Below, piece by piece: positions 1-64,000 of a stretch of 64,000 bases of DNA. The stretch is from Liolophura sinensis. Its lineage: Eukaryota > Mollusca > Polyplacophora > Chitonida > Chitonidae. The notes under the pieces are model-generated. The model searched no databases. It worked only from the letters and a program-made list of their open reading frames with translations, and had not been told where the DNA came from. The number at the start of each line of letters is the position of its first letter. Position 1 is the stretch's first letter. The position numbers and the translations under genes were made by a program. Location: contig NC_088300.1 of the NCBI RefSeq assembly GCF_032854445.1, positions 54,784,984-54,848,983 on the forward strand. The letters run 5' to 3'.

Positions 1-667
1 ATTTGATGAGGGAGTGCCAGCTTACGGTGATGTACTGGATGAGGGAATGCCAGCTTGCTGTGATGTATTTGATGAGGGAGTGCCAGCTTGCTGTGGTGTA
101 TTTTATGAGGAAGTATCAATACATGTAGTTTGCCCAGGTGTATTTGATGAGGGAGTGCCAGCTTGCCGTGACGTATCTGATGAGGGAGTGCCAGCTTGCT
201 GTGATGTATTTGATGAGGGAGTGCCAGCTTGCTGTGATGTAATTTATGAGGGAGTATCAATACATGTAGCTTACCCTGGTGTATTTGATAAGGGAGTATC
301 AATACATGTAGCTTACCAGGGTGTATTTGATGAGGGAGTGCCAGCTTACGGTGATGTACTGGATGAGGGAATGCCAGCTTGCTGTGATGTATTTGATGAG
401 GGAGTGCCAGCTTGCTGTGGTGTATTTTATGAGGAAGTATCAATACATGTAGTTTGCCCAGGTGTATTTGGTGAGGGAGTGCCAGCTTGCCGTGACGTAT
501 CTGATGAGGGAGTGCCAGCTTGCTGTGATGTATTTTATGAGGGAGTATCAATGCATGTAGCCTACCCGGGTGTATCTGATGAGGGAGTGCCAGCTTGCTG
601 TGATGTATTTGATGAGGGAGTGTTCACTTAGCCTAAAATATTTTATGAGGGAGTATTAATAGCTTAC
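1..667. repeat. Tandem array A, copies of the SLC9C1 exon 19 donor junction
   Basis: Two unit types, about 33 bp and about 42 bp, alternate, and a longer block of about 324 bp is itself repeated (near 8-145 and 332-470). Read on the minus strand, a unit holds CTCCCTCATCAAATACATC, and the 42 bp type also holds CACCAGGGTAAGC. That matches the end of exon 19 (ACCCTCATCAAATACATC, then AGG and donor GTAAGC). The array lies in intron 19, directly downstream of the exon in the transcript, and reaches the left window edge, so its full length is unknown. Because unit lengths are multiples of three, a plus-strand reading frame of 205 codons runs through it; this looks like a by-product rather than a gene. 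Confidence 0.9.
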
Positions 668-793
668 CCTGATGTATTTGATGAGGGTCTCATCCCCCTG
701 CAGCCAGGCGACATTTTTCAGCAGCCTCTCTGGGGGTGGTGGAGTCATAAGTGGTGGGGCTGTGAGTAACCTCTTCATCTTCATCTCAACCAT
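668..793 (-). CDS. SLC9C1: SLC9C1 exon 19 (last exon in window)
   Basis: 126 nt, phase 0 both ends. Encodes MVEMKMKRLLTAPP, then TPPPPERLLKNVAWLQGD and LIKYIR, just ahead of the cyclic-nucleotide-binding domain. Acceptor TTGTCAG, donor GTAAGC at 667. The donor region is the terminal member of array A. Further exons lie outside the window. Confidence 0.9.
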
Positions 794-3700
794 CTGACAA
801 CAGATAACAAACTTGTAAGTCAAACCATATTCCTGCCCAACCTGTCTCCTGTTGGCTTTGCAGCATATACAGTGCCTCAGGTTAGCTCTTTCCTGCTTTA
901 AATGAATTTGTACACTTAAGGCAAATAAGAATTCACAAAACTGGCAGCTACTTCATGCCATAACAAAAGTTGAAAAGCTTCAAAGAGCACCTACATGTAA
1001 CTAGACCACTTTGGCTCCACTTCAAAAAGATTTCATTTTACTGTGCTCAGCATATATCACGTTGTTACTGTCAAAACACACAATGCTGCCATGTGGATCT
1101 GTAATCTGAATTTGGTTTCTGTACCTACTGATGTTTACTTACAGTTTCTAGCTCTGTGCTTTCTGTATCATCCAGTATGCCATCTTCGTGCAGTCCTCGT
1201 ATGGAGTCTCTCAGGGTGTTCAATACTGAGCGTACTGCCTGTCGACTTTTCACGGACATAGCCACATCAGGATGCTGCTTCTGAAGTAAACCTGGCAACA
1301 TATGACATATTCACAACATCAGGATCGAGGTTCTGAAGTAAACCTGACAACATGACATATTCACAACATCAGGATCGAGGTTCTGAAGTAAACCTGACAA
1401 CATGACATATTCACAACATCAGGATCGTGGTTCTGAAGTAAACCTGAAAACATGACATATTCACAACATCAGGATCGTGGTTCTGAAGTAAACCTGACAA
1501 CATGACATATTCACAACATCAGGATCATGGTTCTGAAGTAAACCTGACAACATGACATATTCACAACATCAGGATCGTGGTTCTGAAGTAAACCTGAAAA
1601 CATGACATATTCACAACATCAGGATCGTGGTTCTGAAGTAAACCTGACAACATGACATATTCACAACATCAGGATCGTGGTTCTGAAGTAAACCTGACAA
1701 CATGACATATTCACAACATCAGGGTCGTGGTTCTGAAGTAAACCTGACAACATGACATATTCACAACATCAGGATCATGGTTCTGAAGTAAACCTGAAAA
1801 CATGACATATTCACAACATCAGGATCGTGGTTCTGAAGTAAACCTGAAAACATGACATATTCACAACATCAGGATCGTGGTTCTGAAGTAAACCTGACAA
1901 CATATGACATATTCACAATATCAGGGTCGTGGTTCTGAAGTAAACCTGAAAACATGACATATTCACAACATCAGGATCGTGGTTCTGAAGTAAACCTGAC
2001 AACATATGACATATTCACAATATCAGGGTGCTGTTTTATTTATTTATTTGATTGATGTTTTATGCCGTACTCAAGAATATTTCACTTATACGACGGTGGC
2101 AGGCATTATGGTGGGAGGAAACCTGGCAGAGCCTGGAGGAAACCCACGACCATCCGCAGGTTACTGGCAGACCTCCCCACCTACGCCCAGAGAGGAAGCC
2201 AGAATGAGCTGGACTTGAACTCACAGCAACCGCATTGGTGAGAGTATCCTGGGTCACTAGCGCGCTAACCTACTGAGCCACAGAGGCCATCAGGATGCTG
2301 GTTCTGAAATTCACCTGAAAACATAACAGATTCACAACATCAGGGTGCTGCTTCTGAAGTAAAGCTGACAACACAACATATTCACAACATCATGATGATG
2401 CTGGTTCTGAAGTAAAGCTGACAACATGACAAATTCACAACATGAGGATGCTGGTTCTGAAATAAACCTGACAACATGACAAATTCACAACATGAGGATG
2501 CTGGTTCTGTAATTCACCTGAAAACATAACAGATTCACAACATCAGAGTGCTGCTTCTGAAGTAAAGCTGACAACACAACATATTCACAACATCATGAGG
2601 ATGCTAGTTCTGAAGTAAAGCTGACAACACAACATATTCACAACATGATGAGGATGCTGGTTCTGAAGTAAAGCTGACAACACAACATATTCACAACATG
2701 ATGAGGATGTTGGTTCTGAAGTAAACCTGACAACAGGACAAATTCACCACATGAGGATGCTGGTTCTGAAATAAACCTGACAACATGACAAATTCACAAC
2801 ATGAGGATGCTGGTTCTGAAATTCACCTGAAAACATAACAGATTCACAACATCAGAGTGCTGCTTCTGAAGTAAAGCTGACAACACAACATATTCACAAC
2901 ATCATGAGGATGCTGGTTCTGAAGTAAAGCTGACAACAGGACAAATTCACCACATGAGGATGCTGGTTCTGAAATAAACCTGACAACATGACAAATTCAC
3001 AACATGAGGATGCTGGTTCTGAAATTCACCTGAAAACATAACAGATTCACAACATCAGGGTGCTGGTTCTGAAGTAAAGCTGACAACACAACATATTCAC
3101 AACATCATGAGGATGCTGGTTCTGAAGTAAAGCTGACAACATGACAAATTCACCACATGAGGATGCTGGTTCTGAAATAAACCTGACACCATGACATATT
3201 CACAACCACAGGGTGTTGCTTCTGAAGTACACCTGACAATTATAGAATTACTAGAATCAATTTTCGATATATGGATTTGTGAACACGAGAAAAACAATTA
3301 AAATCATCCATGAACCATAATCTGACAAAGATACCATTTTTGGTGGTTAAGCTACCTTAACATAACATACATGTAGTGTTTACATATCTCTAATAGAAAA
3401 CATCACACACTTTGATGTTGCTATTATGTGTCTGTCAGTTTAATACATGTGAATGACTGGCAGTCGACTTCAAAAACCCCATTTTACAAACATCCATAAA
3501 ATGGACTCTCATTGTACAGGTAAAAAATTCTTAAGTAATGCACTAAACAGTAATCAAATAAATAAATTCTAGCTATTATGGACCTGCATGAACTAGACTA
3601 TAAACTTGCCCAGTGTTTTGATGACCTCCAGCTGCCCAATTCTGGACCCATCCATGAGCTGTTTGGCAATCTCGCTATTGTCTATGATGTGGTTGATCAG

Positions 3701-6700
3701 CTTACTGACCTCCTCCTCCCCAGTCACATATCCACGGCCCACATCGTAGCCGAAGTTCAACCGCTTGTGCACCACATGTTTGATGTAAACTAGCAACAGG
3801 GGTAAAACTGGCTGCCGGTAGAAACACAAAAACAACACTTAATGTTACAAACTTGTAACATATGTTTCCATTAACGCAATATATGAAAAAATATACATGT
3901 ATGAATGCTTGGGGTTTAACCTTTACAATTTTTCAGTCATATATCGAGGATGAGCCATTTGGTGGGTGCGCATAGTGTGTCTTCTTGTGGTAGGGTAAGT
4001 CCATGCTGCCAAAGTGCTGCTGCCACTGAATTATCATTCCGAAGACACCACACATGACACCCCACCCGGTTACATTATACTGACCAACCAGCCCTTTTGC
4101 CTTGCTCTAACCCCTCAGTGCTGAGCAAGGCAGTAACAAGTACAATTTTTATGACCCAACCTGGGACTGATCCTGAGGTCTCAAGACTTCGAGGCAGCCG
4201 CTCTAACCATTAGGCCACCGAAGCGGTGAAAACATATATAACATGATACTTGTAAAATGAGGGATCACAGAGCACAATCTGACTTTTCCACATTCATCAG
4301 CACAAATCTGTCACCCATAATTCTAATTACTCATCAGATCACAATCAGAGAAGAGTTAATTGTAATTTAGGGTTTATAGAGAAACACCTGCATGTAACTA
4401 CAGCAATTCCATGTATATAAAATATATATGAATAAGCACAACTAAAAACTGTGACGCTTGTTTTGCATTTCGTCATCACTCGTGTAAAATGGGTTTTTGC
4501 TTTGTCACCTTGTAATACGCACTGTGATATCTGATTAATTATTTCTCAAATGTGACAGCAGCTAATTTCCTCCAGTGAACAAAATTGTTTGTTTCAGCTC
4601 CTTTTTCAGAAAGTGATTTACTGTTTGAGTTATTTTAAAATTACATGTAAAATAATCGTGATTGCTTGTAACAGAATTTTTGTAAGCTGTTAATAATTTT
4701 CTGGGTACTGTGTATCCCCTGAAGTCTGCCCACCTCTATGAGACGAGCTAAGCGAATAGTCCTGAACAGGCAGAAGCTGTAGAGTATGGTTTTAAATGGC
4801 TCCTGGCTGTGTGTCCCGTAAAAAGCCACATGAAGAATCAAGTCAACCACACCCTCCACTATGATAAACACACAAAACTGGTTCCAGCGTGATGAGAAGT
4901 AGGACAGTCTCTGATCAATGACCTGTAAACACAAAAACATATGCTCTGGAAACTGGCAAATATATACACATTCAGGTCAACATACACAGAAACAGTACAA
5001 TGGCTTTTAATCAAATGGCTTTCATCCAAATTCAATTTTGAACATAAATAAATCACAACAATTAAGTTGTTAGGCCCTAACTGGGTTGGTGTATTCTGCT
5101 CACTCACACTATGTAGCTACATATACGAACCATGACAGGCTAAACAATCTCTGAGCACCACAAGCCCACCAGCAGTTTACCTGTGGTGAGATTTTGTGAT
5201 GGTTGTGGAATTTTACAGCTGGCCATTCATCATGCCCACATATCACAGCAGTACAAGCATATACATAATTCTCCACTACCTATAAACAAAAGCTATACTA
5301 GAATACATGTGTTAATTAAATGCAAAAAGGCCTGCTGAAGGAGCACTGGAGACAAGCATGTATATGTTACTGAGAGTCCTTAGCCTTGTCAGCCCAGCTG
5401 GTGTTGTAATTTATGTTTGTCCCTATTCATTCCTTGATGAGAGCCTACCTTTAGAATGAACTCTGTGATGTACAGAGCCATGATAAAGACAGAGCCTATG
5501 GTGATCTTCATCTTGTGTTCTTGCAGTCCCCCATCCCAAAACACCTCGTAGACTTCCAGCACCATTAGACCCATGTCCAGAAGAACCACAATGCACACAG
5601 CCATAGTGAAAAACACAGAAACTGTTATTTCATGCAGAACCTGCAGGATCCGATTGTCTTTCACTGGTTGCTCTGGTCTATATGTCCAAATTTTCAATAG
5701 TCGCTTCTGAAACCACCCAAAAACAGGGAACATGGACACATAGATATTTGATGCCACATGCGAGCAGTTCACTCACATGACGGTGGTCAATTTTATGGGT
5801 TGAGAAACCCAGAGTCTCCAGAGTAAACCACTGACCTTTGTTGAATATCTGACAAATTCGTGTGATGGAGAATTTTCTCCATGTGCATGCCACACTGGTG
5901 GATAGCAAGTGATTTTCAACTTTCATGTACAAGACCACCTATGTGGCGCTTACAAGCCTTGTTGGCCACATATTGCCACAAATACCCCAAGAACAGTGGA
6001 ACTAGGTGCACTATTGGCTTTTCACGCATTATCACGCGAGATTTGTTATATTGGGGGATAGATTGTAAACGTGAATTAGCGAGTCACATGGTCTGTCTGG
6101 CTGAGAAAAGCCAACAGTGCGCCACAATGGTACAGTGGGGACAGGGCCGGGAATCTTTGTCCAAAGTTAAAACAAATGAACCACACCTAGTGTGTCAGAT
6201 TGCATGTTTTAAAAACAAGCATCTGTACCATTTGGTTATTGCATCTCTCTTCCACATGTTCAATTAAACTGAAAGTAACCAGTTATGCTTCTTATAATTA
6301 TCAGATGTACATATAAATTCTAGAATTTGGAAGTTACATGTACGTGTGCAGCAAAATATAACAGCAAAGAAAATCTTGAAACACTTTTCAAAACAATATG
6401 TTGCCTAACAAAATGTGTGCAAGCCTGAAGACGGCCTTACCATTTTGATGATCCAATTTGGCACGCGCCAACTCCCCTTGATATCAGCTACGTCAATAAA
6501 CCTGAGATCAGAGAACCCTTGTTTACAATTGTTAGTAAACATTCCCAGTATTGATATCATCATAGGAACATATTCCTTATCAAATGAAGTGTAACAACAA
6601 CTTGTAAAATATAAAAACTTACTAATAAATAATTTGTGTTTAGTATTGTGATGAACTAAAAATCTCATGATATTGTCTTTCCTGCTGCACGCTGTCAAAC

Positions 6701-9700
6701 AACAGCCCCTTATCAAACTGCATATGTGGATTCTTACATCAGAGCCTGATGTTTTCATGAAGCAGGGACAAACATAGGTGTATATTTAGAAGTACCTCAA
6801 AGGCTGACTTTTGGTTCTATTTGGACAATGTTGAACAAATGCTCGGATGAATTTATTTATTTCCTGGTTTCCTAGAAATATTTCGCTGATGAAATGTAGG
6901 TCAGTTTATGTTTGGAGGAGTGTAACTGACATTTGGCAAGTTGCTGAGGAACATTCAAAAATATTACCTACAGACAGGGACACCATATTGGTGGAAGACA
7001 CATGGTCTTTAATGTATGATGGTTATAACATAAGCTTATTGTCACAGAGTTTTCTCAAACAGTGAGAGATGGGAATGCACAAATTCTCTGTCCATGGCAG
7101 GGATTGAACCGCCAACTTGTGTGTCCTAACCACCACTCCTTGTTCTGACAAACAAGTGTCAATCAACAGTGATCAATGTGAGATTAAGGCATGTGCATGA
7201 GCACACCTCACCTGTCCTTATCCTGGGCTACTTCAGCACATTCTTTCAGTTTACGCACAGCTTCTCTAGACAGCATTCCGTTTAGGAACTGGCGTCTGTA
7301 GCTCATCTGGAGAAGGCAAGCAAACATGGATTCCATCAAAACAATTGTATTTCCCATTTTGATATTTCAAATTCAATATACATAACAGAAAAAAAAACAG
7401 AGATTGCATCAATGTATACTTTCATTAAAACAATTAAGTTTATGACAAGTTCGTAAAGAAAAGTTTCTTCAAGAGAGAAAAAATGAGGTTAATAGCATAA
7501 TAACACAAAACCAAAAATATCAGGCTCCATTTTCTCTTTGTCTGAAGCAGCCTGCCACTATTCAAAGGCATGGAGATGCTTTTCAACAAGTTTCCAGACA
7601 TTCATACTTCTGCCCTCCTTCAATGGGCTTCAGACCTGCATACAATCTAATGGTCATAACAAGAATTAAAACTACATGTAACTATGAAATAAACCAATGA
7701 GTCGATTTACCTGCGATTACAATTACTGATAGGTTTAACAAGTAGTTGCCACGGATAATAAATGCATGCACCTACAAGAGGCCAACGTTTGAACAAAGCA
7801 CACTTCACATAAGAAAAGGCCTTGATTTTCAGATCACAGGCTTCGCAGCGTCACAATTTTTTTGAAACACAAAGCGATCAATTCTAAAGCATTTTATACT
7901 GATACTGACTATAGTCAAACAAACCAATACGTCATTCAGGTGGATTCAAAAGTGATGGATTTTATTTATCTTTGTGATAACCTTGACACACTGCCATCTC
8001 TTTGATGACTTCCAGTTTAGATGGCATTTCTGGTAAGTATTTTTTTCTCTGTGTCAGAGAATAGGTTGTAATTCCATTACAAAATGTAGGAACTGAATGG
8101 TGGAACTCACTTACACTAACTTTCCATTTCAGAGCACCTAAAACTCAACAGCAGAACTCTAAAATTTAGTTGTCAGTGAATGATATATGAATGAAGGCTC
8201 TTTAAACTTCAGTTAAAGCTGACACATTTTGGGGTTTGGGTTAGCTGTCAAATAAATGTGAGCTACCTTCTCAGCCTTCAGCATGCGTAGGGTTGCTTCT
8301 CTCTTCATCTCCTTTAACTCCTTGGGGGTGGGGTTGGGAGGCAAAGAAGTTTTACACTCAGGGCAAGTACTTGCAACACGAATATCACTTGCACCACTCA
8401 AGTCAGCCTGGAATGCAAGAGGTTTCAACATAACCTGAATCTTGATTTGTCCAAAATTCATTGTTTTAAAAGAAAATGGGAGTATTGTTGATTCCACAGA
8501 TTAGCTTAGCATAGTAAAGTAATTGTAGCAACACCTCTGAGAGAAAAGAAGACGATGCACTGTGATTCAATATACAGATTATCTTGAAAGTGGTCAAATA
8601 TTTACAGAAATACTGTATCCGTCACTGAAGTTGCTATGTACAGCAATAGCATGTGTATAATCTGCTCTTCTGTATTCTTTTCAGGAAACATGCAGTTGGC
8701 TTCAAAACACAACACAATTGAAATAAAAAACACACAAAAGATTCTAATAAAACAAATTCGAGAATTATAAGGCATGAAAAATTCTTTTTTTTACACTGGA
8801 AAACAGAGTGATGCTTTTACTTTATAACAAAACACTTAGCCATAAGTATGTAAACTATAAACAGCAACTTATACAAAGTTTTCTAAAACAATTATATTCT
8901 CCCACATGATGAAAACCAAATCATTTCGTTCCACCACAATGTTGGCTGTTGTCATAAAAGAGAAAATACTCTTAAGTATGGCATAAAACACCAAACAAAT
9001 AAATAAATGAAGAACACAATGACATAAATTCTTCAGATCTTTTTTAAAGCATAAATTTCAAATGGTCAGCAGATGAGCAGTATGTAATCTAGATATGTAT
9101 TTTGATTGATTAATGTATTTATTTCATTGGTGTGTTATGCTATACTAAAAAATATTTGACTTATACGACAGTGGCCAGCATAATGGTGGGAAGAAACCGA
9201 GCAGAGCCAGGGGGAAAGCCACGACCATCTGCAGGTTGATGACAGACCTTCCCACGTATGGCCAGAGAGGAAACCATCATGAGCTGAACTCACAGAGACC
9301 GCATTGGTGAGAAGTTCCTACCTCATTGAGCCGTGCGGGCACACTCAAGATATATTTTGACTGCTTGTGTGTAATATAACAATAAAAAAAAACAATCCTC
9401 CTTACATTCTGAGAGATGTTCAAATGTGCTGCAAGGCTACATGTACAAAAACATGTAATTGTGAGAAGATAAGCTGTTAACAAGACTAACCTCTCTGTCT
9501 GTGGTTTCATAAGGATCATCAATCTCTGAAGCCTTTTCCACAAACTCCCAGTCAGCATCTGCTAAAAATCTGCAACATACAAACATTTTCATACTTTTAC
9601 AAGTGTCTTGCCTGTTGCAATGGTTTACAGTATTTCTGTACATTTCTAAGTTAGGCATCTAATGTCTTTCAATGATTATATACATGTATGTCTGTATTTT

Positions 9701-12700
9701 AAACAGCCAAAGTATTTGGTAATTATATTTCATTATCACCCCCCCCCATAAATTATCACACAATATCAGATTTTTGCAAATTACCTCACTATACCAAGTG
9801 TGTAAAAACTGTAACATTAAAACACCATACCAGGTATTAATATCCAACTACACAAGGCATCTGTGTTTGCAGTATCTGTGCTGGCCTTGGAGACACTATG
9901 TTACATGTCATCAGCATATGCTGAACATGGCAGAATTGTGACTGGGTAAATACCTGGATGTTTTCAAGATATTAAGACTCTTCTCCCTGCGGTCCTTCAG
10001 ATGACGTACAGCACTGGCCATGGCCATACGCTTTGGCTGAGACACATCACTCATACCTGAGCCAATACAATAAAATGTATTGTGCACGATTGACATTTTG
10101 AGGTCAGGCCACAGAATCATGCAGCAATCTTAGACTTTAGTCAAAATTTCAAATCACTTTAAAATAGTTATTTCTAACATTACAAGGTCAAAATATGGCT
10201 TGACGACATAAATTCTGGATAAGTTACTGTAAAACAAATTTCAGTTAAATTTTCAGTTTAATGATTGAAATTTTGACTTAAGTGATCCCTTGGCCAGAGT
10301 CACTTGCAAATTGTTCCTTTCACTTCTGGAGCTCATACATTAGCAGTTTAGCAGATTCACTGACATCATCATGCATTTACATCCATAGATCATACATTAA
10401 AATGAAGGTCAGAATCATAGACATTTTGTTCTAGTCACATCAGGAGTTCATGCATTATCCGAAGGTTACGCACTGATAAACAATATATTGTTCCAAATTG
10501 AAGAGGAGACATACCCAGTAGTTTTAGCAGCAGTTTGATGGTGGTGCCATTGATGAGCAAAGTGAGTACAACAATACCCGAGACTTGGATCAACACCTGG
10601 CATGAGATCAAATAGGAAAGAGGAAAAAAGCAATTTTTAATAAAGGACTTTTCACTTTTAGTTTTAATTTATTTATTTACTTAGTACATTATTGTTTACT
10701 GCCCTACTCAGGACTTACATGATGGGTGTCAGTTTTATAGGTGAAAGAAACTGCAGAGCCAGGGGGAAATCAGATCTTTGGCAAATTAATTACTGATGAA
10801 CTTTCCAATATGTGATGTAGAGCTAGGCATGCCATATTAATGGAATACTACACACACATCCAAAAGATGTGTGGTTTACCACTTATTGCAAGCAAAGCCC
10901 TACAAGCTGTGAATTTGCTTTACAAAGCAGTATGAATGTACACCTTTTAATTGTGCATCCTAGCGTCTGAAAGGCACTACAAGTGCATTGATCGATCTAT
11001 AACCACTAAACCACAGTCCGCTCCCTAAATGTAACTGTGTTACAAGAGTTTATCAGACAAGTTAAACACCTAACACAGGCGTTAGGTCCAAATGGTGTTT
11101 CTTAATTCGGGCGCTCAATTTGCATGCCATGTTTGAATTAGTTCATGGGCCAAGGCCCAAAATTTCACATATTTGTACCACCCAAGACGGCCAAATCTCC
11201 TTGTTATTTTTAAGTTGGTACATGTCTTTAGTTCATGTTTTGATACGATAGCCCTCGTAGATGGGCAGCATTGTATGGGATATGCCCCCCTACATAAACA
11301 TACTTATTGTTCAATGTGCTAACTCATATATTGCAAACAGTCATACAATAACAGTGCCTTTTGAACCCCTCATCAACTCAGGAACAGAGGGTTTACCTTT
11401 AGGAACACTTCCTTAACTAATTCAAGCTAACGTTCTCAAACAGAATAGCAGATTTGCTGATGAAAGATGACATTTTAGCCCTATCTGGGTTGGGAGGAAG
11501 ATAAACTACAGAAGCCAGAAGGACTTCATCAGCAGTTTTCTTTGCAGTCAGAAAACGACAGAAGACACAAAGTTTATGTTTTATAACATCTTAGAGCATT
11601 CTGTCATGGTTGTGTTAACAATTAACTATTGACTTCAAGTCTAAATATCCAAATGGTAAATTCCAAATGGCACGCATGACCCCAAACACCAAAGGAAACT
11701 GCAAGACTTTTGATTCTTCCAGCGGGACATTAACACTCTCATTTATCTGTCCGTGGGTGCCATGGATGTTTAATCAACATCTTGATTTGATGTCTTAATT
11801 GCATGGTGGCTTTAATTACAGAACCCTGGGTGTTGGCAGTCACTGGTTTGTTGTATAGTCAAGCTGTCTGGATAAAGGAGAAGACTACTCTTCTCTTCCG
11901 AAAAACAAAGTAAAGTGATTCATCCAACTCACTCTGAAACATGATTGTTTGTTGACGTTTTGACCTTGATGTTACATGTACATCTGTCAAGAGCAGCACT
12001 TTTTGATTTAGAAGAACATTCCTTATAAGAAGAATTTTTCATTGTACATTTTCATTAACTCCTACAGTGTGTTTCTGTTCCTCCTGTGCTACTTCTGGAG
12101 GAATTAATGAATGATTATGGATTAACACCGCTATTTCTGGAGGAAGACTCTTCTTTGTGTACATTCTAAAGCTTCTCATGCAGCAACAAGGTCCGTCTTA
12201 TGTAGGGTAAAGATTCTTTGGTCAAGTTTTTGGTTTGCTGTTCTATGCTGCTATCTTCACCAAGCGCGCTCATCTCTAAAGAGAGTGTTTTACGCCATAC
12301 TCAAGAATATTTCACTTATATGACGGCGACCAGCATTATGGTGGGAGGAAACCAGACTGAGCCCAGGGGAAACCCACAACCATCCACAGGTTGCTGCAGA
12401 CCTTCCCACATACGGCCGGAGAGGAAGCCAGCATTAGCTGGACTTGAACTCACAGCGACCGCATTGGTGAGAGACTCCTGGGTCACTACGCTGTGCTAGA
12501 GCGCTAACCAACTGAGCCATGGAGGCCCCTAAAGAGATCATGAGTTCTATCAAACAATGTTTGAGTGGAAAGTTCTGGAAGTAGCTGATCCCTAGAAAAT
12601 CTACAAGTGAAATTAAAGATTAATCACAAGCATCTTTGGATAGTACTATCAAGTCTGTTTCATGGTAAAAATGCTACTAAACTAGCATGTTACATGTTTG

Positions 12701-15700
12701 AAATCTGTTTGTGTTCAAGTCCTGTTGTCTGATATCCATCGCCCTGTACAAGTATGTCTGTGCATTTTAATGTTGTAGTTTAGCATTCTGCATCTGTCGC
12801 GTGGCAAAAGCCCTTTGTGACATCACTGTTCACAATATGATCAGAAAAAAAACACTCAAGCATCCAGTGATTTATAGGCAATTTACTAGATTGTAAAAAT
12901 TTAATAAAAATAGTATATAGTCTGACATATGCTTCAAAACAGTGTTTTTTTTTTATCTTTTTTTAACTTCAAAGTAGACATTTACACTATGCAAAGAGTA
13001 TTACAGAATAATTTAGTCCTTAACCTTAGTGTTTGGCTGAAATTTCATTTACTGGTATTCTGGATTGAAAGTACACAAATCTGTTCAAAGGTTTGCTCTG
13101 ATATTGTAATTTTCAGACTTGTAGATAAGGAACTCACATGAGCATTTACTAACCTGAGCAAATCTACCTTCGCCCACCCTAATAATGGGTGTACATAAAA
13201 GAAGTACACAACTGGGCATACAAATATTACATGTAAATGTACAGGTCAACTCAACATTCAGCTATTAGCGTACATGAAATGTAGACAAAATGTGGACGGC
13301 TGAAATGTAGACAAAATGTGGAAGTTTCGGTGCTTCAAAAATACAAACCACCCTTTTAAACTGGTCTTATTATATAAATAACTGAGAGTCAATGATATAT
13401 ATTGACATTTTTCTTCCATTTTGTAAATTGCACACTGCCTTATAAGGTGATTTTTTAGTTTTTTTTTGTTTAGAAGCTCCCATTCAAGAAAGGCTATCAT
13501 GTCTTAATTTACTTCTACTGATCCTATAAACATGTTTGTACCAATTAAGTTTGGCCACCTCAGGTGGTATATGTACCAATATCACGTCTGGCCGATGGAC
13601 TAAATGTCATAATTGTGGCCAAAATCAAAAAACGCAATAGCAAAGAATTTATGCATTAAATCATATTAAATTGCATATTCTCAACTCCTTATTTATTAGT
13701 TACCAGTGACCAATTTTTAAAACGTCAGCATCATCTTAATTTGGCTTTCTTTGGCCATATATTGAATTTGTCAGTATTTTGCCTGCATTTGATGATATGA
13801 ACAAAAGGCAAGACCTGCAGACCTGCCATCCTTTAAAATGAAACTTACCAGAATGTTCGGAAGCCACAATTCATAATTCAAGTTTCACATTCACATGAAC
13901 CTAAACAGAATCCAATATCTGATTTTCAGTTTCTAAACCTAATTACATCCTTCAGTTCAAAAACTGCATTTTATGTTTATCTACAGTGCACTGCTCCAGT
14001 GCTGGATGACACACAGCACAGACATGATGTGGTGTTATAATGTGTATTTGGTAGTCCTCTGTACCTCACCTTACTCTTGACATGGGGGTGTATATTAGGG
14101 TCCTGCAAGACCAGCAGTCCCATGGCTAACCCCACAGCTCCACGTACTCCACTCCATGTCATCACAACCATCTCCTTCACGCTCAGTCCATAGCCAATGT
14201 GCCTCAGGATGGGCATAAGTAGACCCAGCACCATGAAACTAGACCATGAGTAAAGTATTACAAATAGCCAATCTGTCTCAGGATGGGCATTAGCAGATCC
14301 AGCACCATGAGACTAGACCAGGGGTAAATACTACAAATAGTCAATCTACCTTTAGGATTGGCATACAGTACATGTAAGTAGAATCGAGCAGAAGCAGGAA
14401 ACTAGAACAGAAATGAAGTACCACAAAAAGCCAATCTATCTGAGGACGGGCATATTAGACTCAGCACCATGGCCCAGTTGTTCAAAAGTGTACTAATTTA
14501 GCCGTTAAGCCCAGCATTAACTTTACTCACCCAAGCATACATAATTTAACTTTACTCTGGACTAAACTAAAAGTACCACTAGCTTTGCATTAGGTCAAGA
14601 CTGGTATTAAGATTTAAGCCTTAGCTTAACTTTTAGTACATCTTTGAACAACCTGCCCCAGGAAACTAGGAGTGCAGTATTATAAATGGCAATGGCAAAA
14701 ATGTGCCTCAGTATGGGCATACATGTAAGTAGACCCAGAACCCTTACCATAAAACAAAAAGTAAAAGTAGAGCATTACGGATAATCAATGTGCCTCAGGA
14801 AGGGCGTAAGTACACCCACCACCATGAAACTAGAACAGGGGCATATACCTAATAACCGGTATGCTTCAAGTTGGGCAGAACTAGCCCTATCACCATGAAA
14901 CAGGAATGAAGCACCACAGAATTGACGACTGTGATTCCAGATCGAAGGGCATACCATGCACCATGAAACTAGAATAGCAGTATTAAAATATTGCAAAGAT
15001 AACCACTGTGATTCGATCAGGGTGGGCATGACAGCAGACCCAGCACCATGGGGCCCGTCTTACAAATTAACCTGTCGCAACATGCACCTGACACAAGGTC
15101 CATGGAAATTAACGTACGCTGAAGAGATGGTAATTGGTAAACCATGGTAAATTCCCTTTACTGTATTTCTTCAACATTTTTGAACATTTGCAAGGTGTTT
15201 ATTCACTGATATTCTGAAGGCATCAGTCTTTTACACTTTTTGAGAAGCCCTGAAAATGTCCAATCCAGCCAATGCAGTTGGCAAAATCAAATTAAAAATG
15301 TGCACTGAAAGTTGATCTTTCACATGCAAAAAGGTTGAGGACTTAGGGTATTGGTATGTTGCATTGTGAGGGCTTTGAAAGGCAAAAGTAAGAAGAAACT
15401 TGAAAGTAAGTTATCAAAAAAAACCAATATACTTCATGGTTATCAGTGGACCTACATATGGCACCAAGAAATTACAGACAAAGAGTGAAGTATTACAAAA
15501 TAATAACCCATGTGATTCACGAGGATGGCAGAAGACCTAATACCAGGAAATCAGACAGGAATCAGTGATATACCAGTATTATACAATAATACTGAAACCA
15601 CAATAAAAGATTAACAGAAAATGTGCAGATACTGAGGGGAAAAAAAACACCTCACCAGGTACCTGACAAACCTAAAAATTCAGGCTTACAGCAGCTGCTG

Positions 15701-18700
15701 CTGTAATATTTATTGATTTATTTGATTGTTGTCTTCTGCCATTGCTCAAGAATATTTCATTTATACAAAAGTGGCCAGTATGGTGGGAGGAAACTGTGGG
15801 AAACCCACGAGCATCCACAGGTCAGTGGCAGCTTGACCTTCCCACACACAGCCAAAAAGGGAGCCAAAAACCATGCATGTACATATACACAAAACCCACT
15901 GGCATTGTAAACACTGTCTTTCTGGCTCATACTGCTGTAATGCATAATAACTGAAGTTATTTCACATACCGTATAACATTGACACCAAAATAGAGAACAA
16001 CTCCATAGAAGGCATCCATTTCTTCTATCTCTCCATCATGAATGGCCTTCTCTTGAATCACCAGTCCAACCAGGATAAATATTAGTGTGTTTGCCAGGTA
16101 TGCCAGCACTTCCCAAAATCTGCTCAACCAATGTAATGAATGAATGAATTCTTGAGGTTTCACATCATACTTAACAATTTTTCAGTCATATATTAAAACA
16201 CGGAGTCATTAGGAGTGTGTAAATATATCATGTTTTCTACCTTGAGGCAGGATAAGTCATGTCTTCTACCTTGTGGCAGGATGAGTCATGTCTTCTACCT
16301 TGTGGCAGGATAAGTCATGTCTTCTACCTTGTGGCAGGATGAGTCATGCTGCAGAAGTGCTGCTGCCACTGAAGTGTCATGCCAACCCACCCAGTCACAT
16401 TATACTAACACCGGACAAAAAAGTCCTGGTCATTTGCTCTTACCTCTGTGCTGAGCACCAAGCAGGGCAGCAAGAGGTCCATTTTTTTGATATGATCTGA
16501 CACAGGCTTTGTCTCGATACTCTACCAATGAAATGGCATTGTAAAACTGCTCATTGCCAATCAAATATCAGTGTACAAGTGTCATACGTCAAAACTTAAA
16601 CTGGTCAGAATACTTTAATAACAATAATGTCACTTGGAAGTACACTGTAATATGCTATACACTTACATTTTTTATTTTTTCCTACATACATGTATCTTTT
16701 TTTGGCATGTTTGATATGTTTGTGTATTCTATTACATGGACCATGAGTCTGAAATTAAGTCAGGCATAAAGTACACATGTATCAAAGATTTAATGAATTT
16801 TGAGAAGACTCAATAGCCTTAAAGTAGTGAGAGTGTAATACCTGTGCAGAAAGACCTCCACCTCTGGGCTGATATTGGCCTTTCCACCACTGACGACAAC
16901 GCCCAGGACAACCACAGCTATCACAACCTGAGACTCCTAGAAACACGTCCCCTACAGGGAGACAAGTACAGACACAGTTATCAGTGTAACTCAAAGTATA
17001 ATTGAGTCTGTTCCATTCCATATAATTGAGTGGCGGTGCCACTGTTAGCATTTACCTTCAATTTATTATTTATTTATAATTAGCTACCCCAGTACATATT
17101 GTTAAATTGTTTAGGACCTGTTTACCTATAATAAAGTTTGAAGTCCCATGTGAATTCCTATTCATGGTTTATATTTCAGTTGTTAAATTATCAATAAGAC
17201 TAGTTTCTCATAAAACTATGTATACTGTATCTGCATTATTTGCAAATACTCTCTGCTAACAGAACAAATTTTAATTTGGACATTTTTCTTAAATTTCATT
17301 AAATACAGACTTTTCAAGAACACCTAAATAAATTAACAAGAAGTGTAGTCAGTGAAGTACACACAATCATCTGCGAATTTAACAGCTTTGTATGTAAGAA
17401 ACTCAGGAATAGTTATTGTTACCTCTTCTATCTATTTCAGTTGGTTGTTTTATAAATCAGAAAACTGATCGGCACAGATATAGTTTAAATAGGAAGTACT
17501 TTGCCCTACACATGAAGGCCTGAATGCCAAAAATGGAATCTTTGATTGAAACTGCATGATTTTTAATATATTCACATTGTTGAAACTGGCTAAATGCACT
17601 TTATTTCCATAGAAACCAGAAATTTGATCAAAAAATTATGAGAAGACTTCTATTTAAGTGACCTTATCGAAACTTCACAGACAGAGTGACAGATGGACAG
17701 ACATCGTGCTGACTTTAATCATCTCTTAAATTTAAGACATTATAAGGTCATGTTTTGAATTTTCCAAATTGTGTTTCAAGACTTTTGTGTTTCAAAACCT
17801 GTGTGAACGTTCTTTAAAGCATTACATGTGGGTCTAAACTGAACTGAAAGCCAGTTTTCTAACTGGAGAGTATTATTGAATATTATTGCAGAAGTACAAC
17901 ATGAACCACCACATTTCCAATCTTTTTATACTGCAAAGATTCTGAGGCAAATAGTCTATAAATCTCACCTATGTAATATGTAATATAGGTGGACGCCAGA
18001 GTGATAGTTATCTCAACCAGTGCATCGTTGAAAATGCGTGACAGCCAGAGTAAAGTCAGTCGCGCCATGACATAGCCAAAAACCGGGCCCCCAATGGATA
18101 CTTTTAACAAATGTAACACAATCTCTCCTCCTACGTTGGATAAACAGAGGAAAATCAGCTTAGACACAGGTTTGGGCAAAAAACAAGCAACCAGTAACGT
18201 TATACTGTGGGCTGAACATTACCATACATATTAGGCGCACTACAATAGCAAAGATCAAGGCTTCAGTTTTTGGCCAGATCACAAAAACATATTATCTGTG
18301 ATCATTGTTACGGACAACATATTCAGGCTTTTAAATATTCACAAGAAAAAGTAATTTCATTTATACAGAAATGAAAAGTGCAACTGGTAATGAATTATAC
18401 CTCCCATATAGTCCTTTGGAGAGAGAATCTTTTGAAAGACAGTAAAGAGAACTATGGCTGCTCCATCATTCAGTAGAGATTCACCTTCAATAAGCATGGC
18501 CAGCTGCTTAGAGGTACCTGTGTAAGAGTATTACACAGCGTATGCATACATGTAGATTACATTTTGGAATTTAATTATTACATTTATTATTTATATAAAG
18601 GTGAAATGTCAAGATTTGACTCAGTTTGATATCACTTTTACTATTACATTGTGATATTTCACAACCACACGCCATTACATACAAAAAGAAACATTTTGTT

Positions 18701-21700
18701 TTTTGATGTCCCAATCCAAGCTCTGCGAGATGACATTATAATACAAGTTTAATCACGTTTTACATTCCTCTGTCTTGTGGGTCATCATTTGAATCTCTCA
18801 CTCGAGCTATATTTATGGTATTCATGCAACCTTCACTGTGCAATATTCTCTATAACTTGAACATTAAATAATCATACTAAATTTCACAAAACAAAATGAC
18901 ATCCATGTAAGATTTTAAAGTCCAACACAAACTACTTGAAGGACTGAGGGAAAAGTCTTTCAAAGTTTGCACCTGTTGGAAAACATCATGTCTCTTTGCC
19001 ATCTTTATTTCATTGTTTGAATTTGTTTATCAGCCAGTATTTCAAATGAAAGAACATTTATCTAGTTGATTGATATTATCTCACATATATTCTTCACTTA
19101 TACATGTATAAATATTGGTAGTCACTTTCATGGGTTTAGGAAACTGGGGTGCCCAGAGTAAACCAACAGGTTGCCTTCAGCAAATAACTGGTGAATTGTC
19201 ACCAAATCATAGAGAACAGGAAAATGAAGGCAAGTTTAATCAATTACACCTTTTTTTTTCTCATAAAATAAGAATTACTGATACTCAAATGTCACTATAC
19301 AGAGGTCAAAATGTTTGGTCATTCATTTGTTTATAAAAATGATGACTTCAAACTGATTCCAGGTCATCACAAAGAGAACTTTATTCCAAGCAAAATTTAT
19401 AATTCCTGACACATCAATGAATGTTTATTATATTTCATTCACTTTCATGTTACTTCATCAATTATCCTAATGGAATCTGATGTATTTCACATCTGGAAGT
19501 TAAATGAGCTTAAATTTTGTTAAAGCCATCACTCTGACAAGCTCAAAATATCAAACATTTGACCTCTGCCTCAATGACTGAAGTAAATTTAAATGTAATT
19601 TGAATACAATCACATTTTACAAAGAACATGTACACAGTTAAAATATTTGTCTCACCCAATTCTCGCAGAAGTGACACAACAGCGACAGGGTCTGTTGCGC
19701 TGAGAATACAACCAAACATCATGCCGACATTCCATCCCCAGTTATAGTCGCGGAACAGATACACTGCCATTAGGCAAGTCAGAAAGGAGGCAAAGACTGA
19801 AAGGGCAAATGAGGGACAAGGCAATTTTAGTAAGATAAAGTAGTTCCTGTCTTCGACAAGCATGCCATTATCATACAGAGTGATAGTGACAGTTTAAAGT
19901 AACTGTGAAACTGACCTGCGAACGACATGTGAAGATGATATTTAGAAATATCCTTTATACATAAGTACACTATGTTTTCGCATTACATTACATCAGTACA
20001 ACAACAGTGTCATCCTCATGCAAATTTTTTTTTCCGTATTTGAAACCAAAACCCACAAAAGACCATATTTGAGAAGATCAATCCATTACACTGATAATGT
20101 TAAATTAGTTTTATGCACTCTACATGCATATATATATATATGTATATGTATACCATAGAAAAAACGTGACAAACTCAACTTGTTGATTTAGCTTACTAGT
20201 TTCGCCGTATCATGACGGTTCCTAAAAGCTTTTTTCGTATATATATATATATATATATATACATACACACCACCCCATGTTAAAATTGGCGGACTGAACC
20301 AACCATGCCACATCACAAAGGAACTTAAATTTGTTTTCGTCATGCCATCTCTCAAATCACACATATTTTAATGAAGGTGTTTAATGGTGAGAATTAAACA
20401 ATGACTTGTTTATATTCTTTATCACATTAAAGTTAGCTAAACAACACACTCCAAGCTGTTATAGCCCATATCTCACACACGACAGGTACAGTATGTTCCT
20501 TATCTACTCCAGGTATAGCCAACATCTGACGGACTATAACAGACAAGCCACACACAGGTACAGTACGTTCCTTATCTACTCCAGGTAAAGCCAACATCTG
20601 ACGGACTATAACAGACAAGCCACACACAGGTACAGTATGTTCCTTATCTATTCCAGGTATAGTCAACATCTGATGGACTATAACAGACAAGCCACACATA
20701 GGTACAGTATGTTCCTTATCTACTCCAGGTATAGCCAACATCTCACGAACTAATAACAAACAAGCCACTCATAGGTACAGTTTCTTACCCAATCCTGGCA
20801 CAGCCAACAGAAGCACCTGTGAAAAGGACTTGATGAACGTGTGAGCTTCCATGACAAAAGCTGATTCAAAGATGAGGATAGGTAAAAAAATGTGAAGAAG
20901 GAGATGAGGGTCCACTTCAGAAATAACAGCATACTGATGTAACGCTTCACTCAACTTCGATATGAATCCAAAGACAATTCCAATAACCAGTAGTAGAACG
21001 GTGTAAGGGAGATGAATACGCTTGCCTAATTGAAGTAGGAAAGCTGGAAAGAGAGAAAAAAAAGAAAAAATAAATCGCTTTCACATGGATGGGCAAGTAT
21101 TCAGATACAAAATAAATGAAGGCCCTCAAAGAGGTGATTGTGATGACAAAATGTAATGAAATGAGTACTGACTTTCAAATGATTGATACAGGTCTATCTT
21201 GATATAATGATACTCATCACGTTGTGTTCCTTGAACTGTAGAGTACTGTAATAGTTGTTATGCGTGCTAACAGTATACTGTGATCTGTTTTGATTATCAG
21301 ATCTAAAAGTACAATATATCAGGAGAGGAATACTCCATGGTTAGAACGTCTAGATGTGTGGTCTGTATGGTTCAGAACAGCAAAAGGTGTATCCTAATGC
21401 ATGTGATGTGACTATTACTAAAAGTTTCTGAAGCTCAATGTCGGGTCTTCAATACAAACCATGCACCATTGACATATATCATGTACTTTACGTGTCTGCT
21501 GCAAATTTTGAGAAGAACATTCAGTACATGTATCTGTAGCTTGTTTTGTTACACTTCATGAACTTCACTGAAGTAATAGTTAGGATCAACTCACATAGTT
21601 CATACAGTTCATAGCAAAGGCTTTTCACATGCGTTGAAACTGTATAATTCCAGCATCTGCAAGCTTAATTCATTTCACATTTATTCTTTGAAGGTAATAA

Positions 21701-24023
21701 TCTGCACTGTTTGGCTGGTGAAAACAGTCAGGGTAATTTTTTTCAAATGGGTTTAATTGATAGAAACTCATTTTTCTTGAATTTTTGATGTTAAGAGTCC
21801 ATAAATAGACAAAAAATCTTATTGAATAGACATATGTAACAGTTACACCTGGAATTAAGAAAGACATCTATCTTAATCTCAGGTTATAGTATGACACATC
21901 ACAACCTTCTGGGGTGCCAAGACATACACTTCACATATTGTTAATTAACATGTACTTGATGTTCTAGAAATTGAAATACATATTTTTCCTGTAGAGCATT
22001 CAGATGAACGCACCAAGTCTACTTTATTACACTGCTGGCCTATGGCCAACAAATAGCAGTGGATCATTTGACTTGGTGAACTACAAGTGTATATACGGAC
22101 CATTTCAAACTACAGGGCCTACTACCAATCCATACCTGTTACATCAAAGAGTCTTGACTTAGGGCCTATCTGACAAAATCTTTACTTGATTGATTTGTAA
22201 TGATTACATGTATATTTTTTACGTATTTTACTAGTTTTAGGCTTACAGGTAATGTTTGAATGATATACACATAGCTCAGGCTGTGGGTCTATATATAGCC
22301 ATAATTTTCTTTGTCTTTTTCCAACATCGGAATGTTAAAGTGAACATAAAGTCAGCCACTAATTCTGAAAATAGTATTCCAGAAATATTCTAAAAATATT
22401 TTTAAAATCTGACACCGCTTCAACAAAATAAATAGGAAACAATCGTCAGTACCCAGTGACAATGAGAAAATACAAACAGAAACACCTGGTATCCAACTAA
22501 AGTGTATCAGCTCTGTTCCGTGTTCAAAGGGCCAATGTCTCTTTTAGGTTGGCCCTTGGTCAGGACAATGTTCATGGACACAAGCATCATTTTTCAGCAG
22601 TTCTGCTCTTTCTCGTCCTGCATGGGTGTAACCATTAGGCCCAGCTGTCTGTATCAACATCAGGGAATTTACCAAACATAGAAGGACTTTATTATTTATA
22701 ACAGACTCTTTCAGATTTTGGGAAGATATTTTCATAATAAATCTGACTTTGCTAAGGAAAAATAATGCAAAGTCACAGTATTTTTCTACAAGCAATGACC
22801 CTCCCAAGGTGGTTTTCTTCCTAGCTCACCTTGACAAGTTACTGCAGTCTCTTGCCCAACATGTACAACATTGTCACACAGGCAGCCGTTCTCAGTTCCC
22901 TGCTCATAACTGTGTGGTTCAAATGAACCAATTTAACACTTAAACTAACCACAAAATCAAGTTTACTGCATCGATATCTGTCTATCCACTCTAGGAAACA
23001 ACACTGACAATTGAGGGCTTAGGGTTTTTCAATGTGACAACCAATTATCACGTGATGCCTTCAGCGCTAGTGATCGGTAAAGTTTACATGAGCTTCTATA
23101 ACATGGCTACTCGGGAGTGAATTGTCCGTGAGTGCCATATCCCCAATACTGAACTTCATCTTCTCGGCTTTCAAAACTATATACCATTTTTTACATATTT
23201 TTCTGTGATACCTGCGCCCTATATCCCTTTTTCAATGTATATTTAGTGGCAGACTTTATATTCACTTTAATTACTCCCTGGTTCGCTGGGTATCGCAGGT
23301 GCAAAAAAGCAGGACTTCCTGTGGCCGTGACCTGTTTGTTTAATTTAGTGAGAACTCTTTCATCCTCAATACCTCATTGCGTCCAGCCACAACTGACTTA
23401 CAGGAACAGCAACAACAATAGCCAAGAATCTCGTCTGTGATCTTTTAATATGGGGTTACGCGTAGATTACAGGGTGGCCAGCGGCCCCAGCGCATCGGCA
23501 TATATATAACCCACCCTTAAACAGAGGTCTCGGGCTACAACAACAACAATAAACTTCACTTTGGATAAGCCATACAAATTATATCTTATATATATTTTCT
23601 CGATACTTTATTGACGAGTTTCCAGTTGCAGAAAACACCGTCTACTCAATGATGTTAATGTATACAAAAATATAAACGACTCACGAACCATACAACCTCT
23701 GTACATGTACTAGTCTTTTTATTTCCCGCGGTAAAACTATACTTAGCGTCCATTGAGAGTGACTTCCCTTTGGCAGCGAGCTTTTAGAATGACATTTTAT
23801 CCACCAGGCTTACGAGCGAAGTATCACTAATGGGGTTTCGCAACTAAACCAAAGGCAAATGACCATACATTTTGAAAACAAAAGAAACCTGCTGGCGCCT
23901 CTTACCTCCGATTCCACAACTGCAAAATATGAAGAAGACGGTCGCAACGGATAGGTTGTGAGCAAAGTCATCGCGCCCTTCTTCATGAGTGTGCCCACTA
24001 TTGTTTGAGCCGGTGCTAGACAT
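668..24023 (-). CDS. SLC9C1: Sperm-type Na+/H+ exchanger with voltage sensor (SLC9C1/sNHE), 19 exons, 3' part missing
   Basis: Exchanges Na+ for H+ across the sperm flagellar membrane. In this family a voltage sensor and a cyclic-nucleotide-binding domain gate the transport. Seen here: start at 24023 with an in-frame TGA 15 nt upstream; exchanger domain about residues 20-435, with ATDPVAVV (Asp near 160), ESLLND (Asn-Asp near 188-189) and WSGVRGAVGLA in exon 8; a cytosolic linker with CPEC; voltage-sensor S1-S2 in exon 15 and S3-S4 in exon 16, where S4 has three Arg at three-residue spacing; then the linker GYDVGRGYVTGEEEV. The CNBD itself should lie left of base 668. About 902 codons are visible, against roughly 1200-1300 for the family as I recall it. 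Exon phases join cleanly except for one extra base in exon 6. Intron 17 uses a GC donor. Coordinates span introns; exons are listed separately. Confidence 0.93.
1143..1291 (-). CDS. SLC9C1: SLC9C1 exon 18
   Basis: 149 nt, phase 1 in, phase 0 out. Encodes LLQKQHPDVAMSVKSRQAV, then GLHEDGILDDTE. The acceptor GTTGCCAG is the last of about 30 near-copies of the same junction (array B). Donor GTAAGT. Confidence 0.92.
1292..2032. repeat. Tandem array B part 1, 50 bp copies of the exon 18 acceptor junction
   Basis: About 15 very similar 50 bp units. On the minus strand each unit contains CAG then GTTTACTTCAGAACCAC and ATCCTGATG: the true exon 18 acceptor plus about the first 27 nt of the exon, with about 23 nt of intron. 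The unit nearest exon 18 is the genuine splice site. High similarity here points to recent expansion or homogenisation. Confidence 0.93.
2033..2289 (-). mobile_element. tRNA-derived SINE, family 1, inserted in array B
   Basis: Near full-length copy. The tRNA-like head lies at the right (CCTCTGTGGCTCAGTAGG on minus, box A) with a box B-like GAGTTCAAGTCC. The central part holds CGGATGGTCGTGGG, the 3' end TTCTTGAGTACGGCATAAAAC and an AAATAAATAAA tail. The flanks are both array units, so a target duplication cannot be told apart from the tandem repeat. Confidence 0.88.
2290..3235. repeat. Tandem array B part 2, divergent units in a higher-order pattern
   Basis: About 18 units of 50-54 bp in several subtypes (aattcacctg, agtaaagctg, aataaacctg) that recur in a fixed order, a higher-order repeat. 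Each still contains the CAG plus TTTACTTCAGAA junction core or a variant. It is more diverged than part 1 and lies farther from exon 18, as expected for an array growing at the junction end. Confidence 0.88.
3610..3811 (-). CDS. SLC9C1: SLC9C1 exon 17 (post-S4; GC donor)
   Basis: 202 nt, phase 0 in, phase 1 out. Encodes PVLPLLLVYIKHVV, then FGYDVGRGYVTGEEEVSKL, typical of the region after S4 in sNHE, ending IKTLG. The only donor giving the right phase is GCAAGT (3609 downward), so the intron is GC/AG. The joined peptide LGLLQKQHPDVAMSVK fits the family. Confidence 0.9.
3950..4230 (-). mobile_element. tRNA-derived SINE, family 2
   Basis: On the minus strand the right end reads CGGTGGCCTAATGGTTAGAG (box A) and GGATCAGTCCCAGG (box B-like). 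A long unrelated body with AGTGGCAGCAGCACTTTGG follows. It sits in intron 16. A second, head-less copy lies at 16200-16510. Confidence 0.75.
4734..4922 (-). CDS. SLC9C1: SLC9C1 exon 16 (voltage sensor S3-S4)
   Basis: 189 nt, phase 0 both ends. S3 is FCVFIIVEGVVDLILHVAF. S4 contains FRTIRLARLIE, three Arg at spacing of three, the charge pattern of a voltage sensor. Acceptor TTTACAG, donor GTGGGC. Confidence 0.93.
5449..5706 (-). CDS. SLC9C1: SLC9C1 exon 15 (voltage sensor S1-S2)
   Basis: 258 nt, phase 0 both ends. Two hydrophobic segments, VFFTMAVCIVVLLDMGLMVL and IGSVFIMALYITEFILK, with the acidic residues expected in S1/S2 of a voltage-sensor domain. Acceptor GTTTCAG, donor GTAGGC. Confidence 0.92.
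5770..5850 (-). mobile_element. Fragment of SINE family 3
   Basis: Contains atgacggtggtcaatttta and gagtaaaccactgacc, matching the inverse of the family 3 body seen at 19110 and 49140. Short and diverged. Confidence 0.45.
6441..6501 (-). CDS. SLC9C1: SLC9C1 exon 14 (linker)
   Basis: 61 nt, phase 2 in, phase 0 out. Encodes FIDVADIKGSWRVPNWIIKM, which joins in frame to the voltage-sensor exon. Acceptor ATCTCAG, donor GTAAGG. Confidence 0.85.
7080..7142 (-). mobile_element. Possible tRNA-like SINE fragment
   Basis: The minus strand reads GTGGTTAGGACACAC, then GGCGGTTCAATCCC, resembling box A and box B of a tRNA-derived head. No complete tRNA fold or SINE tail was found. Confidence 0.35.
7212..7306 (-). 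CDS. SLC9C1: SLC9C1 exon 13 (linker)
   Basis: 95 nt, phase 0 in, phase 2 out. Encodes MSYRRQFLNGMLSREAVRKL, a charged helix. Acceptor TTCTCCAG, donor GTGAGG. Confidence 0.88.
8267..8407 (-). CDS. SLC9C1: SLC9C1 exon 12 (linker with CPEC)
   Basis: 141 nt, phase 0 both ends. Encodes STCPECKTSLPPNPTPKEL and REATLRMLKAEK. The CPxC followed by a Lys/Glu-rich helix fits the sNHE linker. Acceptor ATTCCAG, donor GTAGCT. Confidence 0.88.
8930..9010 (+). mobile_element. SINE family 1, 3' fragment
   Basis: Reads ttccaccacaatgttggc, then actcttaagtatggcataaa and acaccaaacaaataaataaa, a diverged copy of the family 1 3' end and tail. Lies in intron 11. Confidence 0.7.
9105..9345 (-). mobile_element. SINE family 1 copy, diverged
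   Basis: Starts with gtatttatttcattggtgtg and runs through tacgacagtggccagcataa, the central cgaccatctgcaggttg and the head-proximal gaactcacagagaccgcat to gagccgtgcgggc. Lies in intron 11 between exons 11 and 12. Confidence 0.82.
9491..9569 (-). CDS. SLC9C1: SLC9C1 exon 11 (linker)
   Basis: 79 nt, phase 2 in, phase 0 out. Encodes FLADADWEFVEKASEI then DDPYETTDRE, resembling the sNHE linker. Acceptor TTGCAG, donor GTTAGT. Confidence 0.9.
9954..10056 (-). CDS. SLC9C1: SLC9C1 exon 10 (cytosolic linker)
   Basis: 103 nt, phase 1 in, phase 2 out. Encodes MSDVSQPKRMAMASAVRHL followed by a basic stretch, the start of the cytosolic linker between exchanger and voltage-sensor domains. Acceptor GGCTCAG, donor GTATTT. 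Confidence 0.9.
10515..10596 (-). CDS. SLC9C1: SLC9C1 exon 9
   Basis: 82 nt, phase 0 in, phase 1 out. Encodes VLIQVSGIVVLTLLINGTT then KLLLKLLG, the end of the exchanger membrane domain. Acceptor ATGCCAG, donor GTATGT. Confidence 0.93.
10660..10835 (-). mobile_element. Very old SINE family 1-like copy
   Basis: Shows tttatttatttacttag, ctgccctactcaggactta and gaaagaaactgcagagccag in the order expected of a family 1 copy, with many substitutions. The head part is not recognisable. Confidence 0.5.
11440..12710 (+). repeat. 1 kb dispersed repeat, copy 1 (in SLC9C1 intron 8)
   Basis: Collinear with 25365-26415 over about 1 kb. Shared blocks include gatgaaa-atgacatt, ctatctgggttg, gtgttaacaattaact, atatccaaatggtaaattcc, caaacaccaaaggaaactgc, attaatgaatgattatgg and caaggtccgtcttatgtag. 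No coding capacity or terminal repeats found. This copy carries a SINE at 12285-12528 that the other lacks. Confidence 0.85.
12285..12528 (-). mobile_element. SINE family 1 with clean 9 bp target duplication
   Basis: Body from gtgttttacgccatactcaa to gagccatggaggccc. It is flanked by CTAAAGAGA at 12276-12284 and at 12529-12537. The related dispersed repeat copy 2 has one uninterrupted ctgaagagatc at this place, so the insertion came after the two copies separated. Confidence 0.92.
14070..14238 (-). CDS. SLC9C1: SLC9C1 exon 8 (WSGVRGAVGLA motif)
   Basis: 169 nt, phase 2 in, phase 0 out. Encodes FMVLGLLMPILRHIGYGLS and TWSGVRGAVGLAMGLLVLQD; the GVRGA stretch is a hallmark of Na+/H+ exchangers. 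The acceptor GTCTAG at 14239 is the final member of the degenerate array C that fills the end of intron 7. Confidence 0.95.
14239..15560. repeat. Tandem array C, degenerate copies of the exon 8 acceptor junction
   Basis: About nine units spaced mostly 73-75 bp, with gggcat cores near 14283, 14358, 14448, 14715, 14800, 14872, 14952 and 15024, and weak traces at 15430-15560. Each resembles cctcaggatgggcataagta followed by cagcaccatgaaactaga, the reverse complement of the first about 35 nt of exon 8 plus its acceptor. Several keep the CTAG acceptor; at least one has lost it. A MITE interrupts at 14470-14660. Confidence 0.87.
14470..14660. mobile_element. MITE (about 190 bp) inside array C
   Basis: Ends are inverted: the left reads TGGCCCAGTTGTTCAAAAG and the right, reverse-complemented, reads TGGGGCAGGTTGTTCAAAG, followed on both sides by a TGTACTAA stretch. 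It splits a unit of array C between ccat and gaaactag. The ends resemble non-autonomous DNA transposons of the IS4EU/ISL2EU kind (from memory, unsure). No clear target duplication. Confidence 0.75.
15700..15865 (-). mobile_element. SINE family 1, head truncated
   Basis: Tail tttattgatttatttgattg, then ttgctcaagaatatttcatt, ggtgggaggaaactg and cccacgagcatccacaggt. The tRNA-like head is missing. Lies in intron 7. Confidence 0.75.
15970..16119 (-). CDS. SLC9C1: SLC9C1 exon 7
   Basis: 150 nt, phase 2 in and out. Encodes FWEVLAYLANTLIFILVGLV and a later segment ending GVVLYFGVNVIR, matching NHE segments. Acceptor TTGAGCAG, donor GTATGT. Confidence 0.94.
16200..16510 (-). mobile_element. SINE family 2, truncated, with internal 34-36 bp minisatellite
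   Basis: Body gctgcagaagtgctgctgcc, cacattatactaacacc and gtgctgagcaccaag matches the copy at 3950-4230. Its 3' end has expanded into about four to five copies of a unit containing gtcatgtcttctaccttgtg (16240-16350). Lies in intron 6. Confidence 0.7.
16842..16951 (-). CDS. SLC9C1: SLC9C1 exon 6, with one extra base (frameshift)
   Basis: 110 nt. The first nine codons read GDVFLGVSG in the frame delivered by exon 5. After that the family-like reading VIAVVVLGVVVSGGKANISP is found only one base further on. The following exon also needs the shifted frame: exon 6 must leave phase 2 for exon 7 to read RFWEVLAYLANT. So one surplus base lies near 16923-16928 (the GGTTGTG stretch). Read as written, the frame continues into unrelated sequence. 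This may be an assembly or read error, a rare allele or a true lesion. Confidence 0.85.
17969..18130 (-). CDS. SLC9C1: SLC9C1 exon 5
   Basis: 162 nt, phase 1 in and out. Encodes VSIGGPVFGYVMARLTLLWL followed by a segment ending in TLASTYITYYIG, both recognisable NHE membrane segments. Acceptor CGTAG, donor GTGAG. Confidence 0.94.
18401..18517 (-). CDS. SLC9C1: SLC9C1 exon 4 (ESLLND motif)
   Basis: 117 nt, phase 1 in and out. Encodes LAMLIEGESLLNDGAAIVLF. The Asn-Asp pair is the transport-site signature of the family. Acceptor TTACACAG, donor GTATAA (weak consensus). Confidence 0.95.
19075..19215 (-). mobile_element. SINE family 3 copy
   Basis: The inverse reads GTTTACTCTGGGCACCCC then AGTTTCCTAAACCCATGA, a short-interspersed element body related to 31940-32075 and 49140-49290. 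The tail end is decayed. Lies in intron 3. Confidence 0.55.
19656..19796 (-). CDS. SLC9C1: SLC9C1 exon 3 (ion-binding motif)
   Basis: 141 nt, phase 1 in and out. Contains MMFGCILSATDPVAVVSLL; the ATDPVAVV stretch is a conserved part of the cation-binding site in Na+/H+ exchangers. Acceptor CCTTTCAG, donor GTGAG. Confidence 0.95.
20120..20265. repeat. Two AT/TA simple-repeat tracts
   Basis: Alternating TA runs at about 20128-20150 and 20236-20262, in SLC9C1 intron 2. Confidence 0.85.
20460..20788. repeat. Tandem array D, 73 bp copies of the exon 2 donor junction
   Basis: Four units begin at ggtacagt near 20484, 20557, 20630 and 20703 (spacing exactly 73); the genuine junction begins its equivalent ggtacagt at 20774. 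Minus-strand unit: TTGGCTATACCTGGAGTAG, then ATAAGGAACATACTGTACC. True junction: TTGGCTGTGCCAGGATTGG, then GTAAGAAACTGTACC. In all four copies the donor GT has become AT, so the copies cannot act as normal donors. Confidence 0.9.
20789..21043 (-). CDS. SLC9C1: SLC9C1 exon 2
   Basis: 255 nt, phase 1 in and out. Encodes HLPYTVLLLVIGIVFG and LLLHIFLPILIFESAF, typical membrane segments of the NHE fold, ending in LLLAVPGL. The acceptor follows a pyrimidine-rich tract (TTTCCAG). The donor GTAAG at 20788 is the last member of a 73 bp tandem array (array D). Confidence 0.93.
23906..24023 (-). CDS. SLC9C1: SLC9C1 exon 1 (start codon)
   Basis: 118 nt, begins MSSTGSNNSGHTHEEG and leads into the first membrane segment (LSVATVFFIFCSCGIG). 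Donor is G followed by GTAAG at 23905, leaving phase 1. The in-frame stop 15 nt upstream of the ATG supports this start. No signal peptide separate from the first hydrophobic segment is visible. Confidence 0.88.
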
Positions 24024-24191
24024 TATCTTATTCTTTCATGAACGTAGATAAGTAAAGTGAAAATCTGCTTGTCAATTTCATCGTGGCAGCAGAAGGACGC
24101 GACGGTGAAGGTCTTCAATATGCCATTTTTATAGGACCTAGAAGTGTGACCAAAATTCCTTCCACTGCCGGTAACAGATGCACTCATTACG

Positions 24192-24627
24192 CATATGGAC
24201 ACAGACCCCCATTACAACTTCCGTAATTCTTTGTATTTTAGGGTGTTAAGTCTTTTTTTGCTGCCAGCCTGCCGTTTTGGGTGTACTGGTGTATGCTTGG
24301 TATCAAAATGATGGAAATTGTCTAAGCTTTGGGCAGGTATCAGTTATAATGATGAAAGTTTGAAATTTTGGGCGAGAGGACACAAGGAGACAGGTGGTGA
24401 TGAGGCTGCGAGTGACGTCCCCTTGGCGTTGCTAGGCAGCCCTCCCAGCTGGAAAGGTCCAGATTTTGACGGTCAACTTATGTCAAGATTTTTATGATTT
24501 CTTTCTCACAGGCTGGGCCAGGTATGCACCAAAGCTTATTGGCCACGGAATGTTTGGGACTGCGCTACAGAGCTGAACGTTAACATTGTCGCTTATGGAG
24601 AACTAATGGGGGTCTGTGGCCATATGG
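24192..24627. mobile_element. Inverted-repeat (foldback/MITE-like) element upstream of SLC9C1
   Basis: Left arm catatggacacagaccccca (24192-24215) is matched by the inverted right arm tgggggtctgtggccatatg (24604-24627). The interior, about 390 bp, has no coding capacity. Target duplication not clear. Confidence 0.6.
24428..24441 (+). promoter_or_regulatory. RFX X-box-like motif
   Basis: GTTGCTAGGCAGCC resembles the RFX palindrome GTTGCCATGGCAAC with a few mismatches. It lies about 405 bp upstream of the SLC9C1 start codon. RFX factors commonly drive ciliary genes; binding here is inferred only. Confidence 0.4.
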
Positions 24628-24662
24628 CGGTCTGTAATTTGTTCCAGAGTGACGATTAATTG

Positions 24663-24670
24663 TGACGTCA
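24663..24670 (+). promoter_or_regulatory. Perfect CRE palindrome
   Basis: TGACGTCA, the full CREB/CREM/ATF site, about 640 bp upstream of the SLC9C1 start. CREM-type factors are associated with male germline expression in animals; use here is inference. Confidence 0.4.
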
Positions 24671-24724
24671 TGGAGCAAAACACGCTAAAAAAGAACGACG
24701 ACGTAACTTTTTAAACGTTTTAAA

Positions 24725-25158
24725 GCCGGGGGCACACGAGGCGGATTTCTTGGCTTTTAGGGACGAACTTAATCGCCTGTGAAATACGCAGATGATATTC
24801 GCAACATAGTTGCAGACACACTAAGCAGATTTTTCCGTTAATCGTCGTCAGTAGGTTATGTCATGTGACCTTATAAACACAAACAAAATGTCACAGGTCA
24901 ACGCAGTTCCGCGTTGATTGGTCAGCTCATTCGTCTCGATCGTCGAAATTCGCTGAACGGACGCACAACCTGGATATAGTGAAATCGCCGGCGTATGTTT
25001 TCGCTAGTATCTAACATGTTCGATGCAAGCGAATTTCGAAGCGGACAAAAGCGCCAGCAAATTACGACGACGACGGCAAGGACACGCTAGGCGGATTTTT
25101 AGAAATTCGCAAAGTACGCCTGTACGAGCGAAAAAATTCCGTCTAGTGTGTCCCAGGC
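24725..25158. mobile_element. MITE, about 434 bp, with long terminal inverted repeats
   Basis: Left end GCCGGGGGCACACGAGGCGG; right end reverse-complemented GCCTGGGACACACTAGACGG. TTAA-like sequence flanks both ends (TTTTAAA at left, TTAA at right), which would suit a piggyBac-type TTAA target, though the left flank has one extra A. No coding capacity. Confidence 0.7.
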
Positions 25159-25364
25159 TTAATGAGCGCCGCTTTTGAACACCGATCAGGCGGGATATCA
25201 TGAATGCACTCCGCGTTCTCATATAACAAAAAAATCATTCCGAGGTTGTGTCCACCTGGTACAGTTCAACTAGTGTTTATTTGCTACTCTGAATGGATAT
25301 TCAGTTCAGTGCAGTGGGTATTTAACTGTGTTCCCTTCTTCTGCTAAGAAGAGAGAAGGAACCA

Positions 25365-26415
25365 TAATGGCAGATTTACTGATGAAAAATGACATTGTAA
25401 CGCTATCTGGGTTGAGAGAGGGGTGAACTACAGGGGCTAGAAGGACTGCATCAGCAGTTTTCTGCCAAAAAACGACAGAAGACATAAAGTTTATGTTTTG
25501 TAACATTTTAGGACATTCTATGCTGGTTGTGTTAACAATTAACTGTGACTTTAAGTCAAAATATCCAAATGGTAAATTCCAGAAAACACACAGGCAGTTT
25601 TTCCATGACCTCAAACACCAAAGGAAACTGCAAGACTATTGATTCTTCCAGAGAGACATTCATACTCTCATTTATCAGTTGGCCGTCATAGATTCGTGGT
25701 ATGGTCAAGCTGTCTGGATAAAGGAGAAGATTTCTCTTCTCATCCGAAAAACAAAGTAAAATGATTCATTCAACTCACATTGAAACATGGTTGTTTTGAC
25801 CTTGAAGTTACATCTGTCAAGCATAGCACTTTTTGAATTAGAAGGAGAACATTCCTTATAAGAAGAGTTTTTCATTGTACCGGTACGTTTTCATTAACTC
25901 CTACAGTGTGTTTCTGTTCCTCCTGTGCTACTTCTGAAGGAATTAATGAATGATTATGGATTAACACCGCTATTTCTGAAGGAAGACTCTTCTTTGTGTA
26001 CATTCTAAAGCTTCTCATGCAGCAACGAGGTCCGTCTTATGTAGGACAAAGATTTGGTCAAGTTTTTGGATTGCTGTTCTAAGTCTACTGCCGTCGGCGC
26101 CAAGCTAAGCAAACTGAATAGGAGGCTCGTTTGGGTTAATCGATTAGAGAACAACTGCATCTGCATGATAATCCTTGAGACATCTTTGTCTGTTTACTGC
26201 TGGGAGAAAGTGTGCACACAATTTCATCTCTGAAGAGATCTTGATATCTATCAAACAACTTTTTGGGCGGAACGTTCTGAAAGTTGTTGATGTACCCCCT
26301 AGAAAGTCTCCAAACGATAGTTACGGGTTAAACACAGGCACCTTTGGATAGTATAGTGAAGTCTTTGTCATGGTGAAAATGCTACTGAACTAGCAGTCAT
26401 GTTACATGTTCAAAA
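25365..26415 (+). repeat. 1 kb dispersed repeat, copy 2
   Basis: Collinear with 11440-12710 but without the SINE. A stretch near 26085-26220 (ctgccgtcggcgccaagc onward to the ctgctgggagaaagtg area) is absent from copy 1. The function of the repeat is unknown; it may be a non-autonomous element without obvious termini. Confidence 0.85.
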
Positions 26416-27392
26416 GGACATGGAACGGTAAGGCGGAGAATCGGCCTCAGAGAGGTACGATAAGAAAGTGCAAATTCAAAGTCCCAGCACAATTCTGTAA
26501 AATTTCCAAATCAGAAGTATAAAACTCAAAATATCCATAAAAGTCATATGGCCATATAAGAGATGGTTGCTTAGTAACAACCCACCAAAGATGTACTCAA
26601 AATGAAAACGTCAATTTTTCGTTCAAACCAGGCATTGTGTTTTTAATTTACAGTATGAAGATCAACGTAAACCAGAAAAATATCTTTACTTTAATAGGTA
26701 CTGAAACGTGCCTGTACTTCTACTTGCTGTCAGTGTTTTGCTTTGGTTAGCATTTGTCTTCATATGTTAAACATAAACTTTATAATGTGATCAGTTTTGT
26801 TATATCTTGGCAAGTTTAAAATCCGTATTTCTGCCATAGTCTCACATACTCTCATCCTTTATAGTACAGCGGACTAAGGAACTCAGTGTGGAGAACAACT
26901 TCAACCTTAGCAAGAGTTCGAAACTCCTTGCTTCTTTTTTTTTTTCTTATTTGGAAACGTACTGATGTGTAGTAAAGATATACACTGCCTTGTATTAAAT
27001 AAGCGTTATCATGAGTTAGAATAGATAACCTAAGGTATTACGTAACGTGGAGCAACTATGGGCGAATTCATACGTGAATCTTGGTTGAGAGCACATGCGG
27101 CCCTCTAGCTATCATTAACATGTTATGCACAGCGGAAGTAAAAGGCTGAAAGTTACATTTGTCACATATTTATTTGGTGCTTTCAGTTTACCTACTGGGA
27201 GACTCGAGGACCATGATGACTTCACAAGACAGTGCGACGTTACAATAGGAAATGATACCTTCTAACGGTGTAAATGTCACGCTACAATCCACTCGACAAC
27301 TGCTTCATAATAAGTCCTGCTTCATAATAGCGCCACCTCACGGATTTAAAAAATATGCCGCCTCTCCATTCAGAACGTCAGATGAATCCAAG

Positions 27393-27430
27393 TGACGTAG
27401 GTATTATGACGTAACAAAGGCATGACGCAA
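27393..27430 (+). promoter_or_regulatory. Cluster of three CRE-like sites upstream of the WD-repeat gene
   Basis: TGACGTAG (27393), TGACGTAA (27407) and TGACGCAA (27423) lie within 38 bp, 106-143 bp before the start codon at 27536, a promoter-proximal position. Same orientation, spacing 14-16 bp. Confidence 0.45.
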
Positions 27431-27535
27431 TAACAACACGGACGACACAGTTGGTTTCTAGGGAAGATAATACAGTAAACAAGATGAACATTCCATGAGA
27501 TGGTAGGCCTGTAGGCCTATACAAACAGAACACAC

Positions 27536-30500
27536 ATGGTTATTCAGCAACGTGACGAAGACCGCGAAAAAAGGCGATCTTCAAGAGATAAACGGCTAGT
27601 TGACAAAAGTGGAATCATGGATGTTCTGCTTCATACCTCTCGAGACTCGACGCCATCTGCCTGGCAAGGCAAGCAATCCAGACAGCGCAGCGAGGGAAGC
27701 CGTGGTCAAAGCTCTGTGGGGCACACGAGAACCTCCGGCAGACAAGCATTTGAACTGCCCGATAATAGCATAGGCGATCGTCTGGAAAAACTGAAGAAAA
27801 TCTTTGAGACCGCAGACGACGACGGCCAAAATGGCCTGAGTATGGACGAATTTCACACGGCGATGAGCTCCACTATTGGACAGAGGTTAAGTCGGCGTGA
27901 CCTAGAGCTACTGTTCATGAAGGTGGACGCTAACTGTGATGGATCTGTCGACTGGGAGGAATTCGTCACCTATATTCTGTTGGAATTCCAAGAGAAGAGT
28001 TTGATGTTAAGAATGCTGAAAGAGACACCTTTTCCAAATGAACGCCGTGAGATTTTCAGCCGACACAGGGACACAATTTTGAGTGTAATTTTTTTCTCTT
28101 CTTCGAAGGCTGTAGATTACACTTCGGGGCGTTATGTGACTCTGGCGAAAGACGGAACAGTGAGTTTCTGGTCACTCGAGTTAAAGCTGCAGCATAGCTA
28201 TCGTGTGGGTCAGAATCGAGAGAGGTTAACACCGGTTTGGATGACCAATATGGTGAGCTTACCTAGCTCCAGCATGATTGCCATAGCCTCCACAGATCGG
28301 GACATTATGTTTTATGATCTGGGTGCTAAAAAGTTTTTTAGGAAATACCTAATTAAGGGTCTTGAACATTGTGTGAATTGTATGGATTATTGGGTGGATG
28401 TGGCGAATCCCAGACAGGCTGTCCTAGCCTGGGGTGACATGGCAGGGAACGTTTATGCAGTCACATTCCAAAACGTTTCCTCTGGTTGCTTGTTTGGGAC
28501 ATCCCGGACCAAACAGCAGTTGGAGTGTAAGAATGTAACCTTATCAGAACTGCAGCGAGGCCTAGTACCCGGGGTTAAGCTTCACCGGCAGCTTAATATT
28601 CATGAGGGGTGGGTAAGTCATGTTCGTTACATCCCCGAACTGGCATCTTGTGTTTCGTCCTGTGCTTCAGAAGGGACTGCCATGTACGTCAGCGACTTCG
28701 AAAACAAAAAGTGTGCATATTTCAAAATTCGTAAAGGCCTTCTTTGCTTCGACTACTGTCCGAAGAACAACATCATTGTAACCGGCGGTATGGATTATTA
28801 CATTAGGGTTTGGAACCCTCACGTTAATGCTAAAGCGATATTCGTTCTGAAAACCCACAGCCAGCCGATCACACACATATTGGTAAATCACGTCAGGGAT
28901 CACTGTATTAGCTTGGACAGGAGTAAAACGGCCTGCATTCACGATCTGGCAGACCAACAACTATTACAGAAGATAAGCGGGCGGGCTATGAACATGGGCA
29001 CCGTTCCGGTCACGGCGGTGTTCTTCAATCCTAAACTGCAGTCTCTGATTCTAGCAACGGATCACTTGGCCGTCTTGGAGAAGAAGGAAGAAGAGGAGAG
29101 ATTCAGTGATGTTCTTAGTCACAACAAGCCAGTTTGTGCAGCCTTGTTCAACCCGGCATTCCAACAGGTTGTCACGGCCTGTGAAGGCTCCGTGGTTAGC
29201 GTTTGGGATATAAACACAGGTAAGAAAGGTATGCAGTTTCTTAATGCCCACAAGCGATATCACAACGGCGTAGAATTACCGGTAGAGATCACGGCCATGT
29301 CATTTGACGCGGGAGGTAGGCGTCTGATTACCGGGGCTAAAAATGGCACAGTGAAGATGTGGAACTACAACAACGGCTGTTGTATCGTGGATTTTAAAGT
29401 TCCTGATGGTAAAGAGATCACAGCGGTTTTTCACACGTCTCATCGGATCTATGTGACCGGCTGGAACCGTCAGGTAGGAGTGTTCATAGAAAGTGGGACG
29501 AATAATGACTACAAACCATGGCGGTGTGTACACAGAAACGATGTTTTAACCATGGCTTTTCTTAGTCCAAACATTCTGGCCACAGGTTCTTATGACGGCG
29601 ACATTGTCGTCTGGTCTCGAGAAACAGGCCAACTTTACTGTAGACTGAATGCCAACGAAAGCCATAAACCTTTGACCGATATCGACTTATTTAAGAAGGA
29701 AAGTTTAATATCACTAGAATCAGACGGTACAGCCTCCAGCAGCTCTTCGGTAGAAGATAATTCTGCCCCAACGGGAATTATGGGAAAGAAATTGTTGCGA
29801 GCGAAAAAGAAACCAGCTCGAGTCAAATCAGCATCTGCATCCAGATATAACCCTGCGGACGTTTTGAGAAATAAGTTTAGTCATCCACTTTTGCCCGCAC
29901 TGAACGTGAATTGTGGAAAACTGGTGGTTACAGACGGTGATGAAAGTCGGATCCCTCTTCAGACACGCAAAGGCTATGATAACATATGCAAGTATTACGA
30001 AGCTGCAGTTGAATGCATTATTTTTCTTGAAAACCGTGAGAATCACAGACACACAGCTACAGTGGTTGCGAGTGGCGCTGAAGGCTGGGTGCGTTTTTGG
30101 TCCACCCACCACAAGGGAGGTCTCCTTGGGCAGTTCCGGGCTAGTCAGAGGAAAGGGGAGAGCGTGAGGGCCCTGGCTACGGACAAAGACAACCAGCTGT
30201 TGATGACTGGCGACACAGCAGGCTATCTCAAGATCTGGGACATCTCTGACTTCTGCATCAACAATGACAGCAGCAGCCAGACGGAGGTCTCTGACAACCC
30301 CAGCCTGTCTTACATTGAGGGCCTGACCTCCATGCGCTGGAACAGGCCACCCCCGGAGAGTAGTTGCCCCCTCACTACTCTCAAAGAGCCTCCCCTGCGT
30401 ATCTCGTTCCAGGCACATACCAAAGCCATCCGCCACCTGGAGTGCGTCAACGAGCGCAATATGATCATCACATCAAGCGACGACTGTTCCGTTCGACTTT

Positions 30501-30880
30501 GGACGTTCTGTGGACGTTACATTGGTACGTTTGGAGAACCCTGGCCGGAATTGCCCGGACGTATAGATCCCAAATCACTGCCTCCCAAGATTCCTGGCGA
30601 ACTGCGCCGCGTAGCCTCCGCCACCACTCTTAAAGTACTTAACGGGGGTAAACTGCCGCACTGGCGACTTGCCCTGAATATTATCCGATTCCGCGGGGTG
30701 GAACAAATAAAGCAGCAGTTTACCCATCTCACAGACCCAGAGGAGCAAAAGCCGGAGCTGAACAAACATGGAACAGAAGCTCGCCTTGGGAAGAGTACGA
30801 TTCTCGGACAATCCTACAAGAGAACAACACGGCACCGGATGGAACCAGTGTTACCTGAGCTGCGGGAAGTGTATTCAAAT
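27536..30880 (+). CDS. WD-repeat gene exon 1 (3345 nt)
   Basis: One uninterrupted exon of 1115 codons holding both EF-hands and all WD repeats, unusual for a gene whose animal relatives are split into many exons. It ends REVYSN before GTAAGT at 30881. The open frame runs ten more codons into the intron. Confidence 0.93.
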
Positions 30881-32547
30881 GTAAGTAATCATGTTACCGG
30901 TGGATGTACATGATAATTTAGCGTGAGTTATATTACTTGAGTTACACGCATACAGCATTCTCAAAGGTATAGATGTTAAATGAGCTTAAAGGACAAGACA
31001 GCATCTGGCTAAAAAAAATTCAATCCAAACCAGGATTCTCAAGCTTTCTAAAAAGTATCTCACTTTACTACTGTAATGAGATTTCACCGAATAACATGCA
31101 GAACAAAATGTCAGTGCTGCTCAAATGGCTGGTGCGAATCAAGGCAGACATCTTGAGAGTATTATCCAATCAAACACGTTGCTGTCGGATTGCGCGGACT
31201 AAGCTGTGACGAAGCCTGTACCCATTCAGTCCATGGAGTGAAATATGAGAACACAGAACTACTGCATAAGACATCATTTTGAGATCGTTTACAACTACTT
31301 AGTTACATATAGTGTTGTGGGACAGGTCTGTATCATTTAGAGTCCACCACAGACGTAAAATTAGTTGATTTGCAAGGCGTGTAATATTCATCGCCGGTAT
31401 CACAAAGTACATGTATGTCCAACAGTAACATACTGTTTCGGCCCAGACCGTATTCATCTTCCCAGTAGACCCTAGGCCTTGAAGAATTTAAATTTTGCTC
31501 CTTTATCTTTCTTGCAAACAAGGGATGATTTTTTTCTGGTTTTCTTTTATAAAATACAGCAAAATTATTGAAACGCCGTGTTCAAGCCAAGTTGCTTTCT
31601 CCGACGTCCTCGATAACGAGGTTAGCACTGCTCTCATCTTAGAAGCCACCATCTTAAAACTGAATCATAAAATTCAGCGACAGTCGTTGCCTGGATCAGC
31701 ATCAATGGTACTTAGATTTATTTCCATTTAAATGAGCATGAATTTAGTTGTACAACAATCCTATTGTAATGTTGTAAATATTTAACACGGGTCAAAAATC
31801 ACCAGCACAACCCTGGAAATAACAAGTTACAAACCAAACCCGGACATGTTCTGTTTTGGGGTTTGAGATAGGGTAGGCGTTAGGGTAGGGTAGACATAGA
31901 TTCAACTGAAGCTTTAAGTCAGGAGATTCATAAGGTATACCAGACGTAGAGCGGTGCTTCTTGGGGCACTCATCCAGGTTTCCTCCATGCCCCATAAATG
32001 TGACGGCCGTTGTGTAAGCAAAAAATTCTTCTATGGCGGAAAATCTCATAAATCAAATACATAAATAAATCTATACTCTGCTGTTTCAGTCAGCTAAATT
32101 CAGTTCATCTATATATATATATATATCGCATTCCGTAAGTAGGTGTGAAACTTTGTAGAATAATGACGATTTTCTTGTTTATTGCAGATCGGTGTTTATC
32201 ACACGTTGCATTTCTCTAACATGACCCCACTGGAGTTCGACACCATGCTCAAAGGACTTTCCAAAGCTCAAGAGGCTCGTCTTGGAGCATCGGGCAAACA
32301 ACTGAGCCAGTTAACGTGCAGGCATATCGCGGAGAGGACGAAAAATCTGCCCAAGCTATTTCAGCAGTACGAGTCCGTGAAGAGCCGTAGTATGCCAGGT
32401 GGAGAGCTAGCCCCGTCGGGCCGAATCAGGGAATCTCTGAGGAAAACCAAAACGGCGTTAGAGGAACAGGAACAACAGAAATATGGACTAAAAGACGTCA
32501 AATCCGCAGAGAATAATGTTCTAGCTCTTCGAACAATAACGGAATAA
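27536..32547 (+). CDS. EF-hand and WD40-repeat protein, WDR49/WDR64/WDY family, two exons
   Basis: Predicted 1234 aa from exons 27536-30880 and 32188-32547 (phase 0 junction, GTAAGT donor, TTGCAG acceptor). The start is supported by an in-frame TAG 24 nt upstream. Residues 1-80 are basic and Ser-rich. EF-hand loops at about 94-105 (DDDGQNGLSMDE) and 131-142 (DANCDGSVDWEE; canonical Ca2+ ligands). From about 170 to 1010 there are many WD repeats with endings such as VSFWS, IRVWN, VSVWDI, VKMWNY, IVVWS, LKIWDI and VRLWTF, probably two beta-propellers. The tail is helical and charged. Vertebrate WDR49 is also named CFAP337, and relatives are linked to cilia and testis. I cannot separate WDR49 from WDR64 by eye. 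Confidence 0.9.
30881..32187 (+). other. Single intron of the WD-repeat gene
   Basis: 1307 bp, GT/AG. Contains a family 3 SINE fragment (31940-32075) and a short AT tract (32108-32127). No other coding segment recognised. Confidence 0.85.
31940..32075 (+). mobile_element. SINE family 3 fragment
   Basis: Contains gggcactcatccaggtttcc, tgccccataaatgtgacggc and the tail aaatcaaatacataaataaa. Same body as 19075-19215 in inverse. Confidence 0.6.
32188..32547 (+). CDS. WD-repeat gene exon 2 (terminal)
   Basis: 119 codons plus TAA. Begins IGVYHTLHFSNMTPLEFD in phase with exon 1, continues as a Gln/Lys-rich helical segment (KQLSQLTCRHIAERTKNL) and ends in ALRTITE. The acceptor follows TTTCTTGTTTATTGCAG. 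Confidence 0.88.
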   Translation: MGVYHTLHFSNMTPLEFDTMLKGLSKAQEARLGASGKQLSQLTCRHIAERTKNLPKLFQQYESVKSRSMPGGELAPSGRIRESLRKTKTALEEQEQQKYGLKDVKSAENNVLALRTITE

Positions 32548-32857
32548 TCAATGTATATGTAATTTGTGTGCGTTATCGTTTAACTTTTACCAGCATGATT
32601 TGTGAAAACGGGTTTTCAACCAGGATATATCCGTGTAACAGGGAAGTGACTGAAGCGAACATTTAGTTTAATTCCGTCTTTATCGTATCATATGCTTCCT
32701 GCTGTCGCTACAGTTTTTGTTCAGCGGTGATAAAGTTTTTGTACCCGGTTCTCAGTATTACTTCATACACACTGGGATAATCGTGTTTCTGTATGGCGTA
32801 TTCATTTTGCACCTTAAGTCAAGTCAGTGACATGTGGTTTATAGATATGGTTTTTGT

Positions 32858-32863
32858 AATAAA
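32858..32863 (+). promoter_or_regulatory. Poly(A) signal of the WD-repeat gene
   Basis: AATAAA, 311 nt after the stop codon and followed by A-rich sequence. The only good signal close to the stop. Confidence 0.65.
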
Positions 32864-35124
32864 AAACATTAAAACAAAAACAAAAAACAATGTCGAATAT
32901 TTTAAATGTTTTTTGTATTAGTGTTGCATTAACCGGTACATGATTGACAAACTGGGCATTTTGCGTGTATATAGAATTCTTGTGTTGTGTAGCCCACTCG
33001 CACGCTGTGAACATATGCATTGTCCTGTACCCAGCATACATGGAAGTAGTGTTACCGATTCTCTCATACATATGGAATGAACAGAGTCAATTCATTATAT
33101 ATTACACACGATTCCACATGTGTACACCAACTGTTATGAATACCATGTCTATTTGCATCAACATAGCCAATATGTCAGTAAACTGAAATAACACAGAAAT
33201 CGCATTTGTTCAGCATGTACATTATATGTGGATCGCTGCAAATGGCCCCTGGGATAGGTTAAGCGTTGTGAAAGCAGATCTCATTGATCGATATAGTTTC
33301 CCATAACCTGATTATGCAACAACTTCCAGAGATTCTCACGATGGAAAAAATGACAATAGTAACAGATAAAAAAATACGCGATGGAATACATATTCTGGGC
33401 TTTCAGTTCTCTGTACTGATCCAGACCTAGACTGTACACTGTATGGTCAGTGATGTGTAGCTTATTTGTTCCCTTTTCATTCCGATTGCAATGTAATCAC
33501 TGCATACATACTAAAGTACACAACTCCAATTTCTCTTTATGTAAAGAAAGACTCGTGTTTCAATCATTGTGTTCCTCTACCCATAATACTTAACGCCATC
33601 GTATTAATGAAAAATGCTGAAGTATGGCGTTCATGAATAAATAAATAATTAAATAAATGGATAAACAGATCATTGGTTAGTGTATGTCCGAGACAGTAGA
33701 TTCTGCCTTGTGCCCAATAACGTTTGCGAAAAAATATATGCTTTCATTAACACATGTTAAATTATGAGAGCAATGTTATTTAATGGGAAGTGAATTTGAA
33801 CAGCAGATAATACAACATCGTTGTTATATTATCTGGTTGAAAAAATTTGATTGGAATGTGCATGACTTTCTGAAGTTAGTCCGAACGATTTGGGGCAATG
33901 GGTAGGATAATCGGCAATTGATTTATTGCAAACAATGTAATGACATATATGTACAATGTATCTCTATGTATTGGCAATCACAATGTGTGCCATTTTCACA
34001 AAATCTGTGCAGACATGGGTTGTTTTGCCGTGCAAAAACTTTTGCGGCTTAAAATTTTAGGTGATGTTTAGTTAACATCGGCCAGGCACCAGCTGAGTGT
34101 GTCGTTGTATCCCAAAGGCTATGGTCATTTATAGATCACTACCCTAGAGCGGAGTGTTGATGAAATGATAACAGATTATGTTTACAGACGAGCAGATGGG
34201 CTGTCCTAGAGTTGTCCTACAAAAGCTAATACAGCTCGGCTTTTGAACTTTGGCGATAAAAATTGAGATGTTCACGATAGGAGATTTTGTTAATCATGTT
34301 AGTGTCAAAATGATTTTATTTAAACACATATCACTGACGTGTCCAGCGCTAGAGGCAAACTCTAAATTACATGTATGTATGTCTATGCATTGTTGGATGA
34401 TAAGGAGGGTGGGCCTGGGTTTGCGTTAGAAAAAAAAAACAAAGAAGTGAAAAGAGGCCTTATTTCACCAGTTACGTGTGACCACCGTCGTCGCTGCTCT
34501 AGATGTTTGGAGTACTTTTTTTATATAGTATACCTGTATAAGCCAGGATTCTTCTGATGAGCTGAGAGTCCCCAGGTTTGATCCCTGTGCATTGTTTTTA
34601 TGTAAATATATATTTTATGTGACGAGAATATACGTTATGTTGAGTAAATTTAGGCAGGTGACGTCTAACACATTGCAAATGACATGACTGCATTTTTTTC
34701 TGCTTACCTAATTCTGCTTAAGCCATATTGCTAGGGGGTTTGCAAGTTGCTGCTTTTAAAGCATTTACATGTACAGTTAGAATAAAACCATAAATGAGGT
34801 AATTTGACAGGGCCGGATTCACTGGTTTCCTGTGATCATTTGCCATGCCATATGCGCCTGTTGGCTAGGTTGTCTTGCTTTGTTCGCCTGTGAAAAGATG
34901 ATGTCACTAAAGCGAGTCAGGTCCGGCACACATTAGATTTCAGTGCTGAACTGACTGGTCTATTTCAGGATTAATTCGTTACACGTTTACCCTGTGACAG
35001 GATACGGAAATATATGGTGTCAGTAACCCATCATATGTTGGGTAATGCGTCATGTATGTGCAATCGTATGCAAATGGTGTGTTGCTTCACAATCAGCACA
35101 GCTTAAGTGCTCTGATATTTATAA

Positions 35125-35320
35125 TCTGGGTGGCTCATCCTGGCTTCCTCTCCGGCCGTATGTGGGAAGGTCTCCCAGCAACTTGCGGATGGTCGTGGAT
35201 TTCTCCCTGGCTCTGCCCGGTTTCCTCCCATCTTAATGCTGGTCGCCGTCGTATAAGTGAAATATTCTTGAGTACGGCACAAAACACCAATCAAATAAAT
35301 AAATAAATAAATAAATAAAA
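35125..35320 (+). mobile_element. SINE family 1, head truncated
   Basis: Runs from tggcttcctctccggccgta through cttgcggatggtcgtgg and ctggtcgccgtcgtataagt to the tail (AAAT) repeats ending at 35320. The tRNA-like head is absent. Confidence 0.85.
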
Positions 35321-35340
35321 TATGGGTGATCAGTTCAGTC

Positions 35341-35400
35341 AGTCTAATTCAAAAGCCTGGGAACAAAAACAGTCTAATTCAAAAGCCTGGGAACAAAAAC
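35341..35400. repeat. Perfect 30 bp tandem duplication
   Basis: Two identical copies beginning agtctaattcaaaagcctgg. Exact identity implies a recent event or an assembly artefact. Confidence 0.9.
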
Positions 35401-37525
35401 ACGGTATAGATGCTTTCTAAGTTGTGGGATAAAAGTATTTTCTTTGATTAGGGTTTGATGCCGTGTAGAATACTTCAGGTATACGACGGCGTTTAGTGGT
35501 TTATGGGATGAGCTAACCAGACAACTCATGAAAAACACATCCGCCCTTTGTGAGATACCTGACAAATTCTCCTTATTTAAGGTTGCATGCGACTGGACCT
35601 TCAGCTGGAGGTGGACTTCTTTTATATGGGCAGATCTAACATTAGTGAAAACAGCCAGCGAGCTAGGACATCGGAAACATGATGAAACACAAAACATGAT
35701 TAACATATCGTTCGTCTCCCGCATGATACTGGTGGGGAAAAGCAAGATAGGTTCAAAGGGCCAAATCGATATCATAATGCACAGCTGCCTTAATAATTCA
35801 CAATTATGTACAATCATTTATATAATTCTGTTAATTTATCAAACGCAGATTCCAAAATATCTACTACGCTGGTCCACGAAATGCAGGTTCAAACCCGGCT
35901 GTGGGCAGTGGCTTTCTAGATGCCCCCGCTCTCAGTGTTCAACTTTGTGGCAAGCAGTGGGTGGTGCATGCTTGTGGGATAATGGGCCATTTTATACAGT
36001 AGTTAGAGACGTCTCACCAGGGAGTAACTTATAATTGTCAATTAATGATAGATGGTTTGCGTATAGAGCACTCGATATCCCTGCACCGTTCAAACTGACT
36101 GCCATCGCGCAAGAGAAAAAAAAAATCAGCATGGCGTTAAACGGCAATGAAGTTATTAAGGAATCTTGAAACATTAATAGCAAATTTTATATGTCGGTTT
36201 CCACTATAGCTGACAATAGTCAGGGGCCATGACATGACTTAGGCCTATCTGCTAGATAACAGAGTATGCTATATATGTAGGCATCATATGTAGACCGGGC
36301 CAGGTTAGTTATACACACTGTCGTATACATAGGGAGAGAGAGAAAGTTTCATATACGAACCCGTAAATATTTGTATATAGCAACTGTTTAGCGTTTGACC
36401 GAGACTACATTACGTACATGCAGCAAACAGCATCAGCTCATGTAGATGCAAAAACTGCCCAGTGAGCAGATGTATACACGAACATTTGCAAGAGTGGTCT
36501 TTTTTGGATATATTTGTTTTATATTTCTCATTAGAACGTATCCGAAAGTGCCTACCAGAAGACCATTTCAGAAGCTGGGTAAGGTATAGTCAATCAGACT
36601 GTTAAAAATACATAAGATGAATCGAGTTTTTGTTCAAATATGTCTGAGCCTAAGGGAATATCTTATAATTACATCCTGCAGTGAAACTGAGATACTGAAA
36701 CCAGTTATCAGAGATCAAACTGGGTTAGCTGTTATGTCTTTTTTTTCAAGGCCACGGAATAGCAAAAGAGCTGAGCGTTTAATTAAATAAATAATACGAA
36801 CAATATGTTGTGTATTTGAAAACTGTGATACAATTACTGTGAGGAAAACAGAGTAATGATATAGGTATTGAGTCAAAGGCGTAGTTCCCATAGGCAAATG
36901 TGTAGCTGCAGGGTATAAAAACATACCACTCATCGTGTGATTACATTTGTTGATAACTTTTTGATATCGACATATACAAGACTGGAAGTCACTCCGGTAA
37001 CTTGAATCGCTTCCATTATACACGGTACCAGCGTATATACATGTATATGCTATGGAGACGCAAGCTTGAAATCACGCTGGTTTATAGGTAGACATTTAAA
37101 TGCCTTCTTAAAAAAATTGTGCCTACATTATAGGGAAAGAAGAACATTGCCATACGTATAAATATCGATATAACACAAAGCCGATGTAAGGCCTCTTTAT
37201 TCAGTGGAATCGTTATATGATATCTGTAATGTGCATGGTGAATGCGTGTATATACCACAACATATACGTTATACTTATAAATCACTTGATTTAAGGGTAC
37301 ATGATTATATGTAGTATATAATATAAACTTGAAAAGTAGGGTATAGCTCAACATTTTTTATAGGACCTATAAGCTTAGATTTATGCATAGTACAGGAAAG
37401 CTATATTAACAGTGCTTTACATGACACATTATGACACAGGATGTGGATGTTGTCTGCATGGCTTCAAACCCATGCAGTGACAAGAACGGCAAATAAAGAC
37501 GTAGCAATCCATATAATATAATTAC

Positions 37526-37629
<104 letters not shown>

Positions 37630-39159
37630 TAAAGGTAAGACGTGTTCTTGTATTTTGATAGCCGTTCTAATAGAAGTATGGACAGTTAAATGTATGATAT
37701 GTTTCTCATTACACGGTCCAAAACATATTAATGAAATAGTTTCATACGTTTTTTATCTCACCACAGTGTCATATTTGGGCCACACGCAATTTGTGCGAAA
37801 TATAAGTATCCTCAGCATATTCATAAGGCAAGTGTACTTTTTGCTGGACGGGCACACTGGTTGGTGATAGGCCTATATATATTCATTTTTCAAGCTTTAA
37901 TGTAAACATCCTACACAATGATACACAAATGGCTGTATATAGCTGGAATTTCATGGAGCTACGGTTGCGGTTCTGTGTATAGCTGATTCATATACACTTT
38001 TGTAGACGACATCAAGCGTGATTTCGCAAAAGCCGCACGTGACATGTCGCAAAACTCCTATGTCGTATTTCTCTCAGGCCCATCGTTAAGTGAATGGATC
38101 ACATTAAAGATAAGATGTGTTGGTGAAAAAAATCCACATTTTAACATGTGTGGGCTTCAAAGCGATGATTGTTATCTAAGATCAAATTGATCTAATTTGT
38201 TATTTCATGGTACGAACACGATGACAACCGCGTGCCCCAGTGATGTTGTCAAACTGTCCACCCCCTAACAGTGAATCTCAGTCATGTGTATATACATTCT
38301 ATACTGTGTGCCAGGAAACTCTGAATGTCCCAGGTTTGGCTTATAGTACGTTAAGCCGACATTTTTCGAACAATGTAGCGATTAACATAAAGTAAGACAA
38401 GACTGGACCATCCCCTATCTAGTTTAAGGAAGGTGCCTTTGTACTAACGGTAATCGCAGAATAGCCAACAAATATATTGTAGTATGCATGGTGTAATGTC
38501 TGGTGTCGTGTCGAGTGTCATGTCCACTGTCCTATCGAGTGCACTGTGTGCTTTACGTACATCGTGTGGCATCTGTAAAACCTTATGTTAATAGAACAAA
38601 ACATATTTATACAGGGAAAAAAGTAATGCAGCACTCGTATATAAATGAAAATGTAAAAAAAAAATCCATATATTTTACACTACGATTTCATTTGTCAAAA
38701 AGTGATATTCACAACCTGTAAATATCAGACTATAAGCACGTCAGTGGACAAAAGCAAAGGAGAGATCAGTTAGAGAAAAAAAACAGAGTCGAGTTTAAAA
38801 GGAAACACTGCCAGTTGGCTACGCCTCGAACCAGAGACTGAAAAACTGTCCAATTATTTCTCATTCCACATAATACGATACCAAATAGCGTGGCAGAGTG
38901 TAGTCTCCAAAATTCTCTCCTCCGACAGTTCTCTGCTGTGGCTCTGGCAGGCTAGACCGATTCTTGCTCCTGTTGATCACTGTAGATATAAAGACACTGG
39001 AACTGGAACACTTTTGACAGTGAAGCTAAAACAGAGTGGAATGAAGTGACATAATTTACTTTTATCTGAAACATCGATTCAACTTCTCACCTACAATTCC
39101 TAAACTCAACCACCCTATCTGGTAACGTAAGTATCTAAAGCATGAAGAGGAATGTATTA

Positions 39160-39325
39160 ATTTATTTAATTTGATTGGTGTTTTGTGCCGTACTCAAGAA
39201 TATTTCACTTATACGACGGCGGTCAGCATTATGGTGGGTGGAAACCGGGCAGAGCCCGGGGGAAACCCACCACCATCCGCAGGTTGCTGACAGACCTTCC
39301 CACGTACGGCCGGAGAGGAAGAGGA
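39160..39325 (-). mobile_element. SINE family 1, head truncated
   Basis: Tail ttaatttatttaatttgatt, then gtgccgtactcaagaatatt, ggtcagcattatggtggg and acgtacggccggagaggaag. Ends abruptly before the tRNA-like head. Confidence 0.85.
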
Positions 39326-42300
39326 ATGTAAGTGTTGTAAATAATCTTACTTGTTGGTATATGGGCCTATACTGAATCTGATTGTGGTATACTTGTTGTT
39401 TGGTCTGCCTATTTTTTAATTCAGTTGAAACGGTTTGCACAAATGGAAAAAAAAGAGATAAAATTGCATCTACAGGTCTGAATGTTTTCTTAAATTCAGA
39501 CGTGGAGCAAAGATCCTGCTTTGTTCTTTGACAACAATACGGCTCAGATGGATAATGCCCTTCCTCGGTGCACGTGACCAACAAACCCTTTACCAATGAG
39601 GTCGCTGTTTCGACTGTGGTGTTAGGTCAGGAAGATTGTTAGGGACCTGACGAAGGTCGGTTGATTATCTTAAGATATTAGTTCATAACTGGAGTACACA
39701 AGTATCAAATCAAAAAATTCCCCGTTACGTTACAGGCCTTTCCGCGATTTGTTTACTTTTACTTCCAAGATCTAGTCTCTCACACTCGTGAGACTATCGG
39801 GGATGTCGAATACGACTTACTCGCAGCAGGACAACATCCCAGTCTCCTTGGCAATTTGTTAGGGTTTAAACAATATACTGTGCAGCCAATCAATCAACCA
39901 AACAAATGTTACTCTCACTTGAGAGGTTTAATGAGGTTATCTTTTGTAATAAAGTGCTGTATATAATTCATCACTGCTCCACGGTGTGACGAATGGTTAC
40001 ATCAGACTTCGTTGTCACTGGCGTCTCGTTGTCGGCCTGGATGTATTGTCGTATTTACCCGTGACGTGATACATTATTGTCAAGTTGTTTGTAGTGTGAA
40101 CTTTCTAAATATACCTGTACATGTTTTTTTGGACGCTTGATACACACCAGTATAATACCTTGAGTGTTGTAACAATGTGGCAAGTATAGACACATTGTTA
40201 AAACTGAAAGTTTATGTATGACTTGGATTATAATGTTAAATCTATCAATGTGACAGAGGTGAAGGAGGGAAAACATTTTTAAGACAAGTCAGATTAATGG
40301 TTTCTAAACTGAATTGTTGTAATCTGACGCCTTCAGATTACAATTTTTAAAGTCTAACATTATATTACAAATTGCAAACAATCATTACGCGCCGTAATAT
40401 GTTGTCACTCACATTTTACATCCTTTAGCATGCTGCATTTTTAACACTTATAATGTTGACGTTTTAACATTTGCCTTTTAAGAGTATAGGAACATCTACT
40501 CCTTAAAGGAACTGAAACTTTCAAATTTTGTTTTGTGGAATACTTCTGAAAAAAAATAATAAATTGCTTGTATAATATACATATGTAACATTGTATTATA
40601 TTACATTTTGTATTTCATAAAGTGTTCAATTTCTAGCACATTACATAGAGTTAAGATAACATTATAATGTCTTCCACTCCTTTACTGCAGCCAACATTGT
40701 GTATTTTACATTATCAAAGTTATTTAGTTTTAAAGTGTATGGGCCTGAATCCAAGGCTACAAAAGGAACGTTAATTTTAGCGGGATGTCGCAGCTTTATA
40801 TGGGGACTTTTTGCGAAGAAGTTCACAACCCTCATCTGAAAATAGACAGGTTGACAACTTTTTTCACATATTTTTTTTTGAAAGCTATCATGCATCTTCT
40901 ATCAAAATGTTGTCTGTTTTAGTCATAATTTCTAACTGTTCCATATTTTTGAAAAAGTCCTATATTTGTACCTATTTCTTGGCTTGGTACATCTAATTGG
41001 AAGTAATGATAGTCTTGCCTAGTACTATGATTAATCACCAAAATTGTTTTATAGGGTTAGGTTCAACCTCTGCCAAACCAACAAAATAAAAGCCACATCA
41101 CAAATTAAAACACTTTTTGCTGGACGGGATGAGATATATGCCGGTGACAAAAGTACATGTATGCAAGGGCATATATATGACAGTAAAAACAAAATGAAAA
41201 AACATTACTGAAGAAAATATAATGATAAGTTGAGAAACCAGTTTTCTTTTCTTCTTTTTTAAAAGAAAAAAAGTATTATAATTTATGGGATCACAGACTT
41301 TGTGGGGAAAACATTCTGCAGTTTTGTCTGAAAACACCCACATTCACCACCACCCACAACCATCATTTTGAATTCTGTAGATATAATAGTTTTCTGGCTT
41401 AGTGGCTCTACATAATCAGGCTTATACCTTTATTTCCTGCATGCAGTCACATGACCACTACCAACTTTAGTTTCAACTCTGTGTGTGTCCTTACGTGTCA
41501 ATTCGGAAACCTTTTGCCCGGGCATATCCATGCCCAGACATGTTCGTAGGGGTTGTTTTCTATATCAACAGTTAACTTCTGAAGCTATGATGATATGTTA
41601 AGGATTGTTCCCATAATTGGGTATATAAGAGCAATCCAGAGGATATTAAAAACTAATCCTCCATGTAAGATTAGGAACCATACAAAAATAGCATTATATA
41701 AGAAAAGACGAGGTTGGTGTTTTAAATGTTAACGTGCTGTAATCCTAGTAAGATGGGATAATCTGATTTCTGTCGGATTTATTATACTGGCCATATGGTT
41801 TACAATGCCCGTTCATGTCAGTACATGTTTATAATTCTCATCTGGGTCCTTTAATACATAAACCCGACCAATATTTTATTACACATTCTCGAGCACGGCC
41901 TAAAATGCTGTTCACATAAATTAATTTTAAATTTGATTCTCTGGAGCTTCGACTTCGTCGAGGGAGCTGTGCCTCCAGCCTTAATCAACTGTTAGCACTC
42001 TACGACTGTATCTGTGTCTAAATAGGGTGTTCAATAATTTCTAAGTAAGTGTATAGAATATAAGCGTCATGTCCGACATTCGTATACAATTCGTAGTCCG
42101 TAAAGGGCGTTCCAAGTCGATGATCGCAAGATCCATTTCCAAAACAACGTTTAACACTAGCTCCCAAAGACAAAGGTATGTAACAAATTATACAAATAGG
42201 AAATAAAGCCGGTAACACACAAGAGAGAAGCGGTCATCAGTTTTCAATGATGCCGGGCAGACAGTGCATATTCCAGGCCTGAATTCCATATCAAAGTTCA

Positions 42301-42765
42301 AATTCGTTGTCCATGAATGAGTTCAAGGTCAAATAACAATTAAACGTCTGGATAACACGGCGTTCTCATTGGCCGGAACCCAGAAACTCTGCCGTCTGTA
42401 CCAGGCTATAGCTAGTGATTAGAGCCTACAGCAGACGTCGTATAGCCCTTGCGAGCTCGTCATATCGCACAAACTCGGCCGTGACAAATCAGCAATGCGG
42501 GACAGTCGAGCAGGGGATGTATGTACAGCCGTGGGAGCATTGTGGTCTGTTGTGTGTTCTGGCCTCTATTGATATAACCAGGGATCGTCAACACAGACAA
42601 ACAGCTCAGTTGTACGCAGGTCGTAAGGGATCGTTACGTGTGGGTCTCTCAGTCCTACCTGAGACCTAGAACAGGCTGGCCAGAGTGAGCAGCAGGACAA
42701 TGATGTACCGTCACTTACGGGCATGAGAGAATTGTGAGGGCGGTTTTTCGTCGAGAGACGTCAAC

Positions 42766-42862
42766 ATGAGGCCACCTTCTCTCAGGTCTGTGTTAGGACT
42801 TGTGGCCGGCGTCTTTCTCTTTCTTCAGGTTGGTCTGATTATGAGGAACGGTTGTGATGTGG
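42766..42862 (+). CDS. MGAT4: MGAT4-like exon 1 (signal anchor)
   Basis: 97 nt. MRPPSLRSVL followed by GLVAGVFLFLQVGLIM, a type II signal anchor as in Golgi transferases. ATG in good context (AACATGA). Donor G then GTAAGT, phase 1. The assignment to the distant catalytic exon rests on phase and protein architecture. Confidence 0.75.
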
Positions 42863-45800
42863 GTAAGTACACTATTCTATACCTTGGCGAAACCCAAGAC
42901 CGCTGTGACCATTCCAGCTGATAACTCCAGATCACGGTTGACGAGATCGATATCGAGTTAGTTACGAACGCGAAAGGCCATGTTTGCCAGATTCCTGTTG
43001 CCATGGATACGACATATAGTTTTGGTCAGCAGTCAAGGGTGTAATGACAAAGTGGTATATCGGAATCCGTGCAGTATCGCGTGACCAATGTGATATACCA
43101 GGGCTGCACAGTGCTTGAAACTCCTTGAAAGTGCTTGAAAAACACAATTTCATTTTCAATTACTTGAAAGTGCTTAAAAAAGACAAATACTCCTGGAAAC
43201 TCCTTGAAAATCTAAGTTTGTGCCGAACTTAAATATTGTCTACTGACCGCTGAGTCTGTACATCGGGAGCTCGCTGATAATTCTCCCACATTCAGCGCTT
43301 CCGCTGGCGCTCGCCATTGTCGCTAATTTTGAACAATTTTTTGAAATAAAATTTTCAAATTTTGCGATAAAATTTGAAAAACTGCGAATGTTTTTGGACA
43401 AATTTATTTACTTAAGAAAAATACAAACGTTATACAAAATCTACCACGAGAGTTTTCTGGGGGTTTTAGCAGATTTTCGCAATTTTTCTGATGAAAGTAA
43501 TCCACTTACTGTACTTTCATTTCAAACGGCCTCATCTCGGCGAAACATCAACAACAACACAGTGGTATGGCGATTACTTGACAGAAATCTACAATGGGGG
43601 TTCGGCATTGTTGCAAATTGACTTACATTAAATAACGCTTAAAATTATTTTTGTGAAATAACGAATGAGAATGGTGGCATTTTGGGGCATGCCTTTCATC
43701 GACAATTGTAAAAAAAAAAAAAAGGGGAAATTATCAAGGAAATAAATCAAGGCACAGTTATACCAGTAAATGAAGTTACCTCCCATGAAAAATTTAAACT
43801 TTTCCACTTAATAAACTATTTTTTTTGGATCCAAAGTAAATTAAATATTTCAGAATATGTGCCGTTACATAAATGTGTACGCCGTCTGGTTTTCTCTTGT
43901 TATGCTGTGTTACTCCAGTGTACTGATCATAATGTTGCATTTAAATAAACTGAATTTACAAATTTATTTTGTAACAAATTTTTCTGATAGAGGAAATTAC
44001 ATTTTACTAGGATCCTACAGATAGGTTGAAAAAAGGATTGATTTTTTTTTTCTAAACACAAGAACATGCTGCCAAGCAGTGGTTCATTATTTTGAGGGCA
44101 ATTGTTCTAAATGTAACGTTTGATAAACTCCAGATATAGCTGGAAGAGACCAAACTGTTTCTAGCAGCTACACCAAGGCAGATAAAAAGGAATTACAGAA
44201 GAAAACCAGCAAGAGTCATGGCCTCAAAGGAAGTATGGCTAAAGAAAAATAGTATTTACTACAAAATCTGATGAGTGGCTAAAGTGACTTACTTAAAAAA
44301 ATACTGACCCAGAGGAAGCCCTGCACAGTGGTATATGGCGTTCATTTTTTTACTGAGCCAAGGCTGGGTCATAGAATGTGTCGCATTACAGAGGTGAAGG
44401 GCAGATATTTCCTACAAAGGCAAGCGTACTATTCAATATGCATGCATGCAAATTAAAGTATCTATAATTCAGACTTAAAATATAGTCTATAATTTGCACC
44501 ATGGTATGTTTAAACTAACCTTGAAAATGACAAAAAACTCGTGGAAAACTCCTTGAATTCCATTTTCACATACCTGTACGAACCGTGTATACTGTCTGTG
44601 TCAACTTAATATATATTGTATATAATGCATACATGCATGTACAGCCAAACATGCTGGCTGAAATACTATCTACTGTATTAACTATTGTTAGCATCGAATG
44701 GCAAGCAAGCAAAATCTTGTTACATTAACCTTGAGCAACATTCATCTACACATTAAAGTATTACTGGAGAATTTCAAATATGATAAGTATAGCGGCAGTG
44801 GTTTATGGGCCCTTGGTTAAGGTGATTGGCCTTCAGAGAACATGTCACAGTGACAAGACATTTCATTTGTCCTCATTTATTCAAGTCACACATCCTTTTG
44901 TTTGTGGACAGTGTATGTGGCCTTTGGTATTTCGTGAAACTGGTTTCCAGAAACACTTTCTTTCCAGCAACATGTCATGAAAAACCTTGTTGTACACTTA
45001 CTAGTTTAAAACAAAAAAAAAAAAAAAAACAACTCTAGGCCAAATGTATCAATAAATCATCTCAAAGAAGTGTACTATTTGTTTTTGTGATTTCGCATAA
45101 CTGAAAACCAAAAGTGTCGCCATGTTATCAGGATCGAGTGTAGTTTCTATAGCCTGAAAACGCAGATGTTTCTGTTGACGTCACGACGTTCACTATGGCA
45201 TCATCTAGAGAAATAAATTCCATTGTGAACCTTACACATTAAACCTCTACTTCCTTTATAGGATTATAGGTGGAAACAGAAACCAGGAAACTTACATTGC
45301 ACAGGTACAGTGCTTGCGACAAGCAGAGTACACATACACAATCTATGTGACAAGTGCTGAACTAATGGTCTTCGATAGGCCACAGTTCTCACATGGGCAC
45401 TGGGATCAAGTGATGTCACTCTCTGTGATGTTACTTGAGATGCATTGTCTTTGAAGCATTGTCCTATACATTATGTTTTCATCTTTCATGTAGATTTGTA
45501 AGTGAACAAATGAGTTTTCTGGACAGGTGACATGTTGAGAAGGGGCAGCCTCTCCTATAAGTTGTATAGTGGTAATTAGTAGCGTATTACTCATGCAAGG
45601 GAAAAATAATCAATTCAACTTCCAACCGAGTTGCCATTGCGCGGGAAAAAGCACCCATTGTTTTGAGCATGCTGTTCATTTTTCAATGTCTGATTCCAAT
45701 CATGCTCCAGTACAAAGGGCTGTGCGGACAGCTACATTCTTTATATCCACGTGAAGAGTTAGTGACATGGATGTAGAGAATATGGGTTCAGATTCAGAAA

Positions 45801-48800
45801 ATGAATTTAATCTCTGTCTTTGAAAAATGGGATGTCTACTCCCAGTAGAATTCTACTTAAAGATTATGACCTTTTGTCTTAAAACTAAGAAAAAATTTAA
45901 AACAAGAACAACCATAATTGCATTTCTAATATAGCCTGACATTAATTACAAGGCTTGATATGCTGACTGACAAGACAAAGTAGATCATCTGAGAGTCTTG
46001 TATTACACCTCTGACAGCCTAGCTGCTGCCAGACCTGCTTATATCCCCTAGGGCGTCAATTATAATCAATTACATGTAGTTTGTTCTGAAGTGTGTGCTT
46101 TACAAAACTGCACAGGTGTGAATTAACAGAAGGGAAAGTTAAACTTCATTATTTTAAGTTATTTCAATTTGAAAAAACTGGTCTGTTGTATATTTCTTCG
46201 GGCGATATACTCGTGCATGATCTTGGGGACCAGTTAAATTGTTAACTGCACAATAATGTTCATCATCTTCCTTGAAAATAGTAGATATAAATAACTTTAA
46301 CAATAGCCGGTATGACTGATTTTTATTGATTAGGTCTTGGTCGACAGGTCGAGACTTTTGTTTGGAGTTTTGCTGTTTTCGTTGGCACATGACCCATCAA
46401 CGCTGATGTGATGTAAACCACCAAGGCAGTCAAATCAAAACCAGACTGATTTCTGGTTTTGTTGAAATTTGGGATCATATATTAGAATTTAAACTTTAAG
46501 TCAGTCAGCGTTACTTCACAAAAACAAACAAAAAAAAAAAAACATTTCATGCTATTTAAATACAGTTAAAGCAGTGTGACAAGGTCTACTGCCTTAAAAT
46601 TACAATATTGATACAATATTTCGAACTGCCAAGAGCAAGCTTATAGAGACCTCATCTCTGCTAGAACTAGAGCTAAACCTGTGTAGTGGAAACGCCTGGA
46701 ATAAACTTTTTACGTGGATCGCATCTGTTAGGCTTCTGTCAATTGCTTCTGCTTGCATGCTTTTTTTTTTTTTAGATATGTGCAGTGCATAAATTCACGA
46801 TCAGTAAATTAACCGAAACGTGACAGTTTTGGATGACAGATGGGACTTCTACATATTTTATATTATTTTACTCGGATTGTTCTATTTGATCGCTCACCAT
46901 AGTGTTTGACATAAAACCTCAAACCCCAGTGTCTTCACTGAAGTGTTAAATGCAAGCACTTGCCATTTCTGGGTTTCACCTGAATATTTCTGTTGAGTAA
47001 TTACTGGCAGTACTGTACATGCTTTCACTAGCACCTGTAGTATCCCTCATGAGAAGTTTGAAAGTACAGTTGGAGTACAATAGCAATGTAGAAAATTGAG
47101 GTTTCTGTCTGTTTTTCCATGCATATACCAGTTCTCCATTTCACAAAATTCAGCTGTTTACCTATTGTATGATAAAGTCTTCAGCCATTTGGTGTTTTCA
47201 TTTTTAGTGGCACTGGAGGGGAATGGGGATGAATGGGGCAGGGGTGGTGGAATGGCTTTGACCAATGTACAAGGGGGCAAATTAAAATTAAATGTAAAAT
47301 AATCGAGAATTATCGATAAATATTTTCAATATCGGTAAATACATATGGTAATTTGTATTGATATCGATAATTTGGTTATATCACTAATTTTTGATTGATT
47401 TGTTAAGTTTCTCTATCTCTCGCTGTTTTGGCTGCATCTTTTAGTTAAGAAGTTTGTCAAGTATCTGGCAAAGGTCGTTAGTTTTCATCGGACCATACAG
47501 TTTCTTTCATCCATAACCATTCAGAACAAAAGTTTATTGATAGGCATAACACGCAGGTCAGACAAAAATGGCTGTGGCCATTTAGGTATGTAGTTTGTAT
47601 TATTTGTTGTCGTTTCATTTCAGGTATGCAAGTGTAAGGGGTTCAGCATTACAGTGCTTATATATTAGCAGTAACTTAGCGATTTGGTCACGTTATCCGC
47701 AACAAACATTTTTTAAATCATGGAAATCACTGGGAATGCAACCATTTTGTATCATGCAGCTAATGACAACACTAAATTTTTTTTGTGAAAAAAAAAACAT
47801 AATTTGACTGGTATTTTATGAACTAGGTATGATGCTTCACAATAACCATACTCAAGGTGGGTTTACATACTCAAATATATGAAACCTTACGAAGATACTA
47901 AAACACACCTTGGCAGGACACTCTAAAACTGGAAATCGGTGATTCATTCACCATCTCCGCTTTGCTTCCAAACCCCCAAAACAGGACAAGGAACAGGAAC
48001 AATTCGAACTCTCACAGGAGGCAGGTGCGGTGACTCCAGCTGCCTTGATGGCCTTGTGAACAGCAGCGACAGTAGCCATTAAAGTGTCTGGAGACACTTG
48101 TGAATATTCTGCTGATTGAAGTGAATTATTAGACAATTTTGTATGCAGGGTTTGCAGTGCAATAAATGAACATTTTGGAGCTTTGGGAACATGAAAGAAA
48201 TGACAACCATAGACCAAAGATATATGCATATTTTATGCATCGATAAAGTATCCAACATCATGTTCAAAAAGCAAAGCATTTTATTTTATTTTATTTTATG
48301 AATTTGCATAACCAAAATATTGCAGTTTGAAGTAAGTTATCAGTTTTAACCAGACAGGCGCCAGTTATTTTTTATTGCCTGAGGACGCGGCTGTTTCCAC
48401 TAATGTCACCCTAGCCCTGTTTTGACTGTTAACCTTATGTGTGTGGGGTACGAGTGACACAACATTGTGTTTCCGGTTGCCTGAACCTTACATGGTTTCG
48501 TAAGACTTGCAGATTAAAAGGTGATTTACAGATCTACCAGGTTTAATTTGCACGAGCAGAATTACTGTGGCCGTTTTAGGTCTATTTCCACCCCTCTTCG
48601 AAATAACTGCGGTCAAATTACGTCTTGTATTTTCTTTTTAAGTGCTTTACTTTAATATGCTATGAGTAGTATCTGTGAAACTCATTGGTTAACATTTAGG
48701 ATATTGTGGGAATAAATATATATTCACAGCATTTCATGTGAAGTGATACTTCTAAAAAACACTTTAAGAAGCACCTAAGACCCTTAAAATGACACTTGTG

Positions 48801-51800
48801 AAGCTAACATTGTGGTTCTTACATGTGCACAATACATAGATATTGAGATTATAACTATAAACCGTGTAGCAAGAGAGATGTACCCTCATTGCATGTACCC
48901 TCATTTCAGAAGCTGAGAAAAAGGAAACAGGCCATTGCAATACTGTTTTAAACTCTTCCGAAATGCACACTGAGTTCCAGTATATTGCATGGTAACATAT
49001 AATTTCAAAGATTAGGTTCAAGAGCATCAGAAAATAATAGTTTAGCAGAGTGGCTACATGAACCCTGTCAGCCCACTGGCTATGATAGACGAATGATAAA
49101 TGAGTTTACGTTCTCGACATAAGCCCAACTGTTTTGGCAATATAGGTCAAGAGGTTTGTCAGGTAACTGCATGGCGAAGGTCACTAGTTCATTCCGGTCA
49201 CTCCGCTTTTCTCCGCCCATAAATCTTGTAGCCGTAATAAAAGTAAAAAAATGTGTACATGAGGTGTTAAACACAAACTGACTAAATAAATAATGACAAA
49301 TCCAACTGTGCCTTCCGTCCAAGAACCGTCATATTGAAAATAGTGAAGGAGGAAGAACGGACCTGTAACATCAATCGTCGGACTCAAGTTGTAAAGCTGT
49401 GGGTGTTCCATCTGGAGCTAAAACTGTAAGAGCGAGTCAGGACTGATTGGCTTATGTATCTACAGCATATATGGCCATATGTATTCATATGAAAACTATC
49501 CCTTTGGTATACTTGTTGATGGTATACATCTAGTCCAGATGTATAGCATTATACCCGCACTATGTATATACATACTGTATTTGCAGTTAACTTTTGTAAT
49601 GTTTTATATCAAACTGATTTATGGGATGAATAGATCTTTTTTCGAAGTTACATGCACATGGAAGAGCGATCCCTGAGACCCTCTGACCCTGACCTCTGAC
49701 TCTTTAAAACATTGAATGAGCGCCTATAAGGGTCGAAAATCTTGCACTCAGTAACATCTGTTCACTTACTCGTCATGCACCGAGCTTTTGGTCTCAAGAC
49801 GGCACCGCTGGCATGCCATTAAAATGGAATGTCGCCTTAACTTTCCTGTAGATAAAGGAATAAATAAATTTCAAAGGCTGTATTGAATTTAGAAAGAATC
49901 AAACTAAGATACATGGCACCTTATTCGGCGTATTCATGTGCATTCATGCAAGGCGTATTCGGTGAATTATTTCACTTTATGATTATAGGCCATTCATCGT
50001 ACTGATCGAGTTAAGATCCTGCTTGGTTGACACGTAGACCCAAGTATCTCGTAAAGTGAGGGAAAGTTTCAATATGTATTCTGCTTGTACTGTGTGACGT
50101 GCGTATTGTGTGACGAAGCCTCGCAGTTCTATATACTGTATAGGCGTATACTATGTGATGTGACAGTGTGCACACTTCCATATCTGTATGTATATACTAT
50201 ATACCATTGCTTAGTCACACCTCGCTATGGAATTTCCAGTCTTATACCAGTATACTCGTATCACGTTACAACACGAATTATGAGGACTAGTTCAACTGTA
50301 GGACGACGGGGCCCGGTTAGAATTGCTGATGTGCGTAATGAAACATGAGCTTACAGACAGTGCTCGTTCCCTATCTTGTTTCTGTATTAGCTGACAGACG
50401 TCGTCATCGTAAATGTAATATCAAGTTTATCTAGCTACGCTTAACGTAGGTTAGAATACAAAAAAAACGACGCTTTTTTTCAGATTCGGACGGGCTGCAG
50501 GTCTGCACACCGTTTTAGGGATAAGTTGTCAACAGGTTTTTTCAAAATAAAACAGATCTCCTGAAAACAAGCGTGCGGACCAGTGTAACGAAAGCTGCAC
50601 TTTGTTCATCACATTAAAATAAATTTTCAGTAATTTTTGTCACATGAAGCAAAACTAAAGCGTGTCCGCCAGAAAACTTCACACTGTCTGCTATGATTAT
50701 TTTCGTCTGTTCTTCAAAAAGGGCTGGCTGGACAAATGTAAATGTTGGCTTATGGCACATATATGTCTGTATATCAAAGTCCGATATCTGATAACAGACC
50801 GGCAATGATACAACCGTCTCTAGATGTAAGAATATGTAAATAGTTCTCACCGACAATTTTTCATAACCATCACGAACACCGTTGTCCTTCATGGCAGTAA
50901 AGGTGCTGCGTGCTACGTTTTAGGTGCTACTTACTCAAGTTATTCACTTTATGCTGTTCTCTACCTAGTCGCGTGCATGTGAACAAGAACGATGTGATCA
51001 TGTCTGCCATTTTCACTGACTTGCTTAACATTATTTCTCGCTTCAGATGTATTTTCTCGTGTCAGAGGCTCGGCAAGTAACTGTTCGTCCCTGGACAGCT
51101 ACTCAAAGGGTAGGACTTGTTTTCATCAGTGATGGTTATTCTGTTTTGTGTTTACTCGCCTTAGTGTCCTGTTTTTTGGCTGTCAGGCTGGAAGACTGCA
51201 TGATCTTCACGTAATCACTTCTTGGATGGCACCCATTTATTTTAATATTTTTTGTTTTGATCATTGGTTATGGTTTTTTCGTTTTTCAGCATTATCAAAT
51301 TAATCCTTAGTTGGCATTAACTTAAACACATAGCTATTCCCACTGACATTCAGCATGCCGTGTAGCCTGTAGAATTGTCAGGATTTTACTCTTGCAAATA
51401 GATAAAACTGCACAGTGAAGATATCACACGATTCGTATCGAAGGTAAAAAAAGCAGTAACCTTGGAAGCTTGCTTACATTTGCCGCAACAGCCCGTGTAG
51501 ACAGGACAGAAACCTTTTAAGCTTTTATGTAAGAGAGTGTAAAAAATCTTTTTATGGAGACACATGATTTAATTGAGGATAGATCTCTTCCATTTCCCCC
51601 AGTTTAGCTTTCATAAATACAGACCTCCACTCTTCCATTTGCTAACCTGGAACTCAGTCTTTTCGAATCAGCTGTCCTCAACACGCCAAAGCTGTGCGTT
51701 ATATACAAAAACATGTTTCCTTTAATGTTACCTCTGTCAGTAGCCCTGATTGCAGATCACCTAGTCATTCGTGAATAATAAAAACTATAACGTCACAGTT

Positions 51801-54800
51801 AACGCAAATGTACCTGCCGATTGGCAGCTTGTTTGGACTCTTTATTTTAATAATGAACAGCAGAAACTAGAAAGAATTGTTATGAAAAAAGTAGATGATC
51901 TTAACCTTGATGTTAAATTAGCAGCCGAGTCTATAGCAACGGAATCACCAGATCAGATAATGGTGGTTTGCGAAGTTCGAATGCTAGTGGACTGGATCGT
52001 CAGTTACGTCTGTGTTAATAGAGAACTCGTAAAACTCCTACCCGTCTGTATCAAGGCGATCCAAAGCTGTGAACTCATTTGTACTTTCCTTTAGTACGTC
52101 AAAATGAGACCTAACAGAAGTACACATTAGGACATTAGCAGTACACACGCACTGCAACGTGACAGCAGAAAACGATGTATTCTTCCATCATTTGGACCTT
52201 CTGTGTGGCTTGTCCTCAAGTCTCCCATTGTGACATGATCATTATTTATGTGAATTCAGAAATGATTTAAGATCACTGGTTAAGGAAACTGTTTTTTTTT
52301 TTTACAACGTTAACACTTCAGAACGTAGTTCTAGGTTAACGAATGTAACGGTTCGGAGCGGTTAATGTGGAAGCTAAGCTTGAAACAGTGTCAGCCGATC
52401 TCAGAGCTAGGTTGAGATATTATAAAACTCTATTGTATAGTCACAAATCTCTCTTAAACTACTTTACCCCCTTTAAAGAGATGAGAACCCGTATACACGT
52501 TTTTCAAGTATATGACGCATAATCTCTATACCCCACATATGTATGACTTGGGTCTTTGTTTACAAGCCATGCTTCGAGCCCAGATGTTGGGTACATATAG
52601 ACAGACACTTGTGGCCTAGATGCATTGTGTCTAAGATATTCAGTTGGTTCACGACGTTTACTCCATAGTCGCACTTGCTGAAAAAGTTCTAACTTCGTTA
52701 GAATGCGTTCTAACGCGCCCATGTCAGTAATACAAAGCTGCGGTGTGTGCCAGAGGACAGGGAGGGTTGACATATCCTTCTTATACTTACAGTAGCTTAA
52801 TTGAAATAACTACTGTATAAACATACCACTTTTATCGCATAGCAAAAGCAGTGTGTTAACTGATTATCGTTTTTATCCCTTGGTGGGGTCAAATGTAGAC
52901 TATGTATGATTAACACAGTCAGTTCTCTGAGGTGTGACTTTTTTGTGACTGTTGAGAAGTTGTAATAGTCACATCTCACCCTAATTCTTCTAATTTTCGG
53001 TACACCTGGTCTGCTCTCTAAAGCGAATATACGTATAATTGTAGCAGGAATATTTACGTCTTTTCACATGGTTATATCGTCTAAACAACATTTTCATATC
53101 TTTACTCCTTCAAATAAAAACCGGAAGAGAAATCTATTTTACAAGTAATATCTGTTCAAAAAATTGGAATAATTAGGGTAGATAATCCATACAGATGTGC
53201 TCGTCAACACCATGGCTTACTTTTTGTCCATTACTTTCACCGTGTTGCATGTGGAACAAATTGGCTTTTGCATGCATTCGTGCGAGGAAAAACGGACTAA
53301 CGTATTCGACCTTAAATTCACTGTGTCCCTGACAGAGTCAGTTTGTGTATAGAAATCATTAACAATAAAGAAAACTATTTATTATGTTACTTACCGAATG
53401 TATGTCGAATGTAAGGCCGTTCTCTTGGTTACCTACGTATATGTTTAGCGCTACTTAAAGACGACACGGTTGAGAGAGTATCAGGAAGTGTCTACAGCCC
53501 CCAACCGATATGCTAGCGGCTATTAGGTAGTCAGAATGCCAGTAGACTATACAGGAGAAGGGAAGAAAGACGTCGAAAAAAAAAAAAAGAAAAAAAAAAA
53601 CCGAAATGAAAAGCACCAGACATGGCACTTGGTTTTTGCGGCGTTTGTTTTGACTGGTTGTTAACCAGCTTAATTGAAAACTGCATTATTATCAGATTAG
53701 GCATTTGACATTTTGTCAGTTTCATTGCATGCGCATGCATTGCATTGTGACGTGGAGCTATGGAATGCTGATTTAACGCTCAGCATGATACATGTACATC
53801 TATGGCATTTAAGACATAGAAGGATCGATGTTGATAAACGGGCATTATCTACCGTTTTCAAAGTATGTAGTAGACAGGTGATTTGACCTGAATGCATATA
53901 TAAATGTATTCTCGGACTTAGTTCTCTTTCTTTCGTTATGATTATAGAATAATGATGCGTAGTACATACATGTACTAATAACGTGGCTGTCGATCAGTAC
54001 TCAAGGAGTCAAGCTGTACACGTGAATAGCATTACTTGATCTGCTTTGCAGTTGAATTTAACCTAAGAGAAAGGAAAAAGACTTTCGCCAAGAGAAATTA
54101 AACTGTAGTGAACTTATGATGAAATTCTGGTTTAATATATTGGAGTATGATTGTTTAGCTGGTATAGGTCGTAGATGCTCAGTTGTTCCCCTTATCGCAC
54201 ATCTTTAAAACGAGTGCATGCCATTTTCCGCTTGTTTGCATTCTCGTTAAGATCTGTCTTACTTCGTCAGTAACAATAAAGGTACTTGACAGATATACTA
54301 TCATATATCATATAACACTTTCAAGTAAAAATGATACCTTTTATCCGTCTTTTTTTTTTATCAAATCTGAATATCTTTAATCAGACATGTTAAGAGAGTT
54401 GTCTTCATTTTAACCAATTTGTCTGGTGTATGTCGTTAACACGGGTTGAGAAAGTTTGTATGCAACATTAAATTTACAAGCTGTGCCCTATCTTCCCTGG
54501 GGTGACTTGTTTAATGATGGTTAAACAGCTTGATAAGAGTACATGACATCTTAGCATCCTTTATACTTTCAATAATTGCCCTGAAGATAACAGTTATCGT
54601 CGAAACGGCTTCATGGTATGTTCCCTTGAGATTTGTATCGAAAGGTAACTGGCGCTGTATCTATATTATGTTTCTGGTTTTATGGGATTGGTCCACCTAA
54701 TGATAGATATATATTCATGGTGCTTCTCAGTGAACGGACTTAAATGAAGGTAAACCATCAGTGTCCTATCACAGTGTTGCGCTGTTTATAAGCATGGTGT

Positions 54801-57800
54801 GTGGTGAGTTATTCTTATTTATTGGCCGCATGTGGAGTTGACGTTGTTGTTGTTCAACGCTACAGCCTGGGTACACAGGTTACTGCAACTGAAACAAATG
54901 TCGACAAATCCACAGAATGCCAAAAATACGTAAGTCCCCTCGCCCCCTCAAAAAACAGTTTGACATTTACCAAGATATTTGCCCAGTCGTCGCGAAATTT
55001 TGCACACAACAACTGAGTAATCAATTCAACACACTGTAGAAGGGATTAGTCTGTATATACAGATGTGCTCCAGTGAGCATGCGCAAACGCATTATCGGTC
55101 GGATCTTGACAATTTTACGAACAGATTGAAGATAACTTTGAATACCTGTAGGGGGAGGTAATGTTCAAATCTGGTATTACCACCACGCTTTTGTATTACA
55201 CTGAGACAGCTCGTCAATGAGTGGTGTGATATCCGATTTTTACGGCTGATTAACCACTCCTCCTGAAGCAGATATCTAACGTCATCAAGATCGGATACCA
55301 TCATAACACGGCGACACACCACTTGTTTCAACTGCTCCCACAAATGTTCGATGGGATTGAGATCGGGCCATTGCTATGCGCTCAATGCCTTCATGTTCAA
55401 AGAAGATATGTTTCACTCTGGCACCATGCTGACGAGCATTGTCGTCCATAACAAGAAATCCATTGCCATTTTCACTCTGTAAAATTTTCAAAAATCCGAT
55501 ATATATTGCATTTGTGAATATTCACAGGAGTTCATCTGTATCTACAGGGTAATCCTTGCTACAGCGTGTTCACTTGATTACTGAGAAGCAGTGTGCAAAA
55601 TTTCATAATGATTGGGCAAAATGTCTTGGTAAATGTCAAACACAGTTTTGGGGGGAACTTACTTTTGATGCACTGTTTATATTAAGCAGTGTGTTTCCAA
55701 GGGTCTAGCGAATTCAAAGTGTTCACAAAAATCGGAAGATCTCGCCCTAAGAAGATCAAGCGAGACGGCTGTCATCACCCCACGTGTGATAAAAACATCG
55801 ATATATTATCCAAACTGTAGCTGCTAAATGTCAGGACAATCCACGTTTGATGACTGTGGCGGCTGAAATATTCCACCAGTAAAGAGCCTTCAAAACCATT
55901 CAAAAAGGACAAAATTGATAAAGCAGCATCCTCGAAGCCATCCAAGGAAGGCCAAAATTAAAATCTCGACGAAAAATTTCACGATATCAAAGCACCGTCA
56001 AAAGCCTTCACCACACCAAAACACCGTAGAAACATCCCGCGACGTGAAAGCACGTTGGAAACATTCCACGGATGTAAAGCACCGTTGGAGCATTTCACGA
56101 CTCCAAAGCACCCTTGGAACATTTAACGGCTCCAAAGCACCCTTGGAACATTTAACGACTCCAAAGCACCGTTGAAACATTTCACGACTCCACAGCACCG
56201 TTGAAACATTCCACTGAAATGCACCGTAACAAAGCCGAACTGTTTAAAACAATAGCTGTAGACTAGAGGGTTTATTGGATTGGTAATTGCGAACAATAAA
56301 CTTTGCAAACATTATGATTATTTTTTGTTTTCTCTATCATATGCTTGGTTTGTTTTGTCACTTTGAATAACAAATTCAAGAATGCTTTATGTAAGTTAGA
56401 GTGCTGGCTTCCTTTCCGGCGATAAGTGGGAAGGTCTGCCAGAAACCTGCGGATGGTTGTGTATTTCCTTCGTGCTCTGCCCGGTTTCCTCCCACCGTAA
56501 TGCTGGCCGCCGTTGTATAAGTGAAATGCCTATCAGACAAATAAATAAGTTAGAGATAAACATCAATCTGAAAATAGTTTCTATTTCACATAATATTTAC
56601 TTGCACGTCATTTAATTAATTGCGTTACTCCTTAATTGTTGTCTTAGTTGCATGTGTTTGTGTGAAGTGCTTGTTTCCATGTGTCATCATGGTAGAGGAT
56701 GACGTTTGGCATGAAATCTTTCACTTCTCACGGTAGAGGGGTACTGTTTAATTATTGTCTGTATCCGACTCACTAAGAACCCTTATCTATCTAAGAACCT
56801 ATCTTTTTGTGATCTTATTGTACGGCTGTCTTCCAGAGGTTTTATCACGGGTTTGCGGAAATATAGCTGCAAATTTCTTCACCTTCAAGTCATCCATTAT
56901 GCACTGAATATTTGTTGTTATTTTCAAAATGGAGTTTTGCCGCTTTTATAGCCTGGTACCAAAATTGTTTAGTTCTGTTTTACATCCTTGTTAGATGGCC
57001 TGCATTAGCGAACCGGTATCACCTGATGGTATATTTGTGTGTATAACTGTTACAGCTCAGTCTGACAACCTTGTCCAACGCAAAGAAGAAAATGTGGACA
57101 AGACAAAGGAAGCCCGGCGAATCATGTCCCTGTCTCGGATGGAAGTAAGGAAAGATCTGTCGACGCCCTGTTAAAAACATGAACTGATGCTCTTTGAAAA
57201 AGATAGACGTGTTACCGCCTTTATAGTGGATACGAAGTTAGATGTTCTCTAAACTGGGACAAGCACGAAAGCGAGATCAAGCCTCGATTTATTGTCCTCC
57301 ACACATAAACGTGACATCAGACGTGGTATAACTAAATAATTCTTGAGTATGGCCTTAAACAACAATCAAGTAAATAACTCAATAAATCAGAGGGAAACCT
57401 GAGAGGCGAGAAACAAAAATGGAGACAAAAAACAACTGTATTGTCCATCATATACACATCCAGATTCATATCCTGTCCAAATGTGTTTTTGTAGAATGTA
57501 TTGCCGTATAAAATCCGGCGTAAAAAACCAATCAGATGAATAAAATAAATTGTTGTGTAAAATCAGCATCAGAAAACAAACCAGGCATACATCAACATAT
57601 CACAGTGCAATCGATAGTTTGTCTCTTCTTCTGATAATGACTATGTAATGTATAAATAATAAACCAATCCACTCAACCACTATCATAATATAAAGTTATG
57701 TTAAGATTAGGTACTGATGTTTTCTGAATTGTTTCAAAGTTTTCATACAATGTAAAACTCTCTATTTAATGACCGATGTCATTTGTTATAAAGTAGGCGA

Positions 57801-60800
57801 ATGTAATTCATTTCCAAATTACTGTCTTTTATAATCGCTAATAAGCTAATTATATTTATAATAATCCAAGAATTCATTTCTCCTGACCTTTTATACAACC
57901 GAAATCCACATTTGTAGCCCGTATGTTGTCTAACCATTAATTAAGTGAATCAGTCTGCATTTCTACCTTCAAGTTTTTCATGAAACAATAAACTGCTTTA
58001 GTGTGTTTTTTTTTATTGTAATTTTTTGTCATTGTAACCTCTTGTAATTAGTTGTCATGGCAAAGATTTGGAGGTTAGCGATATTTACCCATAACAAAAG
58101 GATGAATTCACAACCACAGTTAATAATCTAATCTAGATACTGGAAACCTTGCTGTTGAGACATTTGAGGTAAAGCATGGAATTTTGATTACTGTGCTTTT
58201 CTAACTTTAATAAATGCAATGTTACTAGCGGCTGTTCTTAAAAGATGGTTGTCTTGTGTAATCAACCTCTGATAATAATTATGTGAAGATAAAATATCAA
58301 TTGAACTAAAGTCCATGGCTATTATCAATACAATGCTCTGTTACGGTTGGATGCTGTTGTTTTCTGCATTGTGTATTGCCTGTATGAGAGTTGTCCCGTT
58401 TGCACGTTTTAATGTAATAAACATTGGTATTTTGTGTGCATTGCAGTTTATTGAGCGAAGTGTGGACGAGAAGCTTGATCATGACAGAGCCCGGATATAT
58501 GGGAACCCGAGGAAAACGGAAAGTAAGTCCTTCATCATTCTGACCCTCTTCCGGTATGTCTACCAACGATTTGTATTCCCACAAGTTTCAAAAAGACCCC
58601 GCACTTGATTTGTTTGAATTAAAGTGTTGTTTATTCGGTTACATTTGTACCTATTTACTTCTCTTTTCTTTTTTTTTGGAATGTAGCTAGATGTATTTAT
58701 TCATTAATTTATTTATTTGATTGTTGTTTCCCGCAGTCTCCATGTTCCTAGCGATTTTTTGTAACAAGACATGGTCGACGTCGTTCATAGGGCCCCGTTT
58801 GTGTCTTCTTGCCTTCGTTACGACCAGTGGTCTTCCACCATTTGGCTGACATCAGTCAATCATGCCCTTCTAAAGCATTGAAATACCTTTCGATGTGAAC
58901 CAGCATAAACACTTGTGATATACGAATGGTGTTTTGTAACAGAGAACGGAAGGCTAGTGGTAGCTAGAGTGTAACACTCCATCCCGATGGTCAAAATTGT
59001 AGACCCTCTTTCGATATGATATTAAAAATAATACCGTGCTCCCTATTTGTTGAAAAGTGTCTTTATATTACTACTAATAGAGTGATGTTCCCAAGTAACA
59101 ATCCCATGACAGTGTGTAGGCGATCATTTCTCAGTTGTCTTATTTTTGGCAAGCTCTATTGCCACAGTTTCAAGTTTTTCGGACGATATCTGAAGTGGAC
59201 GCGAGCCTAAACCGTTTGATTTAACCGAAATTGGATTTGAGTGTAACCTGCCTGATTTAACTTGGAGTGTTGCAGTGTTCTAGCCCATCGATGATAACTC
59301 ATCTATACAATTGCTCCGTCCATAACTTCCCTACGCCTACAATGTGATCGCGTGTAACTCGCTGCTGATATGTTTTTAACCAACCTTATCTCGCTAGTGA
59401 TACGTATTTTAACTAAACTTATCCCGCTAGTGATACGTCTTAAGTAGAACCTTACCTTGCTAGTGATACGTTTCTTTAACCAACTGTATCTCGCTGGTGA
59501 TAAGTTTTTTTAACCAATCCAGTCTTGCTGGTGATACGTTTTTAAAACCAACCTCATCTCTCCCCACCGAAGATTTCCCTTTCAAAAAGAATAAAGTTAC
59601 GTGCAAGCGAGTGGTCATCACTGTTATTCTTTATCTCAACTAGGTCTTTCTTCTATTCTGTCTTCGATCACATCTGCGTTACATCTACTTTGTCAACGTA
59701 CTTCACGGGTGTACTTCATAGGTGACCGCACTTCACCGGTTGTTCATGCGATCCGCTTGTCATTTATTCGGGTCATTGTGATTTTGTTCAGTTCCTTGGA
59801 ATATAAAGTATTGTCAGTATTTCGTAGCAGGGCAGATCGTCCTGTATCAGCTCATGCATTTGGACTGGTGGATTGGATCTATAAACTTGTACAACGTTTG
59901 GCTAAATCTGTGGATGAATATGACTGTAAATGTCATTGTAATCTGTTATTGGCACGGAGTATTCTATGTGTTTCAGGTTACTTGACCATTGGCATTCCCA
60001 GCATACGCCGTCAAAACGTGACGTATTTGGAGGGTACAGTGGAATCTCTCGCCCACCAGGCGTCCACGCAAGACAGGAAGGACATTGTTGTCGTGGTTTT
60101 CTTGTCTGATTTCGACGAATCGTACAAGATGGCGACGGCGAAAAAACTGAGAGATAGGTTTTTAAAGGAGATCGAGGAAGGATTTTTGCACATCATCCAA
60201 GCACCAAGATCATTTTACCCAGATTTGAATAACCTAGAAAGGACGTTCAATGATCCAGAAAACCGGGTGAAGTGGCGTTCCAAGCAAAACTACGACTATG
60301 CCTACTTAATGAAGTATTCTCAACCGCTAGCTCGATATTATATGCAACTGGAAGACGATGTGGTGACAGTAACAAACTATCTGTCACATATAAAACACTA
60401 CATAAAGGGCTTGAAATCAAAGCATTGGTCTTGCCTGGAATTCTCCGACTTGGGATTCATCGGCAAGCTTTTCCCTTCAGAAGACATTGGCAGATTAGCC
60501 AAATTTTTGATTATGTTTTTTGACCAACAACCCGTTGATCTCCTTTTTCCGTATTTTTATAGACTTATGACTCAGGGCAAGCCCATTGTAAGTCGACCCT
60601 CACTGTTTCAACACATGGGCGCCTTGTCCTCATTTAACGGTAACAAAAACCCTTTGAAAGATCGTTATTTCATGTCCGCAAAGAAGCAGCTGAAGGGCGA
60701 TAATCCGTCAGCCCAGTTGTTTACCAGCATAGAAGCCTTTGAAGATTATACAATCGAGCGAGCCTATAGTTTGGAAGACGCTTTAGGCTTCTTTTGGGGG

Positions 60801-61124
60801 AAAACCCCGAAAATAAGGGACACAGTTCATATAGTATTCCAAGAATCACAATCTATAGACAAACTTGTCGTGGTAACTGGTAATACAGAACATCCAGGCG
60901 ACAGACTGGGTGATGGTGTGATAGAAATGGGAGAGACTGTTGAGAGGGTGGACGGTAAAGACCCAACGTGCAGGAACATGCAAGAAGTGGGTAAATTCCA
61001 AGAGGGCGTAGCCAAACTGAAATCCCAAGTGCCTTTCAAAGTGATGTGTGTACGAATAACCGTTGGGCAAGATCAAAAGACGTGGCTGATCATCAGCGAG
61101 ATCGCAGTATTTTTGCGTAAATAG
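42766..61124 (+). CDS. MGAT4: N-acetylglucosaminyltransferase IV family (MGAT4-like), five exons
   Basis: Predicted 490 aa from exons 42766-42862, 51047-51109, 57056-57144, 58447-58522 and 59977-61124; all phases agree. Enzymes of this family add GlcNAc in beta1,4 linkage to the alpha1,3-mannose arm of N-glycans, using UDP-GlcNAc in the Golgi. Layout: short cytosolic tail and a membrane anchor at about residues 7-26; a Ser-rich, charged stem to about 108; catalytic domain from YLTIGIPSIRR with the metal-binding-type LEDDV at 233-237; and a C-terminal domain of about 130 residues that would match the lectin-like domain of MGAT4 enzymes. N-glycan sequons NCS (exon 2) and NVT (exon 5). Length is close to MGAT4C (about 480 aa) and shorter than MGAT4A/B; paralogue not settled by eye. 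Confidence 0.92.
42997..43010 (+). promoter_or_regulatory. RFX-like palindrome in MGAT4-like intron 1
   Basis: GTTGCCATGGATAC differs from the RFX palindrome GTTGCCATGGCAAC at two places. It lies 135 bp inside the intron. May be chance. Confidence 0.25.
43099..44587. mobile_element. hAT-like non-autonomous element, about 1.5 kb
   Basis: Left end cagggctgcacagtgcttga with repeated actccttgaaagtgcttg; right end gaaaactccttgaattcc then acctgtacgaaccgtg. Such CTTGAAA-rich ends with CAGGG...CGTACAGG termini are familiar from hAT elements (from memory). No intact transposase; a clear 8 bp target duplication was not found. Confidence 0.5.
49060..49292 (+). mobile_element. SINE family 3 copy
   Basis: gtttgtcaggtaactgcatg, aaggtcactagttcattcc, gtcactccgcttttctccgc and the tail gactaaataaataatg. 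Shares the gtttgtcagg element with 61600-61715. Confidence 0.6.
51047..51109 (+). CDS. MGAT4: MGAT4-like exon 2 (stem)
   Basis: 63 nt, phase 1 in and out. Encodes VFSRVRGSASNCSSLDSYSK, a Ser-rich luminal stem with an NCS sequon. Acceptor TCGCTTCAG, donor GTAGG. A short exon, supported mainly by consistent phase. Confidence 0.65.
51771..52094 (+). other. Unassigned reading frame, 107 codons
   Basis: Encodes a charged peptide (e.g. QQKLERIVMKKVDDLNLDV) with balanced composition, unlike the low-complexity frames around it. No domain recognised, no convincing splice sites or promoter. Could be a transposon-derived fragment or chance. Confidence 0.25.
55049..55549 (-). mobile_element. Tc1/mariner relic, internally deleted
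   Basis: TA target sites at both sides (55047-55048, 55550-55551). Inverted ends: CTGTATATACAGATG at left and, inverted, CTGTAGATACAGATG at right. The minus strand retains transposase pieces: MDDNARQHGARV (DDE region), then in another frame DLNPIEHLWEQLK (the usual PDLNPIEHLW motif). The N-terminal DNA-binding part is missing and the frame is broken between the motifs, so it is dead but once autonomous in type. Confidence 0.85.
55985..56228. repeat. 29 bp minisatellite
   Basis: About eight units like ccaaagcacccttggaacat followed by ttaacgact; diverged at the left end, most regular at 56090-56200. Lies in MGAT4-like intron 2. Confidence 0.85.
56398..56548 (+). mobile_element. SINE family 1, truncated head, internal deletion near the 3' end
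   Basis: gctggcttcctttccggcg, aacctgcggatggttgtg, ggtttcctcccaccgtaatg and gccgttgtataagtgaaat, then a jump over the usual TTCTTGAGTACGG stretch into caaataaataagt. Confidence 0.8.
57056..57144 (+). CDS. MGAT4: MGAT4-like exon 3 (stem)
   Basis: 89 nt, phase 1 in, phase 0 out. Encodes SDNLVQRKEENVDKTKEARR then IMSLSRME, a charged, probably helical stem. Acceptor TGTTACAG, donor GTAAGG. Confidence 0.72.
57145..58446 (+). other. MGAT4-like intron 3
   Basis: 1.3 kb, AT-rich. Apart from the SINE 3' fragment I see nothing in it. Confidence 0.6.
57290..57390 (+). mobile_element. SINE 3' fragment
   Basis: aataattcttgagtatggcc, ttaaacaacaatcaagtaaa and taactcaataaat: the family 1/3 shared 3' end. 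In intron 3. Confidence 0.6.
58447..58522 (+). CDS. MGAT4: MGAT4-like exon 4
   Basis: 76 nt, phase 0 in, phase 1 out. Encodes FIERSVDEKLDHDRARIYG then NPRKTE and joins exon 5 to read SYLTIGIPS. Acceptor GCATTGCAG, donor GTAAGT. Confidence 0.78.
58523..59976 (+). other. MGAT4-like intron 4
   Basis: 1.45 kb. Holds the 36 bp minisatellite (59345-59565) and, from 59601, an open frame continuous with exon 5. No other coding segment. Confidence 0.6.
59345..59565. repeat. Degenerate 36 bp minisatellite
   Basis: Six units of the form aaccaaccttatctcgctag then tgatacgttttt. It does not resemble the neighbouring exon junctions, unlike the arrays in SLC9C1. Confidence 0.8.
59977..61124 (+). CDS. MGAT4: MGAT4-like exon 5 (catalytic and C-terminal domains)
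   Basis: 1148 nt to TAG/TAA-type stop at 61122-61124. Contains YLTIGIPSIRRQNVTYLEG, DIVVVVFLSDFDE, YDYAYLMKYSQPLARYYMQL followed by EDDVV, and later GKPIVSRPSLFQHMGALSSF; all are recognisable MGAT4 catalytic-domain stretches. The acceptor is GTGTTTCAG. An open frame extends 376 nt upstream to an ATG at 59601, but that segment has no family resemblance and is intronic. Confidence 0.95.
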
Positions 61125-61159
61125 ATCATTTGGTCTGGATTACGCCGTTCTATGGACAA

Positions 61160-61165
61160 AATAAA
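61160..61165 (+). promoter_or_regulatory. Poly(A) signal of the MGAT4-like gene
   Basis: AATAAA, 36 nt after the stop codon, followed by a GT-rich stretch. This implies a very short 3' UTR. Confidence 0.65.
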
Positions 61166-61479
61166 ATTTGTCGTCTTCTACACGTGCTTTAATTAATCAG
61201 GGTTAATTCCGGCCATTCCAGTGATTGTGTGACTACTGTTTCCTGTGTGATATGAAACTAGGCGATATCTATATTTTATTTTTCTTGAGCACATTGACGG
61301 AACAGTGAATCTGTATGACTTCAACTGCACGCTTGACTGTAAAGTATTATGAAATTAGTTTACAAGGTGTCTTAGCTGTTGTGTAAATGCGTCATGTGGT
61401 CAAGTCTATTGTAATTTTATGACCTCATTCAGCAAAATTGCCCCAATATGGCTGGACTATTGTGTCTTTTAGGCCGAAG

Positions 61480-61540
61480 CCGGGCCTCCGTGCCTAGTAC
61501 GAGTTAAAACTCCAATCAAATAAATAATTAAATAAATCTT
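61480..61540 (+). mobile_element. SINE family 1, mostly deleted
   Basis: Head remnant gggcctccgtgcctagtac is joined directly to the 3' end actccaatcaaataaata, so nearly all of the body is missing. Confidence 0.6.
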
Positions 61541-61599
61541 AGGCCGAAGAAAATTGGCCCTTGACCGCATGAGGTCGTATTCAGCTCTCGCTGGTGAAG

Positions 61600-61715
61600 C
61601 GCGGCTTTAAGTGACAAAGTTTGTCAGGCAGCTGCAAACGATCACTTTCAGTCTCCGATAGACCAGACTGCAGTCGTTGTAGTAAAATATTCATCAGAAC
61701 GGTGTTAAAAATAAC
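61600..61715 (+). mobile_element. SINE family 3 copy
   Basis: gacaaagtttgtcaggcagc, cgatcactttcagtctccg and gcagtcgttgtagtaaaat, then attcatcagaacggtgttaa. Confidence 0.5.
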
Positions 61716-61802
61716 ATTTTCATGACTACAAATGTAAATGCATTTAGACGTCATCTTCACTTAAATCTAAAAATACATGTACAATCAAAACAATTCCTTC
61801 GA

Positions 61803-62150
61803 GATAAAACATATCATATCGCTTTTCGTAAAATATCAGTGATAATATATTTAAAAAAAGCAAGGTTAAGATAAAACATATGATACCGCTTTTCGTAAAA
61901 TATCATTGATAATTTATTTTTAAAAAGCAAGGTGAACATAAAACAGCCGGCAACCTGCGGATGGTCGTGGGTTTCCACCGGGCTCTGCCCGGTTTTCACC
62001 CATCATAATACTGGCCGCCGTCATATAAGTGAAATATTCTTGAGTACGGCGTAAAACACCAATCAAGTAAATAAAATACATCAAGATAAAACATATATCG
62101 CATTTCATTAAATCTCTGATAATATATTTAAAAAAGGCAAGGTCGTTTAT
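61803..62150. repeat. About 70 bp tandem repeat, three copies, third split by a SINE
   Basis: Unit: gataaaacatatcatatcgc, ttttcgtaaaatatcagtg, ataatatatttaaaaaaagc, aaggt. Copies begin near 61804, 61871 and 62087; the SINE at 61943-62083 lies between the second and third. Confidence 0.8.
61943..62083 (+). mobile_element. SINE family 1, head truncated
   Basis: ccggcaacctgcggatggtc, ggctctgcccggttttcacc, tggccgccgtcatataagtg, tcttgagtacggcgtaaaac, tail caagtaaataaa. Confidence 0.88.
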
Positions 62151-62499
62151 ACAAACTTATGTTGTAAAACGTGTTGTCTACACGTTCTTTTGTTCCGGTA
62201 TTAGATTAATGATGATAGGCTGAGGGGTTCTAATTAAGTGTCATCACGTCTGCATATACGAGTAGAACTCGACTTGTGTATATATATGGCATATAAACGA
62301 GTATGGCATGTAAGGCCAGCTATATGCTTGACTGCATCTCGACATTCATGTAACTCTGTTTATACGCACAGGATTTTGTTGTTTTGGGTTTTTTTTTACC
62401 ATTAAAAGAACGTTAAAAATACAAAACAATGTTGGAGTAAAAATTAACAATTCGCTAATGCATTATTTGATATTCTGTTTGTCCTCAGTGGCCTAGTTT

Positions 62500-62768
62500 T
62501 TAGTTTATTTATTTATTTGATTTGTGTTTTACGCCGTACTCAAGAATATTTCACTTATACGACGGCGGTCAGCATTATGGTGGGTGGAAACCGGGCAGAG
62601 CCCGGGGGAAACCCACGACCATCCGCAGGTTGCTGGCAGACCTTCCCACTTACGGCCGGAGAGGAAGCCAGCATAAGCTGGACTTGAACTCACAGCGACC
62701 GCATTGGTGAGAGGCTCCTGGGTCATTACGCTGTGCTAGCGCGCTAACCGACAGAGCCATGGAGGCCC
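62500..62768 (-). mobile_element. Full-length SINE family 1 (best copy)
   Basis: Complete from tail (tttatttatttatttgattt) to head. Reading the minus strand: GGCCTCCATGGCTCTGTCGG (box A), CGCTGTGAGTTCAAGTCC (box B), CTTCCTCTCCGGCCGTAAG, GGATGGTCGTGGGTTTCC, TTCTTGAGTACGGCGTAAAA. Useful as the reference copy for the family in this window. Confidence 0.93.
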
Positions 62769-62774
62769 CCACCT

Positions 62775-63010
62775 AGTGGTTAGTGTGCTAGTGCGGAACA
62801 CCGACCCAGGAGCCTCTCACCAATGCGATGGTGTGAATTTAAGTCCAGCTCATGCTGGTTTCCTCTCCGGTCGAACGTGGGATGATCCTACAACGACATG
62901 CGGATGGTCATGGGTTTCATTCGGGCTCTGTCTGGTTTCCCACTACCACAATGCTGACCGCTGTCGAATAAGTGTAATATTCTTGAGTGCGGCGTAAAAC
63001 ACCGTGGAAA
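62775..63010 (+). mobile_element. SINE family 1, opposite orientation, 7 bp from the previous copy
   Basis: ggagcctctcaccaatgcga, gtgtgaatttaagtccagct, tggtttcctctccggtcg, ggatggtcatgggtttca, ttcttgagtgcggcgtaaaa. Older than its neighbour judging by the number of differences; the two face each other head to head. Confidence 0.9.
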
Positions 63011-63021
63011 TAATTAATTAA

Positions 63022-63140
63022 ATGGCGTTTTGCGCGGTACTCAAGAAGAGTATTTCACTTGTACGACGGCGACCAGCATAATTATGGGAGAAAACCGGAC
63101 AGAGGCTGGGGAAAACCCACGGCCAATAAATAGATAAATT
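63022..63140 (-). mobile_element. SINE family 1, 3' half
   Basis: ggcgttttgcgcggtactca, cacttgtacgacggcgacca, gggagaaaaccggacagagg, aaaacccacggcc. Truncated before the head. Confidence 0.8.
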
Positions 63141-63899
63141 CTGTCATTGATACTCATTTATTTGATGTGTGTACAAGTATTTTGTACAATTGTTTGAATT
63201 GTTTTTTGTTCATGAGTTTTCTGTTTGGTTCAAATTTGTTTATCTTCAAGAATTTCTTTCAGGTGTTCTCAAGGAACTTGGGAAATCAGTGTATGATACT
63301 GTTTGACAGTTAAATGTTTTATTGTTATTTATGAATGGTGAAGTGAATTTATTCTTCAATAAAGATAATGGTGAAATGACAACTGTTTGCTCTCTTTTAT
63401 TTCCACAAATGTGAAACAAGTGGTTAAAAAAGATTCGTCCGTTAAATCTGGGACTATATTATCCCAGAAAACAGAAAAGAACATAACCCTTTTAAATCAG
63501 CAGTTTTTAACTTTAGGTCTTGATACATTTTCATTGTTTAATAATTCAAAAGTGAAGACAACTTTTGTGAAAACTTCAACTTCAGCAACATATGCGAAAT
63601 CGGTTTTCTTGTTTTTCTTGCGCAAACGTAGCTCGTCTTTGATCAAGGATGTCTTGCGTTAACAGTATTAAACTACAAAATAATGTCGTAAGTTTGAAAC
63701 AGTTCGAATAATTACAGGTTAAAGAGTTCTCGTTTTTCTGATGTACAGTCATGTGAATCGGCAACATCAAAGACGCTGCGCGTCAAGTTTCACCACATAG
63801 ACTGTGATGTAATACAAATAAGGCCCGGAGTGAGACGAGGCTTACCAAAGGTAGGGTGACCTGATCCATATCACTATATAATACCTCACGGCTATAAAC

Positions 63900-64000
63900 A
63901 AGTAGGGTACCTGTAGCACGAGGTGAGGTCGGGCACCTGTAGCCCGAGCTGTGGTCGGGCACCTGTAGCCCGAGATGTGGTCAGGTACCTATAACCCGAG
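63900..64000. repeat. Tandem array of 26-27 bp palindromic units, cut by the window edge
   Basis: About four units like gtcgggcacctgtagcccga then gctgtg. Each unit contains CGGGC...GCCCG, a hairpin of five base pairs. The array continues beyond the window. Confidence 0.85.

Follow-up and report, generated by a model that had tools for sequence, protein, structure and literature searches.

Within one gene of a chiton, four tandem-repeat arrays each abut an exon, with units that carry exon and intron bases alike. How did a gene come to hold, four times over, an array built from copies of its own adjacent splice junction, and is it exceptional in this? We addressed these questions in a window of 64,000 nucleotides (positions 54784984-54848983 of contig C6 in a genome of 609 Mb), where the gene, SLC9C1, lies on the minus strand.

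The gene carrying the arrays

On the minus strand we placed eighteen exons of SLC9C1, which keep the numbers 2-19 of a preliminary description of this locus. The sea urchin SLC9C1 is a sperm-specific sodium-proton exchanger of solved structure, and 629 residues encoded by exons 6-19 match it end to end (E ~1e-159). All acceptors are AG and all donors GT but one, the GC donor of exon 17 (window 3609), which opens intron 17, with array B at the opposite end of that intron. We also observed a frame shift within exon 6 (window 16842-16951, minus strand), between the GDVFLGVSG- and the VVIAVVVLG-coding stretches, which may be an assembly error, a polymorphism or a broken allele.

The protein frame runs on across the exon-proximal splice sites of arrays A, B and C. 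Downstream of the window follows an open frame which, from its resemblance by eye, we take to be the cyclic-nucleotide-binding part of SLC9C1, and array A is therefore probably intronic. Beside the intron-rich SLC9C1 sit two genes without any interruption of their open frames (Table 1). The preliminary description had contrasted SLC9C1 with these two neighbours, which have minisatellites of other kinds; the contrast carries little force, since long single open frames offer few junctions to copy.

Table 1. Arrays, array-bearing exons and neighbouring genes in the window.
Feature	Position	Strand	Description
Array A	1..687, beyond window start to ~-2114	-	33/42-bp units: end of exon 19 plus donor
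Exon 19 of SLC9C1	668..793	-	Donor GTAAGC is the terminal unit of array A; sea urchin match
Exon 18 of SLC9C1	1143..1291	-	Acceptor is the terminal unit of array B; sea urchin match
Array B	1264..3239	-	50-bp units: exon-18 acceptor plus ~28-36 exonic bases
Exon 8 of SLC9C1	14070..14238	-	Acceptor is the terminal unit of array C; sea urchin match
Array C	14190..14995	-	74-bp units: exon-8 acceptor plus ~50 exonic bases
29-bp x 4 array	16228..16348	-	Inside intron 6, not junction-spanning (internal comparison)
Array D	20476..20812	-	72-bp units: end of exon 2, donor and 48 intron bases
Exon 2 of SLC9C1	20789..21043	-	Donor is the terminal unit of array D; PF00999 match there
WD40/EF-hand gene	27515-30910		1132 aa, one uninterrupted open frame
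MGAT4-type glycosyltransferase gene	59595-61121		509-aa uninterrupted open frame

Each array is built from the junction it abuts

Tandem repeats were located with TRF and by reading the sequence by eye, and all four arrays were found where they had been described, although their extents needed revision. Array A extends beyond the window, with 80 aligned copies over ~2.8 kb, and array C is longer than TRF reports, as seven further copies, some of them strongly degenerate, continue upstream to ~14995. The 33 aligned copies of array B stand beside the true exon-18 acceptor and are split at ~2045-2285 by a SINE-like insert; by eye, this insert belongs to one tRNA-like SINE family that also occurs at 9130-9350, 12305-12525 and 62500-62990. 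Array D has four copies beside the true exon-2 donor. A further array, of 28-bp units, lies downstream of the window beyond the annotated exons.

We aligned the consensus of each array's copies to the 36 annotated SLC9C1 junctions, with 300 shuffled junctions as a control. Each consensus found its own junction far ahead of all others: array A scored 54 with the exon-19 donor (next best 21, shuffled maximum 21), array B 88 with the exon-18 acceptor (22 and 22), array C 122 with the exon-8 acceptor (30 and 28) and array D 86 with the exon-2 donor (26 and 29). The true junction is the terminal unit of each array, as had been proposed. The units hold bases from both sides of the junction, with ~20 exonic bases out of 33 in array A, 28 of 50 in array B at the TRF edge (the match itself runs to 36), 49 of 74 in array C, and 21-24 of 72 in array D, the latter taken from the alignment, as TRF ends short of the exon. 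For none of arrays B, C and D did the opposite end of its intron appear among the four best-matching junctions, where the runners-up lie near the shuffled maximum.

To place the units in the wider genome, one piece of 144-201 bases from each of the four arrays was used in a genome-wide DNA search that skipped very common words. No units of arrays A, B, C or D were found elsewhere in the genome by this search, which returned only the arrays themselves, and the arrays were thus most likely born in place. This agrees with the earlier proposal that their units, which differ between arrays, arose four separate times. As a separate observation on the assembly, contig C99 of the same genome (G000; 108,685 bases) carries seven COX1 matches, one of them partial, on one strand and ~15.5 kb apart, an arrangement that suggests a mitochondrial genome concatemer.

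Junction-spanning arrays recur in other genes

The preliminary description had treated these structures as special to SLC9C1. For comparison we used six dynein heavy chain genes (g1-g6, 200 kb), fetched without regard to repeats and chosen because similarity between paralogues allows exons to be called in them. In these genes 208 exons were called, with a phase that fits between neighbours in 173 of 202 cases. Taking tandem arrays with a unit of at least 20 bp and a score of at least 100, and counting as spanning those with at least 8 exonic bases at an exon edge, we found that 7 of 24 arrays span an exon edge. The exons at these arrays have paralogue support and a fitting phase. The spread is uneven, as g1 and g3 hold three such arrays each, g5 holds one and, by the same rule, g2, g4 and g6 hold none; two more arrays overlap an exon at a donor by just 2 and 4 bases.

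Similar arrays occur at other Na+/H+ exchanger loci, which had been brought in by the first exchanger search and not for their repeats. Here three of the four arrays over the score cut span a donor, with exon ends set by eye. In an SLC9A-type exchanger (L004), donor arrays of 8.9 and 21 copies by TRF close two exons ~1 kb apart (670-1200 and 1761-2980), the first of which gave no Pfam match and was identified by eye. An SLC9B2-like gene (L007) has one exon with a donor array of 14 copies, whose 18-bp unit is under the 20-bp cut, such that it enters only the pooled comparisons of copy number and exon share. The array of locus L006 was counted as not spanning, though a donor-like site sits at its end, and a 24-bp array in L002/L003, with a score of 62 against the cut of 100, was left out.

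The total sample thus comprises seven genes and four other loci (six fetched pieces), in which junction arrays occur at donors and acceptors alike. The exonic share of the unit ranges from 0.15 to 0.81 over 14 junction arrays, as arbitrary placement of the unit predicts, and so argues against machinery cleaving the DNA at the junction itself.

Multi-copy arrays exceed random placement at junctions

Whether arrays are as common at random intron positions as at junctions had been put forward as the comparison on which the pattern would stand or fall, and its outcome depends on what is counted. Per position, using copies of 70-base stretches at a score of 50 with low-complexity segments left out, repeats were found at 48 of 345 intron points and 4 of 35 junctions in SLC9C1, and at 253 of 2215 intron points, 10 of 409 junctions and none of 202 exon centres in the dynein genes. 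Counted this way, introns are at least as repeat-rich as junctions. A per-array test is fairer, because intron points inside one array are counted many times, and we therefore compared the number of junction arrays with that expected when each unit is placed at random within its gene.

For the dynein genes, the seven junction arrays compare with 3.4-3.7 expected (P = 0.036 and 0.053), a marginal overall excess of about twofold. The P value ranges from 0.011 to 0.072 over score and overlap cut-offs and is 0.053 with introns shrunk by their arrays; introns were otherwise taken at their assembled size, and any swelling through subsequent transposon insertion would make the true excess smaller. 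The excess resides in the longer arrays: 6 of the 11 with at least four copies span a junction, where 1.4-1.5 are expected (P = 4e-4 to 7e-4), in a small sample and with a four-copy cut-off picked, out of six tried, after seeing the data. Among arrays of fewer than four copies, 1 of 13 spans a junction against 2.2 expected, a lack of excess that is less firm because TRF misses some two-copy duplications; junction-spanning copies at 5584, 14918 and 36841 of g1, which the segment test detected, are absent from the TRF arrays. In SLC9C1 itself, a gene picked for such arrays, 4 of 5 arrays span a junction against 0.4 expected when array D is included by alignment, or 3 of 5 against 0.3 by TRF alone.

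Copy number sets the junction arrays apart in a similar manner. With SLC9C1 excluded, at least four copies were present in 9 of 10 junction arrays and in 6 of 18 others at the dynein and exchanger loci (Fisher P = 0.006), and the median copy number was 11.4 in junction arrays and 3.0 in the others (P = 0.0046). The dynein genes alone gave medians of 9.9 and 2.9 (P = 0.028). Identity between copies was 93 per cent in both classes in the dynein genes and, over all arrays, 89.5 per cent in junction arrays against 94 per cent in the others (P = 0.034), which gives no clear sign that junction arrays are older; GC content did not differ between the two classes. Nor was there any pull of intron arrays towards exons, as the mean relative distance of 17 arrays (D included) was 0.49, where a uniform distribution gives 0.5.

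State of the copied splice sites

If copied sites served a purpose, their state of preservation might reveal it, and we therefore examined the splice dinucleotide in each aligned copy. Within SLC9C1, AG is kept in all 33 copies of array B and the dinucleotide in 5 of 7 copies of array C; array A has GT in 19 of 80 copies and GC in 60, and array D has GT at the donor in none of its four. Among the dynein arrays, AG is intact in 12/12 and 19/21 copies of two arrays and in 6/12 copies of g5a, GT is intact in 13/13 and 9/9, and the dinucleotide is kept in 4/6 copies of g1a and 3/4 of another array; array g1c yielded no aligned copies under the chosen settings and does not enter these counts. At the exchanger loci, GT is kept in 8/9 and 19/20 copies of the two L004 arrays and in 10/12 of the L007 array. 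Compared with both the exonic and the intronic flank over 11 arrays, the dinucleotide is better kept in six, worse kept in four (A, D, g1a and g5a) and intermediate in one, a tally in which the copies within one array are not independent. The copied sites are thus neither uniformly protected nor uniformly purged.

We also considered what use of these sites would add to the message. The SLC9C1 and dynein arrays hold 123 intact copies, and for 115 of these the added sequence has a stop in the exon's frame, such that their use would mostly spoil the message; for out-of-frame acceptor copies the exon's frame is not the one read, and use would shift the frame. We rejected the possibility that the arrays are coding repeats, with the exon extended through the array, on the basis of these stops and of array A, which stays open for hundreds of codons in a different frame and is closed in the frame of exon 19.

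Origin and persistence of the arrays

Several explanations can be set against these results. We consider it unlikely that the pattern is coincidental, that is, that an intron-rich genome full of minisatellites has some arrays straddling junctions by chance and that its richest gene was the one noticed. The high density of repeats inside introns and the marginal overall count are what such an account would predict, but it does not anticipate that multi-copy arrays should be over-represented at junctions when genes are sampled irrespective of their repeats, nor the count in SLC9C1, though this gene was picked for it. A first duplication targeted to the junction, by a co-transcriptional R-loop, reverse splicing or polymerase pausing at splice sites, would account for the multi-copy excess at donors and acceptors alike, and for the two dynein donor arrays whose start lies 2 and 4 bases into the exon. 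Yet the geometry of the unit is not fixed, TRF arrays of fewer than four copies are in no excess, and intron arrays are not drawn to exons; the mechanism, which had been suggested for this locus, finds no support here and appears improbable.

The suggestion that the copies are decoys, kept by selection to tune the splicing of the exon, fares somewhat worse still, and we think it very improbable. Copied sites are intact in most arrays and the dinucleotide outlasts its flanks in the six arrays noted above; against this stand the four arrays in which it is the less well kept and the stops met by nearly all intact copies, although regulation may also act through message-spoiling use of copied sites. 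Under intron birth, likewise raised in the preliminary description, the arrays would be left over from the gain of an intron through tandem duplication of exonic DNA (the Rogers model), which has been proposed, in the available text of these sources, for amphioxus globins (PMC3087553) and for other genes (PMC2812944). This model predicts a match to both intron ends, arrays B, C and D match one, and we give the idea scarcely any weight. Of six covered dynein junctions with an exonic overlap of 8 bases or more, one has an intron position shared with a paralogue, compared with 109 of 378 in the background, the covered class being too small to be informative.

We favour, with moderate confidence, the explanation that arrays A-D are "mirage" minisatellites, chance tandem duplications that caught a junction and were tolerated, the resulting junction arrays then being kept or amplified. 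A short stretch of DNA straddling a splice junction by chance would be duplicated in tandem, and the duplicate would then grow by slippage or unequal exchange, as in any minisatellite. The copy still joined to the exon would stay the working splice site, because exon definition would couple it to the splice site across the exon, and the remaining copies would thereby become intronic and be spliced out. The tolerated-duplication part of this scheme draws on the present analyses, general knowledge of exon definition and published splicing results from amphioxus.

The copy-number pattern further suggests that a unit under selection may keep its array from loss and so raise the number of copies; arrays that hold a real junction reach higher copy numbers than wholly intronic ones, perhaps through selection on that one unit. 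In a wider and distinctly tentative form, this would mean that junctions anchor minisatellites: duplications catching a junction would be preserved and amplified because one of their units cannot be lost, and a large share of long intragenic minisatellites in this lineage would be junction arrays. Extrapolated from few genes, such anchoring would leave very many intact copied splice sites for the spliceosome to ignore, a natural test bed for exon definition. Exons flanked by as many as tens of intact duplicates of their own splice site offer a natural experiment in spliceosomal choice among near-identical sites, and junction arrays are a hazard for gene prediction.

Comparison with known systems

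In our searches of the openly available full-text literature, we found no description of a junction-spanning minisatellite in a mollusc. The preliminary description had gone further and knew of no comparable system at all; such a system has in fact been described in amphioxus, where "mirages" are minisatellite-like tandem copies across an exon-intron boundary (PMC3087553, PMC3902484). According to the available text, they occur in Adh3 and the globin genes BflGb6 and BflGb9 (PMC3087553), to which PGBD5 and troponin C were later added (PMC3902484), and splicing past such arrays is regular, by RT-PCR for the globins (PMC3087553, PMC3902484). As far as these accounts go, mirages share with the chiton arrays a tandem unit that spans the boundary, a unit that differs per locus and varies in length between loci, and the involvement of both donors and acceptors, which in SLC9C1 are donors for A and D and acceptors for B and C, each unit being confined to one locus. 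Many, but not all, copies keep AG or GT in both systems, a feature true of arrays B and C and of most dynein arrays, and not of A and D. The mitochondrial gene order of this genome is of the chiton (Katharina) type, and amphioxus, considered as the source because of its mirages, was set aside on that ground. The chiton differs in belonging to another phylum and in having up to ~80 copies per array and more than one array in a gene. Mirages are further marked by length polymorphism and somatic instability; the chiton arrays are known from the DNA of a single assembly.

Other systems share some of these properties. Dispersed or transposed repeats occur at other sites in the genome, and the units of arrays A-D were found at one locus each. 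A 1995 paper reportedly described a minisatellite with multiple splice donor sites in human G1P3 (IFI6, 6-16); as far as that account is available, it resembles the chiton arrays in that a tandem array multiplies a donor site, and differs in being a single locus. Intron gain by tandem genomic duplication likewise involves, in the available descriptions, a duplicated piece that includes a splice signal, but it needs both intron ends from that piece, which arrays B, C and D do not provide. Internal tandem repeats have been described at exon-intron boundaries in human segmental duplications (PMC2812944), and these too are minisatellite units; unlike the chiton arrays, they are linked, in the available text, to recent paralogues with altered transcripts and new introns (PMC2812944). 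Junction-spanning minisatellites, known in the papers we found mainly from amphioxus and scattered human cases, are now found repeatedly in a chiton, implying that such arrays arise in distantly related animals and can be frequent.
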